A stretch of 64,000 nucleotides of DNA from Pleurostoma richardsiae (lineage: Eukaryota > Ascomycota > Sordariomycetes > Calosphaeriales > Pleurostomataceae): positions 620,001 to 684,000 of the forward strand of contig JANBVO010000018.1 of NCBI GenBank assembly GCA_030052745.1, in the 5' to 3' direction. Positions 1-64,000 of the stretch are shown here, piece after piece. A program made the position numbers and the translations under genes. The notes under the pieces were generated by a model. That model worked only from the letters and a program-made list of their open reading frames with translations. It was not told the DNA's origin and searched no databases. Position 1 is the stretch's first letter; every line of letters starts with the position of its first letter.

Positions 1-1
1 G

Positions 2-3000
2 CGCTCGCGAAGTATTCTGGTGGAGGATCACCAAATCGCTGTGGATGACCCTCGACTGGATCCGTCAAACCCACAATTCGACCACTTTCTCTGGGCACAA
101 GCTGCGTTTCAGTCGCTTAACTGCGAAGGGGTTGTTCTCCAGCGCCAGGGTGTTGTCTTCTCCAACCTGTCCGTGAGCGGCTCAGCTGCTGCTCTCCAGT
201 TTCAAGAGACCGTCTTGTCTACTTTCACAGTGCCCTTCCGTAAGCTTGCCAAACTCGTGCCGGGACGCAAGCCGACAGTTCAGCGCCATATTCTCCACAG
301 CTTTGATGGCCTTCTGCAGAGCGGCGAGCTGCTGCTCGTCCTCGGTCGCCCTGGGAGTGGTTGCACGACGTTTCTCAAGACCATTTGCGGGCATTTGGGC
401 GGTCTCAGGCTTGAGGGCGACAGTAACATTCACTATGAGGGTATTAGCTTTGAGCAGATGACGAAGCAGTTTCGTGGGGAGGTTGCGTACAACCAGGAGG
501 TGGACGAGCATTTTCCTCATCTGACTGTCGGCGAGACGCTGGCCTTTGCCGCGTCGGCACGGACACCAAGCCAACGCCCCGGCGGTCTGACACGCGCTGC
601 GTATGTCGACACCGTCGTCAAGGTCGTGATGGCAATGTTCGGTCTCTCCCACACTGTGAACACCAAAGTCGGAGACAACTTTGTGCACGGCGTCAGCGGT
701 GGAGAACGCAAGCGTGTCAGCATCGCTGAGATGTTTCTCTCTCGGGTGCGCATCGGAGCGTGGGACAATAGCACCCGCGGCCTTGATGCCGCCTCTGCCC
801 TGCAGTTTATCCAGTCTCTGCGTCTTTCTGCAAACCGGGGCAAAGCCTGCCACGCTGTGGCGGCCTATCAAGCTTCCGAGTCCATCTATGACCTGTTCGA
901 CAGGGTAGTCGTCTTGTACGAGGGCTATGAGATCTTCTACGGTCCACGGGAGCGTGCTGTGGAGTACTTCGAAAAAATGGGCTGGCATCGAGATCCCCAG
1001 CAAGTGTCTCCCGACTTTCTAACAGCCGTCACCAACCCAGGAGAGAGGCGAGCGCGCTCCGGCATGGAAGAGAAAGTACCGCGCACTCCGACTGAGTTCT
1101 TCCGGCACTGGAAGCAGAGCGAGGATCATCGGCGGCTGATGGTGGAGATTGAGCAGTACCGGAAGCAGTATCCCCTTCACGGCAAGACACTCGAGGACTT
1201 CCAGGCTAGCCACACCAAGCAACAAGCCAAGCACTCTCGACCCCTGAGCCCTTATATTCTCTCTGTGCCCATGCAGACTAGGCTATGTCTGACACGGGCC
1301 TACCAACGGATGCGCAATGACCTCCCCACAACACTGTCGACCGTCTTCAACCAAGTTGCCTTGTCTCTCATCATTGGGTCCATTTTCTACAACTCGCCCA
1401 ACACAAGCAGCGCCTTCTTCCAGAAGGGTTCTGTACTCTTCTTCGCTGTCCTCATGAATGCGCTAATCACTATCACCGAGATTATGCAGCAATACGGCCA
1501 GCGTCCGATCGTGGACAAGCAGGCGAGATATGCCTTTGTCCATCCGGCCACCGAGGCCCTCGCAAGCGTGCTCTCCGACCTTCCGATCAAGCTAGCTCGT
1601 TGTACCGCTTTTTGTATCATCGTTTACTTCATGACGAACTTGCGGCGGGAGCCTGGCGCCTTCTTCGTGTTTTACCTGTTCATTATCACAACTATCATCA
1701 CGATGTCTGGTCTCTTCCGTACCTTAGCAGCTGTCACCAAGGTTGTAGGGCAAGCCATGGGTTTCGCTGGTATCATTATCATCTGCCTCATTGTATATAC
1801 GGGGTTCACTCTGCCGCAGACATACATGCGCCCATGGCTCTCGTGGATCCGCTGGATCAACCCCGCCTACTATGCTTTCGAAGCCCTGGTCAGCAACGAG
1901 TTCCACGGCCGCCAGTTCCAGTGCGGCTCCTTCATTCCACCCTACGGGACTGGGAACTCCACTGTGTGCTCAGCGGTAGGCGCCATACCGGGCCAGCAAT
2001 TCGTCTCGGGCGATACTTTTATTCGGCAGAATTACAACTACACTTGGGATCATACATGGAGAAATTACGGCATTCTGTTCGGCTTACTAATTTTCTTTCA
2101 TCTCACATACTTCGCGGCTACCGAGTACATCCGGGACGGACGGTCTAAAGCGGAGACTCTGGTTTTCCGCCCCGGGCGCGCTCCTCGTTATCTCCAGCAA
2201 GACGATGTCGAGGGCCAAGCCAGGACGGTCAGCTCCGAAATGACAGTCGGTGATCGCATGCTACATTTACCAAAGCAAGAGGATGTCCTCATGTGGCGTG
2301 GGGTCAACTACGACATTCCCGTAAAGGAGGGCACCAGGCGGTTATTGGATGGCGTCAACGGCTGGGTCAAGCCAGGGACGCTCACGGCCCTCATGGGTGT
2401 ATCGGGTGCGGGCAAGACAACTCTTCTAGATGTCCTCGCGCAGCGGGCCTCTCTGGGCGTCGTGACGGGCGATATACTTGTCAACGGCCAGCCGTTGACA
2501 TCTAGCTTTCCCAGACGGGTTGGATATGTGCAGCAGCAGGATTTACATCTCGAGACTACAACGGTCCGTGAAGCCCTCCGGTTCAGTGCCATGTTACGTC
2601 AAAGCCGGTCAACACCCAAGGGAGAAAAGTACCAGTATGTCGAGGAAGTCATCCAGATTCTAGGCATGGAAGACTTCTCCGAGGCAGTCGTGGGTCAGCT
2701 AGGAGAGGGCCTCAATGTCGAGCAGAGGAAGTTGCTGAGCATCGGGGTAGAGCTCGCCGCGAAGCCAGACCTGCTGATCTTCCTCGACGAGCCGACGAGC
2801 GGTCTCGATTCCCAGAGTTCTTGGACGATCTGCACTCTTCTCCGAAAGCTTGCCGATCAGGGACAGGCGATACTGGCTACTATCCATCAACCGGGCGCTC
2901 TGCTTTTCCAGACCTTTGATCGCCTACTGTTCCTCGCCGAGGGCGGAAAGACCGTTTACTTTGGTGAGATTGGACCCCACTCTCGAATAGTTCTTGACTA

Positions 3001-4189
3001 CTTCACCCGGTGCGGTGCTCGTCCCTGCCGGCCAGGCGAGAACCCTGCAGAGTACATCCTTGAGATGGTCTCTGGGGAGCAAGCCATGGACGTAGACTGG
3101 GTCGGTCAGTGGAATGACAGTCCCGAGCTGCGCCGCGTTGTCGCAGAGCTCGACCAACTTTCAACTTGCGCTCAATCTTCCGCACATCGGGCTTCTGCAA
3201 ATGGCCAGGGTGGAACTTTCGCATTGCCACTGCACAGTCAGCTGTACCATGTTGCCGTCCGCGTCTTCCAACAATATTACCGGCAGCCCAACTACATCTT
3301 CACCAAGTTTATACTCGGTATCGTCTCAGGCTTGTTCATAGGCTTCTCCTTCTTCAAGGCCAACCACTCAGAGCAAGGATTTCAGAACGCACTGTTCAGC
3401 GTCTTCCTGCTCTGCAGCATCTTCTCGGCGCTTGTCAACCAAATCATGCCCAAATTCGTAGTCCAGCGAGCCCTCTACGAGGTTCGCGAGCGCCCGTCAC
3501 GGGTCTATTCCTGGAAAGTCTTTATCCTGGCACAAGTCCTCGTTGAGATGCCTTGGCAGGTACTCCTCGGAGTCTGCGCCTGGGCAGCCTCGTATTTCCC
3601 CGTCTTCTCAACGACCGGCAGCTCCGAGACGCGGGGCCTCGTACTGCTCTTCATCGTTCAGTTCTACATCTACGCCGCCAGTATGGCCCAGATGCTCATC
3701 TCAGCGATCGAGAGCGCCACCGTCGCGGCCCAGCTGGCAATTCTGATGTTCGGCCTTTCCCTCATCTTCAACGGCATCATGCAGCCCCCGGACGCACTTC
3801 CCGGCTTCTGGATATTCATGTATCGCGTCTCACCCTTCACGTACTACGTCAGCGGCATCGGCAGCGCAGCCCTCCATGGCCGCGAGGTGCGCTGCTCGGA
3901 CGCGGAGCTCAGCGTCGTCGACCCTCCGGCGGGCCAGACTTGCGGCGAGTACTTTGCCCGGTACCTCGAGGCGGCAGCCGGCCGACTCTCCAACCCGGAC
4001 GACACTTCCTCGTGCCAGTACTGCGCCTTGACCTCTGCAGACCAGTTCCTCGCACAGCGCAGGATCTTCTACGACGAGCGCTGGCGCAACTACGGGATCT
4101 TCTGGTGCTACTTCGTCTTCAACACTGTTGCTACGGTTCTTTTGTACTATCTTTTCAGAGTCCGTGTTTGGAGACCTCGCAAGAGGTAG
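2..4189 (+). CDS. PDR-type ABC transporter (ABCG full-size), 5' end outside window
   Basis: ATP-driven plasma-membrane exporter of the fungal pleiotropic drug resistance family, layout NBD-TMD-NBD-TMD. The frame is open from base 2 with no ATG before the conserved DPRLDPS block, so the N-terminus lies upstream of the window. NBD1 has the degenerate Walker A GRPGSGCTTF near residue 107, signature VSGGERKRVS near 225 and Walker B-like WDNSTRGLD. NBD2 has canonical Walker A GVSGAGKTTLL near 792, a degenerate signature LNVEQRK and Walker B LLIFLDEPTSGLD. This asymmetric pairing of one degenerate and one normal site is normal for the family. Two blocks of hydrophobic helices follow the NBDs. About 1389 residues are present without an intron, ending in a TAG. 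It converges on a Zn2Cys6 regulator, which could control it. Family call is firm; substrate is unknown. Confidence 0.95.
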   Translation, partial: RSRSILVEDHQIAVDDPRLDPSNPQFDHFLWAQAAFQSLNCEGVVLQRQGVVFSNLSVSGSAAALQFQETVLSTFTVPFRKLAKLVPGRKPTVQRHILHSFDGLLQSGELLLVLGRPGSGCTTFLKTICGHLGGLRLEGDSNIHYEGISFEQMTKQFRGEVAYNQEVDEHFPHLTVGETLAFAASARTPSQRPGGLTRAAYVDTVVKVVMAMFGLSHTVNTKVGDNFVHGVSGGERKRVSIAEMFLSRVRIGAWDNSTRGLDAASALQFIQSLRLSANRGKACHAVAAYQASESIYDLFDRVVVLYEGYEIFYGPRERAVEYFEKMGWHRDPQQVSPDFLTAVTNPGERRARSGMEEKVPRTPTEFFRHWKQSEDHRRLMVEIEQYRKQYPLHGKTLEDFQASHTKQQAKHSRPLSPYILSVPMQTRLCLTRAYQRMRNDLPTTLSTVFNQVALSLIIGSIFYNSPNTSSAFFQKGSVLFFAVLMNALITITEIMQQYGQRPIVDKQARYAFVHPATEALASVLSDLPIKLARCTAFCIIVYFMTNLRREPGAFFVFYLFIITTIITMSGLFRTLAAVTKVVGQAMGFAGIIIICLIVYTGFTLPQTYMRPWLSWIRWINPAYYAFEALVSNEFHGRQFQCGSFIPPYGTGNSTVCSAVGAIPGQQFVSGDTFIRQNYNYTWDHTWRNYGILFGLLIFFHLTYFAATEYIRDGRSKAETLVFRPGRAPRYLQQDDVEGQARTVSSEMTVGDRMLHLPKQEDVLMWRGVNYDIPVKEGTRRLLDGVNGWVKPGTLTALMGVSGAGKTTLLDVLAQRASLGVVTGDILVNGQPLTSSFPRRVGYVQQQDLHLETTTVREALRFSAMLRQSRSTPKGEKYQYVEEVIQILGMEDFSEAVVGQLGEGLNVEQRKLLSIGVELAAKPDLLIFLDEPTSGLDSQSSWTICTLLRKLADQGQAILATIHQPGALLFQTFDRLLFLAEGGKTVYFGEIGPHSRIVLDYFTRCGARPCRPGENPAEYILEMVSGEQAMDVDWVGQWNDSPELRRVVAELDQLSTCAQSSAHRASANGQGGTFALPLHSQLYHVAVRVFQQYYRQPNYIFTKFILGIVSGLFIGFSFFKANHSEQGFQNALFSVFLLCSIFSALVNQIMPKFVVQRALYEVRERPSRVYSWKVFILAQVLVEMPWQVLLGVCAWAASYFPVFSTTGSSETRGLVLLFIVQFYIYAASMAQMLISAIESATVAAQLAILMFGLSLIFNGIMQPPDALPGFWIFMYRVSPFTYYVSGIGSAALHGREVRCSDAELSVVDPPAGQTCGEYFARYLEAAAGRLSNPDDTSSCQYCALTSADQFLAQRRIFYDERWRNYGIFWCYFVFNTVATVLLYYLFRVRVWRPRKR

Positions 4190-4647
4190 ATTATAGACAC
4201 GGGGAAGTGATGCGTGGCAACACCTACCCAAGTGGACTACCAGATCCGGGTCATAGTACAGGGTGCTGGCGGAGTGTAGTAAGTTACAGTAGTGGTACGC
4301 ATTCATAGGTCGCATAGTAGGCGCATCCTGGGGCAGGAGCTCGTGAAATCATGAGCTACTTAGAGAAATTAGCTAATCGTAATAAGAATGTTCAAGTCCT
4401 CTTTTACGCACGTATTATGTTTGCTTTGGATTGGACCTCATCTTTCTGCTTGTTTGGGCACATAGGCGGTAATCCACCGCGAGACGACCACCTGCGATGC
4501 TCGCGCCGCGTCGAAATTTCTATCTTCGTGCTCACGAGGATAGAAACTTGTATTAAGTGCCTGAATGAAGCGAGCCCAAAGCGCTCGTAGGGGTGGGGGG
4601 AGTAGACACGACACTGAAGCTCCAACTATCCTGGTTGCAGTCTATCA
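4190..4647. other. Intergenic, convergent 3' ends
   Basis: Gap between the stop codons of the ABC transporter and the Zn2Cys6 regulator. I see no gene, RNA or repeat here; it should hold both 3' UTRs. Confidence 0.6.
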
Positions 4648-7017
4648 TCAGTCCAAGCTAGGGAGAAGGTAAGCGTCAACGACGTTGAAACGTACCATGA
4701 CGTTTTTGTCCAGGGGAGAGTCCCCGAACTCTAGGCACCATAGGTCAGTCGTGTCGGGAGCCCAAGGTGGGACGCTCAAAAACTCAGCGACCGCCGGCGA
4801 GTCAATGGATCTAACATCCTGGTCTAGATCCTGTATCAGGGCCGGGCCGAGCTTGTCCGTCCCGGGGTAGCTGAGCCTGCGAGCTTTGCTGAGGACAACC
4901 TGCAACATGTGGACCGCTCTTTTTGCCTCTTGCGACTTGGCGGCCCACTGGACCCATATGTCGTATGATCCTGATAACGCGGCGACCGTTTCCTCCTTCA
5001 ACTCGGAGCTGTCGGAAGCGACCCCGTTGATATTCTGGTCCACCGCGAGGCAGAGGATGGTGGCTGCAAAAAGGAAGTCCTGCCTGATCATCGAAGAGAC
5101 TCGCCAGTACGCGTATATCTTCCCACCGGGTTGCGTCGCATGGTGTAGACGTGACTGGTGCTTAGATATCTCCAAGGCCGCGTCAATGCAATGACCTCGC
5201 GCAAGAGAATAACAGTCGCCAGTATCCGCGGCGAGCATGTAACCACGGTGTAGCCTGCATCTAGCCTTCTGGTAAAGCAACTCTATTATCAGCCTTCGGA
5301 GGAACTCCTTGGGTGTCTCCTCACTCGTTTCTGCGGTTTCCGACGACCGGTACTCGCTCGGCAGTCCGAGATAGACCTCCTGCAACTTAGTGAACAGCTC
5401 GAGGACTTCATTGTGCGAGGGTGGAGTTGCCAGGATAGTCACATCCGTGATGTCAGCGAGCATTGCGAGGAGCTTGTGCTTATAGATCATAAACGCCACG
5501 TTGTCCTCCGTTTCGCGACTACGCGGCAGCTCCTCCTCATCATAGCTGGACTCGTCTTCTAGCAGGACCCTGGGGAAGTTGACGTCGCAATGCTTCGGGT
5601 TGATCATCCGAGGGAGACCAAAGTGGGCCGCGACGATGACGTCGAGTTCGAAGATGACGAGCCACACTCTCCTTCGTATCTCCGCCTGGAACGCGGACAT
5701 GCGCGGGAAGTGCGAGCCATCTCGGTGGTAGCCCATGCGCTGAGCCATCCGCACAAGCGTACCGAGCATGACCCATATCCCGATCTCGGTGTCTTCGGCC
5801 GGGACGTAGTTGAGGTGAAGGTAGTGGAGTAACGTCTCTATCGTGAATGCCGGGCCCTTTGCATACTGTCCGAGCACCAGGCACTGGACGACTTTTGTTC
5901 TGTACAAGTCGACTAAGCGCTGCGGCTCGGCTCCTGAAGGTAGGGTGATGCCAGGGCCCTCAGTGTCTGATGGCGCAATGTCCCAATGCAGGGCGCCTAT
6001 ACCGAGCATAGCGAACAGCAAGCCAACCCACATAACCGGTGTGTCTGCGGGAGACTCCCAAAACCGAGAATACTCCTTCATGAAGGTGGGCTTGTGGATG
6101 AGGGCTAGCGCCAGTGGGTTAGCATGCCTTCGCCAACAACGTAAAGAATAATAGGTAGTAGAGGCCGAAACTCACTATGCGATATCGACAGCACAGCCCA
6201 GTATTTCTCCAGGAGCACATCTGCAAGAGGCTTTGGCGGTATAGCATCCAGAATCTCCCGGTGCTTTGCTTTCGCTTCCTCCGCGTGGGCAAGGTCTACT
6301 CGTGCAGGACCCAATCCTGGGTTCGCTGCCGGGCAAGGGCCGTCGGGCGATGGATTGGCTTCGCACTGGTCCCGGAGGTCTGCAATCTGATGAGTCTCGT
6401 TCAGTAAGCCTATAAGACGGCCCAGACTAGTATGCTCACCCGATCTAGGATGGCGAGCCAGTGGGCGCCTTCTACATAGTGTGCCTGAGAGTTCCCGAGA
6501 TCAAGGCATCCCATGTTGTCGGACACATGAGAAGGGTCCGAGATGCTTTGGCTCTGCATCCCTCCTCCGCATGGCGAGAACGAGGTGTGTGGAGACTGCT
6601 CTCGCTGTGTCGGCGATGCTGCACGGTCGCCAACGCGCCTCATGAGAGCCAGCACCTGGCGCTCCAGCTCGTCAATCCTCTCCTGGACACCCGTGGAATG
6701 TTTCACTCCGGGAGATCCTGCGCCCACCGCTGTGTGTTCCGGGTAGACGCATTTGTGCTCGAGGCCCTTCCTCACGCAGGTCTCGCAAGGGCGAGCGCGG
6801 TTGCACCTTGATCTGCGGGAACGGGCTGTGTAAGCAGGGACGCCGACGCACTGATGTGGAGCCGGGGGACAACCAACTTTCTCTTGCGGCACACGTTGCA
6901 GGACAGTTGCGGCTTGTCCCTGCGGCGCTTAGGGTCAACGGGCGGCTTGCGCGAGCCGCTCGGCCTCTCCTGCGGGTCGGAGGCCGCGCCGAGAGTCAAC
7001 GGAAGCCGAGTGTCCAT
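4648..7017 (-). CDS. Zn2Cys6 transcription factor with fungal-specific TF domain
   Basis: Nuclear DNA-binding regulator. Four exons by my reading: 7017-6878, 6812-6440, 6386-6176 and 6104-4648, summing to 726 codons plus stop. The first intron cuts the zinc cluster; splicing gives CNVCRKRKSRCNRARPCETC followed by a last Cys in EHKC, a CX2CX6CX5CX2CX8C binuclear cluster. A linker and short coiled coil (ERIDELERQVLALMRRV) follow. The third join makes TLIHKPTF, the usual entry to the fungal-specific regulatory domain, which fills most of the C-terminus. The third intron contains a CTAAC branch site. The start is taken at the ATG of MDTRLPL; an in-frame ATG at 7065 is possible. It is convergent with the PDR transporter. 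Target genes cannot be told from sequence. Confidence 0.85.
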
Positions 7018-7065
7018 TGTCTCCGATCCAACAAAAGGCTGCACACACGCTAGAGATATTATCAA

Positions 7066-8049
7066 AGGGCAAGGCTACGGGCGGCTCTGAAGAGTTGATG
7101 GAGGTGTATGAGTGCGATTAGAGCTAAGATGGGGCAGTCTGGGAGGAAATCTGACCTCTAATGCTTCCAATCACCGTCGGCGTTTGACGGGTGATCGGGC
7201 TATGCCGACCATCCGACCCTCCGCCCCGACCGGGCCAGCCTCCACACGAAATACTCAACGGTCCCCGCTTCCGCAGTTCCCTTGAATCTCCACACCCGCC
7301 TCATCGCCAACACAAAGTCAGTTGTTGCTAGGTGTTCCGGATCCGTGGGCCCGCCGCGGACCTGGCGGAAACACTGTGCTCCAAGGCCCGACCGGCCGCA
7401 GTTGGAATTATTTGTCACAGGAGTTTTCGCCGACATATCCGGACGGGCGAATGACGTCTTGACTCCACCGGAGTTTAGCTGACCAGCCAAGTCTTTCTGA
7501 TGTTTCGGCGTTAATCGAAGAGTTGCGTACGCTGCACGAAAGTTTCAGTACCGTCAACGCGCAGCCAATTCTTCAATTCTTCAACGGCAAATACAAAAAC
7601 ATTATATTGGAAAGAGTGTCGTCTATAGACAGAAACGGAAAAAAAAACGCCTTCAAACTTCCTGAGGTTGCGAACGACACAGACCAGGTCACGACTTTGC
7701 CTGGTTAATTTCAACTTAGATTCAAGCAAGACTCGTGGTAGGAATAGTCAAAGGCACTGAATATGAAGTATAAGTGTCTGGCGACCAAAAAGTAGTTCTA
7801 GATTCCACTATACCAAAGAATAGAATAAGAAGTTAAATGTTCATGTAACTCAAAACTGGACCACTCCATGTTAATCTAGTCTAGCTTTCCTGACCAATAG
7901 CCTATCTATCCCATGTCTTTGGGGCCATAGCTCAGTTTGCTATAGTTCCCAAGCCGGAAAACTGATCTCGTATTGTCCTCGATTTTCCGATGGATCACCA
8001 TGACGGCCTGGCTGAGTTATCGCTTGCCACGCAATGCTTAATAAACCTT
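7066..8049. other. Intergenic: regulator promoter and GH51 3' flank
   Basis: Holds the promoter of the Zn2Cys6 regulator and the 3' flank of the GH51 gene. I see no coding region; the short open frames have no family features. Confidence 0.5.
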
Positions 8050-9795
8050 CTACAACTTCCATCTCAACAAGGTGAAGCTTAGCCTTTCGAAAGTGTACGC
8101 CATGCCCTTCCCTCCCCACCGACTCTCCTTTACGCTGATCTTCTCATTTCCTTGGACGTTGGCATCCGTAGCCTGGAACTCCTTACCGCCAATGGTATAA
8201 ACTTCCGCCTCCTCACCGTCTAGAAGCTTCAAGCCGTCCAGCGTCGCCGTCATGTCCATTTTCTCGTCGGAATTCACAACAGCAACGTTCATCCACCCAT
8301 CTTCACTGACGGCCGCGCTCACATCCAGCTTCGGAACTCTAACGGTTGAACCAATCCAGTCCGGGAAGGTCTCGCCCTCGTACAGCCCCGTGCGAACGTG
8401 GACCGCGACAGACCTGCCGCGCATGTACTTCGAGAAAAGGAGCAGTGGGAAGTACGTTGTCTGCCTCCATAGGCCATTCGGACTTGTCATGAGGGGCGAG
8501 ATGACATTGACGCTCTGTGCAACCGTGGCCATGCCCAGCTCCCTTGACTGCCGGATGAAGATGTTAAGCCATATAGCAACCGCCAGGCCGTCGCTGAGCG
8601 AATAGACCTGCTCGGCGCCCTCGTTTCCGGGTGCCTTGACTGGATCCCATACGTTCCACTCGTCGAAGCAGATAGTCGGCCGCGTCTGGCTCTTTGGCTT
8701 CATATTAATGAGGCTCACATCAGGGTATGGACTCAAGTCGACCTCGCAGCGGGCTAGATCAATCAGTGAGGAGCAGACCTGGATAGATCGCTCGGCGCCG
8801 TATACGGAAGAGATATTCTTGTAGTGGCCGCTGCCCATGGAGTAGTAATGGATCGAGTGCATGTCCACCCAGCGGATGCACTTCTGGAGAACGTAGCGGT
8901 CCCAGTCAGACATCCCGTCCTTGCCGCAGAGGATCAGCTTGATGGAGGGATCCAGGAGTTTCAGCGCTAGAACGGAAGACAAAATGTCAGTCTTGCCAGT
9001 TAATGGCGGTAAAGGAAGTGGACGCCCCAACCTTTTGCCCACTGGATGGCCTTCTTCGCGTAGTCCTCCATCGTGTGCTGTTCCACCTGCCTGCGAGCAA
9101 TATTAGCCTCATTACGCTGAATATCAAACAGTCAATTCGTAGTGGCACTCACCATGGCCCCCACATCTCGTTACCGAGAGACCAGTACTTCACCCCGTAC
9201 GGCTTCTCGTGCCCATTCTGCCTCCTCAGATTCGCGTAGTATGTATCCTTGTCACCGTTGCAGTATTCCACCCACGCGAGCGCTTCATCGAGAGAACCAG
9301 TCCCCATGTTGAGGCAAAGGTACGGCTCTGCACCGACAGTCTTGATCCACTCCATGAACTCGTCCGTCCCAAAAGTGTTCGGCTCGAACCCCTCCCAGGC
9401 TAATTCTGGCCGTTTCGGCCGCTTGTTCTGGGGTCCAATGCCATCTTGCCAGTGGTATGTGGCACAAAAGTTTCCTCCCGGGTACCGCACGACCGGCACC
9501 TTCAGCTCGTCTTTGAGGCAGCCGATAACGTCGGTACGGAAGCCGTTGGAATCTCGGAGGCCCTGATTGGTGTTTTGGGGGTCATAGATTCCGCCGTAGA
9601 TGCAGCGCCCCATGTGTCTGTTAGGCCGAAACGGGCTGCTTAGCGCAATGTCTGGCAGAGGAGAATAGCTCAGGCAACCTACTCTAGAAAACCGCCATAA
9701 ATGAGAGGATCTATGTCCGCAATGGTGTGTGTCGGGTTGAATGAGATAGAGGGGGACTCATCCCCATCCTTAGGTAAGGCGGTCAGAGTCGTCAT
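8050..9795 (-). CDS. GH51 alpha-L-arabinofuranosidase, intracellular type
   Basis: Retaining glycoside hydrolase that releases terminal L-arabinofuranose from arabinan or arabinoxylan oligosaccharides. Four exons: 9795-9683, 9617-9153, 9090-9032 and 8966-8050; lengths total 1554 bp, 517 aa. The first join makes GGFLEHMGRCIYGGIY, the strongly conserved N-terminal GH51 block. The acid/base Glu is in SLGNEMWGPW and the nucleophile Glu in CFDEWNVWD. The C-terminus is the beta-sandwich domain. The start at MTTLTALPKDG matches intracellular GH51 proteins; an upstream in-frame ATG at 9864 would add 23 residues. No signal peptide is seen, so substrate probably enters as short oligosaccharides, which fits the sugar transporter in the same cluster. 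Its promoter carries three 25-bp repeat units. Confidence 0.93.
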
Positions 9796-10417
9796 GTCGC
9801 TGGTCTTGCGCCGTGAAGCTATGTGTCGCCAAGCCGATATGGGTGCAATGCGAAAGAGAGACAAGTGCTGTCAAGCAGACAAACCCTTTTGCTAACGGTT
9901 CGGGTGGCTGTGCTATTTCAACCTCGCGATGAGAAGATCTGCGTCCCACGACAAAAGGTGTCATTGCAGCGACGGTCATGACTCGCAGTCTTATTCTTAC
10001 TGATATGGTGGATTGTTTTTGGGAGACGAGCACCTGGCCCCTAATTGGAAACATTTGCAGTTCTCATGACTCTGAGACGACAGAGACCAGCGAAAGCGCC
10101 GGGGAGTGCCGGCCACTTACCGATCGGGGAGTACCGGTTGTTTGCCGACCGGGGAGTATCGGCGGCATTGCCGGGACTAGCTGCGCCCGGGTGGGGGGCA
10201 CTGAAACCGTCAGGCGACACTATACCGGAGACTACCTAGGCCAGGCACTACACGACAGATCGTCCGTCTTTAGATATGAGAATCTGCAGGAAAACGTACA
10301 CGTGTAGAGTCTTGTGGCGTTATCTTCGCCGGGTTGTTCAGCCGGGAGCGCTTATGCTAACATGGAGTCTCTCTCGTGGACTCTTTCTCGGCATGCACAC
10401 CGTTGTCTCATAAAGGG
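9796..10417. promoter_or_regulatory. GH51 gene promoter region
   Basis: Upstream region of the GH51 gene, also the 3' flank of the Zn2Cys6 regulator ending at 10418. Its only clear structure is the three-unit 25-bp array at 10099-10173, about 300-380 bp before the GH51 start codon. No coding sequence is supported. Confidence 0.6.
10099..10173. repeat. Three-unit 25-bp tandem array carrying a CGG-rich 14-bp box
   Basis: Three units start at 10099, 10124 and 10149, exactly 25 bp apart. Each opens with a 14-bp box: CCGGGGAGTGCCGG, TCGGGGAGTACCGG, CCGGGGAGTATCGG. The remaining 11 bp of each unit are less alike. The CGG/CCG ends suit zinc-cluster regulators, which bind CGG half-sites. The third box recurs exactly, on the other strand, in the regulator/transporter promoter at 12932-12945. 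Binding is inferred, not shown. Confidence 0.8.
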
Positions 10418-12569
10418 TCATACGGGCACGTCCTGGACTAATTCGTACAGTTGCTTCAGCCGCGCCAATAAGCCTGCGAGTTCAGGACTTTCCTCCTTCC
10501 AATACTCGATCAACTCGATCACGCTCGCCACTGCTGGCCTCCAACCACCCGGAAGCAGCTCGGCAATCTGAAGGCCGTCTCCCCCTTCTGCGGCCTCCTG
10601 TCGCGCCCGCATTGCTACGCCCAGGAGCTGTAGCGCACTGCGGGAGCATGTCCGGATCATCAACCACGTGCCCTGGTGGCGGTGGTAGAAGCCTTCCCTG
10701 CAGATGCCCACGCGGTATACCGCCGTGGCGAGCGCCTCCCGCGTGACCTCGAGGACACAGGAGCTAAGCGCACCCAGAGGTCTACTGCGCAAGACGACGG
10801 CCTGGACCGCGGGGAAGTAGACGACGTCGAGGATGTCGATGAAGTGGCCTCGGAGGATTCCGCGCAGTGGGTCACCCACCGGTTCGTCCACGTCGCGCGG
10901 GAACTTCATGGGCGGCGGTAGCAGGTCGTACCATGTGTCTAGCTTCTGCTTGTATTCGTCGACGTGCCTGCGAAAGTGCTGGCCTCCCTGCTCCTCGGTG
11001 GACCACCAGTCAGTGGTGTAGTACCATGACCCCCGCCAGTACCGCGAGGAGAGCGCATCGTTCATGATGCGGCGCAGTGCGATCTCGGACAGGTAGAAGA
11101 ACCAGCCCAGCTCGAGCCGGTCGCGCCCCCGCTCAGAACCTTCCCCAGGGACGGTCATGTGCGCATGGCTGGGTCCCGGCGGTGATGGGTACAGGTGAGG
11201 ATACCGCATCTCGTTGAGGCTCGAACCGGGCAGACCGAGCTCGGTGCGCAGCTCCCTAACCACGCTGTCAGCAGACTTACAATGTGTCTAACAAGGCGTC
11301 AGGAGAACTTGCAGTTCACTCTTCAGACAGCTCCAGTACAGGCTCTCTTCGACGTATTTTTCGTCATCCACGCCCTCGTGCGTGTGTAGACCAGGAGCCG
11401 AGAAGCGGTTGCGTCTCTCCACAACCCGCCCACGCGTTGCTAACCAGCCGACACACTGCGTGCCCGCCTGAGAGAATGCCTTCCACGCCGCCAGGATACG
11501 GAATGTGGTCATCAGGTATACAGCAGTCAGGAAGCTACACTGCATGGCAAGGAGCGAGTTCTCGTGATACACCATCCCAATGCGGCGCTGCGAGGCCTGG
11601 AAGTACATCTCGGCCCGCGCCAGGCGATCTGGTTGCCGGGAGAAGCCAGGTTGTGCTTCAGCTCGTATTGGAGGAGAGAGGACGCTTACAGCGCATATAA
11701 GAAGCTAGGATGATCAGCGGCTGTGATTCATTGCGCCCGTATGCTGTTTTACTCTAGGGATGCATCAACGCTGTTGAAGGGTTGAAAAGAGTTTAACTAA
11801 CCACAAGACACGTCGTGCCGTTCCATCGTAGCCCGCTGTCTACGAAGTCCTTGACCTGCTCCCACAGCCAGTCAACGTCGAAGATCGGATTCTTGATGTG
11901 ATTTGTTGCTAGGAAGTTGTCTACCAGCTGGGCCACCATCTCAGGGTCCACGTCAAAGATGTTGTCTCCCGTTGCTGGTCTGGCGACATCAACTTGTCCT
12001 AAGGTGGAAACTAGCGATGGAGGTTCCTCTAGCTCGAATACCGGCCATCGCAGGATATTTTCGAGCGTCATCTCTGCGCTCTCGAAGATGATGTCTGCTG
12101 TTGGCGGCTGATCATCTTCCGGAGGATACTGTGCTCTGTGGATGGGGTTTGTGCCATTGTCACTCCGCGGCGTCTGACCATGAGCAGACTCGGTCGGTCC
12201 CTCAGCGGCCGCAAAGGGACGGCGGGACACATCCTGGCTTAATAAGGTGGTGATATTATGCTCCACCTCGGCCAGTCTCTGGAGGATAGCCAGGCTGCCC
12301 CTATCAAGCTTCGAATGATCAGAAGCCGCATCGTCAGGATACTTGCATGCACCTCCCGTCGCCACGCAGAATCCACACACGGGCCTCTGATTATCGCACT
12401 TGGTCTTCCGCGCTCGGCAGACTATACAGGCCGTACCGGCCCGCCTCCGGGCGTAGGACGCCGACTCACGGGGCCCGGCCGTGCTAGTCGGCCTTGTGGG
12501 ACTAGCCTCCGGAGCACCGGGGCTTGTCGGGGTTATCCCGGGGGGAGGATGTCGCTGCATGGTGAACAT
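10418..12569 (-). CDS. Zn2Cys6 transcription factor of the GH51/transporter cluster
   Basis: Probable cluster regulator. Modelled exons: 12569-11802, 11720-11690 (31 bp), 11628-11309 and 11251-10418; lengths sum to 1953 bp, 650 aa. The zinc cluster near residue 45 reads CIVCRARKTKC then CGFC and GGACKY, a CX2CX6CX6CX2CX6C pattern. An acidic linker follows, then a fungal-specific TF domain (VDWLWEQV, AEMYFQASQRR, WYYTTDWWSTEEQ). The third intron (11252-11308) has a weak donor and is the least certain. Upstream in-frame ATGs at 12614 and 12674 exist, but 12569 is preferred because a motif copy lies at 12697-12710. It sits between the GH51 gene and the divergent sugar transporter, and shared boxes in both promoters suggest it may bind them and regulate itself. 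Confidence 0.82.
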
Positions 12570-12696
12570 GGCAGGGAGGGGGTCAGAGAGCAGGTTGGTG
12601 AGCAAGGGCTCCATTTCAAGGCCTCTGGTCCAGCCAACGCTCCAGCACTGGAGTGAGACGGAGGGTATCTGCAAAACTCACAACTCGATATCCTTA

Positions 12697-12710
12697 CCGA
12701 TACTCCCCTG
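12697..12710 (-). promoter_or_regulatory. Cluster box, regulator-proximal copy
   Basis: Reverse-strand reading is CAGGGGAGTATCGG, one mismatch from the third box of the 25-bp array. It lies about 130 bp upstream of the chosen start codon of the Zn2Cys6 regulator. Function as a binding site is inferred. Confidence 0.6.
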
Positions 12711-12931
12711 AGCTGGAATGCGCTGTCCCGATGCATGCACAAAATCTGGGGCATTCGGGGACCCCACGGAGTTTATGCCGCGCAAGCATGGGGGAGTCAT
12801 GACTCGATTGGAGGGGCTGCCCAGCCGCCCGGTCAAAGAAATCCCGGCTATTGTCCCAGATCGGAAGACCAGAGCGGAGTTTGGCGCCCACTAGCATCAG
12901 ACTACCGGGCAGCCACTCTGCAGTCCCCACA

Positions 12932-12945
12932 CCGATACTCCCCGG
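12932..12945 (-). promoter_or_regulatory. Cluster box, transporter-proximal copy
   Basis: Reverse-strand reading is CCGGGGAGTATCGG, identical over 14 bp to the box at 10149-10162. It lies about 280-295 bp upstream of the sugar transporter start codon, in the divergent promoter shared with the Zn2Cys6 regulator. Function is inferred. Confidence 0.65.
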
Positions 12946-13225
12946 TGAACGTCGGTGACTCGAGGACGTCGGGTGCGTGACGCCCCCAGCTTTTTTTGCG
13001 GAGTCCCCCCCCGGCTGGAGGAGGTCGGGTCCGGGGTCGAGACAGGTCGACTGGGGATTCTAGGATCAGGACATGATCACCCCGCGATCGGATACAGGAG
13101 TGTGGACGGCAGGTATATATCTTGACGAGGCTTCCTGCTATGTCGCCTGAGCCGTTTGGCTTGAGCTCTCAGGGCATCGCAGACTCTAAGCCTACTTCTC
13201 AGCAACTCCCCCTTCACTTTTCATT

Positions 13226-14936
13226 ATGACAACCACCATATCTCCAAAGGAAGAGACCGAGCAGGGGTTCGAGCACGTCCAAGATGCCGCGGACGAGCTC
13301 GGCCACCTGGCCAACCTCCATGAGCACAAGGTCTCGCCTATTCAGGCTCTACGAAAGCGCCCCCTCGCGGCAGCATGGGCCCTCTACGCCATCTTCACCT
13401 GCCTCCTTGTCTCCTTCGAGAACCAGGCCTCTGGCATGGTGCTCAGTATCCCCGAATTCCGAAAGGACTTCGGCAGGGAGTACGCCGGCAACTACGTGCT
13501 CGACGCCGACTGGCAGTCAGCCTTCTCCGGTGGCCCAATTGCCAGTTCAGTCATCGGCACGTTCGGCGCGGGATACTTCGCCGATAAGATCGGCCGGAAA
13601 CCCCTACTCATTGGGGCCATCATCGTGTCGTTTGCAGCCGTTGCAATGGAGTTTGTGGCGACGACGAACGCTCTGTTCTTCGGGGGCAAGTTTGTCAATG
13701 GGTTTGTGACTGGTATCATCCTTTCCGTCTCGGTCACGTACGTCGGCGAGGTGAGTGAACCTTGAACCCCGTGACGGACATACTCGATTTGGCACACCTT
13801 GCCATCAACCTTCCCCTACCGTCCCGACGACGCACTGACACTGCTATTCTCCTCAGGTAACTCCTCTGGCACTCCGCGGCATCTTCACCTGCCTCAACGC
13901 CCTCATGATGACGATTGGCCCTCTCACGAGTGCTATCATCATCAACTACACCGGCGACTATTCCTCCCGATGGGCCTATCGCGCCGTCTTTTGCTCCCAG
14001 TTCGGGTTCGCTGCCATCGCCGCTATATTTGTCCCCTTCATGCCAGAGTCCCCCATCTGGCTCATCAGCGTCGACAAGGACGACAAAGCGGTCAATGCTT
14101 TGCGTCGCCTCGGCTACAGGGACCATGCCGACCTGACTTTACGCATGTCTCAGATACGCACTACCCTCAACGAGGCTAAGGCAGAGGTTGCTGGAGCTAC
14201 CTACGTGGACTGCTTCCGCCGTTCGAACCTGCGCCGCACGATTATATCCGTGATGCCCCTGGCAATCCAGGCCTTGAGCGGCGTCTACTTCATAGCTTCT
14301 TACGGCACTTATTACATGCAGCTCGCTGGCTACGGCACCTCAGAGAGCTTTAAGCTGCAGATCGCGCAGCACGGATGCGCTATGGCCGGCAACATCTGCT
14401 CCTGGTACCTCATTGATAGGGTCGGACGTCGGCCGCTGATGTTCTGGGGCACAATGTCTATCACGATCATCCTACTTATCACCGCCAGCCTAGCAGCCGA
14501 GGGCAGTCACGGGGCCATCAAGGGGTCTGTCGCATTCATCGTGATGTACAACTTCTTCTACAACATCTCCATCGGTGCGACCGCCTACACTCTACTCTGC
14601 GAGGTCGCGACGTCGCGACTCCGTGTCAAGACCATCTCCATCGGTGTTGCTCTGCAGTACCTCATCTATCTCGTCTGGGCCTTCGTCATTCCCTACATCT
14701 TCAACCCGGACAAGGCCAACCTCGGCGCCAAGACAGCTTACATCTTCGGCGCCTTTGGCCTGTTGTCCCTCGTGTACCTGTGGTTCTACCAGCCGGAAAC
14801 GGCGGGCAGGAGCTTCGAGGAACTGGATGAGCTCTTCATGAAGGGCATCAGCGTCAGGGACTTTGGCAAATTCAAGACAGATGCGGAGCTCAAGGGAGAG
14901 CAAGCTGAAGAGATCACGCAGAAGACCGTAGACTAG
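13226..14936 (+). CDS. MFS sugar transporter, alpha-glucoside/maltose-permease type
   Basis: Twelve-helix sugar:proton symporter of the plasma membrane. Two exons, 13226-13750 and 13857-14936, joined as YVGE/VTPLALRG; 534 aa. Sugar-porter motifs are present: DKIGRKP in loop 2-3, PESPIWL after helix 6, DRVGRRP in loop 8-9 and PETAGRSFEELDELF at the end. The N-terminal block with ENQASGM and SIPEFRKDFG resembles MAL-type fungal permeases more than hexose carriers. It is transcribed away from the Zn2Cys6 regulator from a shared promoter that holds two copies of the cluster box. With a cytosolic GH51 next door, an arabinose-containing oligosaccharide is a reasonable substrate guess, but sequence alone does not show it. 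Confidence 0.92.
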
Positions 14937-15920
14937 TGGACCGTGGCCCGTAATAGGGGAATGCCGATATTATAGACCGGTAGAACTAAAGACAGGCAGT
15001 TGTACGCGGTGTAGTTTCTGATTTATAGTAATCCTCTTTCTTATATGTCATTTGATACTCTTGTCCTGTGACTCGGCGGCGGTCATGTTTTCACAAACTG
15101 GGGTATGAGAAGAAAGGAGCAGGCACCACCAGAGCGTACAGTCGCAGAACTCTGTCCCACCATCTACCAAAACTACGCAATATCTTTGAATCACTTAAGC
15201 ATTATCTATGAAGGATTGGGGAAATGGTCTGCCGCCATTCCCATTTAGCTTAAGAATCAAGCTAGTAAGGTCTAACGACATCCCCTGCGTGTAAGCAATG
15301 ATATTTCATGGCTAGGTAGTTCAATCGACGGCCTACAGCTCGAGGTTAACATGTATACAGTCAACGGTCAATGAAGAGCCGAATCTATATAAAAGATAAG
15401 CTAGCACGCCGAGTTATATCTGACATACCCCTATGCTCCCGTAACCAACCGAGTCGGTCCACAACAGACATTTTCGAAGTTTGGAATTTGTGATTGAGGT
15501 ATAAGTGATTCAAAGTCCTGTCAAAGGATATTTCCAACGTCGTTCTTTAGCAGAGAACCTACCAACATCAAGTTTGGAGACTTCAGAATAGGAAGTGTCG
15601 CAGATCATCGAGACTTCTTCAATGCCGAATCAAAGGGAGTATTTGCTGTGCTGGCGTGCTACTGATAACGTGAATATATCTCTGCGATAAACAGCGCAGT
15701 TCCGGTCGTTCATGCTCATCTTCCTGGCTCATGTCCCATTCCCACGCCCCCTTATTAATTGCTCACGCAAGCGTCTTGAGATATACCGAGTTCCTGTAGG
15801 TCCCATTTGCTGCCCCCTTGTTCTAGCTGAGTCTTGTCCGGGGCCTCTATTTCCGACAGCTTATGATTGTATAAAGTAGTCACAAAGTAGACGCAGTTTC
15901 GCCATGTCTCCGGCAGAAAC
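14937..15920. other. Intergenic, no gene recognised
   Basis: Follows the sugar transporter. A minus-strand open stretch around 15730-15920 continues the direction of the adjacent 96-bp repeat but matches no family I know. Confidence 0.4.
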
Positions 15921-15924
15921 CATT

Positions 15925-16390
15925 TCATAATGTCAGGGACGATGGCATATCACGACAAGCGTTCCTGTCCTTTGAATAGGGGAAGATGCGTGTACCCACA
16001 CCCATTCTCGCCGCCTGTCTGGAAGTGTCGGGAAGCCTTGTCACATTGCGACAAGGACTCCACCCCCTTAAATAGGAGAAAAGGCACGCGCTCACACCCA
16101 CGCTCGCCGCCTCTGTGGAAGTTTCCGGAAGCGATGTTATGTTGCGACAACGTCTCCAGCAGCTTGAAGTGAAAAATAGGCGTCCAGTCACAATTTGTCT
16201 TGTAGTGTCTCCGGAGGCATCCGGAGACTATGCCACACAGCGACAGGTACTCCAGCGCATTAATAAGAGAATAGGGAACCGTCCACACTCAGCCTAGCAG
16301 TTGTTTCCGGAAGCATCCAGAGACGATGTCATACCTCGATAAGGACTCCAGCACCCTAGATAGAGAAAGAGGTGTATATTTTTCGAATCC
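15925..16390 (-). repeat. Tandem repeat with exact 96-bp period, coding-like on minus strand
   Basis: The anchor CGACAAG or a close variant recurs at 15953, 16049, 16145, 16241 and 16337, each exactly 96 bp apart, although the units have diverged widely. Read on the minus strand in one frame, the units give a 32-residue repeat with a core such as LLETLSQHNIASGNF, GVESLSQCDKASRHF and ALEYLSLCGIVSGCL, separated by a GGE-GC-PF-LLFKG spacer in the better-kept copies. Two in-frame TGA codons interrupt the five units, one after KQLLG and one after QERLS. The unchanged length, a multiple of three, argues for past coding constraint. I do not recognise the protein family. It could instead be a non-coding minisatellite. 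Confidence 0.6.
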
Positions 16391-16725
16391 CAAACCTTTC
16401 TCTTTCGGAGTACCTTCTATTGTTCCTTCGACCATCCACCATTTCCTCTACCTGGGCACAGCCAAGCGTAACGCCCAATCTCAGGAGAAGTTCACCTTGC
16501 GAAGACCCATATCATCACTATAGCAGTGTGATACCAAAAACAGGGCCTTCTCTCACATCTCAGGCCCAACCTGCCAAATCAATGCTACATCTCCCATCGT
16601 TGTGGTGGCGATCGAACTACAGTCAGGTCAGAACCTCCATGTTCTTCGTTCGTATTTGAATTCCCCCCTGACTTGTGGCCCTTCAAGAAGCCGTTTCAAC
16701 ACAGGAAGACAGGACTTTAGACGAC

Positions 16726-17637
16726 ATGGACCAGAGAAATATGGATCATGGCAACAGGAAGGCCAACGTAGGCCAGACCAACCAGGCTCCGGCCGACCCA
16801 GCCGAAATGCAAGACCTAGAGCCCAACGTCTGGATCATCCTGTCTAATATACCCTTCTGTCCCTTGTACAAGGTTGCACCCCCTGCTAGTGGACACGCAC
16901 TTTTCAAAGCCCTCATCAAGCAAGTTCTGGTGCGCGTTCCCAAGAAAAAGAGCTCGGCACCCTTCAAGGAAGACAACGGACGCATCGAGAACTGGCTCGG
17001 CGCGCTGGTCCAGGCGACCGGCAAGGTCATTGTCCCGCATTCCGGCGATGATGGAGTTGAACAGAACCAGTGTCACAGATGCCAGGGAAACAAAAGCGGG
17101 CAGTGGTTCGGTTGTGTTGCCCCCCAAGACAACATCACTGCGGCTTTCGGAGGTGCGTGCGGCTGCTGCATCTACTCGGGAAATAAGACAAGATGTAGCT
17201 TGTTCAAGGGTAAGTCCATCCTCTGGGAAGAGACGAACAGTCAGAATTCAAGCTGAATAATCATGCCACATCAGGTGAGGTTGCTGGCCCTAAGGGCACA
17301 TGGACAACCGAGGACGAAAATGGGATTGATCCGACTGTGGACCCTCAACCTGGTTGGCCTTCCCTATCTTCACTTCTGCCTGTTGCTTCTCCGACTAATA
17401 TGAATGACAGTTCTTCCCCAGAAAGAACACCTCGAAGCATTCGACAATGTCGTAATGTTCAAAAGTTATCTTATAGCGTTTACAGACCCCCGCTGGTCTG
17501 TGGAGGACCTTGCTGCGTTCACCCGATCGCCCGAGTGGCGGACCATGGCCCGCAACAGCAAGGAGATCGAAGCACGGGACCTGGCTTACCGCTATGGTTG
17601 GCAGTGGCTCTTCTCAGAGGACCCTCGTCGCCGTTAG
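16726..17637 (+). CDS. DUF3716-like cysteine-motif protein, function unknown
   Basis: Fungal protein of unknown function. Three exons by my reading: to 17209, 17275-17352 and 17411-17637; with the ATG at 16726 it is about 262 aa. The frame is open upstream to 16675 but without an ATG, so an upstream exon is possible. Near the middle is a CHRCQG ... FGCV ... GACGCCIY ... RCSLFKG pattern, the spaced cysteines of the fungal DUF3716 domain, which may bind zinc (inference). The second join yields DPQPVLPQKEHLEAFD and a C-terminal tail rich in aromatic and charged residues. It is convergent with erg6, 180 bp apart. No function should be assigned. Confidence 0.6.
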
Positions 17638-17817
17638 GTAGTCTACACAGACAGCTTGGCAGCCAAACGCAGTCCTCTATAAGCTCTTACCAGTGGTGCC
17701 AGAATTTAGCGTATGTATGTTCTGTTCTACCTAACATCATCTCGGTGAAACGCTACAATTGTACATCATCTTACCCCCCCTCCCTCCCCTTAGACAATGC
17801 TGCCTCATCTTCTCGAC

Positions 17818-19220
17818 TTAGTTCTTCGGTTTCTTCCCGACCATCAGGAACATCGGTGTAAAGAGTTTCTCCTTCCCCCCCAGTACCAGTGCGTTGGCCG
17901 CCTTGCTCAAGCTGTCCCCTGTCTTCTTCGTGCCAGGCGGTGCCAGGCGCAGCGTCTCGAGCACGCCCATGAAGTTGTGGAAGACGAAGCGGCCCAGCTG
18001 CGTCATGGGAAACATAGACACCAGGTCGCCAAGGGTCTGTGCTCTTCGCCAGTTTGCCCCGTCTAGAGGGAAGTACCAGGGGTTACGGTCGTTCCGGTCC
18101 GCCAGGTCCTCCTGCTCGAGCAGCTCGAAGCCGGCGTCGCGGATCGCGTCGAGGGCCACGGATGCCTTGACCATGTTTGCGATGCCGTCTCCCTGCTCGA
18201 TGTCGAGGCGGATCTTCCGGTGATCGAGGTTATCGTTGTCGTAAGCCTCGGTCATGACCCACTCGTAGACGCCGAAGGTGCCGCCGGGCTTCATGACGCG
18301 GAAGATCTCGCTGTAGACGTCCTTAAGGGATGGAGCGTGAACAGTGGCCTCAATGGCGTAGATGGCGTCGAAAGTGTCGTCTTCGAATGGCATTTGCTGG
18401 AAAGGGGTAGATGGCGACGTCAGCCTGGTTGTCCTTTGTCTGGCCGGGAATGGGAAGGGGAATTTTAGATAGTGAGACATACCATGAAATCACCCTGGAC
18501 AAACTGTAACTGGTCTGCCAGGCCGTCTCGTTGGGCATATCGAGTGGCTCGCTGCACCTGGTATTCGTTGATGGTGATGCCAGTAATGTTGCAGCCGGTA
18601 AACTTCGCGATCTCCCGGGCCGGCCCACCCACACCACAGCCGACGTCGAGGACTCTCATGCCCTTTTTGATACCAGTGACGAGTGCGAGGTAGTGTTCAT
18701 GGCGGGCGATGGCTTGCCGGAAGGACTCGTTGGGGCCGAAGCGGCAGAAGTGGAAGCTCTGGCTCCATCCATACTCATAGAAGTCGGTAGCGAGGTTGTA
18801 ATATCTGCGGACGTGTCAGGGTAAGAAAAGAAGAGGTATGCATGAATTATGCTTGATGCCGCCGAAGGGCAGTCTTCTACTCTTGGGCGGAAGATCGGGG
18901 ACATACTGCCGAGTTATAGACTCGTACTCGGCTGTTCTGGCCTGCCGCAGAATATCAGTGCCTACGTCTCGGGAGGTTGCTGCACAGAAAGTATTTGTTT
19001 GTTTACTCACAGCTCTGGTTGCTTCTGTCTCGCTCTTTGCGTCCTTGTTGTCCCAGTGTTGGAAATAGTCGTCCACAGCTGCTTTTTGTGCCTCTCGGTC
19101 CTTCTTCAGCATTGCGCGGAAACCCGTGTCACTGTCAGCGGTCCCCCGATGCAAGATGTTTTCAAACGACATGTCTCCCGCTAGCAGCACCTGCTGCTCC
19201 TGCACACGTGCGGGTGACAT
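17818..19220 (-). CDS. erg6: Sterol 24-C-methyltransferase (Erg6)
   Basis: S-adenosylmethionine-dependent enzyme of late ergosterol synthesis that methylates the sterol side chain at C-24. Four exons: 19220-19011, 18941-18907 (35 bp), 18804-18483 and 18396-17818, totalling 381 aa, the usual Erg6 length. Splicing restores [17 protein letters not shown], the sterol-binding region. SAM motif I is [15 protein letters not shown], followed by [10 protein letters not shown] and [11 protein letters not shown], and the C-terminal [10 protein letters not shown]. The start at MSPARVQEQ is chosen by length; an in-frame ATG at 19319 would add 33 residues. Many moulds carry more than one erg6 copy, so this may be one of a set. 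Identity is very secure. Confidence 0.95.
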
Positions 19221-19319
19221 CTTTTTCGCTTGCGGCTGTGGTCGAGCTGTCGTGTCGGAGAGGAGGCTGATGGCTGAACGAAGCAAGGGGAGTAGACTAA
19301 GATCGATAACTCTAGACAC

Positions 19320-20289
19320 GAGAAAGCACGGGCGAATGATTCACATACGGGTGTTGAAGAAAGACAGTACATATTCAGGGCAATACTTCAATTTATTTAC
19401 TTGCTTATCTCTAACAGAGGTTCCTGATCTCGAGAAGGGAGGCTGAAAGTGGGACCCGAATACGTGCGCGTGTTAGCCGCGAACCGAATACGAGTGGTAA
19501 GCGGATGCGAAATCGATTCCAAGCGCCAGCAGTCGTCGTCATGGTCCACATAACGGTATCAAATTGCTGCTTCTCTAACATCCATTGCGCTCATGTCAAG
19601 GCGGCTGTGGCTCCTTTTATATCCGAGGTTGTGCGGTCGCGAATACGGCAGTCTCCGACATGGCTGAATGCCAGCATTAAGCACATCACCTGAGCAGAAG
19701 GCATGAGTGGACTGGTTTTGGACGAAACAACCGTATGAAATACATCATGCTCCTATTGATTCTATCCTACTTCTTCTCTATCATGGTAGTAGCACTTCGG
19801 TAATTTAGAATACCGATAACGAGCTTCATCTCACATAAATCCAACTCCGTTCCTGCTCGACTGATCGTTAACCTGCTTCCCGGGCGGTGATATTTCCGTC
19901 TGAAGCGAGAAGACGTCCCTCTCCTCCATTGACATTGAGCAACATGACTTGGATGTAATCTATTATTTACGGAACGAATGCAAGGTGAACTGCTCCGCGT
20001 TATCGCCACTACCTGCCACTTCACCACATCATTGAAACCTGCATTAAGGTGAACCTCGACCTGCTTTTCCTTACCAGTCTCTGACAAAGGCTTTAACTAT
20101 TCTGAAGGATCAAAGACGGTTGTTTCTAGCGTCGAAGCTCCGGAAAGTGTTGTCCAACGACTTATCGTAACATGACCCATGCTGCTTCTTCAAGGTAGCC
20201 GAGTGAATCATACTAAGATATGGACAAGGAGAAACGGTACCAGGGATATAAACTATCTTTAGCTACCTTGAGTTACACGACGATGCCCA
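19320..20289. other. Intergenic: erg6 promoter side
   Basis: Upstream of erg6. I see no convincing gene, RNA or repeat. Open frames here are short and lack family features. Confidence 0.5.
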
Positions 20290-21708
20290 GAAAATGCACG
20301 ATCGTTCATGCAAATGTCATTCTCTCATTTCTCTACTTAGCAGCAGTTACCGCCCGTATTCTCGCATACGACTCTTTGAACTGCTCGTGAAGAAATCTGC
20401 GCAGTACGATGGGTTTGTATACTCCCGCCTTTAGTCGTGGATCATATTCTTTACTGCTTGTGTCCTTGCGATCCTCACAACCTCGTATTATGTCGATCAT
20501 GTGGTTCGTTTCCTAGGCTTCTTGGTCTATTGGGTTATCACGTTCCCTATCTTGAACATTCCTCTCCCCAAGTTCCGGAGGTGGGTCGAGGTCGAGGCGG
20601 CTATCATGCCATTGGTCCTCTTTGGTAAGTACTGGAGGAATGGATGGATTGAAGAGTCCCTTGCTGAACAACGAAGGCATCTTTATCTACTGTATAGTGA
20701 CTGGAAAGGGTGCAGAGGAACGGCCCCTCACTCAAGCAAGAATGCATGGTTCGTCGCTGGCATGGGCTATGGATAATACAGGCTTGAGGACTCGCCCTGG
20801 ACAAGGACTGGGAGCTAACGTCCGAGCTTCAGGTTGCTGGAATCAACTCTACGATGCGGGAAACATCAACCATGGTAATGAATGAACCAGACATCGCCCG
20901 ATGCGGCCGTGACCCACGATCACCCTCACTTTCACAGTTAATCGCTCTCTCTCTCTCTCCCTCTCTCTCGCGAACATTGTGGGTGCTGTTTTGAGCATTT
21001 TTGGCACTGCTGCAATATATAACAAGTGGGGAAACTTGGACTGGAATCCGTGAGTATCGCAGTGGATGGGTGCGTTAGCACGACTGCTGACGATATTCTA
21101 GCCGGATTCTCGAGCGCGACATTCTTACTCAAACATCCCGGGCCGCTGTGTTCTTCGTTAGCGGGTTTTCATCTACGCCAACGCGATAAATGACATGGGA
21201 GCAAACATCATACCCTTTGGCGCGGACTTATGACTCTGTTGCCGCGGTGGCTGAACATCCAGCGTGGTATGTGGCTCGCACACATCCTAGCTCCATGCAA
21301 CTGTCCATGGCACATTCTTTCCTATGCAGCCTCGCCTTCCTCGGCGGTTACAGTATCTTCCTCGGACCGTTCCTCGGCGTCTCCCTCACGGATTACTTCA
21401 CCGTCCGTAAGGGCAACATATCTGTGCAGGACTTGTACCAGGAAGGCGGCAACTACTGGTATCGAGTGGGAGTCAACTGGTGTGACGTGGTTGCCTGGAA
21501 TGTTCCCGTTGCCTTCGTCGTAAGTCTTCCATGCCGTCTACCTGCATCACTGGCCCTTAACGAACTGGTCTATCTTCCCGGCTTCCCGGCCATTTTCGGA
21601 GACAAAGTGGTGGGAATGATCGGCTGGACCCATTTGTATAAATTTGGCTGCTTCATCGTCTGCACCATCTCCAGCATCATCTACTTTGGCGTTTCCCACT
21701 GTCTGTGA
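20290..21708 (+). pseudogene. Broken NCS1 nucleobase/allantoin permease gene
   Basis: Pieces of an NCS1 transporter (uracil/allantoin permease family) lie in the right order but in different frames. Recognisable blocks: FLVYWVITFPILNIPLPKF near 20520-20580, VTGKG then MHGSSLAWAM near 20698-20770, NEPDIAR near 20880, IFGTAAIYNKWGNLDWNP near 21000-21050, ILTQTSRAAVFF near 21120-21160, GANIIPFGADL then MTLLPRWLNIQRGM near 21197-21270, and GGYSIFLGPFLGVSLTDYF with VRKGNISVQDLY near 21340-21440. Frame changes fall inside conserved blocks, for example between GADL and MTLLPRW, where no GT-AG intron fits. At least three breaks are visible. A CT-rich microsatellite lies inside. The left boundary is uncertain. 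It would once have imported purines, pyrimidines or allantoin. Confidence 0.82.
20944..20969. repeat. CT microsatellite
   Basis: Short run of CT dinucleotides with one CC interruption inside the broken NCS1 permease gene. It may have helped generate length changes there. Confidence 0.75.
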
Positions 21709-22268
21709 ACTGTATCTCGAGTCAGTTTTGACCTCCTATGGTTTCCTCCTTCCGCATTAGTAGGCCATAAGAGGCGTTCGGCTCTGGGGGGATGGCCCGA
21801 CCCAAGTAAAGATAAGGGGGCCAGACGATCCCTGATAATTAGAGCAAGCACGGTTCTTGCTGCTGGTCGCACACTGCTTGCTTCGATCCCACCATCTCGG
21901 GAGCTGTTAACGAGGAAGGCCAGCATGTGCATGTCAGGATACCTAAGCAGGGAAGGTAAGGTATGGTAGATAATACGTACACTGTCCACGGATAAGGCGC
22001 TCCTACAAACGCGCTGATGGGTAATTGAGATATTGTTCTCCTTATTTACAGTATTGATACAATAAGAGTGCCTGCCGCAATTGCTGGCATGTGATGGCCG
22101 AACCTGAGCGCGGGTGAATCAGACGGTTCGTCTAAGAACCGACCTCGTCATGCGGCCCGCCCGACAAAGGGCGTTATAAGCAGACAAACACCCAGTACAC
22201 CCTCTATCTCTACTCAACAGCCCGAAACAATCATCTTCAGGCCTAATTCTCCCCTTCTCTTGGCAGCC
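21709..22268. other. Intergenic, no gene recognised
   Basis: Between the NCS1 pseudogene and the 3' end of the mitochondrial ribosomal protein gene. Nothing recognisable seen. Confidence 0.5.
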
Positions 22269-23464
22269 CTAAGCCTTCGCGGCCTTCTTCCTCTTCTCCT
22301 TCTTGCCACCGCCGCCGCCCTGCTGCTGCTTCTGCTTCTTCGCCCCGCCCCTGCTGGCCTCCTTCCGCTCCGCCAGCATCCTGCGCGTCATCTCGAACTC
22401 CTTCTTGCGGCGCTCCAGCTCCATCTGCCGCAGCCTCCGCCGCTTGCGAAGCCGGCCCTTGCGGCCGCCGATCTTCCACGGCGCGATGTACATGCTCTTG
22501 CCCACCAGCCGCCCCAGCGATGAGTTGCCCTCCGCGTAGCTGTAGTCCTTGTTCAGGTGCAGCACCCGCGTGCCGCGGACCTCGCGCCACCGCTGCTGCA
22601 CTAGGCCGAAGGGGTGCACGCTGCGGGCCCGGCGGGCCCGGGAGGGTCTGTCGCCCGCTTGCGCTGGTGCGGCGTCGCTGGACTCGGCGGCAGGCGCCGC
22701 AGCGCCGCCTGCTGGTGCTGCGGCATCACTTGCGCCGGCCTCGCTGGCGGGCGGCAGGATCGTCATCTCCCAGTCCTTGCGCACGACGCGCCTCGGGATG
22801 CCACTGGGGCTTAGCAGCTCGGCGGCCTCGGGCTCCTTTCGGGGGACGGCGACAAAGCCCAGCCTACGCTTGCGGACAGCGTGGGGCGGATAGGGCAGCT
22901 TGTCTTCCCGCTTGAAGGCAACGCCGATGTACTGCCGCGTCGGGTGGCGGAGGGGGTCGCGATAGTACTTGACGTAGCCGGAGACGGCGGCGTGGATGGT
23001 GTGGTCGCGGCCCAAGATGGTGTTCTCGCCCGGATGCCAGATAGTGCCGCGCTGCTTGTAGATTATGTTGCCTGGGATGACATACTGGTCTGTAGGGGGG
23101 AATTGTCAGCCGGGGAACAACAATTGAAGTGATGGTGAGCCCTTTCGAAGGCTCGTAGTTCAAGTCTAGAGCACAGGGAAAAGCAGGATGCAATAATAGT
23201 CCCCAGATGAGATGGACAACACATACCACCAGTCCTCTTCGCGCCGAGCTTCTTCGGGATCGTCTTCCTCGGCCTCAGCTTGTACGCTCCCTGCGACTTA
23301 ACGGCGGCATATCGCCGACCCTCCACGGCCGCGTTCCCGTCGCGCAGTCTCGGCTGCGTCAATTGGGGCTGGCCGGGCCGGAGCGGCAGCGTGAACGTCA
23401 AGGACGGCCGGATGCTGCCTGCAGCAAGAGCCTGCAAGGGCCGCTGCAACTGTACGATCCGCAT
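22269..23464 (-). CDS. MRP7: Mitochondrial large ribosomal subunit protein bL27m
   Basis: Component of the mitochondrial large ribosomal subunit, near the peptidyl-transferase centre in bacterial homologues. Two exons, 23464-23227 and 23089-22269; 352 aa. The N-terminus, rich in Arg, Leu and Pro with no acidic residues early, looks like a mitochondrial presequence. The join yields [19 protein letters not shown] followed by [11 protein letters not shown] and GRDHTIHA, the hallmark bL27 block. A long, very basic C-terminal extension, ending in runs of Lys, Gly and Gln, is typical of fungal Mrp7/MrpL2 proteins and much longer than bacterial L27. It is divergent from lcl2, with only 269 bp between start codons, so the two share a compact promoter. 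Confidence 0.92.
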
Positions 23465-23733
23465 TGAGGGGACCCGTTGAGTTCGTTGGTGCAGCTCTAA
23501 GCTGGCATCGGAGCTGTCCTTTTTCTCGATGTTCTCTGAAAATCATGCCGGAAAATTGGCGAGCTGGGTTGCGTCGGGTCCGGTTGCCGGGTTAGTCAGC
23601 AGCCGATAAGCGATAAGGATCTGGACAGCGAAGCGACTTGTTCAATCACTTCTCGGGTCAGACGACACAGCTTCCTCTTCGTAAATCAATCTATTGTCGT
23701 CCCTGCCGCCGTATTGCGGCTGTTCGTGTCAAC

Positions 23734-24182
23734 ATGCGGTTTATACTCTCCTTAGAATTTCTCGTATTTGCCCTTCTGGGCTCCGCGAGTGCGCAATTCG
23801 GCTTCTTCGACCAGATGTTCGGCGGTGGCGGCCAGCAACAACACCACCATCACCAGCAGCAGCAGAACGCGCCGAGCGACTCATCTCTGTACAAGCAGCG
23901 ATTCGAACAATGTACACACGAATCTAAGTTATTTCCGGATGTAAGGAGCTGGGAAGAGCGACTGGCTAACGAGTGCCGACGTATCTAGCATACTGCGAGA
24001 ACTACCTCTGCCCCGATACGCTCGCTTGCGTTCACTTCCCCCACCACTGCCCCTGCGCATGGCCGGCCCACGAAGACAAGTTCGAGCTCGCGGATGGACA
24101 GCGGATATGCGTGTCTAAGGGTGGCTTCAAGCCCGGGGAGGCAGCGAGGAAGGTGGAGCTGGCCAGGAAGGGTCTGCTCTGA
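23734..24182 (+). CDS. lcl2: Lcl2-like secretory pathway protein (long chronological lifespan 2)
   Basis: Small secreted or ER protein of the fungal Lcl2 family, linked in yeast to ER-associated degradation and lifespan. Two exons, 23734-23911 and 23989-24182, with a CTAAC branch site in the 77-bp intron; 123 aa. The start [20 protein letters not shown] is a clean signal peptide. After it comes a low-complexity Gln/His tract, then the family core: [28 protein letters not shown] and the C-terminal [10 protein letters not shown]. Four conserved cysteines are seen. Length and ending match the family well. An upstream non-ATG extension of the frame is ignored because the signal peptide fixes the start. 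Confidence 0.93.
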
Positions 24183-24542
24183 TGAAATGTGGAATCTGTG
24201 TGACGATGAAAGACACCTGCCGTGCTCGATGCAACAGAGTTGCAATATCCCATAAGAGATGCCGCACAAGGAGTGATCAATGCAAATTCTAGGATTCGAT
24301 CGTTACTATGGGTAACTATACAGCCAATCCGCAGCCGGGTGTTAATCAACACATCCTCCCTCGTCGCTCTTCCCTTGCTCTACGCACAGCGATGATTTCT
24401 GTCACCAATATTGCGTGCAACAGACTCCACACGCAAACCGAAACGCCCGAATGCTGGAGATACCTCCGAACCGTCTTCTTACGTAGCTAGGGCAGCTGAA
24501 TTTCAAGACAGGCCGCGCGGGCACGACCGCGTCGCTGTCCCC
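24183..24542. other. Intergenic, convergent 3' ends
   Basis: Between the stop codons of lcl2 and glc8. No gene seen; expected to hold both 3' UTRs. Confidence 0.6.
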
Positions 24543-25437
24543 CTAGTCATTTCTCGGGAGAGGCGGTACGGGTGGGACAGCGCTGCCATTCGTCTCATTG
24601 CCGTCATCACCACCATCCTCCACCAAGTCATCCAGCTCCTCTGGGTGGCCCAGCAGATGGGCCACACCCTTCATCTCGTAGTGCTTCTTCCGCATCGCCT
24701 GGAAGCGCCGGTGCTTCTCCCTCTCCTCGGCGCTCAGGCCCACCAGCTCATCATCATCGTTATCGTGACCGCTGCCGGCGTCGTCGACATGCACCGCGCG
24801 GCCCTTCGAGCCACTGCGGGGGCGGCTGCTGCCGGCCAGGTCGAACTCGCCCTCGGGTACGGCCTCCTCGGGTTCGCCCAGCGACAGGCCGGGGATCTCG
24901 TCCTCACCGCCGCCGGTGCCGGCCATGTCGACATCGCCGTCGATGTCATCCTCATCCTCCTCGGCTGAGTCGTAGTGCCTGACGTAGGGGGTCTTGGGCT
25001 CGTCGATCTTCATGGTCGCGGTGCGCTCCTGTTCGGTCAAGTACAGGTTCGCCTCGTCCCACTTGAGCCGCTGTGACGTCTCTTCCTCGCCATTATGGGA
25101 GGGAGTCCGTGATGATTGCCGGCGCGATGCGGAAGGGCGCGCTGCGGAAGAGGATCGGCGGTGGCCAGCGTTGTATTGGGTGTTCTGGATGGTGAGCTCC
25201 TTCTCGCTAAGAGGATGCTCGACTTCGGAAGTAGGGTTGGCCGGCGGAGGCGAGACGGGCGGTGAGTGCTGGTAGGAATTCTTGAGGATACCTACAGAAG
25301 CAAGTGGTTAGATAACCTGATCGGAGCGTTTTCGGTAGTGGGGGGCCTGGAAGCCGGGTGACCTTACCTTTTGGCCGACGGGTGTTGGGCCCTGGAGGTG
25401 AGTGAGGAGACGGAGGTGAGTTCAAGACAGTCGCCAT
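24543..25437 (-). CDS. glc8: Protein phosphatase inhibitor 2 homologue (Glc8/IPP-2)
   Basis: Regulator of type 1 protein phosphatase, equivalent to yeast Glc8. Two exons, 25437-25368 and 25291-24543; 272 aa. The 76-bp intron falls inside the conserved N-terminal motif; splicing gives RRPKGILKNS, the KGILK phosphatase-binding motif. The middle has [14 protein letters not shown] and [15 protein letters not shown], containing the PPI-2 K-x-D-E-P-K-T-P-Y block with the Thr that is phosphorylated in animal homologues. An acidic stretch and the [13 protein letters not shown] helix follow. It is mostly polar and probably disordered, acting in nucleus and cytosol. The identification is firm. Confidence 0.93.
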
Positions 25438-26788
25438 GACGGGCAAGATCTATTGCGGGAGATACGGGGTTGAAAGCCGTGGGTTGCTGTTGGTGGTTTG
25501 AGAGTGTAAACACAGAGCGTGACAGAGAAAGCCGTGGAAAGTGTGTATGGATGTGGGGTGATAGCGGGATATATTCAGAAAGTGAATGATGTTTGTTTTC
25601 GGGGGTTCAGGGCGATCCAAGGTGGGTCCTGGGACTGGGTGGAGAGAGAAAGGCGCCGTTGCTTGGGATATCGAACGGGAAGTCTGAGTACCCGCAGACG
25701 AAGCGACAAGTAGGGGCCACAGGGTATAATAAAGGAGGGGGAGGAGTCTTGTCTCTCGAGTTTATTTTTACACCTCTCTTTTTCATTCGTATTTCTCGGT
25801 GGTGGGCATCGCCTCGCATGCTGCTGTCTGGTTTCCGGGAGGCTGCAGCACCAAGATGGCTGGGCCACGATCTCGACTGACTAACTCAAAATGGCCTGCT
25901 TGGTACCTGCCCGCAGGCGCAGTATGACGGGAGGGTCGGGTTCTAATCCACGCTAAGTCACAGAGTACATCAGGTACTCTGGAGTCATCGAAGAGTGAAG
26001 GAGGAATGTGACCGAGAATAGTCGAATGAGGAAGATGGCAGAAGTGATGCAGGGACTCGAAGAGTAAATGCACGAGTGCACGCACGATGATGGCATGGGC
26101 AGACGGCCCGGGCTGTTCCTCTTGGTGCCAGTCTCGTGAGCCACCCTCAGTCGTCTCTAGAGTTGGCTCACTCGGTGGTACCTATCGGCTGCCCTAACGG
26201 GACAGGCGTGAGAGGTACTTGTGGAACTCGTGCCCGAGGTTCCGGTTCCGCGAGTAATCTCGTGCTATGCCACCCAACCTGGGCAGCCACAGGAGGTACC
26301 TCCCACCTCAAGCCTGTTAGACAGCAAAGGGTGCTCCTGCACGAGGCATGTGACGGTTGACATCATCTCGCATCTTCTGCCCCGACCACGAGCGCATCTC
26401 TTGTATTGTCAACCTCATTTTCTTGTCTTCACTCTCTATACTATCTATATAGCAAATAGAGTACGCAGAAGCCGACAGCCTAGAGTTCACTACGAATATA
26501 GGTCGTGCGTTAGCCGCCTGATGCCGTCATCATTCTGCGCTTTTCCTACCGGCCATTCTCCTCCTCGGTGGGGCGCGGCGATCTGGCATCCATCCCTCCT
26601 GCACCCCACAGAGACCGTTGCTTTTTCCCCAGACCACGTGTAGGAAACCGGAGTGTTCGATTTTCATCGTAGGAGGGCCAGCCGAGGTCAGAATCAGCAG
26701 CATGACGAGTCGACACCGCCTTGACCTCGTGTCTAGTTGGAAGTCTAACTTGCGCCTAGACACCATGGAAGGGAGAGAGATGCGCATG
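25438..26788. other. Intergenic: glc8 promoter and 3' flank of C2H2 gene
   Basis: A 1.35-kb gap. It contains the glc8 promoter, with purine-rich runs near 25600-25760. No coding region, RNA gene or repeat could be supported. Confidence 0.5.
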
Positions 26789-29336
26789 TCAAAGACCAGC
26801 CTGGTCGGCGTACGGTGTGCCGCCGAGAGTCGTGATGCTCAGCGCGAGTCTGCGGCGCAGGTCCCTCTCTTGCTCGCACTCCTTTTCTTTCGTAGCCAGT
26901 CTCGCGTTACACAAATCCAACTGGTTCTTGAGGTCTTCGATGACGTTGCTCAAAACACTATTAGGTGGCAGGAGTTCAACAACTCCTGAAGAGCTGTCTC
27001 TCACGCTCTGCTGCTCCTGTGGGCGAAGTTCCTCGCTTCTTTCAGTGATCAGGACACTGTTCAGACGATCAGTCACATCTAACGGCCGAGTGGTTGCCTG
27101 CCCGTTCTGTGACTGTCTTTGACCGGCCCTGCACCTTATCTGGTGCTGGACTAGGTGCTCCCGGCGCTTGAAACCCGTAAAACCAGGCCTCGACCGAGAG
27201 TTCTCGCACTCGGAATGAGGGCACCAGTATGGAACCGACGGCCCGATGTGCGTCTCCTTTTGATGTCGTTTCAGGCTGTCTTTCCTGGCAAACCTTTCTT
27301 CACAAGCTGGGCAGATGAACTGTCCCATCTTGCGACTTCGAAAGTCAGCACAAGCGGTCCATGACAGCAGAGATGGGTCGGTAACACAACAGGGTCATCG
27401 AGCGTTTAGCTTCTTACCTGCGCGTCTGCTTACGGATTCTATGAGAATTAGAACCCACACGGTACTCCGGCGTATTTGCGGCCTGGTTTATTGGTGCTGT
27501 TACCGCTGCACCGACCGTCATATTTTCTGATTGTGCGGAAAGCGGACTGTTCAAGCTTCGCGTTTGCAACGTAGGCCTTAGTGAGTCTTCGGGACACGCT
27601 TGTCTAAGGCATTCAGATGCCTTTGCCGTCTGCGAGGCGTTTCCATTTGGAGCCGGACTGGCAGCAACAAGCCCGAACGTTGATGGACTCTCGGTAGAAG
27701 GAAACAGTTCGTCCGGTTCCATAGGGTTCCAGATCGGAATCCCCGAAGAACTAGGGTCTTGGAGCCCCCATGCAACGCTGCCGTTGGCTTGACCATGCTC
27801 ATAATCAAGGTCCAGTTCCGCGAAAAAATCAAAGTCTCCACCATCTGTCGCATCTGTTAGACTATCGTCATCGGTTGACTGGATTGGAGTTCGAACTTAC
27901 AACCGCCGCTAAGCAATGGATCAGAAGGCTCCAGTCGCACGTCTCGAGATTCGGAATATGGAGTGGCCGGGGCGCATGGAACGCCCTCTTGTTGACTAGG
28001 GTAGATGAACATCCAACAGACACCCCATAGTACTACCAGCGCCGGCCAGATCGACCACGGCATTGTCGTACAAGGTGGGCGGATGCTATCAGGAAATTCC
28101 GAAAACACGAAGAAGAACATGACCACATAGTAAAGAGGCTGGAAGGCCATTGCCAATCTAGCGAGTAGCCCTTGGAGCAAATCCAAGATGCGCGAAATGA
28201 GCACCCGCATTTCCTCGCCGACTTCAACATATGCTTTTGCCCCTTTCAACCAACTGGATAGAATCTCGTTCATCCGGTCGAGAAGGACCCCAAACTCGGA
28301 GACCGTGTCGAGGATAGTGTGCACACACAAAAGAATGCGCTTTGTTGCGAGCCGTCTGGCTTTCCTGTTCCCAAAGCGCCGGGCCAGGTAGATGGTGCGA
28401 TCCGCTGGACGAAGAAGATTCTGCTGGACAAGATCCACCCAGTTATCACCGCCGAGATCCTCAAAAAAGCGTTTGACCGCCTGGACGGACGCTTCAAGCT
28501 TGATAAGTTCTTTTTCGATCTCAAGGCGATATGAGCGCTTAGATATTTTCCTCACAAAGTCCATGAAAGCGAAAGCCTGGGCGTAAGCAGCGGCCGCAAC
28601 CCCAGCACTATAAAAATCCACTCCAGGGCTTAGTACCGCTCGAGCGTCATTATTCCCATACCGTTGAGCGACGGGTGCCAGAGAGTGTACTCGTCTGGTT
28701 GGTATAAGGTCAAAGGATCTGGCCACAAGAACGTCAGACAACAATAGCGAAGGTAAAGCAGTCAGTCTCATACATTGAAGAACAAACGGCCGAGTCTTGG
28801 CTGCTGTAGGCAAAGTGTTGGGCATTGGAAGTGGTCAAAGTGGCGCGTACAGTCTGTATGTCCAGGCCCTGCAACTGGTCGCACAGCTTCCGGTAGGCCA
28901 GGAAACGAGGCGGAACAACGTATAGGTCTTGCATTGTGCGCACCACGAGTTGGTCAAGGAAGGCATTGCGACTCTTCACGTTCGCCAGGTCAATTTGTTG
29001 AAGGGCGCCGGTTCCAAGTAATGCAGGGTTTGAGGACCATTGAGGCCCGCAGGGTAATACGTTTCCGCAAGCCGCTTGACGAGTAGCGACGGCAAGAACC
29101 AATATTATATTGATGTCCGCATCTTGAAGCTTGCCGTCCTGCCATCTGCGCCAGACAGCCTGTAACTGCTCGCCCAGGAAAACCTTTGGGGTGTTGTATA
29201 GGCTATTCAAAATACCGGAAATGATTTGGTGTAGTGGGCGAGAGTGTTTCTCTGGATTTACCAGAGCCAGTCGATCAGATGTATATTCTGCAAACATCCT
29301 GAAGGATAGAACTGTCCACTGATTGATACGGAACAT
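26789..29336 (-). CDS. C2H2 zinc-finger protein with predicted membrane segments, function unknown
   Basis: I do not recognise the family as a whole. Four exons are modelled: 29336-28774, 28718-27901, 27853-27418 and 27335-26789, totalling 787 aa in frame. The N-terminal half is helical, with QQIDLANVKSRNAFLDQLV and a helical stretch ending in LLQGLLARLAMAFQ. Around residues 400-450 two strongly hydrophobic stretches, PLYYVVMFFFVFSEF and IWPALVVLWGVCWMFIY, look like membrane helices. An acidic region follows, then C2H2 fingers (FICPACEERFARKDSLKRH and a second YWCPHSEC...H type finger) and a coiled coil. The third acceptor could instead be 9 bp further on. The start is the first in-frame ATG; the frame is open further up (LLLPGACPWALARS), so an upstream exon is likely. 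A split into two genes is not excluded. Confidence 0.6.
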
Positions 29337-29372
29337 TGATCGGGCAAGAGCCCATGGACATGCGCCCGGCAA

Positions 29373-30070
29373 TAGAAGTGGGAAGGCCTTCTTATGTAGT
29401 TAGGGACTACGGCTCTATACAGTACGCATGGTTCTGGGGAGGACACAGCCACCACCTTGCTCCGTGACCCGGCCACCGCTCACCCTATCGCGCCCACCCT
29501 AAGGTGCCGTGCCACCTCCTGCGCCCGAAGACAAGGTGTTTCAGTACCTCTACCCTGCGAATCGCAATCGCATCTCGTCGTCATGGGTGCATCTGACACC
29601 CTACATCCCAGAATGGAGACCAATGGACCAATATCTGATCATTCTTGGGCTGGATTTTGCTTTGAGGAATTTGAGATCGGTTGGGTAGGCATCTTAGGCA
29701 CTGCGGCGAGATCTTCAGGGATGTACTGCAATCCCGGCACCCTTTGAAATGCTGATTGGGTTGAGTGCTGGTCATTTTTCCAGCCTCGCATTCGGATGTT
29801 GGGAGATTCGCGCCAGTGAGAAAAGTCGACTTCGAGGCAATCCATCACTGACGAAAGACGATGCCTGCAATCACGAGCGACTCCTCTTGTCTGCCCTCTG
29901 CGGTTCGGCTTTTGCGGGGATAAGGCAAACTAAGCCATGCAGCTCTTCGTCGTCACTAGGGCAGTGGGCAAAGGGGCGAAACACCTGTCGCCCACGAACT
30001 CTCAATATCTGGTCTTCCAGCTTCTAGAGGAGGCAAGACAGTCATTCGGTCCGCCGGAACTTTATGAGCG
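29373..30070. promoter_or_regulatory. Divergent promoter region
   Basis: Lies between the minus-strand C2H2 gene and the plus-strand fungal-specific regulator. It may hold a short first exon of the former. No other feature is recognised. Confidence 0.4.
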
Positions 30071-31729
30071 ATGGACTTCCTGTTCGTTGACGGCGATGCG
30101 GCCACCCATGACCGTATTGCACGCAAGCGCATCCGCAGCCATGTCATGAAGGGCAAGAATCTCGGAAGGTCCATCCCGGCCAGAGGATGGAAGAATCGCT
30201 CACTCCAGGCCAAGCAGCTACAAGAAGAGCCGACGGCGGCTCAGTCGACTGCCATTTCTAAGAAAGCTCCCGGAGACACGCAATCGCCTTCGGAAACCAA
30301 TGAGAATGGTGCCGTGTCACCTGAAATGCCAGCGGCCGGATTCCTAGCCGCTGAGATCAGTTCAACTGCGAGTCCGACCAACTATTTTGCCGGCACGGAA
30401 TTCTACTACTTTCAGTCATTCCTACCCGTCCAATTCACCCCTTCCATGCGGTCCTTGATATATACCTGTAGGGTCCTTCCCCCTTGTCATGCACAATGTC
30501 GCCTTGTCTAACGTCCAAGACAGTCAACTCCAGCGTCCGAGACAGGGTTTACCCCCACGCGTTCTGCCGTCCGGCGAGTGAGAACCATCCCTGGTTCAGG
30601 AATATGGTTCAGGACGAGATGCGTAAGTGATACATCATATCGCCTTCCTTATGTCGTCTTCGGACCCTCTGGCTTAAAACGTCTAGTCTTTCACTGCACT
30701 ATTGCTATGGCATCTACGTACGTCTCGCTCTTTCGCGGCGAGCATGGCCGGGCCGCTGAAGCTGCGTGGCACCTATCAGAGACCGTTCGGCTGCTCAACA
30801 GCAGTCTCTCGTCCACTTCTGCCCAACACGATCGGATTCTGGCCGCCGTCGTCTCCTTAGCCATCCACTCCAATGTGACCGGCGCTGCTCCCTCGGGGAA
30901 TGTTCATCTCAGCGCGCTGAAGCGCATTCTAGGATACCGCGTCGAGGGCTTCAAGTCTCTGCGGGAGCGAAATCCAGAGTTGACGCAAAAGATCTGCCGG
31001 ACAGAGTTCGAGTGCGCCATCATGGAGGGGACGTCGGTGGAACTGGGTTCTGAGCAGGGGGCGATGCAGGCACCCGGGCTTCCTCCTGCATTACCCAGCA
31101 GCACATCCTTCCTGCTGCCATACCCGCTCACCGACCTATCCCCTCCCCTACAATACATCACTCGGGATGTCTTTATGCTCTGCAGCTATCCCAGCAAGCA
31201 GAAGCTCGACCCATACCACTATCAGGATCTCGTCATCACCATCTGTCAGCGTCTCGTGGGATTTTCCTCGCTCGGCGGTCCACGACCAACAGAGCCGCTC
31301 GACGATGTGTGGCAGTTAGGACTTCTCGCGTTCATGACAACAATATTCTACCATATTGGGAGGATGAGGGCCATCTACTTGGAATTGGCGTCGCAGATGC
31401 TTCAAGAACGACTCCAGCAATATCCATTCTCGGGTCCGATGGAGATTAGCGAGTACCGCCCACTACACTTCTGGCTGTTCTTTATACACGGATTTTCAGT
31501 CCTCGACGGGCGCGACGGCCGGTGGCTTCTGCCCCAGATCCGCTCACGAGCCGATGTCCTGCACATCAAGACATGGGAGAGAGCAAAAGAACACCTGCAA
31601 ATATTCCCTTGGATCGCCGAGATTCATGACGAGACAGGCAAAAGGCTCTTCGACATGACCACACCTTCCCTGGAAGACCAGGGCGAGAACGGTGGAGACT
31701 GTGTTAGGTTCCTGGCCATTGATCCTTAA
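30071..31729 (+). CDS. Fungal-specific transcription factor domain protein (Fungal_trans_2 type, no zinc cluster seen)
   Basis: Putative regulator. Three exons, 30071-30467, 30524-30622 and 30687-31729, with TCTAAC before the first acceptor; 512 aa. The N-terminal block FLFVDGDAATHDRIARKRIRSHVMKG is the short basic region typical of proteins that carry the Fungal_trans_2 domain but lack a Zn2Cys6 cluster. The joins restore FNSSVRDRVYPHAFCRPAS and ENHPWFRNMVQDEM followed by LFHCTIAMA, conserved landmarks of this family. The C-terminus is an all-helical domain. Its stop codon is only 27 bp from that of the convergent SDR gene, so the transcripts probably overlap. Target genes are unknown. Confidence 0.82.
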
Positions 31730-31756
31730 GCCCTTATCCCATTCCTTCCTTTAATC

Positions 31757-32923
31757 TTAGTGTCCCGCCTTCAATGCTGCAATGTCAACATGGTGTCCCT
31801 TTCTCTCCAAAATATCGATGAGATCCGCCCACACTTGCTTCTGCGTGCGGACGCCGTCATCGTTGTACAGCCATTCCGGGACAGAAGGGTTCTTGTCACT
31901 GTGTATGGTCTGTCAGATTCACGGAACACCAGCAAACGGTAAGTGAGGCTATATTGATAGCAGTAGGGTCACTAACTCTTTGGTAGTGCAAGCCGACAGG
32001 TATTTGCCGTGGCTCTCTGGACCCGCGAACGCGCCGTGCAGCAGAGTCCGGCTGCCCTCCTCCGCCGTTCGTCCCACGAGCCTTCTCATCACCTCGATCT
32101 GAAGCCGCATGAGGGTCCAGCCACTCTCTCTTGCCAGCTCGGTGGAGCAAAGGCCCGGATTCACGAGGTTGATGACAACGCCCGTATCGGATAAAGGGAG
32201 CAGCGAGGCGAGCTCACGACCGGCGTAGATCTGCATGAGCTTGGATAGAGGATACCTGGGAGCGGTTACGGAAACCCATCAGCTGTCGTCGCCTGCTGTC
32301 GGGATGGCACTGCGGCCTACTAACCTCTGCGGCATAATCGCCGTCTTCTCGTCGCTCAGCGTCTCGAACACGTTGCTCTTGACTCCCTCGAGCGGCCGCG
32401 GCTTCATCATGAAACCCGTCTCACTGGTGACGATGGCCACGTGCGGCTGGATGCCGAACTTCTTCGCCGACTCCCTCAGCTTGGGGATCGCCCGCATGGC
32501 CAGCAGGAACGTCCCCAGCACGTTGACCGTCAGCGACGACTCCAGCCCCTCGACGAGCTCGAAGAACCTGCGTGCGATGCCCGCGCTCTCGATGAGCGCG
32601 TCCAACCTGTCCAGCGCCGCGAGGCGCGCCGCGAAAGCCTCAACCGATGCCAGGGATGTGAGGTCTAGCTCCCAGACCTCGCCGGCGGCTGGCTTGCCGG
32701 TCTCCTTGCGGATGGAGGCCAGGGCGGCGGCGCCGCGCGAGGGGGAGCGCACGGCTAGGATGACGCGGGTGGCGCCCAGACGAACCAGGTGCTTGGCGCA
32801 CTCATAGCCTAAGCCTGTGTTGCTACCTGTCACGATGTAGGTTCCGCCTGAGACATCGGCTGGGGTTGGGACGAGGGGAAGAGGGGTGCGCTGCTCGCGG
32901 ACGAAATCGAGGAAGCCCGGCAT
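31757..32923 (-). CDS. Short-chain dehydrogenase/reductase (retinol dehydrogenase/WWOX-like)
   Basis: NAD(P)-dependent oxidoreductase. Three exons, 32923-32325, 32255-31973 and 31909-31757; 344 aa. The last exon is short and was found by extending the splice pattern (SDKNPSVPEWLYNDD to a TAA). The Rossmann motif is TGSNTGLGYE near residue 32. The usual NNAG is replaced by ESAGIA. The catalytic Ser is in VAIVTSETG and the YxxxK pair in YPLSKLMQIYAGREL, created at the first join. The NPGLCSTEL loop follows. Substrate is unknown; such enzymes act on lipids, polyketides or aldehydes. It is convergent with the fungal-specific regulator. Confidence 0.88.
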
Positions 32924-33801
32924 GGCTGTCTGTGGGCTTGAGGTTCAAAGGCTTCGCAGTTGTTGTTCTTTGAGGGGAGTGAGGTGATCTATCGCATTAG
33001 GAGAAGAGAAATGCTGTCTGGTGACGCTAATGTTGGGGTGAAGGACGGACGTATGCCTGCAAGATATATAGCTGCGGGAGTGCGCCGCTCCAATGAACCG
33101 AATTCCGCCTCGAGGCTCTTTCCGTGGCTCATCTCTTTGGAATGATAGACACGGGCTGTCGGATCCGGGAGAAGGCCCGCTCTGCGTCAGTCTGGCTGTT
33201 TAATGCCGATATGGCCGTGATCTTCCCATCGAAAGCGGCGTCGCCATCACGAACAATGCAAGACTGACCAATGAGGAATCTCCTAATCGAGTAGACCAAT
33301 CAGAGATCTTCATCCCGATTAGGAATGGTGCAATATTTCCCCCCGGCGTCTCCTTTGTTTTGCACGCGGCCTCGGCTACGGAGTCTCTTAGTCCCCTACA
33401 TCCGGGTCTGAAGAGCGATGGGCGGTGTCACTAGTCATGCATCTCGTTACGGGCCTCTCTGAGGAGGTAGACGGTGTGGACGGTCTCGGAGTGCCGTCTG
33501 TCGTGTCGAGTTCAGCGAGGGGCCAGCGGATGGACTCGGCATTAGCAGGGGCAGTCCATCCGAGACGGCCAGCACGTCCGTTGTCACTAAAGGGTCCATA
33601 ATGCAAAAGAGTCGAAAGGCCATTCATATTGTATGGTGAGACTGCGTCCCAAATATCTGGACCAGTCTGCACTGAGAGGCAGTGCAGGTGTCCATCGTCT
33701 TTTTTTGACTCCATTCATGCTGCGTATGCCGGACTTCCCCAACCAAGACGCCATTAAATCTCCAGAATAATAATCACAAATGGCAAGCAAGCCTAACCGC
33801 T
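32924..33801. other. Intergenic: SDR promoter and protease 3' flank
   Basis: Holds the SDR promoter and the 3' flank of the aspartic protease. A 108-codon minus-strand frame at 33388-33714 has no family features and is not called. Confidence 0.5.
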
Positions 33802-35430
33802 TCAAAGAGTAGCGAAGGCCAGCGCAATTACGAGGGCAGCCACGGCAGAAGCGCCGGTGACAGCTCTCGCCGCGCCAGACGTCCCGTTGCCGCCTCCGCT
33901 CTGTCCCAGCCCAGGACGCCCCGTGCTGGTGCTGCTGGACGCTGCAGACGTCTTGCTGGCGGTCCCCGAGCTCGTCGCGCTGGGCTTGGTCGACTCGTCG
34001 CAGCCCGTCACGGCGGGGACCGCGCCCGCGCCGGACCCTATGGCGACGATGTCGGACCCGCAGTCGGCCGCCTGGCCGATATGCACCTCGGTGTTGTCCC
34101 AGTCGAAGACGACGTACGCGGCGCGCAGGAACGAGTCGCCAAGGATCTGCTGCTCGGTGTCGTCGCGGACGCCGATGCCCACGTAGCAGTACGAGTCGTC
34201 GCTCTCCAGCTGCAGGTCGCGGATGAAGGTGGCGTAGGGCACCTGCACCCACTTGCCGCTGAACTCGAAGTCGACGGAGCCGGAGCCGTCGCGCAGGGAG
34301 CAGGGCGCCACGAAGTTGCCCGCGTCGGTCTGGGAGGCGCCCATGTCGTTGAGGATGTCGACGACCAGGCTCTCGTGCAGCAACGAGGAGGTCGCGCCGC
34401 TGTCGAGCAGGACGATGCCGTCGGTGAAGTTGTAGGTCGCTTCGCTGCCGTCGGGGAGGGTCTGGCCGGCGGATGTCATCTCGACCGTGAGTCTGCAGCA
34501 GTTAATATACGGTTCTGCAATCTCGGAAGGGGCGGGGAGGGTTCGTGCCGTACCTGAACTTCCCCTCTGTGCTCATCATGATGGGGATCTTCTGCAGCTC
34601 GCCGTAGAATCTACCCTTGTCAAGACCGCCGAAGATAACAGCACCTGAACATGTCAGCCTCACATTCATCAGTCGTCGCCTCATGATGTTTACTCACCTT
34701 CGGACTCCTCGTAGCCGCGCAGATCCAAGCTGAACGCCCGGCTGCTGATGACTCCCTGCGAAGCCATCGAGTTCAGGGGCAGACTGTAAGGCATGTCTTG
34801 CTCGAAGCCGTAGTCCAGGTCAGGACCGAGACCAATGAGACCGGCGTAGATGTCGTAGCTCTCGATGGCAACGCCGAAGATCTGCGAAAAGGATGCACCT
34901 GAGATCTGTTAATATGGATTCTGGATACCTGTCCCCGACACATATCCCGGCTTACCTCCGAGCGTCACCGTGTCTTGGAAGTAGGCAAAGGTAGCGTTGC
35001 TGCCGTCACCATAGGCCACACCACCGGTCTCGTCGGCCGGACCCTGCGCGGAGCTGGAGCTGTCCGGATCATAGTAGCCGTAGTTCTGGCAGAGAGCCTG
35101 CTGGCTCTCAGCAGCGGTGGCGCACTGGGGATCGACCCAGAGCTCGGCAGAGCCGGTGTCGATCTGGACAACGACCGTCTGTCCAGGAGTCCCTAGTTGC
35201 ACTATTGGTGATATCAGCAGCTAGTCGGCCCGGCTCCCTGAGGAGTGTAACTCACGCTCCATGGAGTACATGATCTCCTCGTTCGCGGCTGCGACCTCGA
35301 CGGCATCTTTCCTCGCGAGTTTGCTGGCCGGTTTCTTCTGCGCCGTGACCGGCGCCCTGATGAACCCCTGGGCCAGTGCGCCTGACACCAGTCCGAGGAC
35401 GAGCCCCGCCTGTTTACTTATTCGTGCCAT
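33802..35430 (-). CDS. Pepsin-like aspartic protease, secreted and probably GPI-anchored
   Basis: Extracellular or cell-wall endopeptidase of the A1 (yapsin/CtsD-like) family. Five exons: 35430-35256, 35201-34956, 34898-34698, 34644-34554 and 34492-33802; 467 aa. The N-terminus is a signal peptide (GLVLGLVSGALA) followed by a basic propeptide. The first active-site motif is QIDTGSAELWV and the second is LLDSGATSSLL, both with the catalytic Asp. The flap Tyr is in VAYGDGS. After the catalytic domain comes a Ser/Thr/Gly-rich stretch, then a hydrophobic tail (VTGASAVAALVIALAFATL) without a basic end, which is the layout of a GPI-attachment signal. All exon phases agree. Substrate is not predictable. 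Confidence 0.92.
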
Positions 35431-37260
35431 CGTTGTGTGGTCACAATCAACTCAGACTGGAAAACAGGTCCGGGTATTGCGGCTCTGCTGCTGACGGAGG
35501 AGTAGCGAGAGGTCCAGGGAACGGATCATATTTGTAGGTCAGAGGTGATGACCCGCCCAACGACCCGTGCAAGTCTCGGCGCCAGCCGCAGCACCCCATG
35601 TGGCTGGCGCCAGAGTAGTACAACCTCCGGTCATTCAAGGAACCGGAATAAAGAACAAAGAGCTAAGTGAGGCGCGCAAGCTGAGCGATGGTGAGACGCC
35701 AGCGCAAGGCACACCGCGGACCAGGACCAGCCGGAGTGGCAGGCACCAAGCAATGGCAAGCAGACAAGCACCAATATTCCCCGTGAGAAGTGCCGCCGCC
35801 AGCAACGGCCTCCCACCGTCGTGCGTCCCTGGTGAGAGAGTCAGACTTGTGCCAAGCAAATAGCGCCGACAGCTGAGTTTGGGTCTCTGCCAAGCTCGCG
35901 AGGACGGCCAGTGACAGAGGGAAATAAGCATGCCAAGAGGGTCGGCCGGTGGCGGGGGCTTCCCTCAATCTTGGCAGCGCAAGTCTTCGGATACTGAGGA
36001 GGTTCGCTGTGCGACATTGCTTCCCTACGCCTAAGGTTATTGCTTCCCGATGAGCTGGTTGCCATAGGGCAGTGGTCTTGAAGGGAGTCAGTCTCGGAAT
36101 CTTAGTTTAGGTCTTGATATTGCTCATCACCTTCACCGTTAAAATAAGGTGCTTTTAACTAATCTTAGGCCAGGGAGGTTGAAAAAGCCTCGGATGAAGA
36201 CGGCTACGGCGGGCTGTGTCACAGGTTAGGCGGTTAGGAAGCAGAGCCTCTCGGCCGTCACCCGGACTCCGGCGCATTAAGCTTATGAGCTAAATCCTCT
36301 GAAGGATTTTGGCGTATAGCTCTTCGTAAATTACAAAACATGGCTCAAAAAGCTGGTAGGCTAGCCTACAGTGAGGTAATTGATCAACAGCATTGCTGGA
36401 CGACTTCGTTTTCGGAAGGGCAAATATGCACGCAAGTCCTAACAGTCCGCAATATGATGACCGGCGGCGAGCGAGACTGGTGATTACTCGGCCCCAGTGT
36501 GGTTCAGGGGCAAGCAGCCCAAACTTCAGAGGCGGGGCGAGCTGGTGATCAGGCTGGGTTCGTCGGCGGTCATACTAGAGGAGCATGCGTGTCTTGAATG
36601 CGTGACGGACCACCAACAATTCTAGGACTATAGGAGAGCGTGTCGACGTCATGCATCAATTCAGACCAGCTCCAGAGGATCTTGGGCATGAATTTGCAAA
36701 GCGGCCAATCCGGTCCGGATTACCAACTCGATCAAACACGGAGCCTTCAGTCAAAGCAACTCTATGCGCAGAGGCCTAGAGATGTCTCTGCGAAGACAAG
36801 ATGTAAGAATGCAAAGTTCTTCCACCTTCAGAGCAGGGGGGATCGAGACAACTCTTCAAAATAACAAGAGCTGATGCGTTCATATCATCCTTAGCATTTG
36901 TCGTAGTCTTTAGATCTCCCGGAAATTGGTACATGGGAAGGATGACCGTAAAGCGCTCCGGCTTCTATCGGGACCGTCAGCGAGATGCCGACGGCATTCA
37001 TCGCCGGCCGCTGCTGGTAGGCGATGCGCCTTATCATTGCCGTAATCGAAAGTTGGCCGGGCTTCAGCTCGGCGAATCACATTGCGGAGCAGCCGCGGTG
37101 GGCGAGGAGAGCGGCCAACCTGCCGCTACGCCTGCGCTAATACTGAAAAGATGCTGTGGCTCTAGCGGGAGTTGCAGCACTTCTGCTACTGCTGCTACGT
37201 GCTTTCGTTTCATAGGTACCCTTACAGAACAGCTGCGGCAGTTACAGCAATATTTCGGAG
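35431..37260. other. Long intergenic stretch, no gene recognised
   Basis: About 1.8 kb between the divergent aspartic protease and aldolase genes. I see no conserved domain, RNA gene or tandem repeat. Open frames here, such as 36933-37319, look like chance or shadow frames. Confidence 0.5.
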
Positions 37261-38682
37261 ATGAGAACGTTCCCCAGGGGCATTTACACGCCGTTGCCCT
37301 GCTTTTTCAAGGAGAATGAGGAGCTTGGTGAGTTCCCGCATGGTCATATAACACGAATACTACTTCTAACACATGACTGTAGACTTAGATGCATTCGAGA
37401 GACATGTTAAGTGTAAGATGGGCTAGACGGCACAATGCTCAACTGCCAGTGTGTTCTAACCCAGCTGCAGTCACAGCAGGTGCGGGAACTGTGCCCGTGG
37501 TTTCAGGGACGATGGGCGAGGCAGTCCACCTGGTTAGTGACACGTAGAGCGCAAGTCAGTGATCATACTCATCAACCTACGATTAGAGCCACAAAGAGAA
37601 AGCACAACTCATCAAGGCGGCACGGTCTGCTCTCGACAGCATTGGTCTCACCAAAATGCCCATCATTGCCGGCGCGGGTGCTGCTAGTACGCGCGAGTCA
37701 ATCCAGCTGGCCAAGGAAGCTGCAGCTGCCGGCGCAGATTTCGTGATGGCGATCCCGCCCGGATACTACGCTGGAGCTCTGCTGGCGGACGTAACCTCCA
37801 TAAAGAAGTTCTTCGTCGACATCGCCGAGGCGTCACCGCTACCTGTGTATGCATTCCATCGGCCAAGACAACCATTACTCTTCGCTAATATTGACACTAC
37901 AGAATCCTGTACAATTTCCCGGCAGTCTCTGGTGGCATCGATATGGATAGCGACTTGATCGTCGATATTGTGAAGGCGTCGCCCAATGTTTGCGGCGTGA
38001 AACTAACGTAAGACTCCTCAGAGGGATCCAGTTGATTCAATAGAGCACTAAACAGAACAGCTGCGCAAATGTTGGAAAGCTCACACGGATCATGGGCGAA
38101 GTGGATGACCTTGAATTCCAGAAGGCATATCCTCGCCGCTACAGCGATATGCCCTTCCAGGCCATTGACGGCTTCATTGACTTTCTCTTGCCCTCTATTG
38201 CCGTTGGCTCAGCCGGTGCTATCAGCGGGCTCCCAAACGTTGCGCCCGTATGTTTTCTAGGCAGAAGGATGAGTGTCTCATTGAAGGCGAAGCTAACTGG
38301 GTTTAAACAGAAAGCTTGTGTAAAGCTCTGGGAGCTATGTCAATCTCTAGACGACCCGACTAGCTATAAAAAGGCACAGGAACTGCAGAAGCTCATTTCA
38401 CTTGCTGACGGTATTGCACTCAAGATAGGGGTTTGTGCTTTTATTACTACCTCTGCGCAGACGGATAGTGCTGACATTTGGGAACAGATCTCCGGAATGA
38501 AGAGACTGCTCAACAGACAGTTTGGCTATGGAATCAGGCCCCGCCTCCCACTCTTGCCAATGAGCGACGAAAAAGCTGAGGCTGTGTTCTCACACAAGTA
38601 TTTGAAGGAGCTTCTAGAGCTGGAAAGCACATTACCGGAGCCGTCGTTAGGGGATGTTGAGTCTTCGCTGGCTCTCCGGTAA
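37261..38682 (+). CDS. DHDPS/4-hydroxy-2-oxoglutarate aldolase family enzyme
   Basis: Class I aldolase or synthase of the dihydrodipicolinate synthase superfamily, a TIM barrel that forms a Schiff base. Eight exons: 37261-37327, 37383-37412, 37471-37532, 37587-37846, 37903-38007, 38061-38247, 38311-38430 and 38488-38682; 341 aa, all phases consistent. The start gives MRTFPRGIYTPLPCFF. Splicing restores VPVVSGTMGEAVHLSHKEK, then PIIAGAGAASTRES, PLPVILYNFPAVSGG (with the catalytic Tyr) and CGVKLTCANVGKL (with the Schiff-base Lys). GSAGAISGLPN follows. Filamentous fungi have no lysine synthesis by the DAP route, so a catabolic role on 2-oxo acids is more likely. It is convergent with the alcohol dehydrogenase gene. 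The exact substrate is not known. Confidence 0.88.
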
Positions 38683-38977
38683 CGACACTACGGCGTAGTT
38701 GTTATATAAGTAGTCGTGAATGTCAAAGTGATGAATAATTACTATATTAGGAGACCGGGTGACATCGCTTGGTTGACGAGTCTTGAAGTATCCGTGTTCA
38801 ATATTTGCCTACGGCAGAGGAGACCTACTTGCACAGTCGAGATGCCATGACGAAGGAGACCAACCGACCACTGACCACGTTCCCCCTCCCATCTAGTCGC
38901 AGGCCGTCTCAAGGACATCTAATAATCTAGTCTTACTACTAGTTTATACCTTCCCAAGACAGAATCGGTTTGACGAC

Positions 38978-40275
38978 CTAAATCGCAGATCCAAACTCAG
39001 TATGCGCATAGTCGGTGTTGTGGAATGAATGTAGAACATGGTGACAACCTACCGATCCTTTTCTAAGGTCCTCAATGGCTCGGTCCAAGTCCGTCGCAGG
39101 ATAGATCTTGGCTAGTCGATCAAGGGGCATCTTCCCATCATAGTAGAGTTGAATCATATGCGGTATGAACTATTGCGTAAAAGGAATTAGTGTTGGACTC
39201 ATTCGAGAGAAAATAAGACTTACTGTCTGAGGGTTTGCTCCTCCTTCTGCTACACCAATCACGCGCCGGCTGCCCGACACAAGAGAGAAAGGGCTGACTT
39301 CTATCCTAGCCTCCGGACCCGCCGCGCCAACAAGGGCCAGAGTGCCAGCGGCAGCCAGGGATTGGAATGCGGCTTCCATAAGGCTCCTCGACGAAGTCGT
39401 GTCTACGACAAAGTTGACTCCGTCAGGCAATATATTTCTGATCGCAGCGTTGAGATCAGAGTTTGTCTTAGTGTTGATCGTGTGCTTCGCGCCGAGCTCC
39501 AACGCGATCTGGAGCTTCGAATCCTGGATGTCAACGGCGATGATTTCCTCTAATCCCAGGGACTTTGCAGCTAGCATGGCAGCAAGCCCAACCGATCCCA
39601 CGCCCAAGACCGCAATAGAGTCGACGCTCTTCGGCTGCAGCACATTCAGCACCGTCCCTGCCCCGGTCATGTATCCACAAGACAGAGGAGCAAGGAAAGC
39701 AAGATCCTCCGGGCGCACGTCGACTTTGACGGCTGCAGTCTGGGGCACGATCACCAGCTTGCTGAAAGAGGATTGTCCAAAGAACTGCCCATAGACCGGC
39801 GTCCCGTCGGGCAGGGAGATTGGTGACGTTCCATCATCGCGTCCGGTGGCGAGGAGGTTGATCTCATTGACGGACGGGCAAGTCGCACTGCGCCCCTCTA
39901 GACAGGCGCGACACCTGCCACATGAGCGGAATGTGAGCTGGACCGTATCGCCAGGGGCTAGACGGTCGCTGGGGACGCCAGGCCCGACCTGGCGCACGAT
40001 GCCGGCGCCTTCATGACCCAGCACAGCCGGAAACTCTTTGATAGCTACCAGACCTTTCTGGGCGAATATGTCCTAATGCAAGAAATGAGCAACGGGCCAC
40101 ATAACGCAACACCCTTCTCAAGAGTTCATACACTATGGCAGACTCCGGTGTACTTCACTTCTACCAGCACCTCATCCTCTCGCAGCCCATCCAGGACGAC
40201 GTCCGTGAGGACGAAAGGGTCGTCAGCCTTGTTCACCACGTAGGCCTTGGTCACGATATTCAATGCTCCAGCCAT
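38978..40275 (-). CDS. Zinc-dependent alcohol dehydrogenase (MDR family, aryl-alcohol type)
   Basis: NAD(P)-linked medium-chain alcohol dehydrogenase. Exons 40275-40132, 40072-39224 and 39169-38978. The first join gives TGVCHSDIFAQKG, placing the catalytic-zinc Cys, and GHEGAGIVRQVG supplies the zinc His and Glu. The structural-zinc loop is CGRCRACLEGRSATC. The cofactor motif is VLGVGSVGLAAM with an acidic Asp (AVDIQD), which favours NAD. LSCGYMTGAGTVLN matches the aryl-alcohol/benzyl-alcohol subgroup. The C-terminus is uncertain: the last exon reads in frame to a stop at 38978, or an intron may start at 39052. It sits between an aldolase and an SDR, suggesting a shared catabolic route. Substrate is inferred only as an alcohol or aldehyde. 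Confidence 0.88.
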
Positions 40276-41712
40276 TCTCGCGTTGCTCGACGACCAGGTC
40301 TTCTTCACGAGAACAGGTGAGAGGGACGGCAATAGAAGGTCATGGGAGGATGGGGTGGTGGATGCTACTGTTGCTGTACAGGGGGGGGGACACAGCCCTT
40401 TTGAAACTGCGAGCTTATCCTCGCCGAGATACGACACTTACTCCACACAGAGGGCGCCAAAATGATGGATGGGGGTTGTGGGGAAAGCAGGGACTAGACG
40501 CACGTAGCTAGGTCACACGGCATGAGCGAATCCGGGGAAACCGGGGTATCTACTGTACACACACGACCTCACCCATGTCTATCATAAGAGATGATACGCC
40601 ATCTAGTAGCTGAGTCCGGAGCTAACAGGTATGCACAAGGTCGGCTCAACGCGCCGTTACACCGCTAATCAGAACGTGAAGTCTGCCTGTCGACGCATAC
40701 AGGTGAGGGGACTTGAGTTCCGCCCAATCGAGAGGCATGTACGTTGATCATGCGCCTGGTCTGTTTCGGGGAGCGCCTGTTGCTCCGACCCGAGGATTGT
40801 CTTTTGCGTGGACTCGGGCGAGCTGTTGCCCAGCGTTCGAACACCGAATACAAGCTTCACGTGAAGAACTCAACAGCGGTGATGCTGAAACAACCAAGAC
40901 AAAAGACAATGGGAAAGATGCCACAATGCTGCGCAGCATGGTTTGCACAGTCAAGCGGAGGACCATGTTGTTTCCAGGCACTCGGTAGTCCTAGGTCAGG
41001 AACAGCTTTGGCGGGGTCATAGTAAAGGCCGAGCTCCGCTGGAGCTGTGCCGTATTGAGACCGACGATATGGGTAGTGTCACGTCACTAGTCATGCTTGC
41101 AGTTGGAGCTCAAGACAACACGCAACCTGACAACGGTATCGGTTGCTGAAAATGCTCAGAGTGGTGTAGTGTAGAAACCCATAACTAGTGGCTCCGTAAC
41201 CAGCAAACAGCCCGCTCAAACTAAATCTGGCTCGGCCGCAGACACGGCGACGGTGACAGGTGCCTCCTGCCGGCCTGGCGTGATGCCTTGTGTAGCTCGG
41301 GCCACTGACCTTACCCCAACCTCTTGCCAAAACCAATTCTAGACCTGGCCCCGGTAGTGCGAAGATAGTCCACACCATCATGAATGGCCTCGATGCGGGG
41401 CCCCGTTCATGCGCGGGGCCAGGGAGGCACAGGACAACCCCGGAAAAACAATCTCGTACTGCGACATTGTCACTATCTTCTTCTGCAGGTGGCCAGGCAA
41501 ACAGGTGCGCGATGAGACGAGGAGCCTGATACCTGATGGGGAGAACTATACTTGTACTTAAAAGCTGCCACCCCTCTGTCAGGGAACTGTAGAGCTGTGT
41601 TTGGCCATAATGAATTGCTTGGCCCCCAGTCTTCAGCATCACGAACAAGCAGGACTGACAACCTGATCTTAAGACCACACTAAGCCCGTGACTGTCCAGC
41701 ATCCTCTACAAA
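40276..41712. promoter_or_regulatory. Divergent promoter region of alcohol dehydrogenase and SDR genes
   Basis: A 1.4-kb gap between two start codons. It includes a small inverted repeat at 41032-41046 (AGCTCC, 3-bp spacer, GGAGCT). No coding region is supported. Confidence 0.45.
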
Positions 41713-42847
41713 ATGGCTCTACAACTCACTGCTTCTGGCTTCCTGGGCACTTCCATCCTTCTCTCCCAGCTGCCTCGTATCGTTGGCTCTACCCTTCCAC
41801 GCACACTCCCTCGCTACTATCGCCGCTTCGCAACCATGTCTTCGCCCGTCAACTCCCAACTCCCCTTCACTGGCAAGGTCATTGCCGTCACGGGTGCCGC
41901 CCGGGGCATCGGCTTCGGTATCGCCAAGTACCTCACCGAGCGTGGCGCCGTGGTGTCAATGAGCGACATCCTAGATACGGATCTGAAGAGCGCCAAGGAG
42001 CGGCTAGCCAAGGAGGCCCCCGCGGGGACCGTCGACACCCAGGTTGTGGATGTCAGCAAGAACGACCAGGTCGTGGGCTGGCTGAAGGGGGTCAAAGAGC
42101 GCTTCGGAAAGATCGATGGAGCGGTGAATAATGCTGGTACGTCTCTGGTCCCGCCCTCGTCTGCCCTGCTTGCCTCCCCGAATGTCTCGTACGAATCTGT
42201 TGGTTTTTCTTCCGTGTCACAGGCGTCTGCGAGATTATGCCAATTCAAGAGCTCCCGGAAGAGGTCTTTGACAAGATGATCAGCATCAATGTCAAGGGAG
42301 TATTCAACTGCCTAAAAGCCGAAATGGGCCTTCTCGAGGATGGCGGCAGCATCGTCAACATATCCAGCGTCGCCGGCCTGGTCGGCATCCCCGGCATCTC
42401 AGTGTATTGCGCCAGCAAACACGCCGTGATCGGTCTCACAAAGGCTGCGGCGAAGGAGATCGCGCCCAGGAAGATTCGGGTCAATGCCATCGCACCGTGA
42501 GTCCAAGCCTCCCCCGCAAAAGCCCCCCGAAACTAGCGAGCCTTTGCTCATGAAGAACTCATGTCCGTGCAGAGGCTCTATCGAGACGGACATGATGCGC
42601 TATGCCAATTCAGTAGTGGGAGAGAGTGCGGCTTCTTTGGCACTCCTAAACCGCTATGGCACGCCACAGGAGATCGCCGCGCTGGCTGCGTACCTTCTCG
42701 GTGACGAGGTGAGTCGCCTAAATGAGCTCGTTAGCTCGTGTCTGCAAAAAAAGCGTGTATAAAGAGAGTGACATGCTGACCTGAGTGCAGAGTAAATTCA
42801 CGACCAGCTCCACCTACACTTGCGACGGAGGGTACACGGACTTCTAA
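41713..42847 (+). CDS. Short-chain dehydrogenase/reductase (FabG-like) with possible mitochondrial presequence
   Basis: Classical SDR that reduces or oxidises a keto/hydroxy group with NAD(P). Four exons: 41713-42136, 42223-42496, 42573-42708 and 42791-42847; 296 aa. The cofactor motif is TGAARGIGFG, then NNAGVCEI created at the first join. The catalytic Ser is in SIVNISSVAG and the YxxxK pair in YCASKH; the end is CDGGYTDF. The first 41 residues (MALQLTASGFL ... YYRRFAT) have many Arg, Ser and Thr and no acidic residue, which fits a mitochondrial targeting peptide; an internal ATG at MSSPVNSQ (41836) would give a cytosolic form. It is divergent from the alcohol dehydrogenase. Confidence 0.9.
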
Positions 42848-43724
42848 CGCTGCCACAACGTCCCCTGACAGGTTAGATGACAGAAGTGACTAGCCCGCCG
42901 AGCGGAAGGCGGATGGACTTGTACGAAAATGTAACTGAGCGCACATTGGAACATGGTGCGATGATCGTGAAGCAGAGCTTCAGAATAGCATGATATTTCC
43001 TTTTTAATGATAGTTGGGTAGCAGGAAAAGTCGCGGGGCGTAATTCATCTAAGACGGCAAGCCAGTTTGCGTGTGCCTTCATTTCCTGCCCAAAGCATCA
43101 ATAAGAAAGCTTCCGTTTATACGCGGCAATGGCCTTGCCAACAAGGACTTCTCGGAAGAATAATCCCAGCGTGCCCGGTTTAGAATCCTAGCAAACGTCC
43201 CTTCGCGTCGAGAAAGCCGCGATGCCGCCTACGCTTATGCATGTTGTTGTTGTCGTCACGCACGTCCAAGAAGTATAGATACTACACTGAAGGATGTATT
43301 ACGCATCTACTTCACCTGTCGCTTGTTGTTCGTGACTCCTGGATCTCGCAGCCCTGCTTGGCGAATATCTCCTGGGTATATAGAATAATTTTTCTATCCT
43401 AAGTCAGTGGGCAGGTCTAGATTACCTGTATTTCAAGCATACAGTCTTCTACCTAAACCGAAAGACTTCTCAAGTTGATGTGCTATTTAGTCGTCATCCG
43501 ACAAGCCGGGTACTAAACAGTGAAAAGGGTGTAAACGTGCCCACCAGTGCTCATGAAGCAAGTTGCTACTATTTCATCTCATAATGCCATAACCGTAGCC
43601 TCTAATATTGGCGTTGGTGAGTGACAATCTGTAACAACTTCATGTCAATGATGAGCAGAAGTGCCACCACTGTCAAGCCGACACATAGGCATGAGACTTG
43701 CGACTCAAGTCCAACGGGCTTGGC
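42848..43724. other. Intergenic, convergent 3' ends
   Basis: Between the SDR stop and the stop of the Zn2Cys6 regulator. Nothing recognisable seen. Confidence 0.5.
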
Positions 43725-45918
43725 TTATGCCTCCATCTCAGCAAAGTTATTCAACAAAGTCTCAACCCTCAGCAGACCCAGATTCGTCAACCCCTTCATC
43801 CCCGCCGCCCCATTCGCCGCGACGCGGTTCGCCCACCGCCACCTCTTCACCAAGCCCTGGAGCTCCGCGCGCTCCTCGCTGAAGCCGTCCCCGCCCGTCC
43901 TCCCCGGCCGGGACACGACGTGCAGCAGGTGCACCATGAAGGAGCCCGCCATCGCGAAGCCTGCGCGGCTCCAGCTGTGCCAGAAGGCGTTCCACTGCAC
44001 GTCCGTCAGCGTCTCGACGAACTCGACGAACTCCCTCACGCACAGCAGGGCGCCTCGCGTGACGGCGGTGGCGCCGTCGAGGAGGGCGGTCGACTGCTGT
44101 CGCTGGTGCGAGCTGCTCAGCGGACGGAGGAGGGCGCGGAAGAGGCTCATGTGCGTGACGATGTAGGAGAGGTGGACCGACGCGTTGCCGTCTAGGTCCT
44201 GCTCACCGAAGCCCATCCGAGACGAGGAGTGGGCTTCTTTTGAAGTGTTAAATTTCAGGGTTGAGGGCAGTTGGTCTCTCCAGTCCTTGAGTCTCACGCG
44301 GATGGGCCGTGCCGCGTCGAGTGAATACGGCAGATCCGCTGATGTCCGCCTGCTCCCACGGACTGTGTAGTAGGTTTCCCGGACATCGCATAATATAGCT
44401 GTTAATGTGGTTAGGTAGTAAAAGTGGGATTTTGTCTGCGGTGCGTCCGAGAGAGAGTCGTCGATGTCGTCCGGTCGAAGATCGAGCACGTCGTAGTCCT
44501 CATCGTGCAAGTGGCTCGGCATCCCGCGTGCGACGGCGATCCACTTCTCCATCGTCCACAAGGACCACCATAAGCGCCGGCGAAGCCGTCTCTCCCAAAG
44601 AGGAACGGAGTTCCAGGTTGACGGATCACGATGTAGACCTATTGTCTGCCCGGCTGCAAGGGTGCTGGAAATCAGACTCCAGGTAAAGGCCGTGTCGGAG
44701 AGGTAGTAGTTCGTTGGTAGCCTCTGAAGCAGGAGCAGTCCAGCTTGTACCGTCGTCAGAGACGGTGCGTGCAGTTCCTGCGACAGGCCGAGCCAGCACA
44801 GGCGGTACAGCTGCTCGCTCGACGGTGGATGCAGGAGCAGATGAACTAGCTTTTCGTCGTACATCAAGAAGGGAAGAGCTGTTGCGCATATGGCAGTCAG
44901 CAGAGCTAGAGACATATTACTCAGCTCGTCCGGACTGTCTGGTATCTGATGGCGTGAGAGGACCGGAAAGTAAGGGTCAACGAATCGCGCGTAAAGCTGG
45001 ATTAAGTTCCAGGCAGCCGCTGGGCTCAGCAGTTTCCACAGTTCTGTCCAGGCGTTATCAACCTCCTGGGAGTCAAGCCTGGGCTCCGCCCGCTCGATCA
45101 GGTTCTTGTCGGTGATGCCAAATAACGTGGGCTGGTCGACGACTTTGTCTTCAGAGATTGCAGGGCGGCCCAGTCTCCGGTATTTCAAGCCGCTCACTCG
45201 TGGTTTCGTTACGTTGCGCTCGTCATAGGCTTCCCGGCTCAGTAGATACACATCAGAGACTCCCGTCGGTCCTATGTAGAAGCTAAATGCACCTGGAAGA
45301 AACTCGAGAGATTCAGCTCGTGTCTGCTGGGCTGTTTGGCTATGCTGTACGTCTTGAACCAGAGGAGAGGCGACTGAGCCCGTCGACGAGCTGCTGGATG
45401 TTCTTGGGGCCGACAAAGCCTCGGGTGGCTCAGGGACGGTCCCAAACGGATCATGAAACGCTCCAAAGGTCTCTAGAGCAAATGGTCCTGGGTCCGACGC
45501 GAAGTTATCGTGGATCCCCGTGCCCGCGTGATGTTCGAAGAAGAGTGCATGGCTCAGAGGGGAGAAGGTGAGAGCGTTGCCTTCCTCGCTCCATCCGCTG
45601 ATAACAAGTCAGTTCTGTTCCACTCTCCCACTGTATCATGGTCACCGGCACCTACCTTTGACTCTGGCCCCCATCAGCCCGCCCGGAACCTGGCCGACTT
45701 GGTCTCTTCCGCGGGCCGGGGCCTTCCTCGAAGGTACAAGAAATGCCCTTCTTTGAGCACCGGCGGCAGGGAGGACAGACTGGCATGTCACAGGCCACTT
45801 TCCTCTTGCGGCAGGAGTCGCACGGCCTTGACTTGCGGGACTTATAGATCCGGCCTGCGGAAGCGGAGGTCATTTCCATTCCCGCCGTCGTGGTCCCGAC
45901 AGGCGATAAGGCCGGCAT
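43725..45918 (-). CDS. Zn2Cys6 transcription factor
   Basis: Nuclear regulator. Two exons, 45918-45656 and 45597-43725; 711 aa. The zinc cluster near residue 32 is CDSCRKRKVACDMPVCPPC followed by RCSKKGISCTF and a GPGPRKRP tail. The spacing is not the strict textbook one, and the cluster followed by PRKR resembles the Dal81/TamA group of nitrogen-catabolism regulators, though I would not name it. The large C-terminal half is a fungal-specific TF domain: LYARFVDPYFPVLSRHQIP, LHRDPSTWN and LRRRLWWSLWTMEKW are its usual landmarks. It lies between the SDR/alcohol dehydrogenase/aldolase group and the anion transporter/TauD pair, and so is a candidate controller of either set. Confidence 0.87.
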
Positions 45919-46537
45919 AGGCTCACAGTTCTATAGCAGGGAGTCAGATAGCTGCAGTAGCGGACCCGCTTACTGGGCGCGAGTCCAGCGCTCGGTAGGG
46001 GGGCAGAGCACGAAATATGGTTATGGATTCGAGGTCGAGGTGCGATTCCTCTGAGGGAGATGAGAATCCGCCGAGCTTATCTTTCTTCTACGGCAGATTG
46101 GCTCCGAGGTGTGGGTACGGGGGAGACTCCACTTGGTTCTGGTCTTAGACCCCTGCACTAGACTCCGATCATTGCACCGATGACGACGGAGTATTCGAAG
46201 CCCTGACTCAAGGCAGGCACGTAGTCTTTATAAAGAGAGCTTTGTGTATTGATCGTGTAAATACCACGAGCGTGGTTGCAGCTCTAAGTACCTAGGTTCA
46301 ACTGGCAAGACTCACAACAGTCCAAAGTTGTCAATAGTCTAAACTCCTCGCCACGTAATACCATCATAAGTAACTCATACCCAAGAATGACACTACTAAG
46401 TCCGTCTCGCGAGTCTAGGAAGTCTATTGTTACTGCAACTCAAAGAATCCCTCGATCTAGCATGAAACACCGTCCGTTTAGCCCCGGAACCCAACCCTCC
46501 TCACAGAAATAGATGATATTCTTTGGCCTACGTGCCT
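45919..46537. other. Intergenic: regulator promoter and transporter 3' flank
   Basis: Promoter side of the Zn2Cys6 regulator. No gene, RNA or repeat seen. Confidence 0.5.
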
Positions 46538-48252
46538 CTAGGTTGTGTACTTGAACCCCTGGTTCTGCTTATCCGTCAGATCCAGCCAGTCCTGCTCGGC
46601 AGCGAGACGACTCTCGATCGCCGCGGCCCTCTTCTTGTTATCCATGTGGCAGAGAGCACCGTAGGCGAGGATCGCGAAGATGGCCACGATATAGCAGACG
46701 ACCATGGCCACCATGCCGCCAGTGTATGCGGGCGCCTGGTCGGCGCGGAAGGTCTGGGGCCCAATGATGTTGCCCGTCGTCCAAGAAATGTAGAACCATG
46801 CGTAGAGGACAATCCTGGTTCGCGGAGATCAGATACTGCATATCGTACATGCGGGAGGAGCCCCAAACTTACTTCTTCGTGTGCCCGGCGATGTTTGCTT
46901 GGTAGATTGATACAAGCGTTACGTAGGGAGCCCAGTACGTGTAGAGGATACTGTGTAATTATCAGTAAGACTGACGAGGTATGCCTATCAAACAAGGGGA
47001 TACTCACTAAAGACCAACAAGTTGTCCTGCAAGGTTGTCTCTGGGCAGCTTGTAGCACAGGCAGGCACCAAGGAGAGGCAGCAGGATGGAGGCTGCAACC
47101 ATAACCGTGCGGTACCGCCGGGTGGTTGAGGCAAGGTAGGAAAGGGCCAGTCCAGATAGAGTGCTCATAGCGCCAGGGGGCATGGCAAGGAGGGAAGTCT
47201 GCAGAGGGCTGAAGCCGAGACCGGAGATGATCAACGTGTTGAAGGTGGTGAGACCGCCGTTCGGCACCTGAAGAGCGATGATAGAGATCCAGATGAGCCA
47301 GGTCTTGGGGTCGGCAAAAGCCTCCCAGATCTGCTCCTTCTTGATCTTCTTGGTCTCAACACCAGTGTTGTCAGCCGCCTTCCTCTGGATAATGATGTAC
47401 TTCTCTCGCGGGGAGAGCCTCTTTGCCTCCAGAGGGTTGTTCGGCAGGAAGGTGAAGACAACGCCGGCCCAAAGGATTGTGAAGGCGCCGAGGGTGAGGA
47501 AGATGATCTTCCACGGGGCGAACGGGCCATTATAGTAGCTGACGGTCCAAGCCACGAATCCGTTGATGATGGGGGCCACGACGTTAAGGATGATGCTGTT
47601 GCGACGGGGCTGTTCCTCCGGCCGGTACCACATGGAGACGACGAGCGTGACCGCTGGGATCAGCAGCGCCTCGAATCCACCCAGGAGGAAGCGGCAGACG
47701 AAGAGGCTGCCGAAGCCGGTGCAGGCAGCCATGCACATCTCCAAGATGCCCCAACACAGCACGTTCAGGGAGAAGAAGGTCACGGCTGGCATCTTCTGGA
47801 GGCAGTAGGCGGCGGGGCCCATGAAGAGCAGGCCACCGAAGAAGGGCGCACTACCAATCCAGGAGTACTCATCACCAGTCAAGTGAAGGTCCTTCTTGAT
47901 GTCGTAGATGGCGGCAGCCGAGATAGCTGTCTTGTCCAGGCCAGACAAAGTCGCGCACACAAAGAGCTGCGGCATGTTAGCTCAAAGAGCACTTCTCAAG
48001 AGGAGCGTCTAGGCATTGAGAACGTACGATGGGGATGAGCCACCAGTCGACCTTGCGCATGAGCTTCTTCTCCTCCTCCTTCGACCAGCCGTCGGTGCCC
48101 ATCTGGTCCGCATAGTCGGCGATGATCTGGGCGGCAATGTCCAAGTCCTTCGCATTGCCGGCTTTCACTGCCTTTACGGCAGCCTCGACGGTCAGAGTTT
48201 TCGGCTCCTCAGCAGCCACCGTGGCTGCGGGCGAGATGCTCTCCGTGCCCAT
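46538..48252 (-). CDS. MFS anion:cation symporter, Dal5/allantoate permease family
   Basis: Plasma-membrane importer of organic anions. Four exons: 48252-48028, 47966-47008, 46950-46873 and 46814-46538; lengths total 1539 bp, 512 aa. The family N-terminus KKLMRKVDWWLIPI leads into LFVCATLSGLDKTAIS at the first join. Next come SWIGSAPFFG, a PAVTLVVSMWYRPEEQPRRN loop and LSPREKYIIIQR, all typical of Dal5/Tna1-like carriers. About twelve hydrophobic helices are seen. It is transcribed divergently from a TauD-type dioxygenase, sharing 743 bp of promoter. In yeast the Dal5-family protein Soa1 takes up sulfonates and the TauD-family Jlp1 breaks them down, so this pair may do the same. That role is inference. 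Confidence 0.9.
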
Positions 48253-48995
48253 GTTGAGATTCAAGCAGAATTGAATAGGGGAGGGGCGGCTCAAGGGGCT
48301 TTCCGGGCCGAGACAGAATTCCGGCAGTAGCTACTGGTCACTATTCTGACGTCGGAAGTGTAGGCCGTGAAACGAGAGCCGCATGGGAAGAAAATCAGCC
48401 GACATTGGAGGATTGTGGCCCAATTTGAATATCGATCCCCAGGGCCTCCATGCACTCCCGCATCGTGGGCCACAGGTTGAAGTTCCGAGATAACATTTGG
48501 CGAGCGCGCTATTGGGCAGAATGTCCCGAGTCAAGCAGCCCAGGGCGCCTTCGGTAGGCCGCTCCAGGGTCCCGCTAAGAAGAAGCATGCCGGGGCGCCG
48601 GTAGCAGTCTAAGATAAGAATTTGCTGTCAAAATTACACCTCCGACGTAGTGATAAGGATGGAGGAGGCGTTGGCCGCGCGGTGGATAAGCACAAGGGCG
48701 GCCAGGTCTAACCGTTAGACTTGGCCGCTGTCCCCACCGGCTGTTCGCCGCTCCAGCCCGTTCGCCGGGGGAGCTGGCCGGGATTCGGCAGCCGCTGGCT
48801 CGGAGGGCCGCACGGCGGAAGGACGTGCCGCCGAATGCAGAGCTCGAAATATCTCATAAGCTCGTTGCAGCAAAGACATCTCTGAGACCAGTCGCACCGG
48901 GGTTGGACCATACCATCTCGAGCAAAAGCAGGAGACAGGAGACACTATAGACACCACACACCACTTTGACGCCACCGTAATTAGTGTATTGGATC
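48253..48995. promoter_or_regulatory. Divergent promoter of the anion transporter and TauD dioxygenase genes
   Basis: Shared 743-bp control region. It holds an inverted repeat at 48706-48720 (GTCTAA, spacer CCG, TTAGAC) that could be a regulator site. Confidence 0.55.
48706..48720. promoter_or_regulatory. Perfect 6-bp inverted repeat with 3-bp spacer
   Basis: GTCTAA-CCG-TTAGAC, a perfect dyad within the divergent promoter of the anion transporter and TauD genes. It could bind a dimeric regulator. Chance cannot be excluded for a dyad of this size. Confidence 0.45.
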
Positions 48996-50525
48996 ATGAT
49001 TGCGAAGGACGAACCAGTCGTCGCCCCGGTCAACGGCAAGGCCAAGACCCAAGGCCCTCCTCTCTATCCGGACTACCTGCGTACGCATCCATCAACTCCC
49101 CTCGCACTGTTAGCCAGGCTGTTTTCGAATCTTTGGCTAACACTATCTATCTAGCACACTACGATCCCCTGGAGAAGGTCGAGCCCGTTGGCCCCTTTGA
49201 GCATGATGAGCCCGGCCTTCGTGCAGACCCTGCTCTGCCCAACCTCCTGAAAGGCGCCACCAAGGTGTTCGAGGTCAGCCCTCATTGTGGCACTGAGATC
49301 CAGGGCGTCCAAATTGTCAGTAAATGCCCGAAGACTTCTCCTAGTTGTTTACTTGCTAACAAGGACGTATGTAGTCTGAACTGTCAGATGCCGGTCTCGA
49401 CGAGCTGGCGCTGTTGTGCGCCCAGCGTGGCTGCCTCGTCTTCCGTGACCAGGAGTTCGCAAAGATTGGCTTCGAGAAGCAGAAGAAGATCGCATCGTAA
49501 GCTGGCCAGCCTCTCTCCGAGCACTAAATATTATAAGAACTAACAGTAGCAGACACTTCGGTATGGCAGGGCCTTGACGATGCTGTTTACCATGTGTACT
49601 GACCAGATCAAGGACCGCTTCACAAGCATGGATGGATGCCGCACCCCAAGAACGGCCCGGAGGAGTTCGTCATTGTGTACGACTCACGGGAGTTAGTCTC
49701 ACCGTTTCCCCCCTAACTTAGAGCCAGCTGCTGACAGGCCACAGCGACCTGAGGATTCGCAAGTCCTGGTCGAGAAAGAGCCCGATCCAGTTCCATGTCG
49801 ACCAGGTCAGTAACATCGAGATGGTCTTCAACCAGTGGGCTCAGCTAATAACCTGAAACAGTCTCCCGAGCTGCAGCCACCTGGTGCGACCTTCTTCTGC
49901 ATGCTCGAGTCACCCCCCGGAGCTGGTGGCGACACCATTATCTCCAGCGTGAGCCGAAACCCCCGCCCTGTAGAAACCTGCGGCGCCCAGACGGTCTAAC
50001 ATGGACAATCCACAGATGACCCGTGCCTTCGAGCGCCTCTCCCCCTCCTTCCGCAAGCGCCTCGAGGGCCTCAAGGCGATCCACACGACCGCCAAGCCCA
50101 TGGAGCGCGAGATCCGCGATAACGGCTCCTCCGCCGTGCTGCGGCGGCCCATCTCCAAGGCCGTGCACCCCGTCGTGACCGTGCACCCCGTGACCGGCCA
50201 GAAGGCGCTGTTCGTCAACAGCTCCTACACGCAGCGCATCGTGGGCTGGGACGACGACGAGTCTGACTGCCTGCTGGGCTTCCTGTTCGACCACGTCAAC
50301 CGCGGGCAGGACTTCGCCTGCCGCGTGCGCTACGAGCCGGGCACCGTGGTGGTCTGGGACCAGCGGGTCACGCAGCACAGCCAGACGCTCGACTACGCGC
50401 CCGGCGACAGGCGGCACGCGTTCCGGCTGACGCCGCTGGCGAACGTGCCGATCCCGAGCTTGGTGGAGGAGGATGACGGGCAGTGCGCGGAGGAAGAGGA
50501 GAGGGTGATGCTGGGGCTGTGCTAG
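48996..50525 (+). CDS. TauD/Jlp1-type Fe(II)/2-oxoglutarate dioxygenase
   Basis: Non-haem iron dioxygenase, likely sulfonate/taurine type, which splits sulfite from an alkylsulfonate using O2 and 2-oxoglutarate. Eight exons: 48996-49080, 49155-49315, 49375-49496, 49553-49560, 49613-49691, 49745-49805, 49862-49948 and 50016-50525; 1113 bp, 370 aa. The fourth exon is only 8 nt but is needed to give SHFGPLHKHG. The iron ligands are the H-V-D of FHVDQSP and the His of TQHSQTLDY; the oxoglutarate-binding Arg is in RRHAFR. GCLVFRDQEF is the family's N-terminal landmark. It shares a promoter with the Dal5-family transporter. Related TauD-fold enzymes act on herbicides or sulfate esters, so substrate is open. 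Confidence 0.92.
49553..49560 (+). other. 8-nt microexon in the TauD-type gene
   Basis: Sequence ACACTTCG between an intron ending GTAGCAG (with CTAAC upstream) and one starting GTATGG (with TACTGAC near its end). It supplies the His-Phe of the conserved SHFGPLHKHG block and restores the frame between the neighbouring exons. Confidence 0.7.
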
Positions 50526-50808
50526 GTGCGGCGGGGAGTTATAGAGATGTGTTTGTCGGATGTGCGGTAGTCAGTTCACTGGAGACAGGACTCATTAAGT
50601 AAAAAGTATATTATCAATGTAGTCATATCCGCGTTCATAAACGTGCTGTGCCGAAGAGTATAATGCAGCCCGCGAACCAAACGCCGTAGCCATGCATCGT
50701 GATCCTCAGATATCATTTCCCATCCACTTCCCTCTCTTATACCTGTTCAATCCCTCCATCTCTGCCGGCCCCAACCGTTCCGTCTTCGTGAGATCCTTCC
50801 CTGCGTAT

Positions 50809-52617
50809 TCACAGGCTCACCTGACTGCTCCTCTCGACGTGGTTAACGTCTAGTTGCTGGTTGAACTTGCTCATGATGCTGCCCTCCACAGTCTCCTCGA
50901 AGACATCCACCTTGGTGTCCGCGAACTTACGCGCGCTGATACCACGCTCGAAGAGCACGTCCAGCTCAGCAAAGGTGCGACCCTGCGGCTCCGGCACGCG
51001 GAAATAAGTGTAGATGATGCACAGGAAGCAGATGCCGCCCCAGAAGAAGCCGGCGTAGTTGCTCCAGTTCCAGGCGCCGGGGTTGAGCATGTAGGGAGTG
51101 AGGACGCTGCAGATGATGCCCACGATGATGTAGAGGACACGGCCCAAGACGACCGTCTTGATCTGCAGCCGGCGGGTGGAGAGCTCAGAGACAAGTGAGT
51201 AGCAGACGGTGCCGACGGTCAGCTGGTAGCACAACGCCCAGACGAGCATAATGCTTCCAGTAGCGATGGAGCCCTGGTCCTTATGCGACTCGGGTACAAG
51301 ACCTAGGAAGCCCAGCACGAAGAGCATAGCACAGAGACCGCACAGGCCGTAGAGGTAGAGTGAGCGCCGACCAATGCCCAGCGTCATCAGTCCCCACGCG
51401 CCAATGACACCAACCATGTTGATGCCATACTGGCCGAGGGCGAAACCATAGGCGCTGCGGTCGCTCAGACCGGCCTGCTCGAGGAAATAGGTGGAGTAGT
51501 TGGAGAAGGAGTTGCCGCTGAGGTTCTGAATTGCCCAGACCATGCAGACGATCTCAGTGCGGCGCAGGTCGGTTCCCTTGAAGCAGTCGAGGTAGCTGGC
51601 TCCGCGGGTCGTCTGGGCCTCGAGGGCAGTCGTGTGCACCATCATAGCGACAGTCTCGTCAGCGTCGAAGTCCGAGTCGCTGCGCTTGCTGGTCAACCGC
51701 AACAGAGACTTCTTAGCGTCATCAACACGGCCCTTGCGCACAAGCCACCATGGCGACTCGGGAGCGAACATAATGCCGACCAGCAACGGGACGGGCCACA
51801 TCCACTGCAGCGCGTAGGGGATGCGGTATGCCCACTGGTCGTCACGGTCGAGCATGCCCATGATGACGCCGATGCCGAGCAGCTGGCCGATGCCCCAGCA
51901 AGCATTGACATAAGTGGTCAGATAGCCGCGCATGGCGACGGGGCAGACCTCAGAGGCGTAGGTGATGGTCAAGGTCTAGGAAACACGTTAGACGGGTTGC
52001 GCGCCAAGTGGGGCGTGCTCGCATGTTGGGAAATTGGCTCTTACCTGGAAGATTCCCCAGGGGATGCCGCAGAGGATCTCGGCGACGAGCAGAGACTCGA
52101 CGTTCTGGGCGGTGAAGAAGATGGTGATGAAGCCGACGAGGCAGGCCAGGCAGACCATGACGGTGCGGCGGTAGCCGAAGCGCTCCGAGACCCAGCCGTT
52201 GATGAGCAGGCCGATGAGCTCACCGCAGTTGGCGCCGTTGCTGAGGCCACTCTGCCAGCGGGCAGGGACCTGCCACGAGCCATCGGCCAGCTGCTCGCCG
52301 TACTTGCGGTTGAACTGGTCAAAAGCGTAGAAGTTGTTGATGAGGCAGACGTCGTAGCCCTCCATGACAATACACGTGCTGATGAGCACGCTCCACGCGA
52401 TGGCCTTGGGATACAGCTTGATACCCTCCAGCAGGGTCATGTTCTGCTCCTTCTCAGTGGCCGCCTTGGCGAAGCCGATGATGGAGTGCATGGCCTTGGG
52501 GTCCTCGTTGTCCACGTCCGCAACGCCGCCCTCCAGGCTCTTCTCGGAGGCCAGGGCGGGCTCAATGCCCTCCTCCTCGGCCTTGGAGACGATATCCTCA
52601 GGAGTCTTGGAGGCCAT
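50809..52617 (-). CDS. MFS sugar transporter, maltose permease type
   Basis: Alpha-glucoside:proton symporter of the plasma membrane. Two exons, 52617-52045 and 51975-50809; 579 aa. The long hydrophilic N-terminus is followed by KAIAWSVLISTCIVMEGYD, a hallmark of fungal MAL-type permeases. Sugar-porter motifs: SERFGYRR in loop 2-3, PESPWWLVRKGR after helix 6, and PEPQGRTFAELDVLFERGISARKF at the C-terminus. The N-terminal half also has RWQSGLSNGANCGELIG. It is divergent from a ten-exon Zn2Cys6 regulator 1.2 kb away. It is a different subgroup from the transporter at 13226-14936. Substrate is probably maltose or a related disaccharide (inferred). Confidence 0.93.
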
Positions 52618-53862
52618 GTTGGGTGCTAGAGCAAAGGAGTCGTTGAAAGGGGTAACGAGACGAGAAGGAGGAGGGAAGGAGAAGAGAGGTCAGCTGATGA
52701 TGTGCTGAGGAGGCGTCTCGCGAACTCTCTGCGAGAGATAACGTGCTGTCGCAGGGACAGATAAGGGAGTTCGCTGCCGCAGAGGGGGTGCCTGGTGCCT
52801 GAGTCTCTGGCCTCTGACTGAGCGAGGATGTCCGAATGGGGAGGGGATGCAGACGATCTGTTCAGCTGATCGAAGGGGATACCGCCAGGTAAATATCCTC
52901 GAGCTGATCGCGGTGTGTCGGGAACGCGGTTGACCGCCAACGGACAAAACCTCCTGAAGCTCCCTCTAGAAATTTCTGTGTGCTGAACCTAGGCCCCGTT
53001 CATTTATCTCGACCTGGGCCGGCTCGGCCAATGACCGTGAGCTGTTCCGGAGGGTGGAGAGGCGCGATGGCCGTTCGGTCAATCAGAGGCGTCGGAAGCG
53101 GCGTTAGCGGCTGACGGCGCGGTCGGAGCGGGGTCCAAGGGAGGGGTCACATCGCATCGGGTCGAGGGGATGGAGGGGTGCCGGCTCGGGCACGTGAACC
53201 TTCGCAAAACAACACACCCACCGCAACCATCCAGAATCGGCGTTCGTGCCCATCTTTTCCCCGCACTAGGCTCGGAATGACGCAGCGCCATGCGCCAACC
53301 CCCGGAAGTGTGTGCCCCTGTGCCTCGTCAGCCATTCACACTAGAGGTGAACCCATCGAGCCGTGCCTCTCGCTAGAAACTGTCGAGGCAGTGATTGGCG
53401 AGCCGAGAGGTGCGGCCGAGTCGAGCATTGGGCACGGCATGTCTCCGCCCAATGGGATCGGCCTCATTTGCGCGATAAGCCGACCGGTTCGAGACTCTGG
53501 GTGCGGGGTAGAGCAGGGGGTGATGGGGACGCAGAGCTCGGCATCGCTCTTCTGGCCACTCAGGTGCTGTTCCGGCCGGTTGTTCCTTCGCCGGCGCTGC
53601 CTGTCGCCCGTGCATGCCGTTCCTGCCAGGTTTTAGCTGCAATCTCCAACCAACGGGAACTTTATCTGCAGCCGGGCCTCTGCGCATCGCCATATTACCA
53701 ACCTGGGGTTTTTCGCACATTTTTGCCTTCTTCACCACCAGATTTTGTCTTTTCTCCCCGGTTTCCCGGATCTGGCGGTTGCACTGTGGCCATGATTCCC
53801 GTCATCCTCTTCTCTTCCGCCCGAGATTGCTGCTCCTGACCCAAACCCGCACCCGAGCTTCG
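52618..53862. promoter_or_regulatory. Divergent promoter region of sugar permease and Zn2Cys6 regulator
   Basis: A 1.2-kb gap between the start codons of the two genes. Open frames within have no family features. No repeat or RNA gene was seen. Confidence 0.45.
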
Positions 53863-56325
53863 ATGCCCTCGCCAGATCCAGCGAGTCGGTCCGAGCCACA
53901 CGCTGTCGCGCCTATCGGATGGTCAGCATCATTTTTCTTGTGTAACTGTGATGCCGGCGATTTCCAAGGACTCACCCTGCTGACATTCATTGCCTTGGTG
54001 CAACAGCCAAAATTGCAGAGATCAGCATCTCAAGTGTGAGTGAAAAGGTCCTGCCGCCGTCTGGTCCGGGGGGTGGCCCCCATACCCCGCCTTTCCCCGT
54101 ATCTGCACTAGTCCAGAGCTCCGGCTCCCCGCAGCGTCACGAGGGCCCTTCTTGTTTCCTGTCTGGCTGCTCCAGGTTCTGACTGTGTGCAGGTGATAGA
54201 GGCACTCCCACCTGCGGCCGCTGCCTGGCCAATGGCCGCGAATGCATAAGGGGTTACAAATTCCGAGTCAAGACCGGTAGGCGTTCTCCGAGGCTGTCGG
54301 CGCGGACTTGAGACAGCGCTGAATTGCTCACGCCGCCGTCCCACAGGTCCCTTCGCCCGCAGGCAGGAATGGATAAGGACGCCGAAAAAGCGTGAGTTGC
54401 TCGAGCCTCTCGGCCCCTGACCCAAACATCGGGTCAGCGGCGAGCCCCATGCTCAGAAGCTAACCCGCTTCCAAAGTCAAATTTGTCGACGAGTCCACCG
54501 GGGACTTCACCGGCGATGACGAAGAGTCGCCGCCTGCGCAGGATCAGTTCCAGGACGACTGGCAAAGCCCCTCAGCAGATTCCCGGACTGTGAGCACGAC
54601 AGACATCCCAGTAGCTAGCGTTGTTCCCGTGCCGGTTGTCCAGCCGTTCCCGATCCGCCCGGCTTCCCCAACGGATCGCTTCATCGTTCACGATGATCTC
54701 TCAGAGCAGCCGGAAGTGGGCTATCCCGTACTGACTACCGAGAGGCGTCATTCCGTCGCGGAGATCAACTCACTCAGGGCCCGCATCTACCTTGACCAGT
54801 CAGTCTATCCTCTCCGAGACAGACAGGAAGCGATCCTGCTCCGTCATTTTGTGGAGAAGATAGCAATATGGGTGAGATCGATAGGTCCTTCCACTGGCAC
54901 CTAGAGACAGGGGCTCATGCTAACCGATGCGCCTTTCAGCTCGACCTCTGCGACCCAGTCCAGTCGTTCGAGGTCACTGTACCCTCAAGGGCAGGGACGT
55001 GCAGCATCCTCGTCAATGCCATCTTTGCCGTTGCGGCGAAGCACCTCTCCCATATCAGTGCATTCGACCGCTACGCGTCAGACCGCTATCATCAGGAATG
55101 CCTCGATATCCTCATTCCCTTGTTGAGTCATGACGCCACCGTTTCAGACGAGAATCTGTTCGCAGCCACAATCATTCTGAGGGTATGGGAGGAAATGGAA
55201 GGTGAGTTTGCAGACATCCAGCGCTGCTCCCGCGTACGTGGTATACGGTTGAAGAGGGCTGAACATTGATCTTTGGCGGCCGATAGTGAAACATTCAGGA
55301 GTGGACGCCCACAGCTACCTCCTCGGCATCCATGCCTTTGTCCAAGGCCACGGACGCTACCTGATCCCGGGCAGTCTTAGCGCCGCCTGCTTCTGGGTTG
55401 GCCTGCGGCAGGAGATATACAGCGCCACCATGAATCAGCAGCCTGTCCGCATCCACCTGGTCCATTCGCTTGTCGAACGTGGCCTTGGCCCCGCAGATGA
55501 CTATACCTGGGCGAATCGTGCTGTCGTGCACTGCGCTGACGTTCTCAATTTCTGCTTCGGCGACAAGCAGCAGACGCCAGAGTGGTGGGACGACCTCGAG
55601 CGCTGGAATCGGCAGTGGAAAGAGCGAATTCCCGCGTCGTTCACGCCCGTCTTCGAGAGGGAGCGTCAAACATGCGGAGCATTCCCTGAGATATGGTACT
55701 ACAGCAGCTGCCATGGTAGGTGATGGCGATCGCATTTTGTACCCCGAGTCCGCAAGGTAGAGTGGATGCGAACATTGCCGACTGACAGGGGCGTTGTCTA
55801 GTGATCGGAGTACAACACCACATCCTCGCGGAGTTGTTCCTCGTCAGTTTCGACCCTAAGATACCTCGCATTGGGGGCCAGCGAAGGGAGGCCGCGAAGC
55901 GAGTAAATGTAAGCCGAGACCTCCGCATGCTGCCGGTCACCCGAGACAGATCAACATGCCATTTCTGAATGTCTAGGGCTAACATCGGCGAAAGGAACGA
56001 ATCCAGAACCTCGTCAGGAGAGTCTGCGGCATTGGGCTCGGCAATCAGTGGACGCCGCCTAGTATGTTCACCGCATGCATGGCCATAGCAGCCTGTGAGT
56101 TTTGTGCCATTCCGTCTACTCGGGCAATTCACGCCCGAGGGGACATTCTTAGTAGAACCTCATCGGCTCATCCATCTCGTAACAGTCGGCGACCGCTTCC
56201 TAGACCGGGCAGACCAGGAAGCATTCCTGGATATCCTGAAGCGGACGGAGAAGGACCACGCACGCCCGACAGAGGCCGTGCAGAAGCAAATGATGAAGTC
56301 ATGGGACTGGATGGTCGAGCAATAG
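53863..56325 (+). CDS. Zn2Cys6 transcription factor with ten exons
   Basis: Nuclear regulator. Exons: 53863-53921, 54007-54035 (29 nt), 54193-54276, 54347-54391, 54477-54871, 54940-55201, 55287-55715, 55802-55908, 55995-56094 and 56186-56325; 1650 bp, 549 aa. The zinc cluster is assembled from three exons: the first Cys codon is split by an intron, then CQNCRDQHLKCDRGTPTCGRC and the last Cys in NGREC, a perfect CX2CX6CX6CX2CX6C. WIRTPKKLKFVDEST follows, as in the ARCA/Fungal_trans_2 group. Later landmarks are NAIFAVAAKHLS, HSYLLGIHAFV and QWTPPSMFTACMAIAAF. The model is by eye; the joins at 55908/55995 and 56094/56186 are supported by restored family sequence. Targets are unknown; the divergent sugar permease is a candidate. 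Confidence 0.85.
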
Positions 56326-57110
56326 GGCGCAGCCACGCATGCCACGCATGCCACGCATGCCAGCCATCCCGGGCAGGGCGTCTCGGGTCATCGACATGTC
56401 GTATAGCTGAAAAGGGAAAGAGAAGATCAGGAAACGAGGGTGGAAAAGGGAAAAAGTTCTTTCGGTGCGCCGCAAGAGGGCAAACGGCCAAGGCGGGCAG
56501 AAGTGCAGCTCTGAGGTGGGTAAGGCGTGGATCGACAGGCTCGTCCGGGTCGGGAATTTTGGCCTCATTTGGGAGCAAGGGAAAACTCATCTTATAAGCG
56601 CAGGAATGATTGGCGTCTGGCCACCCGTGTGGACACCGCCATTTTGGGCAGTTTTTCAGAAATGGCAAAACCCGCCGACGGATGCCTTTATTCCGGGGTT
56701 ACTGACCCCCAAGAGCAACGTGGTGGCGCCGTTGTGGGGACCCGCTCCGCAACGCGTTCGATCGGGCACAAACTCGGGAAACTCGGCCCTCTCCCGTCCC
56801 TTTGTGCATCACGGCTAACGTCAGGGTATTTCCAATTCGGGAGCCGTGAAGGGCTGCTGAAGGAAATTCGGTTGTAGATACGCCTAATCATGGCAAATCG
56901 GCAGCGAAGAATGGACTGCTCAGAGACATATTTATTAAGGCGTCGAAGGACAAGATCTTCTCCAAGACAAGACCATCATCTTCATCTTCATCTTCATCAT
57001 TCATTGTCTTCTCTGCTTCAGCCTGACTGACATCTGTTTCTGTTGTTGCGTCATCACTGATACCCCAGACAGCCTCTGCCCAACCCCGCACCCACACTCC
57101 AAACTCCACA
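56326..57110. other. Intergenic: 3' flank of regulator and myo-inositol oxygenase promoter
   Basis: Includes a 9-bp tandem repeat near 56332-56367 and a CTTCAT-type pyrimidine-rich run around 56967-57000, close to the myo-inositol oxygenase start. No gene seen. Confidence 0.55.
56332..56367. repeat. 9-bp tandem repeat GCCACGCAT
   Basis: Three perfect copies of GCCACGCAT followed by a degenerate fourth (GCCAGCCAT), starting six bases after the stop codon of the ten-exon regulator, so within its 3' UTR. Confidence 0.85.
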
Positions 57111-58124
57111 ATGGCCCCCTCCGCCATCTACGATGATGAGGACACTCGGTCCGGGCGGGCGCTCGAGGAGCTCTCTGACGCCATCGACACCGTCAATGTT
57201 CTCAAGGACCAGCAGAAGCAGAAGGCCGCCATCGCCTACGACGAGCAGTCCCAGTTCGATGCCTCCAAGGACAAGACGCAGTTCCGGCAGTACGCCGACG
57301 CCTGCGACCGTGTTAAGACCTTCTACCGGGAGCAGCACGCCAAGCAGACAGTCGCCTACAACCTGGCTGCGCGGGCACGTTTCCACTCGGCGGCACGCAA
57401 GCGCGCCGAGATGTCCATCTGGGAGGCCATCGAGAAGCTCAACGAGCTGATCGACGAGTCGGACCCGGACACGGAGCTGTCACAGATCCAGCACCTGCTG
57501 CAGAGCGCCGAGGCGATCCGGCGCGACGGCAAGCCACGCTGGATGCAGGTGACGGGGCTGATCCACGACCTAGGCAAGCTGCTATACTACTACGGCGCGC
57601 AGGGCCAGTGGGACGTGGTCGGCGACACCTTCCCGGTGGGCTGCGCCTTCGACGAGCGCATCGTCTACCCGGAGACGTTCGCCGAGAACCCGGACTCGCG
57701 GCACCCCGTGTACGGGACCAAGTTCGGCATCTACGAGCCGGGCTGCGGCCTCGACAACGTGATGCTATCGTGGGGCCACGACGAGTACCTGTACCACGTG
57801 GTGCGAGACCAGAGCACCCTGCCGGACGAGGCGCTCGCCATGATCCGCTACCACTCATTCTACCCCTGGCACAAGGAGGGCGCGTACCGCGACCTCATGA
57901 GCGAGAAGGACCACAAGATGCTCGAGGCCGTCAAGGCGTTCAACCCATATGACCTGTACAGCAAGAGCGACGACGTGCCGAGCGTCCAGGAGCTGAAGGT
58001 GAGTGTCCCCTGTCCCGAACACTTTGATGTTTTGCAGTGTTTCATACAGAGACTAACTGCTAGATAGCCTTACTATCTGGAGCTCATTGATGAGTTCTTC
58101 CCCCAGAAGGTGATCAAGTGGTAG
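57111..58124 (+). CDS. myo-Inositol oxygenase (MIOX)
   Basis: Mixed-valent di-iron oxygenase that cleaves myo-inositol to D-glucuronate in the cytosol, the first step of inositol breakdown. Two exons, 57111-57998 and 58068-58124; 314 aa. The second exon (PYYLELIDEFFPQKVIKW) is the conserved MIOX C-terminus. The HD-domain ligands are visible: LIHDLGKLL, SWGHDEYLYHV and RYHSFYPWHKEG, with VGDTFPVGCAF and the substrate-binding Lys region between. An N-terminal helix has QFRQYADACDRVKTFYREQH, also conserved. Length matches the family. It is followed in tandem by a GH31 gene; I see no evidence of a functional link. Confidence 0.96.
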
Positions 58125-58761
58125 AGGGCACGAGCGACGACCCCAAAAAGGGGCTCATTGACGGGAAAGAATCCTGTGGGCGTAATAGGAGTTCAATATG
58201 CTTTTCTTGGGAAACAAATGAGAAAATGACTCGACTGAAATGTCTACATACGTACTGTATCGTCAATCTCTACACCAAATGGAGAGTCCAGAGCAATTGT
58301 TTTCTCGGACACTTCTCTCCTCTTGCCTTTCTATCAGAGGCGACTCATAGCCACTCCAATCCTTAATGAAGGAAATGAATGGACAACAAGAGATTGAACC
58401 CTTTCCACGGCCTTAGAGAACATGCATTCCTGCGTGGCATGGTGATGATAACATAACCTGCTCCATCCAAGTTGACCCTTTCAGCAGAACGAGATCCTAA
58501 GCGATTGTGGATATTTTGCGGGGAAGGCGGAGTTGGTCGGAGCTGTCGGAGGAGGAACCTCCTGAGTCCGGCTCCGACGACCCACCGCTGCTGCACGGCT
58601 ACTCCGCAGGTACCGGCCGTCCAATGCAAGGTGCAGCTGACTCTTATACACGAAGCCACGTCCTACATTGAGCGATCTCCAACACCGAGCGGGTCTCGTT
58701 TCTTCTTCCTTTTCTTCTTTTATCTCATTGCGACGCCTCTCTCTGAGTGCCATCTGCTACC
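58125..58761. promoter_or_regulatory. Intergenic: MIOX 3' flank and GH31 promoter
   Basis: 637 bp between two tandem genes. A pyrimidine-rich run near 58698-58726 precedes the GH31 start, as is common in fungal promoters. No gene seen. Confidence 0.5.
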
Positions 58762-61254
58762 ATGCGTGTTAGAGCTGACGTCCATCAGGTGAGCATTGCC
58801 AGCGTCTCCGGACAGCCCGAGACCTCAATACCTCGGAATATAGTTGGAGGTGGGCAAGACCAGAAGTACCGCTTCACTGTCCTCCGCGATGGACTCGTGC
58901 GCTACGAATGGGCGCCAGACTCCCAGTTTGAGGACAGGCCGTCGGCCTTTGCTGCTCACCGCAATTCAGCGGCACATAGCCGTACTGTTCCGGATCTTCA
59001 TGTGAAGGAGACGGACGATGCACTAGAGATCACCACGTCCCGCTTTCATCTCACGTACAACAAGCAGGAGTTTAGCCCCTACGGACTCTTCGTCGTTGTT
59101 CCCGGCTTCACCCGGCAGGTATGGCGTTACGGCGAGCCCTGTGAGACCCTAGGTGGCACCGCGCGTACACTGGACGGTGTAGACGGGAGAACCGATATAG
59201 GTCACGGAGTGGTGTCCCGAAACGGATTCGCCTTCATCGACGACTCAGATACGATGCTCTTCGAAGAGGACGGCTTCGTCGCCCCGCGGCGGCCGGGAGC
59301 GGGTAGGGTCGACGGGTATCTGTTCGCCTACGGGCATGACTATCGTGAGGCAGTGAAGGCCTTCTACAGCATCTCTGGGCCGCCTCCGATGCTTCCGCGG
59401 TGGGTGCTGGGGAACTGGTGGAGCCGGTATTACGCGTATACGGCAGAGTCCTACCTGGCGCTGATGGACGAGTTCCGGGAGAATGGCATCCCTCTCTCCG
59501 TGGCTATCATCGATATGGATTGGCACCTCGTTGACGACCCACGCGTGATCGAGGCCGGGACAGACGGCTGGACCGGCTACACCTGGAACAAGAAGCTGTT
59601 CCCCGATCCTCCAGGATTCATGAGTGAGCTGCATAAAAGAGGGCTCAGGACCGCGCTTAACGACCACCCGGCCAACGGCGTCTACCCCTATGAAGACCTC
59701 TACGGGAAAATGGCCAAGGCACTGCACAGAGACCCCTCCAAAAAGGAGCCGATCCCCTTCAACATCACCGATCGGGCCTACCTGGACGCCTACCTCAGCA
59801 TTTTGATCCGCTCGCTCGAGGACGACGGCATGGACTTCGTCTGGATGGACTGGCAGCAGGGCCCCTACTCGCGCCTCAAGGGCATCGACCCCCTGTGGGT
59901 CCTCAACCACTTCCACTTCCTGCACAACGCCGCCTCCCACCCGAGCCGCCACCCCCTGGTCTTCTCCCGCTACGCCGGCCCCGGCAGCCACCGCTACCCG
60001 GTCGGCTTCTCCGGCGATGCCGCCGTCTCCTGGGCCAGCCTGGCCTTCCAGCCCGAGTTCACCGCCGCGGCGTCCAACGTCGGCTACGGCTGGTGGAGCC
60101 ACGACCTGGGCGGCCACATGGCGGGCGGGCGTGACGACGAGCTGACGGCGCGGTGGGTCCAGCTCGGCGCCTTCTCGCCCGTCACGCGCCTGCACTCGGC
60201 CAAGAGCCGGTGGGTGGCCAAGGAGCCGTGGCGGCTCCCCAAGGGCGGCCCGCGGGAGGCGGCGTCGGCGGCGCTGCGGCTGCGGCACCGGATGCTGCCC
60301 TACCTGCAGAGGATGAACGTCAGGGCCGCGGAGGAGGGCCTGCCGCTCGTGCAGCCCATGTACTGGGAGCACCCGGAGCGGGAGGAGGCGTACGCGGTGC
60401 CGAACCAGTACCTGTTCGGGAGCGAGATGGTAGTCGCGCCGATCACGGCCTCGGGGGACCCGCGGCTGAAGCTGGGCAGGGTGAGGGCGTGGCTGCCGCC
60501 GGGGAGGTACGCCGACTTCTTCACCGGGGTGGTGTACGACGGGGACCGCGAGATGTGGCTCAGTCGGCCGCTGGAACAGTGCCCCGTGCTCATGAGGGAG
60601 GGGTCGATCGTGCCCCTGGACGCGGCGCAGGTGCCGGCGAATGGAGCCGGGAACCCAGAGACCGGATACGAGATTGTCCTTGTCGTCGGGGCGGACGGGT
60701 TCTTCGAGATCCTGGAGGAGGCTGAGGACGGTTCTTGTTCAAGGACCCCTGTCCGGTTTACGCAGGCCAGCGGCAGGCTGGAGGTTGGGCCGTTTCCGGG
60801 GCTGGGCGGCACAGCGCGGGATGCTGAAGGCGGCGAGGATGCAGATGAGGTGCTCCCCGACAGTCCCCTGACCTTGAACGTGCGCCTGCTCGGCATCAAG
60901 AAGCCGAGACTAATAACTATCGAAGCCGGGCCGAGTGCGCCTCAGCCCCAGGTTTTGGAGGAGGCAAACGGTCTCCTGATCGCGCAAGTGCTTTTGGGAA
61001 GAGGTTCTGGCGAGGTGATCACTTTCGATCTAGGCCCACACCCTCAGCTCGACCACAACGACGCGGCGGGGCTCATCGAGCCCATCATCAGGGACGCCCA
61101 GATCGAGTATCGACTGAAGGATGCAGTATGGGACGTGGTATCCGCGAGGAAAGTGTCGACGTCAGTGAAGCTGGGGAGGCTCCAGGCGTTGGAGATGAGT
61201 GAGAGCTTGAGGGTGGCCGTTATGGAACTTTTGCTCGCGGATAATAGAATATGA
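58762..61254 (+). CDS. GH31 family alpha-glycosidase, apparently intracellular
   Basis: Retaining alpha-glycosidase of family 31. Single exon of 830 aa; the ATG at 58762 (MRVRADVHQVS) is used because the longer frame has no upstream ATG. The catalytic domain has WVLGNWWSRYYAY, the nucleophile Asp in VWMDWQQGP near residue 362, and the acid/base Asp in GFSGDAAVSW near 417. GYGWWSHDLGGHM and RLHSAKSRW are further landmarks. This DWQQG subgroup is distinct from secreted maltases. The C-terminus is a beta-sandwich domain. No signal peptide is seen. Substrate is not clear from sequence: alpha-glucosides, alpha-xylosides or related sugars are possible. It follows the MIOX gene in tandem. Confidence 0.93.
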   Translation: MRVRADVHQVSIASVSGQPETSIPRNIVGGGQDQKYRFTVLRDGLVRYEWAPDSQFEDRPSAFAAHRNSAAHSRTVPDLHVKETDDALEITTSRFHLTYNKQEFSPYGLFVVVPGFTRQVWRYGEPCETLGGTARTLDGVDGRTDIGHGVVSRNGFAFIDDSDTMLFEEDGFVAPRRPGAGRVDGYLFAYGHDYREAVKAFYSISGPPPMLPRWVLGNWWSRYYAYTAESYLALMDEFRENGIPLSVAIIDMDWHLVDDPRVIEAGTDGWTGYTWNKKLFPDPPGFMSELHKRGLRTALNDHPANGVYPYEDLYGKMAKALHRDPSKKEPIPFNITDRAYLDAYLSILIRSLEDDGMDFVWMDWQQGPYSRLKGIDPLWVLNHFHFLHNAASHPSRHPLVFSRYAGPGSHRYPVGFSGDAAVSWASLAFQPEFTAAASNVGYGWWSHDLGGHMAGGRDDELTARWVQLGAFSPVTRLHSAKSRWVAKEPWRLPKGGPREAASAALRLRHRMLPYLQRMNVRAAEEGLPLVQPMYWEHPEREEAYAVPNQYLFGSEMVVAPITASGDPRLKLGRVRAWLPPGRYADFFTGVVYDGDREMWLSRPLEQCPVLMREGSIVPLDAAQVPANGAGNPETGYEIVLVVGADGFFEILEEAEDGSCSRTPVRFTQASGRLEVGPFPGLGGTARDAEGGEDADEVLPDSPLTLNVRLLGIKKPRLITIEAGPSAPQPQVLEEANGLLIAQVLLGRGSGEVITFDLGPHPQLDHNDAAGLIEPIIRDAQIEYRLKDAVWDVVSARKVSTSVKLGRLQALEMSESLRVAVMELLLADNRI

Positions 61255-62907
61255 CGTGGGACGATTGACATCTTGAGGGATAGACTATTCAATACATTCT
61301 CTCTTGACTTTCTTCTTTTATTTGAGAAGTCAAAGGTTTTGAAGTTGCGGAGTCGAGTAGATGCTGATGGCCATTACTATGGAGTACAATCATGTATGTC
61401 CTTCTCGGGGTAGGTAACTTGACCACGGCGCCGGGTGATTCTACTGGGTTTCTAGTATGCTGGCCGCATCTAGGAGTCAAACTTGTAGAGTTACACGTCA
61501 TCCAGAAACCATGAACGTAATGTCATGTTAGGTGGCGTTGAGGACGGGGTCTAATAGATAGATTATCCCCTGAAGCTCCCTGCTTGCTTGATAGCGGTTT
61601 TCCTTCCTCCGTCTGAGCTTGATTAATGAATAGACTTAAACATTTACCAGCCGAGAAGGGAAGCATACATTAAGCTTAATTTAAACATTTAACCTACTCA
61701 GGTGTAGGCTTGTCTTGGCGACTTCTTATATCCGTACCTATCCGGGACCACAGTCGTTTTCCTAAAATAACGACATATGTTTTCATGTCACATCGACATA
61801 TCAGTTTCATTCCTAAAATTATATAATCCCCTAGCAGGACTTACAGCGTATATACAGTAGGTGTTAGCTGAGAAGGAGAAGTCTGCCAAAACCCAAAACC
61901 AAAACCACTATACGCGTCGATAGCACACGCTCGAGGCTGGTGGATTTCGTAGGTACATATGTAGGGACTTATCCCTGTATGAAACTGAGAGTTGTCCCAT
62001 TAATGATTGGTCGTGCGCTCACTTAAATACATACTCATTGCCTCCGCCTGCTGAACTTTTATCTGACAGAATACCATCTATAGCTACCACAATATCACCA
62101 TGAAGTCGAATAGTGATACTACGTCTTCTACACGTCGAGTTAGGGTGATTCTTAGCACCTGTCTCGTATCGCCTCAAGAAGACGACAAAATACATACAAC
62201 TCATGTGCAAGTAGTTCTGACTTTCTGTGACTCCTCCTTCACCGTCTCCAATAACCACCTGCTCCCACCAAGTCTCAACAAGTTCCATAAAACCAGAAAG
62301 AGTGCGTAGGCTCCGGCTCAGCCCCCAGACAGGTATTGTCACCGCATGCACTGACTGCCCAAAGCCGGACCGATTCAAGAATGTCCTGGGTCGATGCCGG
62401 AACGTGATGCAGTCGGGTGGGTCTCCCCACGCCAGTATGAACTTCTGGAGCTTATTCGCTTCGCAGACGATGCCCAATGTGAGGGGGGCTCATCCGTGTA
62501 AGCGGAAGCAATTTCGTCATTCTGAGGCGGAGCGACACGCGTCCTCCTGGATCTCACCCTCGTACAGCGTTCCCGCGCTCCAAACGCACCGCAGCTGCCG
62601 ACAATCGGACGCACCGAGCAGTTCGGCTGCTTTCGGTTTACTATTCTTTGGGGCAGCATTCAGCTTGCGTGGTGGAGGCGCCAACGAGTTTAACTAAGGC
62701 TTCGCGAAGCCCACAAAGATAAGCAAGCGGGTCCCCAGGTTTAACGAGAAAGGGGGCCTGCGCCTAACCGAGGTTCGACGCACAAAGGAGGAATCTGACC
62801 ATCTGCTCTCGTGGGAAGAACTGAAAGGGTCGTTGCTGTTTTGAGGCAAAGAAACCTTGAAATGCCATTAATCTTGTAAAGCTATGTAATACAATCCGAT
62901 CGCTCTC
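61255..62907. other. Intergenic, AT-richer, with one doubtful ORF
   Basis: The GH31 3' flank and the 3' flank of the glycosyltransferase gene. Apart from a weak hypothetical at 62019-62477 I see no genes, RNAs or repeats. Confidence 0.5.
62019..62477 (-). pseudogene. Doubtful hypothetical or decayed coding fragment
   Basis: A 152-codon minus-strand frame with coding-like composition (ILAWGDPPDCITFRHRPR, SRSLRTLSGFMELVETWWE). The first codon is TTG, not ATG, and a stop lies just upstream. A second frame continues upstream through a C6 run near 62482-62487, so a frameshift could have split an older gene. No family is recognised. It may equally be a chance frame. Confidence 0.25.
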
Positions 62908-64000
62908 CTATGTCAACTTTGCCGCCTTCATGTTGTAAGCAACAGACGGTACTCTGCGAAGAACGCCCCTATAGGCTAACAGCAAGCCCTGGTTAATGAC
63001 CAATAAGCCGGCGACAAGCCCCATCCCTCCCAAAGTGAACCAGACCCATTGGTGGGTTCCCACCCACATCAAAGCTTTGGCGTCCCCCTTGTGCCACGAG
63101 GCGCTCTCGAGATCTGTGATGTACGGTGCCAAGATAGTTGCATTGACGACTTGCACTGTTGGCGAAGGGAGTGAAGGTTGCTCGAGAAGATAGTTCTTGA
63201 TTGCCATCGTCAAGAAGAATGGCCCAGAAGATATCATGATGGCGCAGTAGGGCTGCAGCCGAGCCCATAGGTGGGTGAAGTCGTACCAGGGCAGGAGTTT
63301 AGAGATGGTCGCCGCAAAAAGGGGATGGCGTGGGGATGAGATCATGAGATCATTGCTCACACCCGTGGGTGTCGTGGATTTGAATACGGCGTGGTGCATT
63401 GTGTTGTCGGATTCGATTTGGTGTAGAGGGATGGTCTCATTACATTGGGTGTCCATGTCGAGATAGATGCCGCCGAAATGGTAGAGAATAAAGTAGCGAA
63501 TGGCATCCGCGCGTTGGATAGGGAACGCGTAGTTGTCCCATGTTTCTGTGAACCATGGGTACTCGGACGAGATGAAGTCACGAGCCGATTTGTCGGTCCA
63601 GAGCTTACAGGAGTCAGCGAGATCAATTGATTCTACGGCAGAGCCCAGGCTGTTTATCACAGCCAATTGGCCCTTTTCCAGCGAGTGGCATACCTTGTAC
63701 TCGAAATCAGAGTAGGTGTCTTTGCAGCTCTGCTGCGGCGCGGCCCATTTCTCTGGGATTGTCTCGTTGGCGCAGGTCTGGTGCAGAATCCGCGGGATTG
63801 TGTGTCGGCCGGTGTGGTGGTCTGCGTCGTGAGGGGCATCGCGGGACAGGACTAGTCGCGAGCCAAATAGTTCTTCGTTCCTGCGCAGCAGGGTGATGAG
63901 GGGTTCGAAGGAGCGGACGACCAATCCAACAATGATCAGGTCGATGAGAAGAAGGCAAACGACGACCCTCCGCGGCCTGGGGAAGCGCAGGTATTTCCTC
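62908..64000 (-). CDS. DXD-type glycosyltransferase (Sur1/Och1-like), N-terminus outside window
   Basis: Golgi type II glycosyltransferase of the Gly_transf_sug (GT32) group. The frame stays open to the window edge at 64000, so the first residues are missing. A membrane anchor (VVVCLLLIDLIIVGLVV) opens the visible part. Then IPRILHQTCANETIPEKW, a family entry motif, and the nucleotide-sugar DXD in GGIYLDMDTQC. RADAIRYFILYHFGG precedes it, as in Och1 and the mannosyl-inositol phosphorylceramide synthases Sur1/Csh1. A second hydrophobic helix near the C-terminus (MGLVAGLLVINQGLLLAY) favours the Sur1-type topology. The donor is probably GDP-mannose and the acceptor a sphingolipid (inferred). Confidence 0.88.
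   Translation of the reverse strand, partial: RKYLRFPRPRRVVVCLLLIDLIIVGLVVRSFEPLITLLRRNEELFGSRLVLSRDAPHDADHHTGRHTIPRILHQTCANETIPEKWAAPQQSCKDTYSDFEYKVCHSLEKGQLAVINSLGSAVESIDLADSCKLWTDKSARDFISSEYPWFTETWDNYAFPIQRADAIRYFILYHFGGIYLDMDTQCNETIPLHQIESDNTMHHAVFKSTTPTGVSNDLMISSPRHPLFAATISKLLPWYDFTHLWARLQPYCAIMISSGPFFLTMAIKNYLLEQPSLPSPTVQVVNATILAPYITDLESASWHKGDAKALMWVGTHQWVWFTLGGMGLVAGLLVINQGLLLAYRGVLRRVPSVAYNMKAAKLT

What the first reader, a model, noticed from the sequence alone, without database searches (positions are those of the whole stretch)
10099..12945. A cluster-specific 14-bp box, tandemly arrayed at 25-bp spacing, links GH51, regulator and transporter genes
CCGGGGAGTATCGG-type boxes occur three times upstream of the GH51 gene (10099, 10124, 10149; exactly 25 bp apart) and twice in the divergent regulator/transporter promoter (12697, 12932). 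Two copies are identical over 14 bp and I saw none elsewhere in the window. Zinc-cluster proteins bind CGG half-sites, and the gene between the two promoters encodes one. This suggests a small self-contained regulon for uptake and hydrolysis of an arabinose-containing oligosaccharide. A 25-bp period is about 2.4 helical turns, so adjacent dimers would lie on roughly opposite faces of the DNA.
Basis: partly seen in the sequence, partly recalled or inferred. Interest (0 to 1): 0.76.

Follow-up and report, generated by a model that had tools for sequence, protein, structure and literature searches.

The report
Fungal sugar-cluster regulator's likely DNA box
Three neighbouring genes of a wood-living fungus, probably for taking up and cutting an arabinose-containing sugar, share a short DNA box that is most likely where the cluster's own regulator protein binds; this is an ordinary kind of gene circuit, but a matching box in a sister cluster of the same genome makes the case unusually good for sequence evidence alone.

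Summary
Five boxes sharing GGGGAGTRYCGG lie at 10099, 10124, 10149 (+) and 12697, 12932 (-), three of them in an exact 25-bp array. The genome is Pleurostoma richardsiae (39.4 Mb). The core occurs 20 times in it (reversed-pattern control 32), five of them here; the other 15 are scattered single copies. The gene trio (Zn2Cys6 regulator, GH51, MFS sugar transporter) is conserved: 15 of 21 other regulator orthologues show at least one partner gene linked to them. A paralogous MFS/regulator/GH51 cluster on contig C105 carries one box (1 mismatch) 297 bp before its GH51 start, against 306 bp here; its other promoter has none. Two more distant regulator/transporter pairs carry related boxes, strongly on C46, weakly on C115. 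Best reading: the autoregulated operator of the cluster's regulator, an asymmetric SGG-N5-CGG site. Binding, substrate and the box in other species' DNA are untested. The 25-bp spacing turns sites by 137 degrees, not to opposite faces. New member of a known kind.

The parts
10099..10112 (+). box 1 (CCGGGGAGTGCCGG), GH51 promoter array
10124..10137 (+). box 2 (TCGGGGAGTACCGG), GH51 promoter array
10149..10162 (+). box 3 (CCGGGGAGTATCGG), GH51 promoter array
10099..10163 (.). tandem array, period 25 bp, 2.6 copies
12697..12710 (-). box 4 (CAGGGGAGTATCGG), divergent regulator/transporter promoter
12932..12945 (-). box 5 (CCGGGGAGTATCGG), divergent regulator/transporter promoter
8050..9795 (-). 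GH51 alpha-L-arabinofuranosidase, 517 aa, four exons (9795-9683, 9617-9153, 9090-9032, 8966-8050)
10418..12614 (-). Zn2Cys6 regulator, 680 aa in the deposited model, three exons (12614-11802, 11704-11313, 11255-10418), second intron GC-AG
13226..14936 (+). MFS sugar transporter, 534 aa, one intron (13751-13856)
13114..13119 (+). TATATA element before the transporter

Best explanation
The box, core GGGGAGTRYCGG (read towards GH51 and the transporter: CCGRYACTCCCC), is the operator of the cluster's own Zn2Cys6 regulator. Inferred mechanism: when an arabinose-containing inducer is present, the regulator acts on three boxes about 300 bp before GH51 and two boxes in the divergent promoter, turning on the enzyme, the transporter and itself (positive feedback). 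The site is an asymmetric, direct-repeat-like SGG-N5-CGG element, not a palindrome. The GH51 array is probably a local 25-bp duplication whose boxes were kept while the linkers drifted, giving stronger or cooperative control of the enzyme gene. Shown: positions, concentration in this cluster, conserved gene trio, a box at the same place in the paralogous cluster, related boxes in two related regulator/transporter pairs. Inferred: binding, activation rather than repression, inducer and substrate.
For: Five copies in 1233 bp of promoter, 15 scattered copies in the rest of 39.4 Mb. Three identical cores have unrelated flanks, so they are not recent copies of one another. Gene trio: of 21 other orthologues, 5 show all three genes linked and 10 more show the regulator linked to one partner; locus tags of regulator and transporter are consecutive in Neonectria ditissima, Fusarium sp. 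AF-6 and Zalerion; in F. keratoplasticum regulator and GH51 are annotated as one protein. C105 paralogous cluster, same gene order: its only site within 2 mismatches in 60000-69452 is a 1-mismatch box in the regulator/GH51 gap, 297 bp before the ATG, same orientation to GH51; 17 of 4000 background windows and 9 of 2000 shuffles do as well. Divergent pairs of the same regulator family: C46 has 3 sites within 2 mismatches (6 of 4000 windows; 9 of 2000 shuffles), C115 has 2 (59 of 4000; 97 of 2000).
Against: No binding or expression data. No DNA of orthologous clusters was reached, so conservation across species is untested. The C105 transporter/regulator promoter has no site; the C65 regulator locus, which holds only about 0.5 kb before the gene, has none; the unclustered GH51 paralogue on C54 has only one 2-mismatch site, at background rate. 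C115 is weak (97 of 2000 shuffles). The direction of the box relative to transporter and regulator is not the same in C46/C115 as here. The two promoters also hold three inverted CGG-N8-CCG sites (0.5 expected) and 18 CreA-type SYGGRG sites (6.4 expected), so other elements could carry part of the control.
Confidence: 0.74

Rival explanations
1. The boxes are operators of another transcription factor, not of the neighbour: a separate zinc-cluster or G-rich-binding factor sets the level of the cluster, and the neighbour regulator uses other sites such as the inverted CGG-N8-CCG pairs at 10160, 10389 and 12767.
For: Three CGG-N8-CCG sites in the two promoters where about 0.5 is expected (6 against 1.08 when both strands are counted). 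No binding data tie the box to the neighbour.
Against: Box or box-like sites recur beside three other regulators of the same family, and the box is otherwise scattered and single in the genome, which a global factor would not predict. The CGG-N8-CCG sites share no longer sequence with one another.
Confidence: 0.15
2. The boxes are CreA (carbon catabolite repressor) sites: SYGGRG lies inside the box.
For: SYGGRG (recalled) matches inside 3 of 5 boxes; 18 such sites in the two promoters, 6.4 expected.
Against: Two boxes (10124, 12697) do not match, and CreA explains neither AGT nor the invariant CGG. CreA may still act beside the box.
Confidence: 0.06
3. Chance and local duplication: the array is a tandem repeat and the other two boxes are coincidences.
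For: Copies 1 and 2 are clearly duplicates (18 of 25 positions equal, all 7 differences transitions).
Against: Identical 12-bp cores with unrelated flanks in the divergent promoter 2.5 kb away; 0 of 150 random segment pairs give a family of 4 or more; a 1-mismatch box in the matching place of C105.
Confidence: 0.05

Closest known systems
Zn2Cys6 regulators of plant-sugar genes such as RhaR/PDR-1 (CGG-X11-CCG, TCGG-X11-CCGA; passages of PMC5469009)
   Same: Zn2Cys6 regulator family serving pectin/hemicellulose sugar genes; CGG-bearing sites in target promoters
   Different: The site here is an asymmetric 12-mer with one certain CGG and a GGG (relatives: CGG) left half, five bases apart, in direct orientation; no TCGGN11CCGA in the two promoters
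Fission yeast Pho7 (outline and abstract of PMC5559640)
   Same: Zn2Cys6 domain with an asymmetric 12-nt site; two sites in one promoter
   Different: Other sequence, TCG(G/C)(A/T)xxTTxAA, and a phosphate regulon
HAP1/CYP1 (PDB 1hwt, 1qp9, 1pyc, 2hap)
   Same: Closest solved zinc cluster by sequence; binds direct repeats CGGNNNTANCGG (recalled); 4 of 5 boxes read GGGNNNTANCGG
   Different: Only the zinc cluster matches (E 1.5e-5); no CGGNNNTANCGG in the promoters; unrelated gene context
CLR2 of Trichoderma next to a sugar transporter (passages of PMC7607812)
   Same: Fungal regulator of carbohydrate genes lying next to a transporter gene
   Different: Another regulator; no shared box in the passages seen
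GH51 arabinofuranosidases with solved structures: 8i0a, 3ug3, and the intracellular exo-alpha-1,5 enzymes 1pz3 and 5o7z
   Same: Same enzyme family over most of the length; GNE and DEW motifs present (their catalytic role is recalled)
   Different: Fungal; place in the cell not tested, and PMC5469009 lists N. crassa GH51-1 among secreted enzymes

Membership tests
Cluster-encoded Zn2Cys6 regulator with its own operator | Zn2Cys6 DNA-binding domain | tested here: met
   PF00172, E 3.5e-8, residues 61-94 of P0001
Cluster-encoded Zn2Cys6 regulator with its own operator | regulator and target genes conserved together | tested here: met
   15 of 21 other orthologues show linkage to at least one partner; 6 show none in the rows listed
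Cluster-encoded Zn2Cys6 regulator with its own operator | motif shared by the cluster's promoters and scarce elsewhere | tested here: met
   5 of 20 genome copies within 1233 bp of promoter
Cluster-encoded Zn2Cys6 regulator with its own operator | motif recurs in related clusters | tested here: inconclusive
   Same genome only: C105 GH51 promoter and C46 yes, C115 weak, C105 divergent promoter no. Other species not reached
Cluster-encoded Zn2Cys6 regulator with its own operator | regulator binds the motif and controls the genes | not testable with these tools
   needs gel shift and expression
CreA site | SYGGRG (recalled) in every box | tested here: not met
   3 of 5 boxes
XlnR/AraR target | GGCTAAA or CGGNTAAW (recalled) in the promoters | tested here: not met
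   0 in both promoters
HAP1-type site | CGGNNNTANCGG (recalled) | tested here: not met
   0 matches; GGG stands in place of the first CGG in 4 boxes
GH51 arabinofuranosidase | PF06964 and PF22848 domains | tested here: met
   above cut-off in the two large exon frames
GH51 arabinofuranosidase | activity on arabinofuranosides, intracellular place | not testable with these tools
   no assay and no signal-peptide predictor; N-terminus judged by eye only
MFS sugar transporter | PF00083 domain | tested here: met
   E 9.7e-58 on the large exon frame, 3.9e-12 on the first exon frame

The most novel reading that the evidence does not exclude
A whole family of fungal sugar-cluster regulators uses one inherited asymmetric operator, SGG-RnTRY-CGG (SGG-N5-CGG), whose left half switches between GGG and CGG as the regulators diverge. 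Paralogous clusters in one genome (C47, C105, C46, C115) would then be a natural series for reading how a Zn2Cys6 domain selects its left half-site, and the box could predict the target genes of these otherwise unnamed regulators.
Probability: 0.38. Interest if true: 0.55.

Novelty: new member of a known kind. Interest (0 to 1): 0.42.

Why it matters
If true, it gives an operator, a target set and an architecture to a conserved regulator family whose members carry only generic names in the table. The family and its gene partners occur from Nectriaceae to Aspergillus, so one gel shift would help annotate many genomes, and four related clusters in one genome allow a direct test of how zinc-cluster site preference drifts.

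Tried and rejected
A plain CGG pair (everted CCG-N8-CGG or direct CGG-N7-CGG) as the definition: rejected, since box 12697 lacks the left CGG. Known motifs (all recalled except TCGGN11CCGA): GGCTAAA, CGGNTAAW, TCGGN11CCGA and CGGNNNTANCGG absent; CGGN11CCG 4 (1.33 expected), CGGN8CCG 6 (1.08 expected; three distinct places), CGGN8CGG 3 (0.99 expected), CCCNCCAAT 1 (0.02 expected) were seen and not pursued further. A simple RKTK-to-RRTK switch in the zinc cluster as the cause of GGG versus CGG: C47/C105 have RKTK and C46/C115 RRTK, but database relatives of the C46/C115 group also have RKTK, so it is not claimed. Family test at 2 mismatches: not discriminating. The wider pattern SGGRnTRYCGG was written after seeing the sites and is not used as a test, which uses only the C47 box, is. 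Orthologous DNA in viral contigs and genome contigs: no relatives. Tandem pairs of GGGGAGT elsewhere in the genome: 14 of 16 matches are not ours, and in none of those does the first copy continue as nnCGG. Copy C35:680834 near the 54% transporter paralogue (685210-686938) lies in a stop-free frame about 4.4 kb away and was set aside. Paper searches; in the listings I saw nothing on this box or cluster. Read: outline and abstract of PMC5559640, passages of PMC7607812 and PMC5469009; other papers only as listings.

Mended on re-checking: the genome control for GGGGAGTRYCGG is 32 in all (16 per strand); my notebook entry says 7 of the other copies lie in open frames, the output shows 8; CGG-N8-CCG was added as a rival site.
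Full report
WHAT WAS CHECKED. The five boxes are at the stated places. Inside the window GGGGAGTnnCGG has five matches, all of these. Tandem Repeats Finder, which knows nothing of the motif, reports the 25-bp array at 10099-10163. As a test without the motif I took the largest family of 12-mers within one mismatch in the two promoters (622 and 611 bp): 5 members; of 150 random segment pairs of the same sizes in the window none reached 4 and 7 reached 3. At two mismatches the test does not discriminate: 11 of 150 reach 5.

WHERE IT IS. The regulator is identical to a deposited protein of Pleurostoma richardsiae on a contig of 691,216 bp, which is the length of contig C47 of the window's own assembly. 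The window is C47:620001-684000 of 39.4 Mb.

GENOME-WIDE. GGGGAGTRYCGG: 20 copies, 5 of them here; the pattern read backwards has 32 (16 per strand). GGGGAGTATCGG: 5 exact copies, 3 here; with up to one mismatch 132, against 192 for the backward control; the call listed 100 of the 132 places. Of the 15 copies elsewhere, 8 lie inside stop-free frames of at least 150 aa. Pfam scans of 20 frames, at least one from each of the 15 loci but not every frame, found S-adenosylmethionine decarboxylase, a GFO/IDH/MocA oxidoreductase, C2H2 zinc fingers, a tRNA-splicing endonuclease subunit, a cation efflux protein and a weak TPR match; no glycoside hydrolase, sugar transporter or Zn2Cys6 cluster. So the box is not generally repeated; it is concentrated here. 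The other tandem pairs of GGGGAGT in the genome do not continue as nnCGG in their first copy.

THE GENES. GH51, 517 aa, with PF06964 and PF22848; closest solved relatives 8i0a, 3ug3 and the intracellular exo-alpha-1,5-arabinofuranosidases 1pz3 and 5o7z. By eye the N-terminus has no signal peptide; no predictor was used, and PMC5469009 lists N. crassa GH51-1 among secreted enzymes, so the place in the cell stays open. The transporter has PF00083; its relatives are named maltose permease, hexose transporter or general substrate transporter. The regulator has PF00172 as its only Pfam match.

THE TRIO IS A CONSERVED UNIT. A tree of 48 regulators (45 of the 116 database hits plus C105, C46 and C115) has an orthologue clade of 22 rows, support 100/100. 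Of the 21 orthologues other than our own, 5 show all three genes (Dactylonectria estremocensis, Xylariales sp. PMI_506, Thozetella, Cephalotrichum gorgonifer, Zalerion maritima), 10 show the regulator with one partner (P0003, P0005, P0009, P0010, P0011, P0012, P0013, P0014, P0015, P0028; P0011 by fusion) and 6 show none (P0004, P0006, P0007, P0008, P0017, P0020). The tables show one contig per cluster row and only the best 120 of 440 and 120 of 274 rows, so these are lower bounds. Locus tags of regulator and transporter are consecutive in Neonectria ditissima, Fusarium sp. AF-6 and Zalerion. In F. keratoplasticum regulator and GH51 are annotated as one 1122-aa protein, which fits the same head-to-tail neighbours.

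THE BEST NEW EVIDENCE: A SECOND CLUSTER IN THE SAME GENOME. Contig C105 has a sugar transporter (frames 60426-62074, -), a regulator (about 62.7-65.5 kb, +) and a GH51 (66018-67970, +): the same order and directions. Its transporter is not among the 89 matches of the search with a relative of ours, so it seems to be of another group. In 60000-69452 the only site within two mismatches of GGGGAGTRYCGG is GGGGGGTATCGG at 65710-65721 (-), in the regulator/GH51 gap, 297 bp before the GH51 ATG; our nearest box core is 306 bp before its ATG, and the orientation relative to GH51 is the same. A 511-bp background window has a site within one mismatch in 17 of 4000 draws, shuffles of the gap itself in 9 of 2000. 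The C105 transporter/regulator promoter has none, which speaks against a full copy of the circuit.

MORE DISTANT RELATIVES. Two divergent regulator/transporter pairs, C46 (regulator 37% identical) and C115 (32%), carry GCGGAATGTCGG, GCGGATTGTCGG and TGGGAATGCCGG (C46), and GCGGAGTGTCGG and GCGGAGTGTCGC (C115). Counting sites within two mismatches of our box: C46 3 (6 of 4000 background windows, 9 of 2000 shuffles), C115 2 (59 of 4000, 97 of 2000); gene borders in these two regions were estimated. Without the motif, the one 11-mer family with three members in the C46 region is CCCGACATTCC and variants; the C115 region holds CGACACTCCGCG twice, among other two-copy words. The pattern covering all four clusters, SGG-N5-CGG, was written after seeing these and is a proposal. 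The C65 regulator locus has no site, but only about 0.5 kb before that gene was held. The genome count of GCGGANTGTCGG could not be had: the machine did not answer.

HOW IT MOST LIKELY WORKS. The regulator binds SGG-N5-CGG as an asymmetric dimer, or as a monomer with extended contacts (inferred; Pho7 is a zinc-cluster protein with an asymmetric 12-nt site, abstract of PMC5559640). The nearest boxes lie 306 bp (GH51) and 283 bp (transporter) before the start codons, and 83 bp before the regulator's own, so common control of enzyme, uptake and regulator, with feedback, is the simplest reading. Activation is assumed from the habit of the family. The array: copies 1 and 2 differ at 7 of 25 positions, all transitions, 1 in the box and 6 in the linker; copy 3 keeps the box (1 difference from copy 2) while 10 of 13 linker positions differ. 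This fits a local duplication with the boxes kept by selection. At 10.5 bp per turn the three boxes face 0, 137 and 274 degrees, spread round the helix, not on opposite faces.

RIVALS. CreA-type hexamers lie in 3 of 5 boxes but explain neither AGT nor CGG; such hexamers are nevertheless in excess in the two promoters, 18 against 6.4 expected. XlnR/AraR, TCGGN11CCGA and HAP1 consensus sites are absent. Three inverted CGG-N8-CCG sites (10160, 10389, 12767; about 0.5 expected) could be sites of the same or another zinc-cluster protein. Chance or duplication alone does not explain identical cores with unrelated flanks 2.5 kb apart, nor the C105 site.

NOVELTY. A zinc-cluster regulator with its own boxes in a small catabolic cluster is a known kind. 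New here are the box, its array, its recurrence beside paralogous regulators, and the conserved trio. My paper searches listed nothing on this box or cluster, but the library lacks most subscription journals.

Noticed in passing
tree rows P0013, P0014, P0015, P0028; GH51 row P0122: Four Aspergillus regulators form one group sister to Pleurostoma inside an otherwise Sordariomycete clade (95/93), and the one Aspergillus GH51 of that clade in the tree is likewise sister to ours (85/73, moderate): a candidate horizontal transfer of the cluster into Aspergillus.
   Followed up: partly
window 11312-11256, - strand: The regulator's second intron is GC-AG (GCAAGT...GGTTAG); the deposited protein agrees with it.
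   Followed up: yes
window 12807-12815, - strand: One CCCNCCAAT (GaaR-type galacturonate element, recalled) in the divergent promoter, 0.02 expected; it might tie the cluster to pectin.
   Followed up: no
P0024 (Trichoderma arundinaceum): A 39% relative of the regulator is annotated as one protein with an inosine-uridine nucleoside hydrolase domain (PF01156), perhaps neighbouring genes fused in annotation: related regulators may serve ribosides or arabinosides.
   Followed up: no
P0073 (Claviceps maximensis): A 28% relative of the regulator is annotated with a sugar-transporter domain (PF00083) in front, again suggesting regulator/transporter neighbours in the wider family.
   Followed up: no
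window 4648-6928, - strand: Frames with a Zn2Cys6 cluster and a Fungal_trans domain, probably another regulator, on the GH51 side of the cluster; relation unknown.
   Followed up: no
window 43725-61254: A second possible carbohydrate region: Fungal_trans regulator, MFS protein, sugar transporter, myo-inositol oxygenase and a GH31 hydrolase.
   Followed up: no
L020 (C2:486884-486895): Single box GGGGAGTGTCGG about 220 bp from the upstream end of a GFO/IDH/MocA oxidoreductase frame; the one outside copy near a plausible sugar gene.
   Followed up: no
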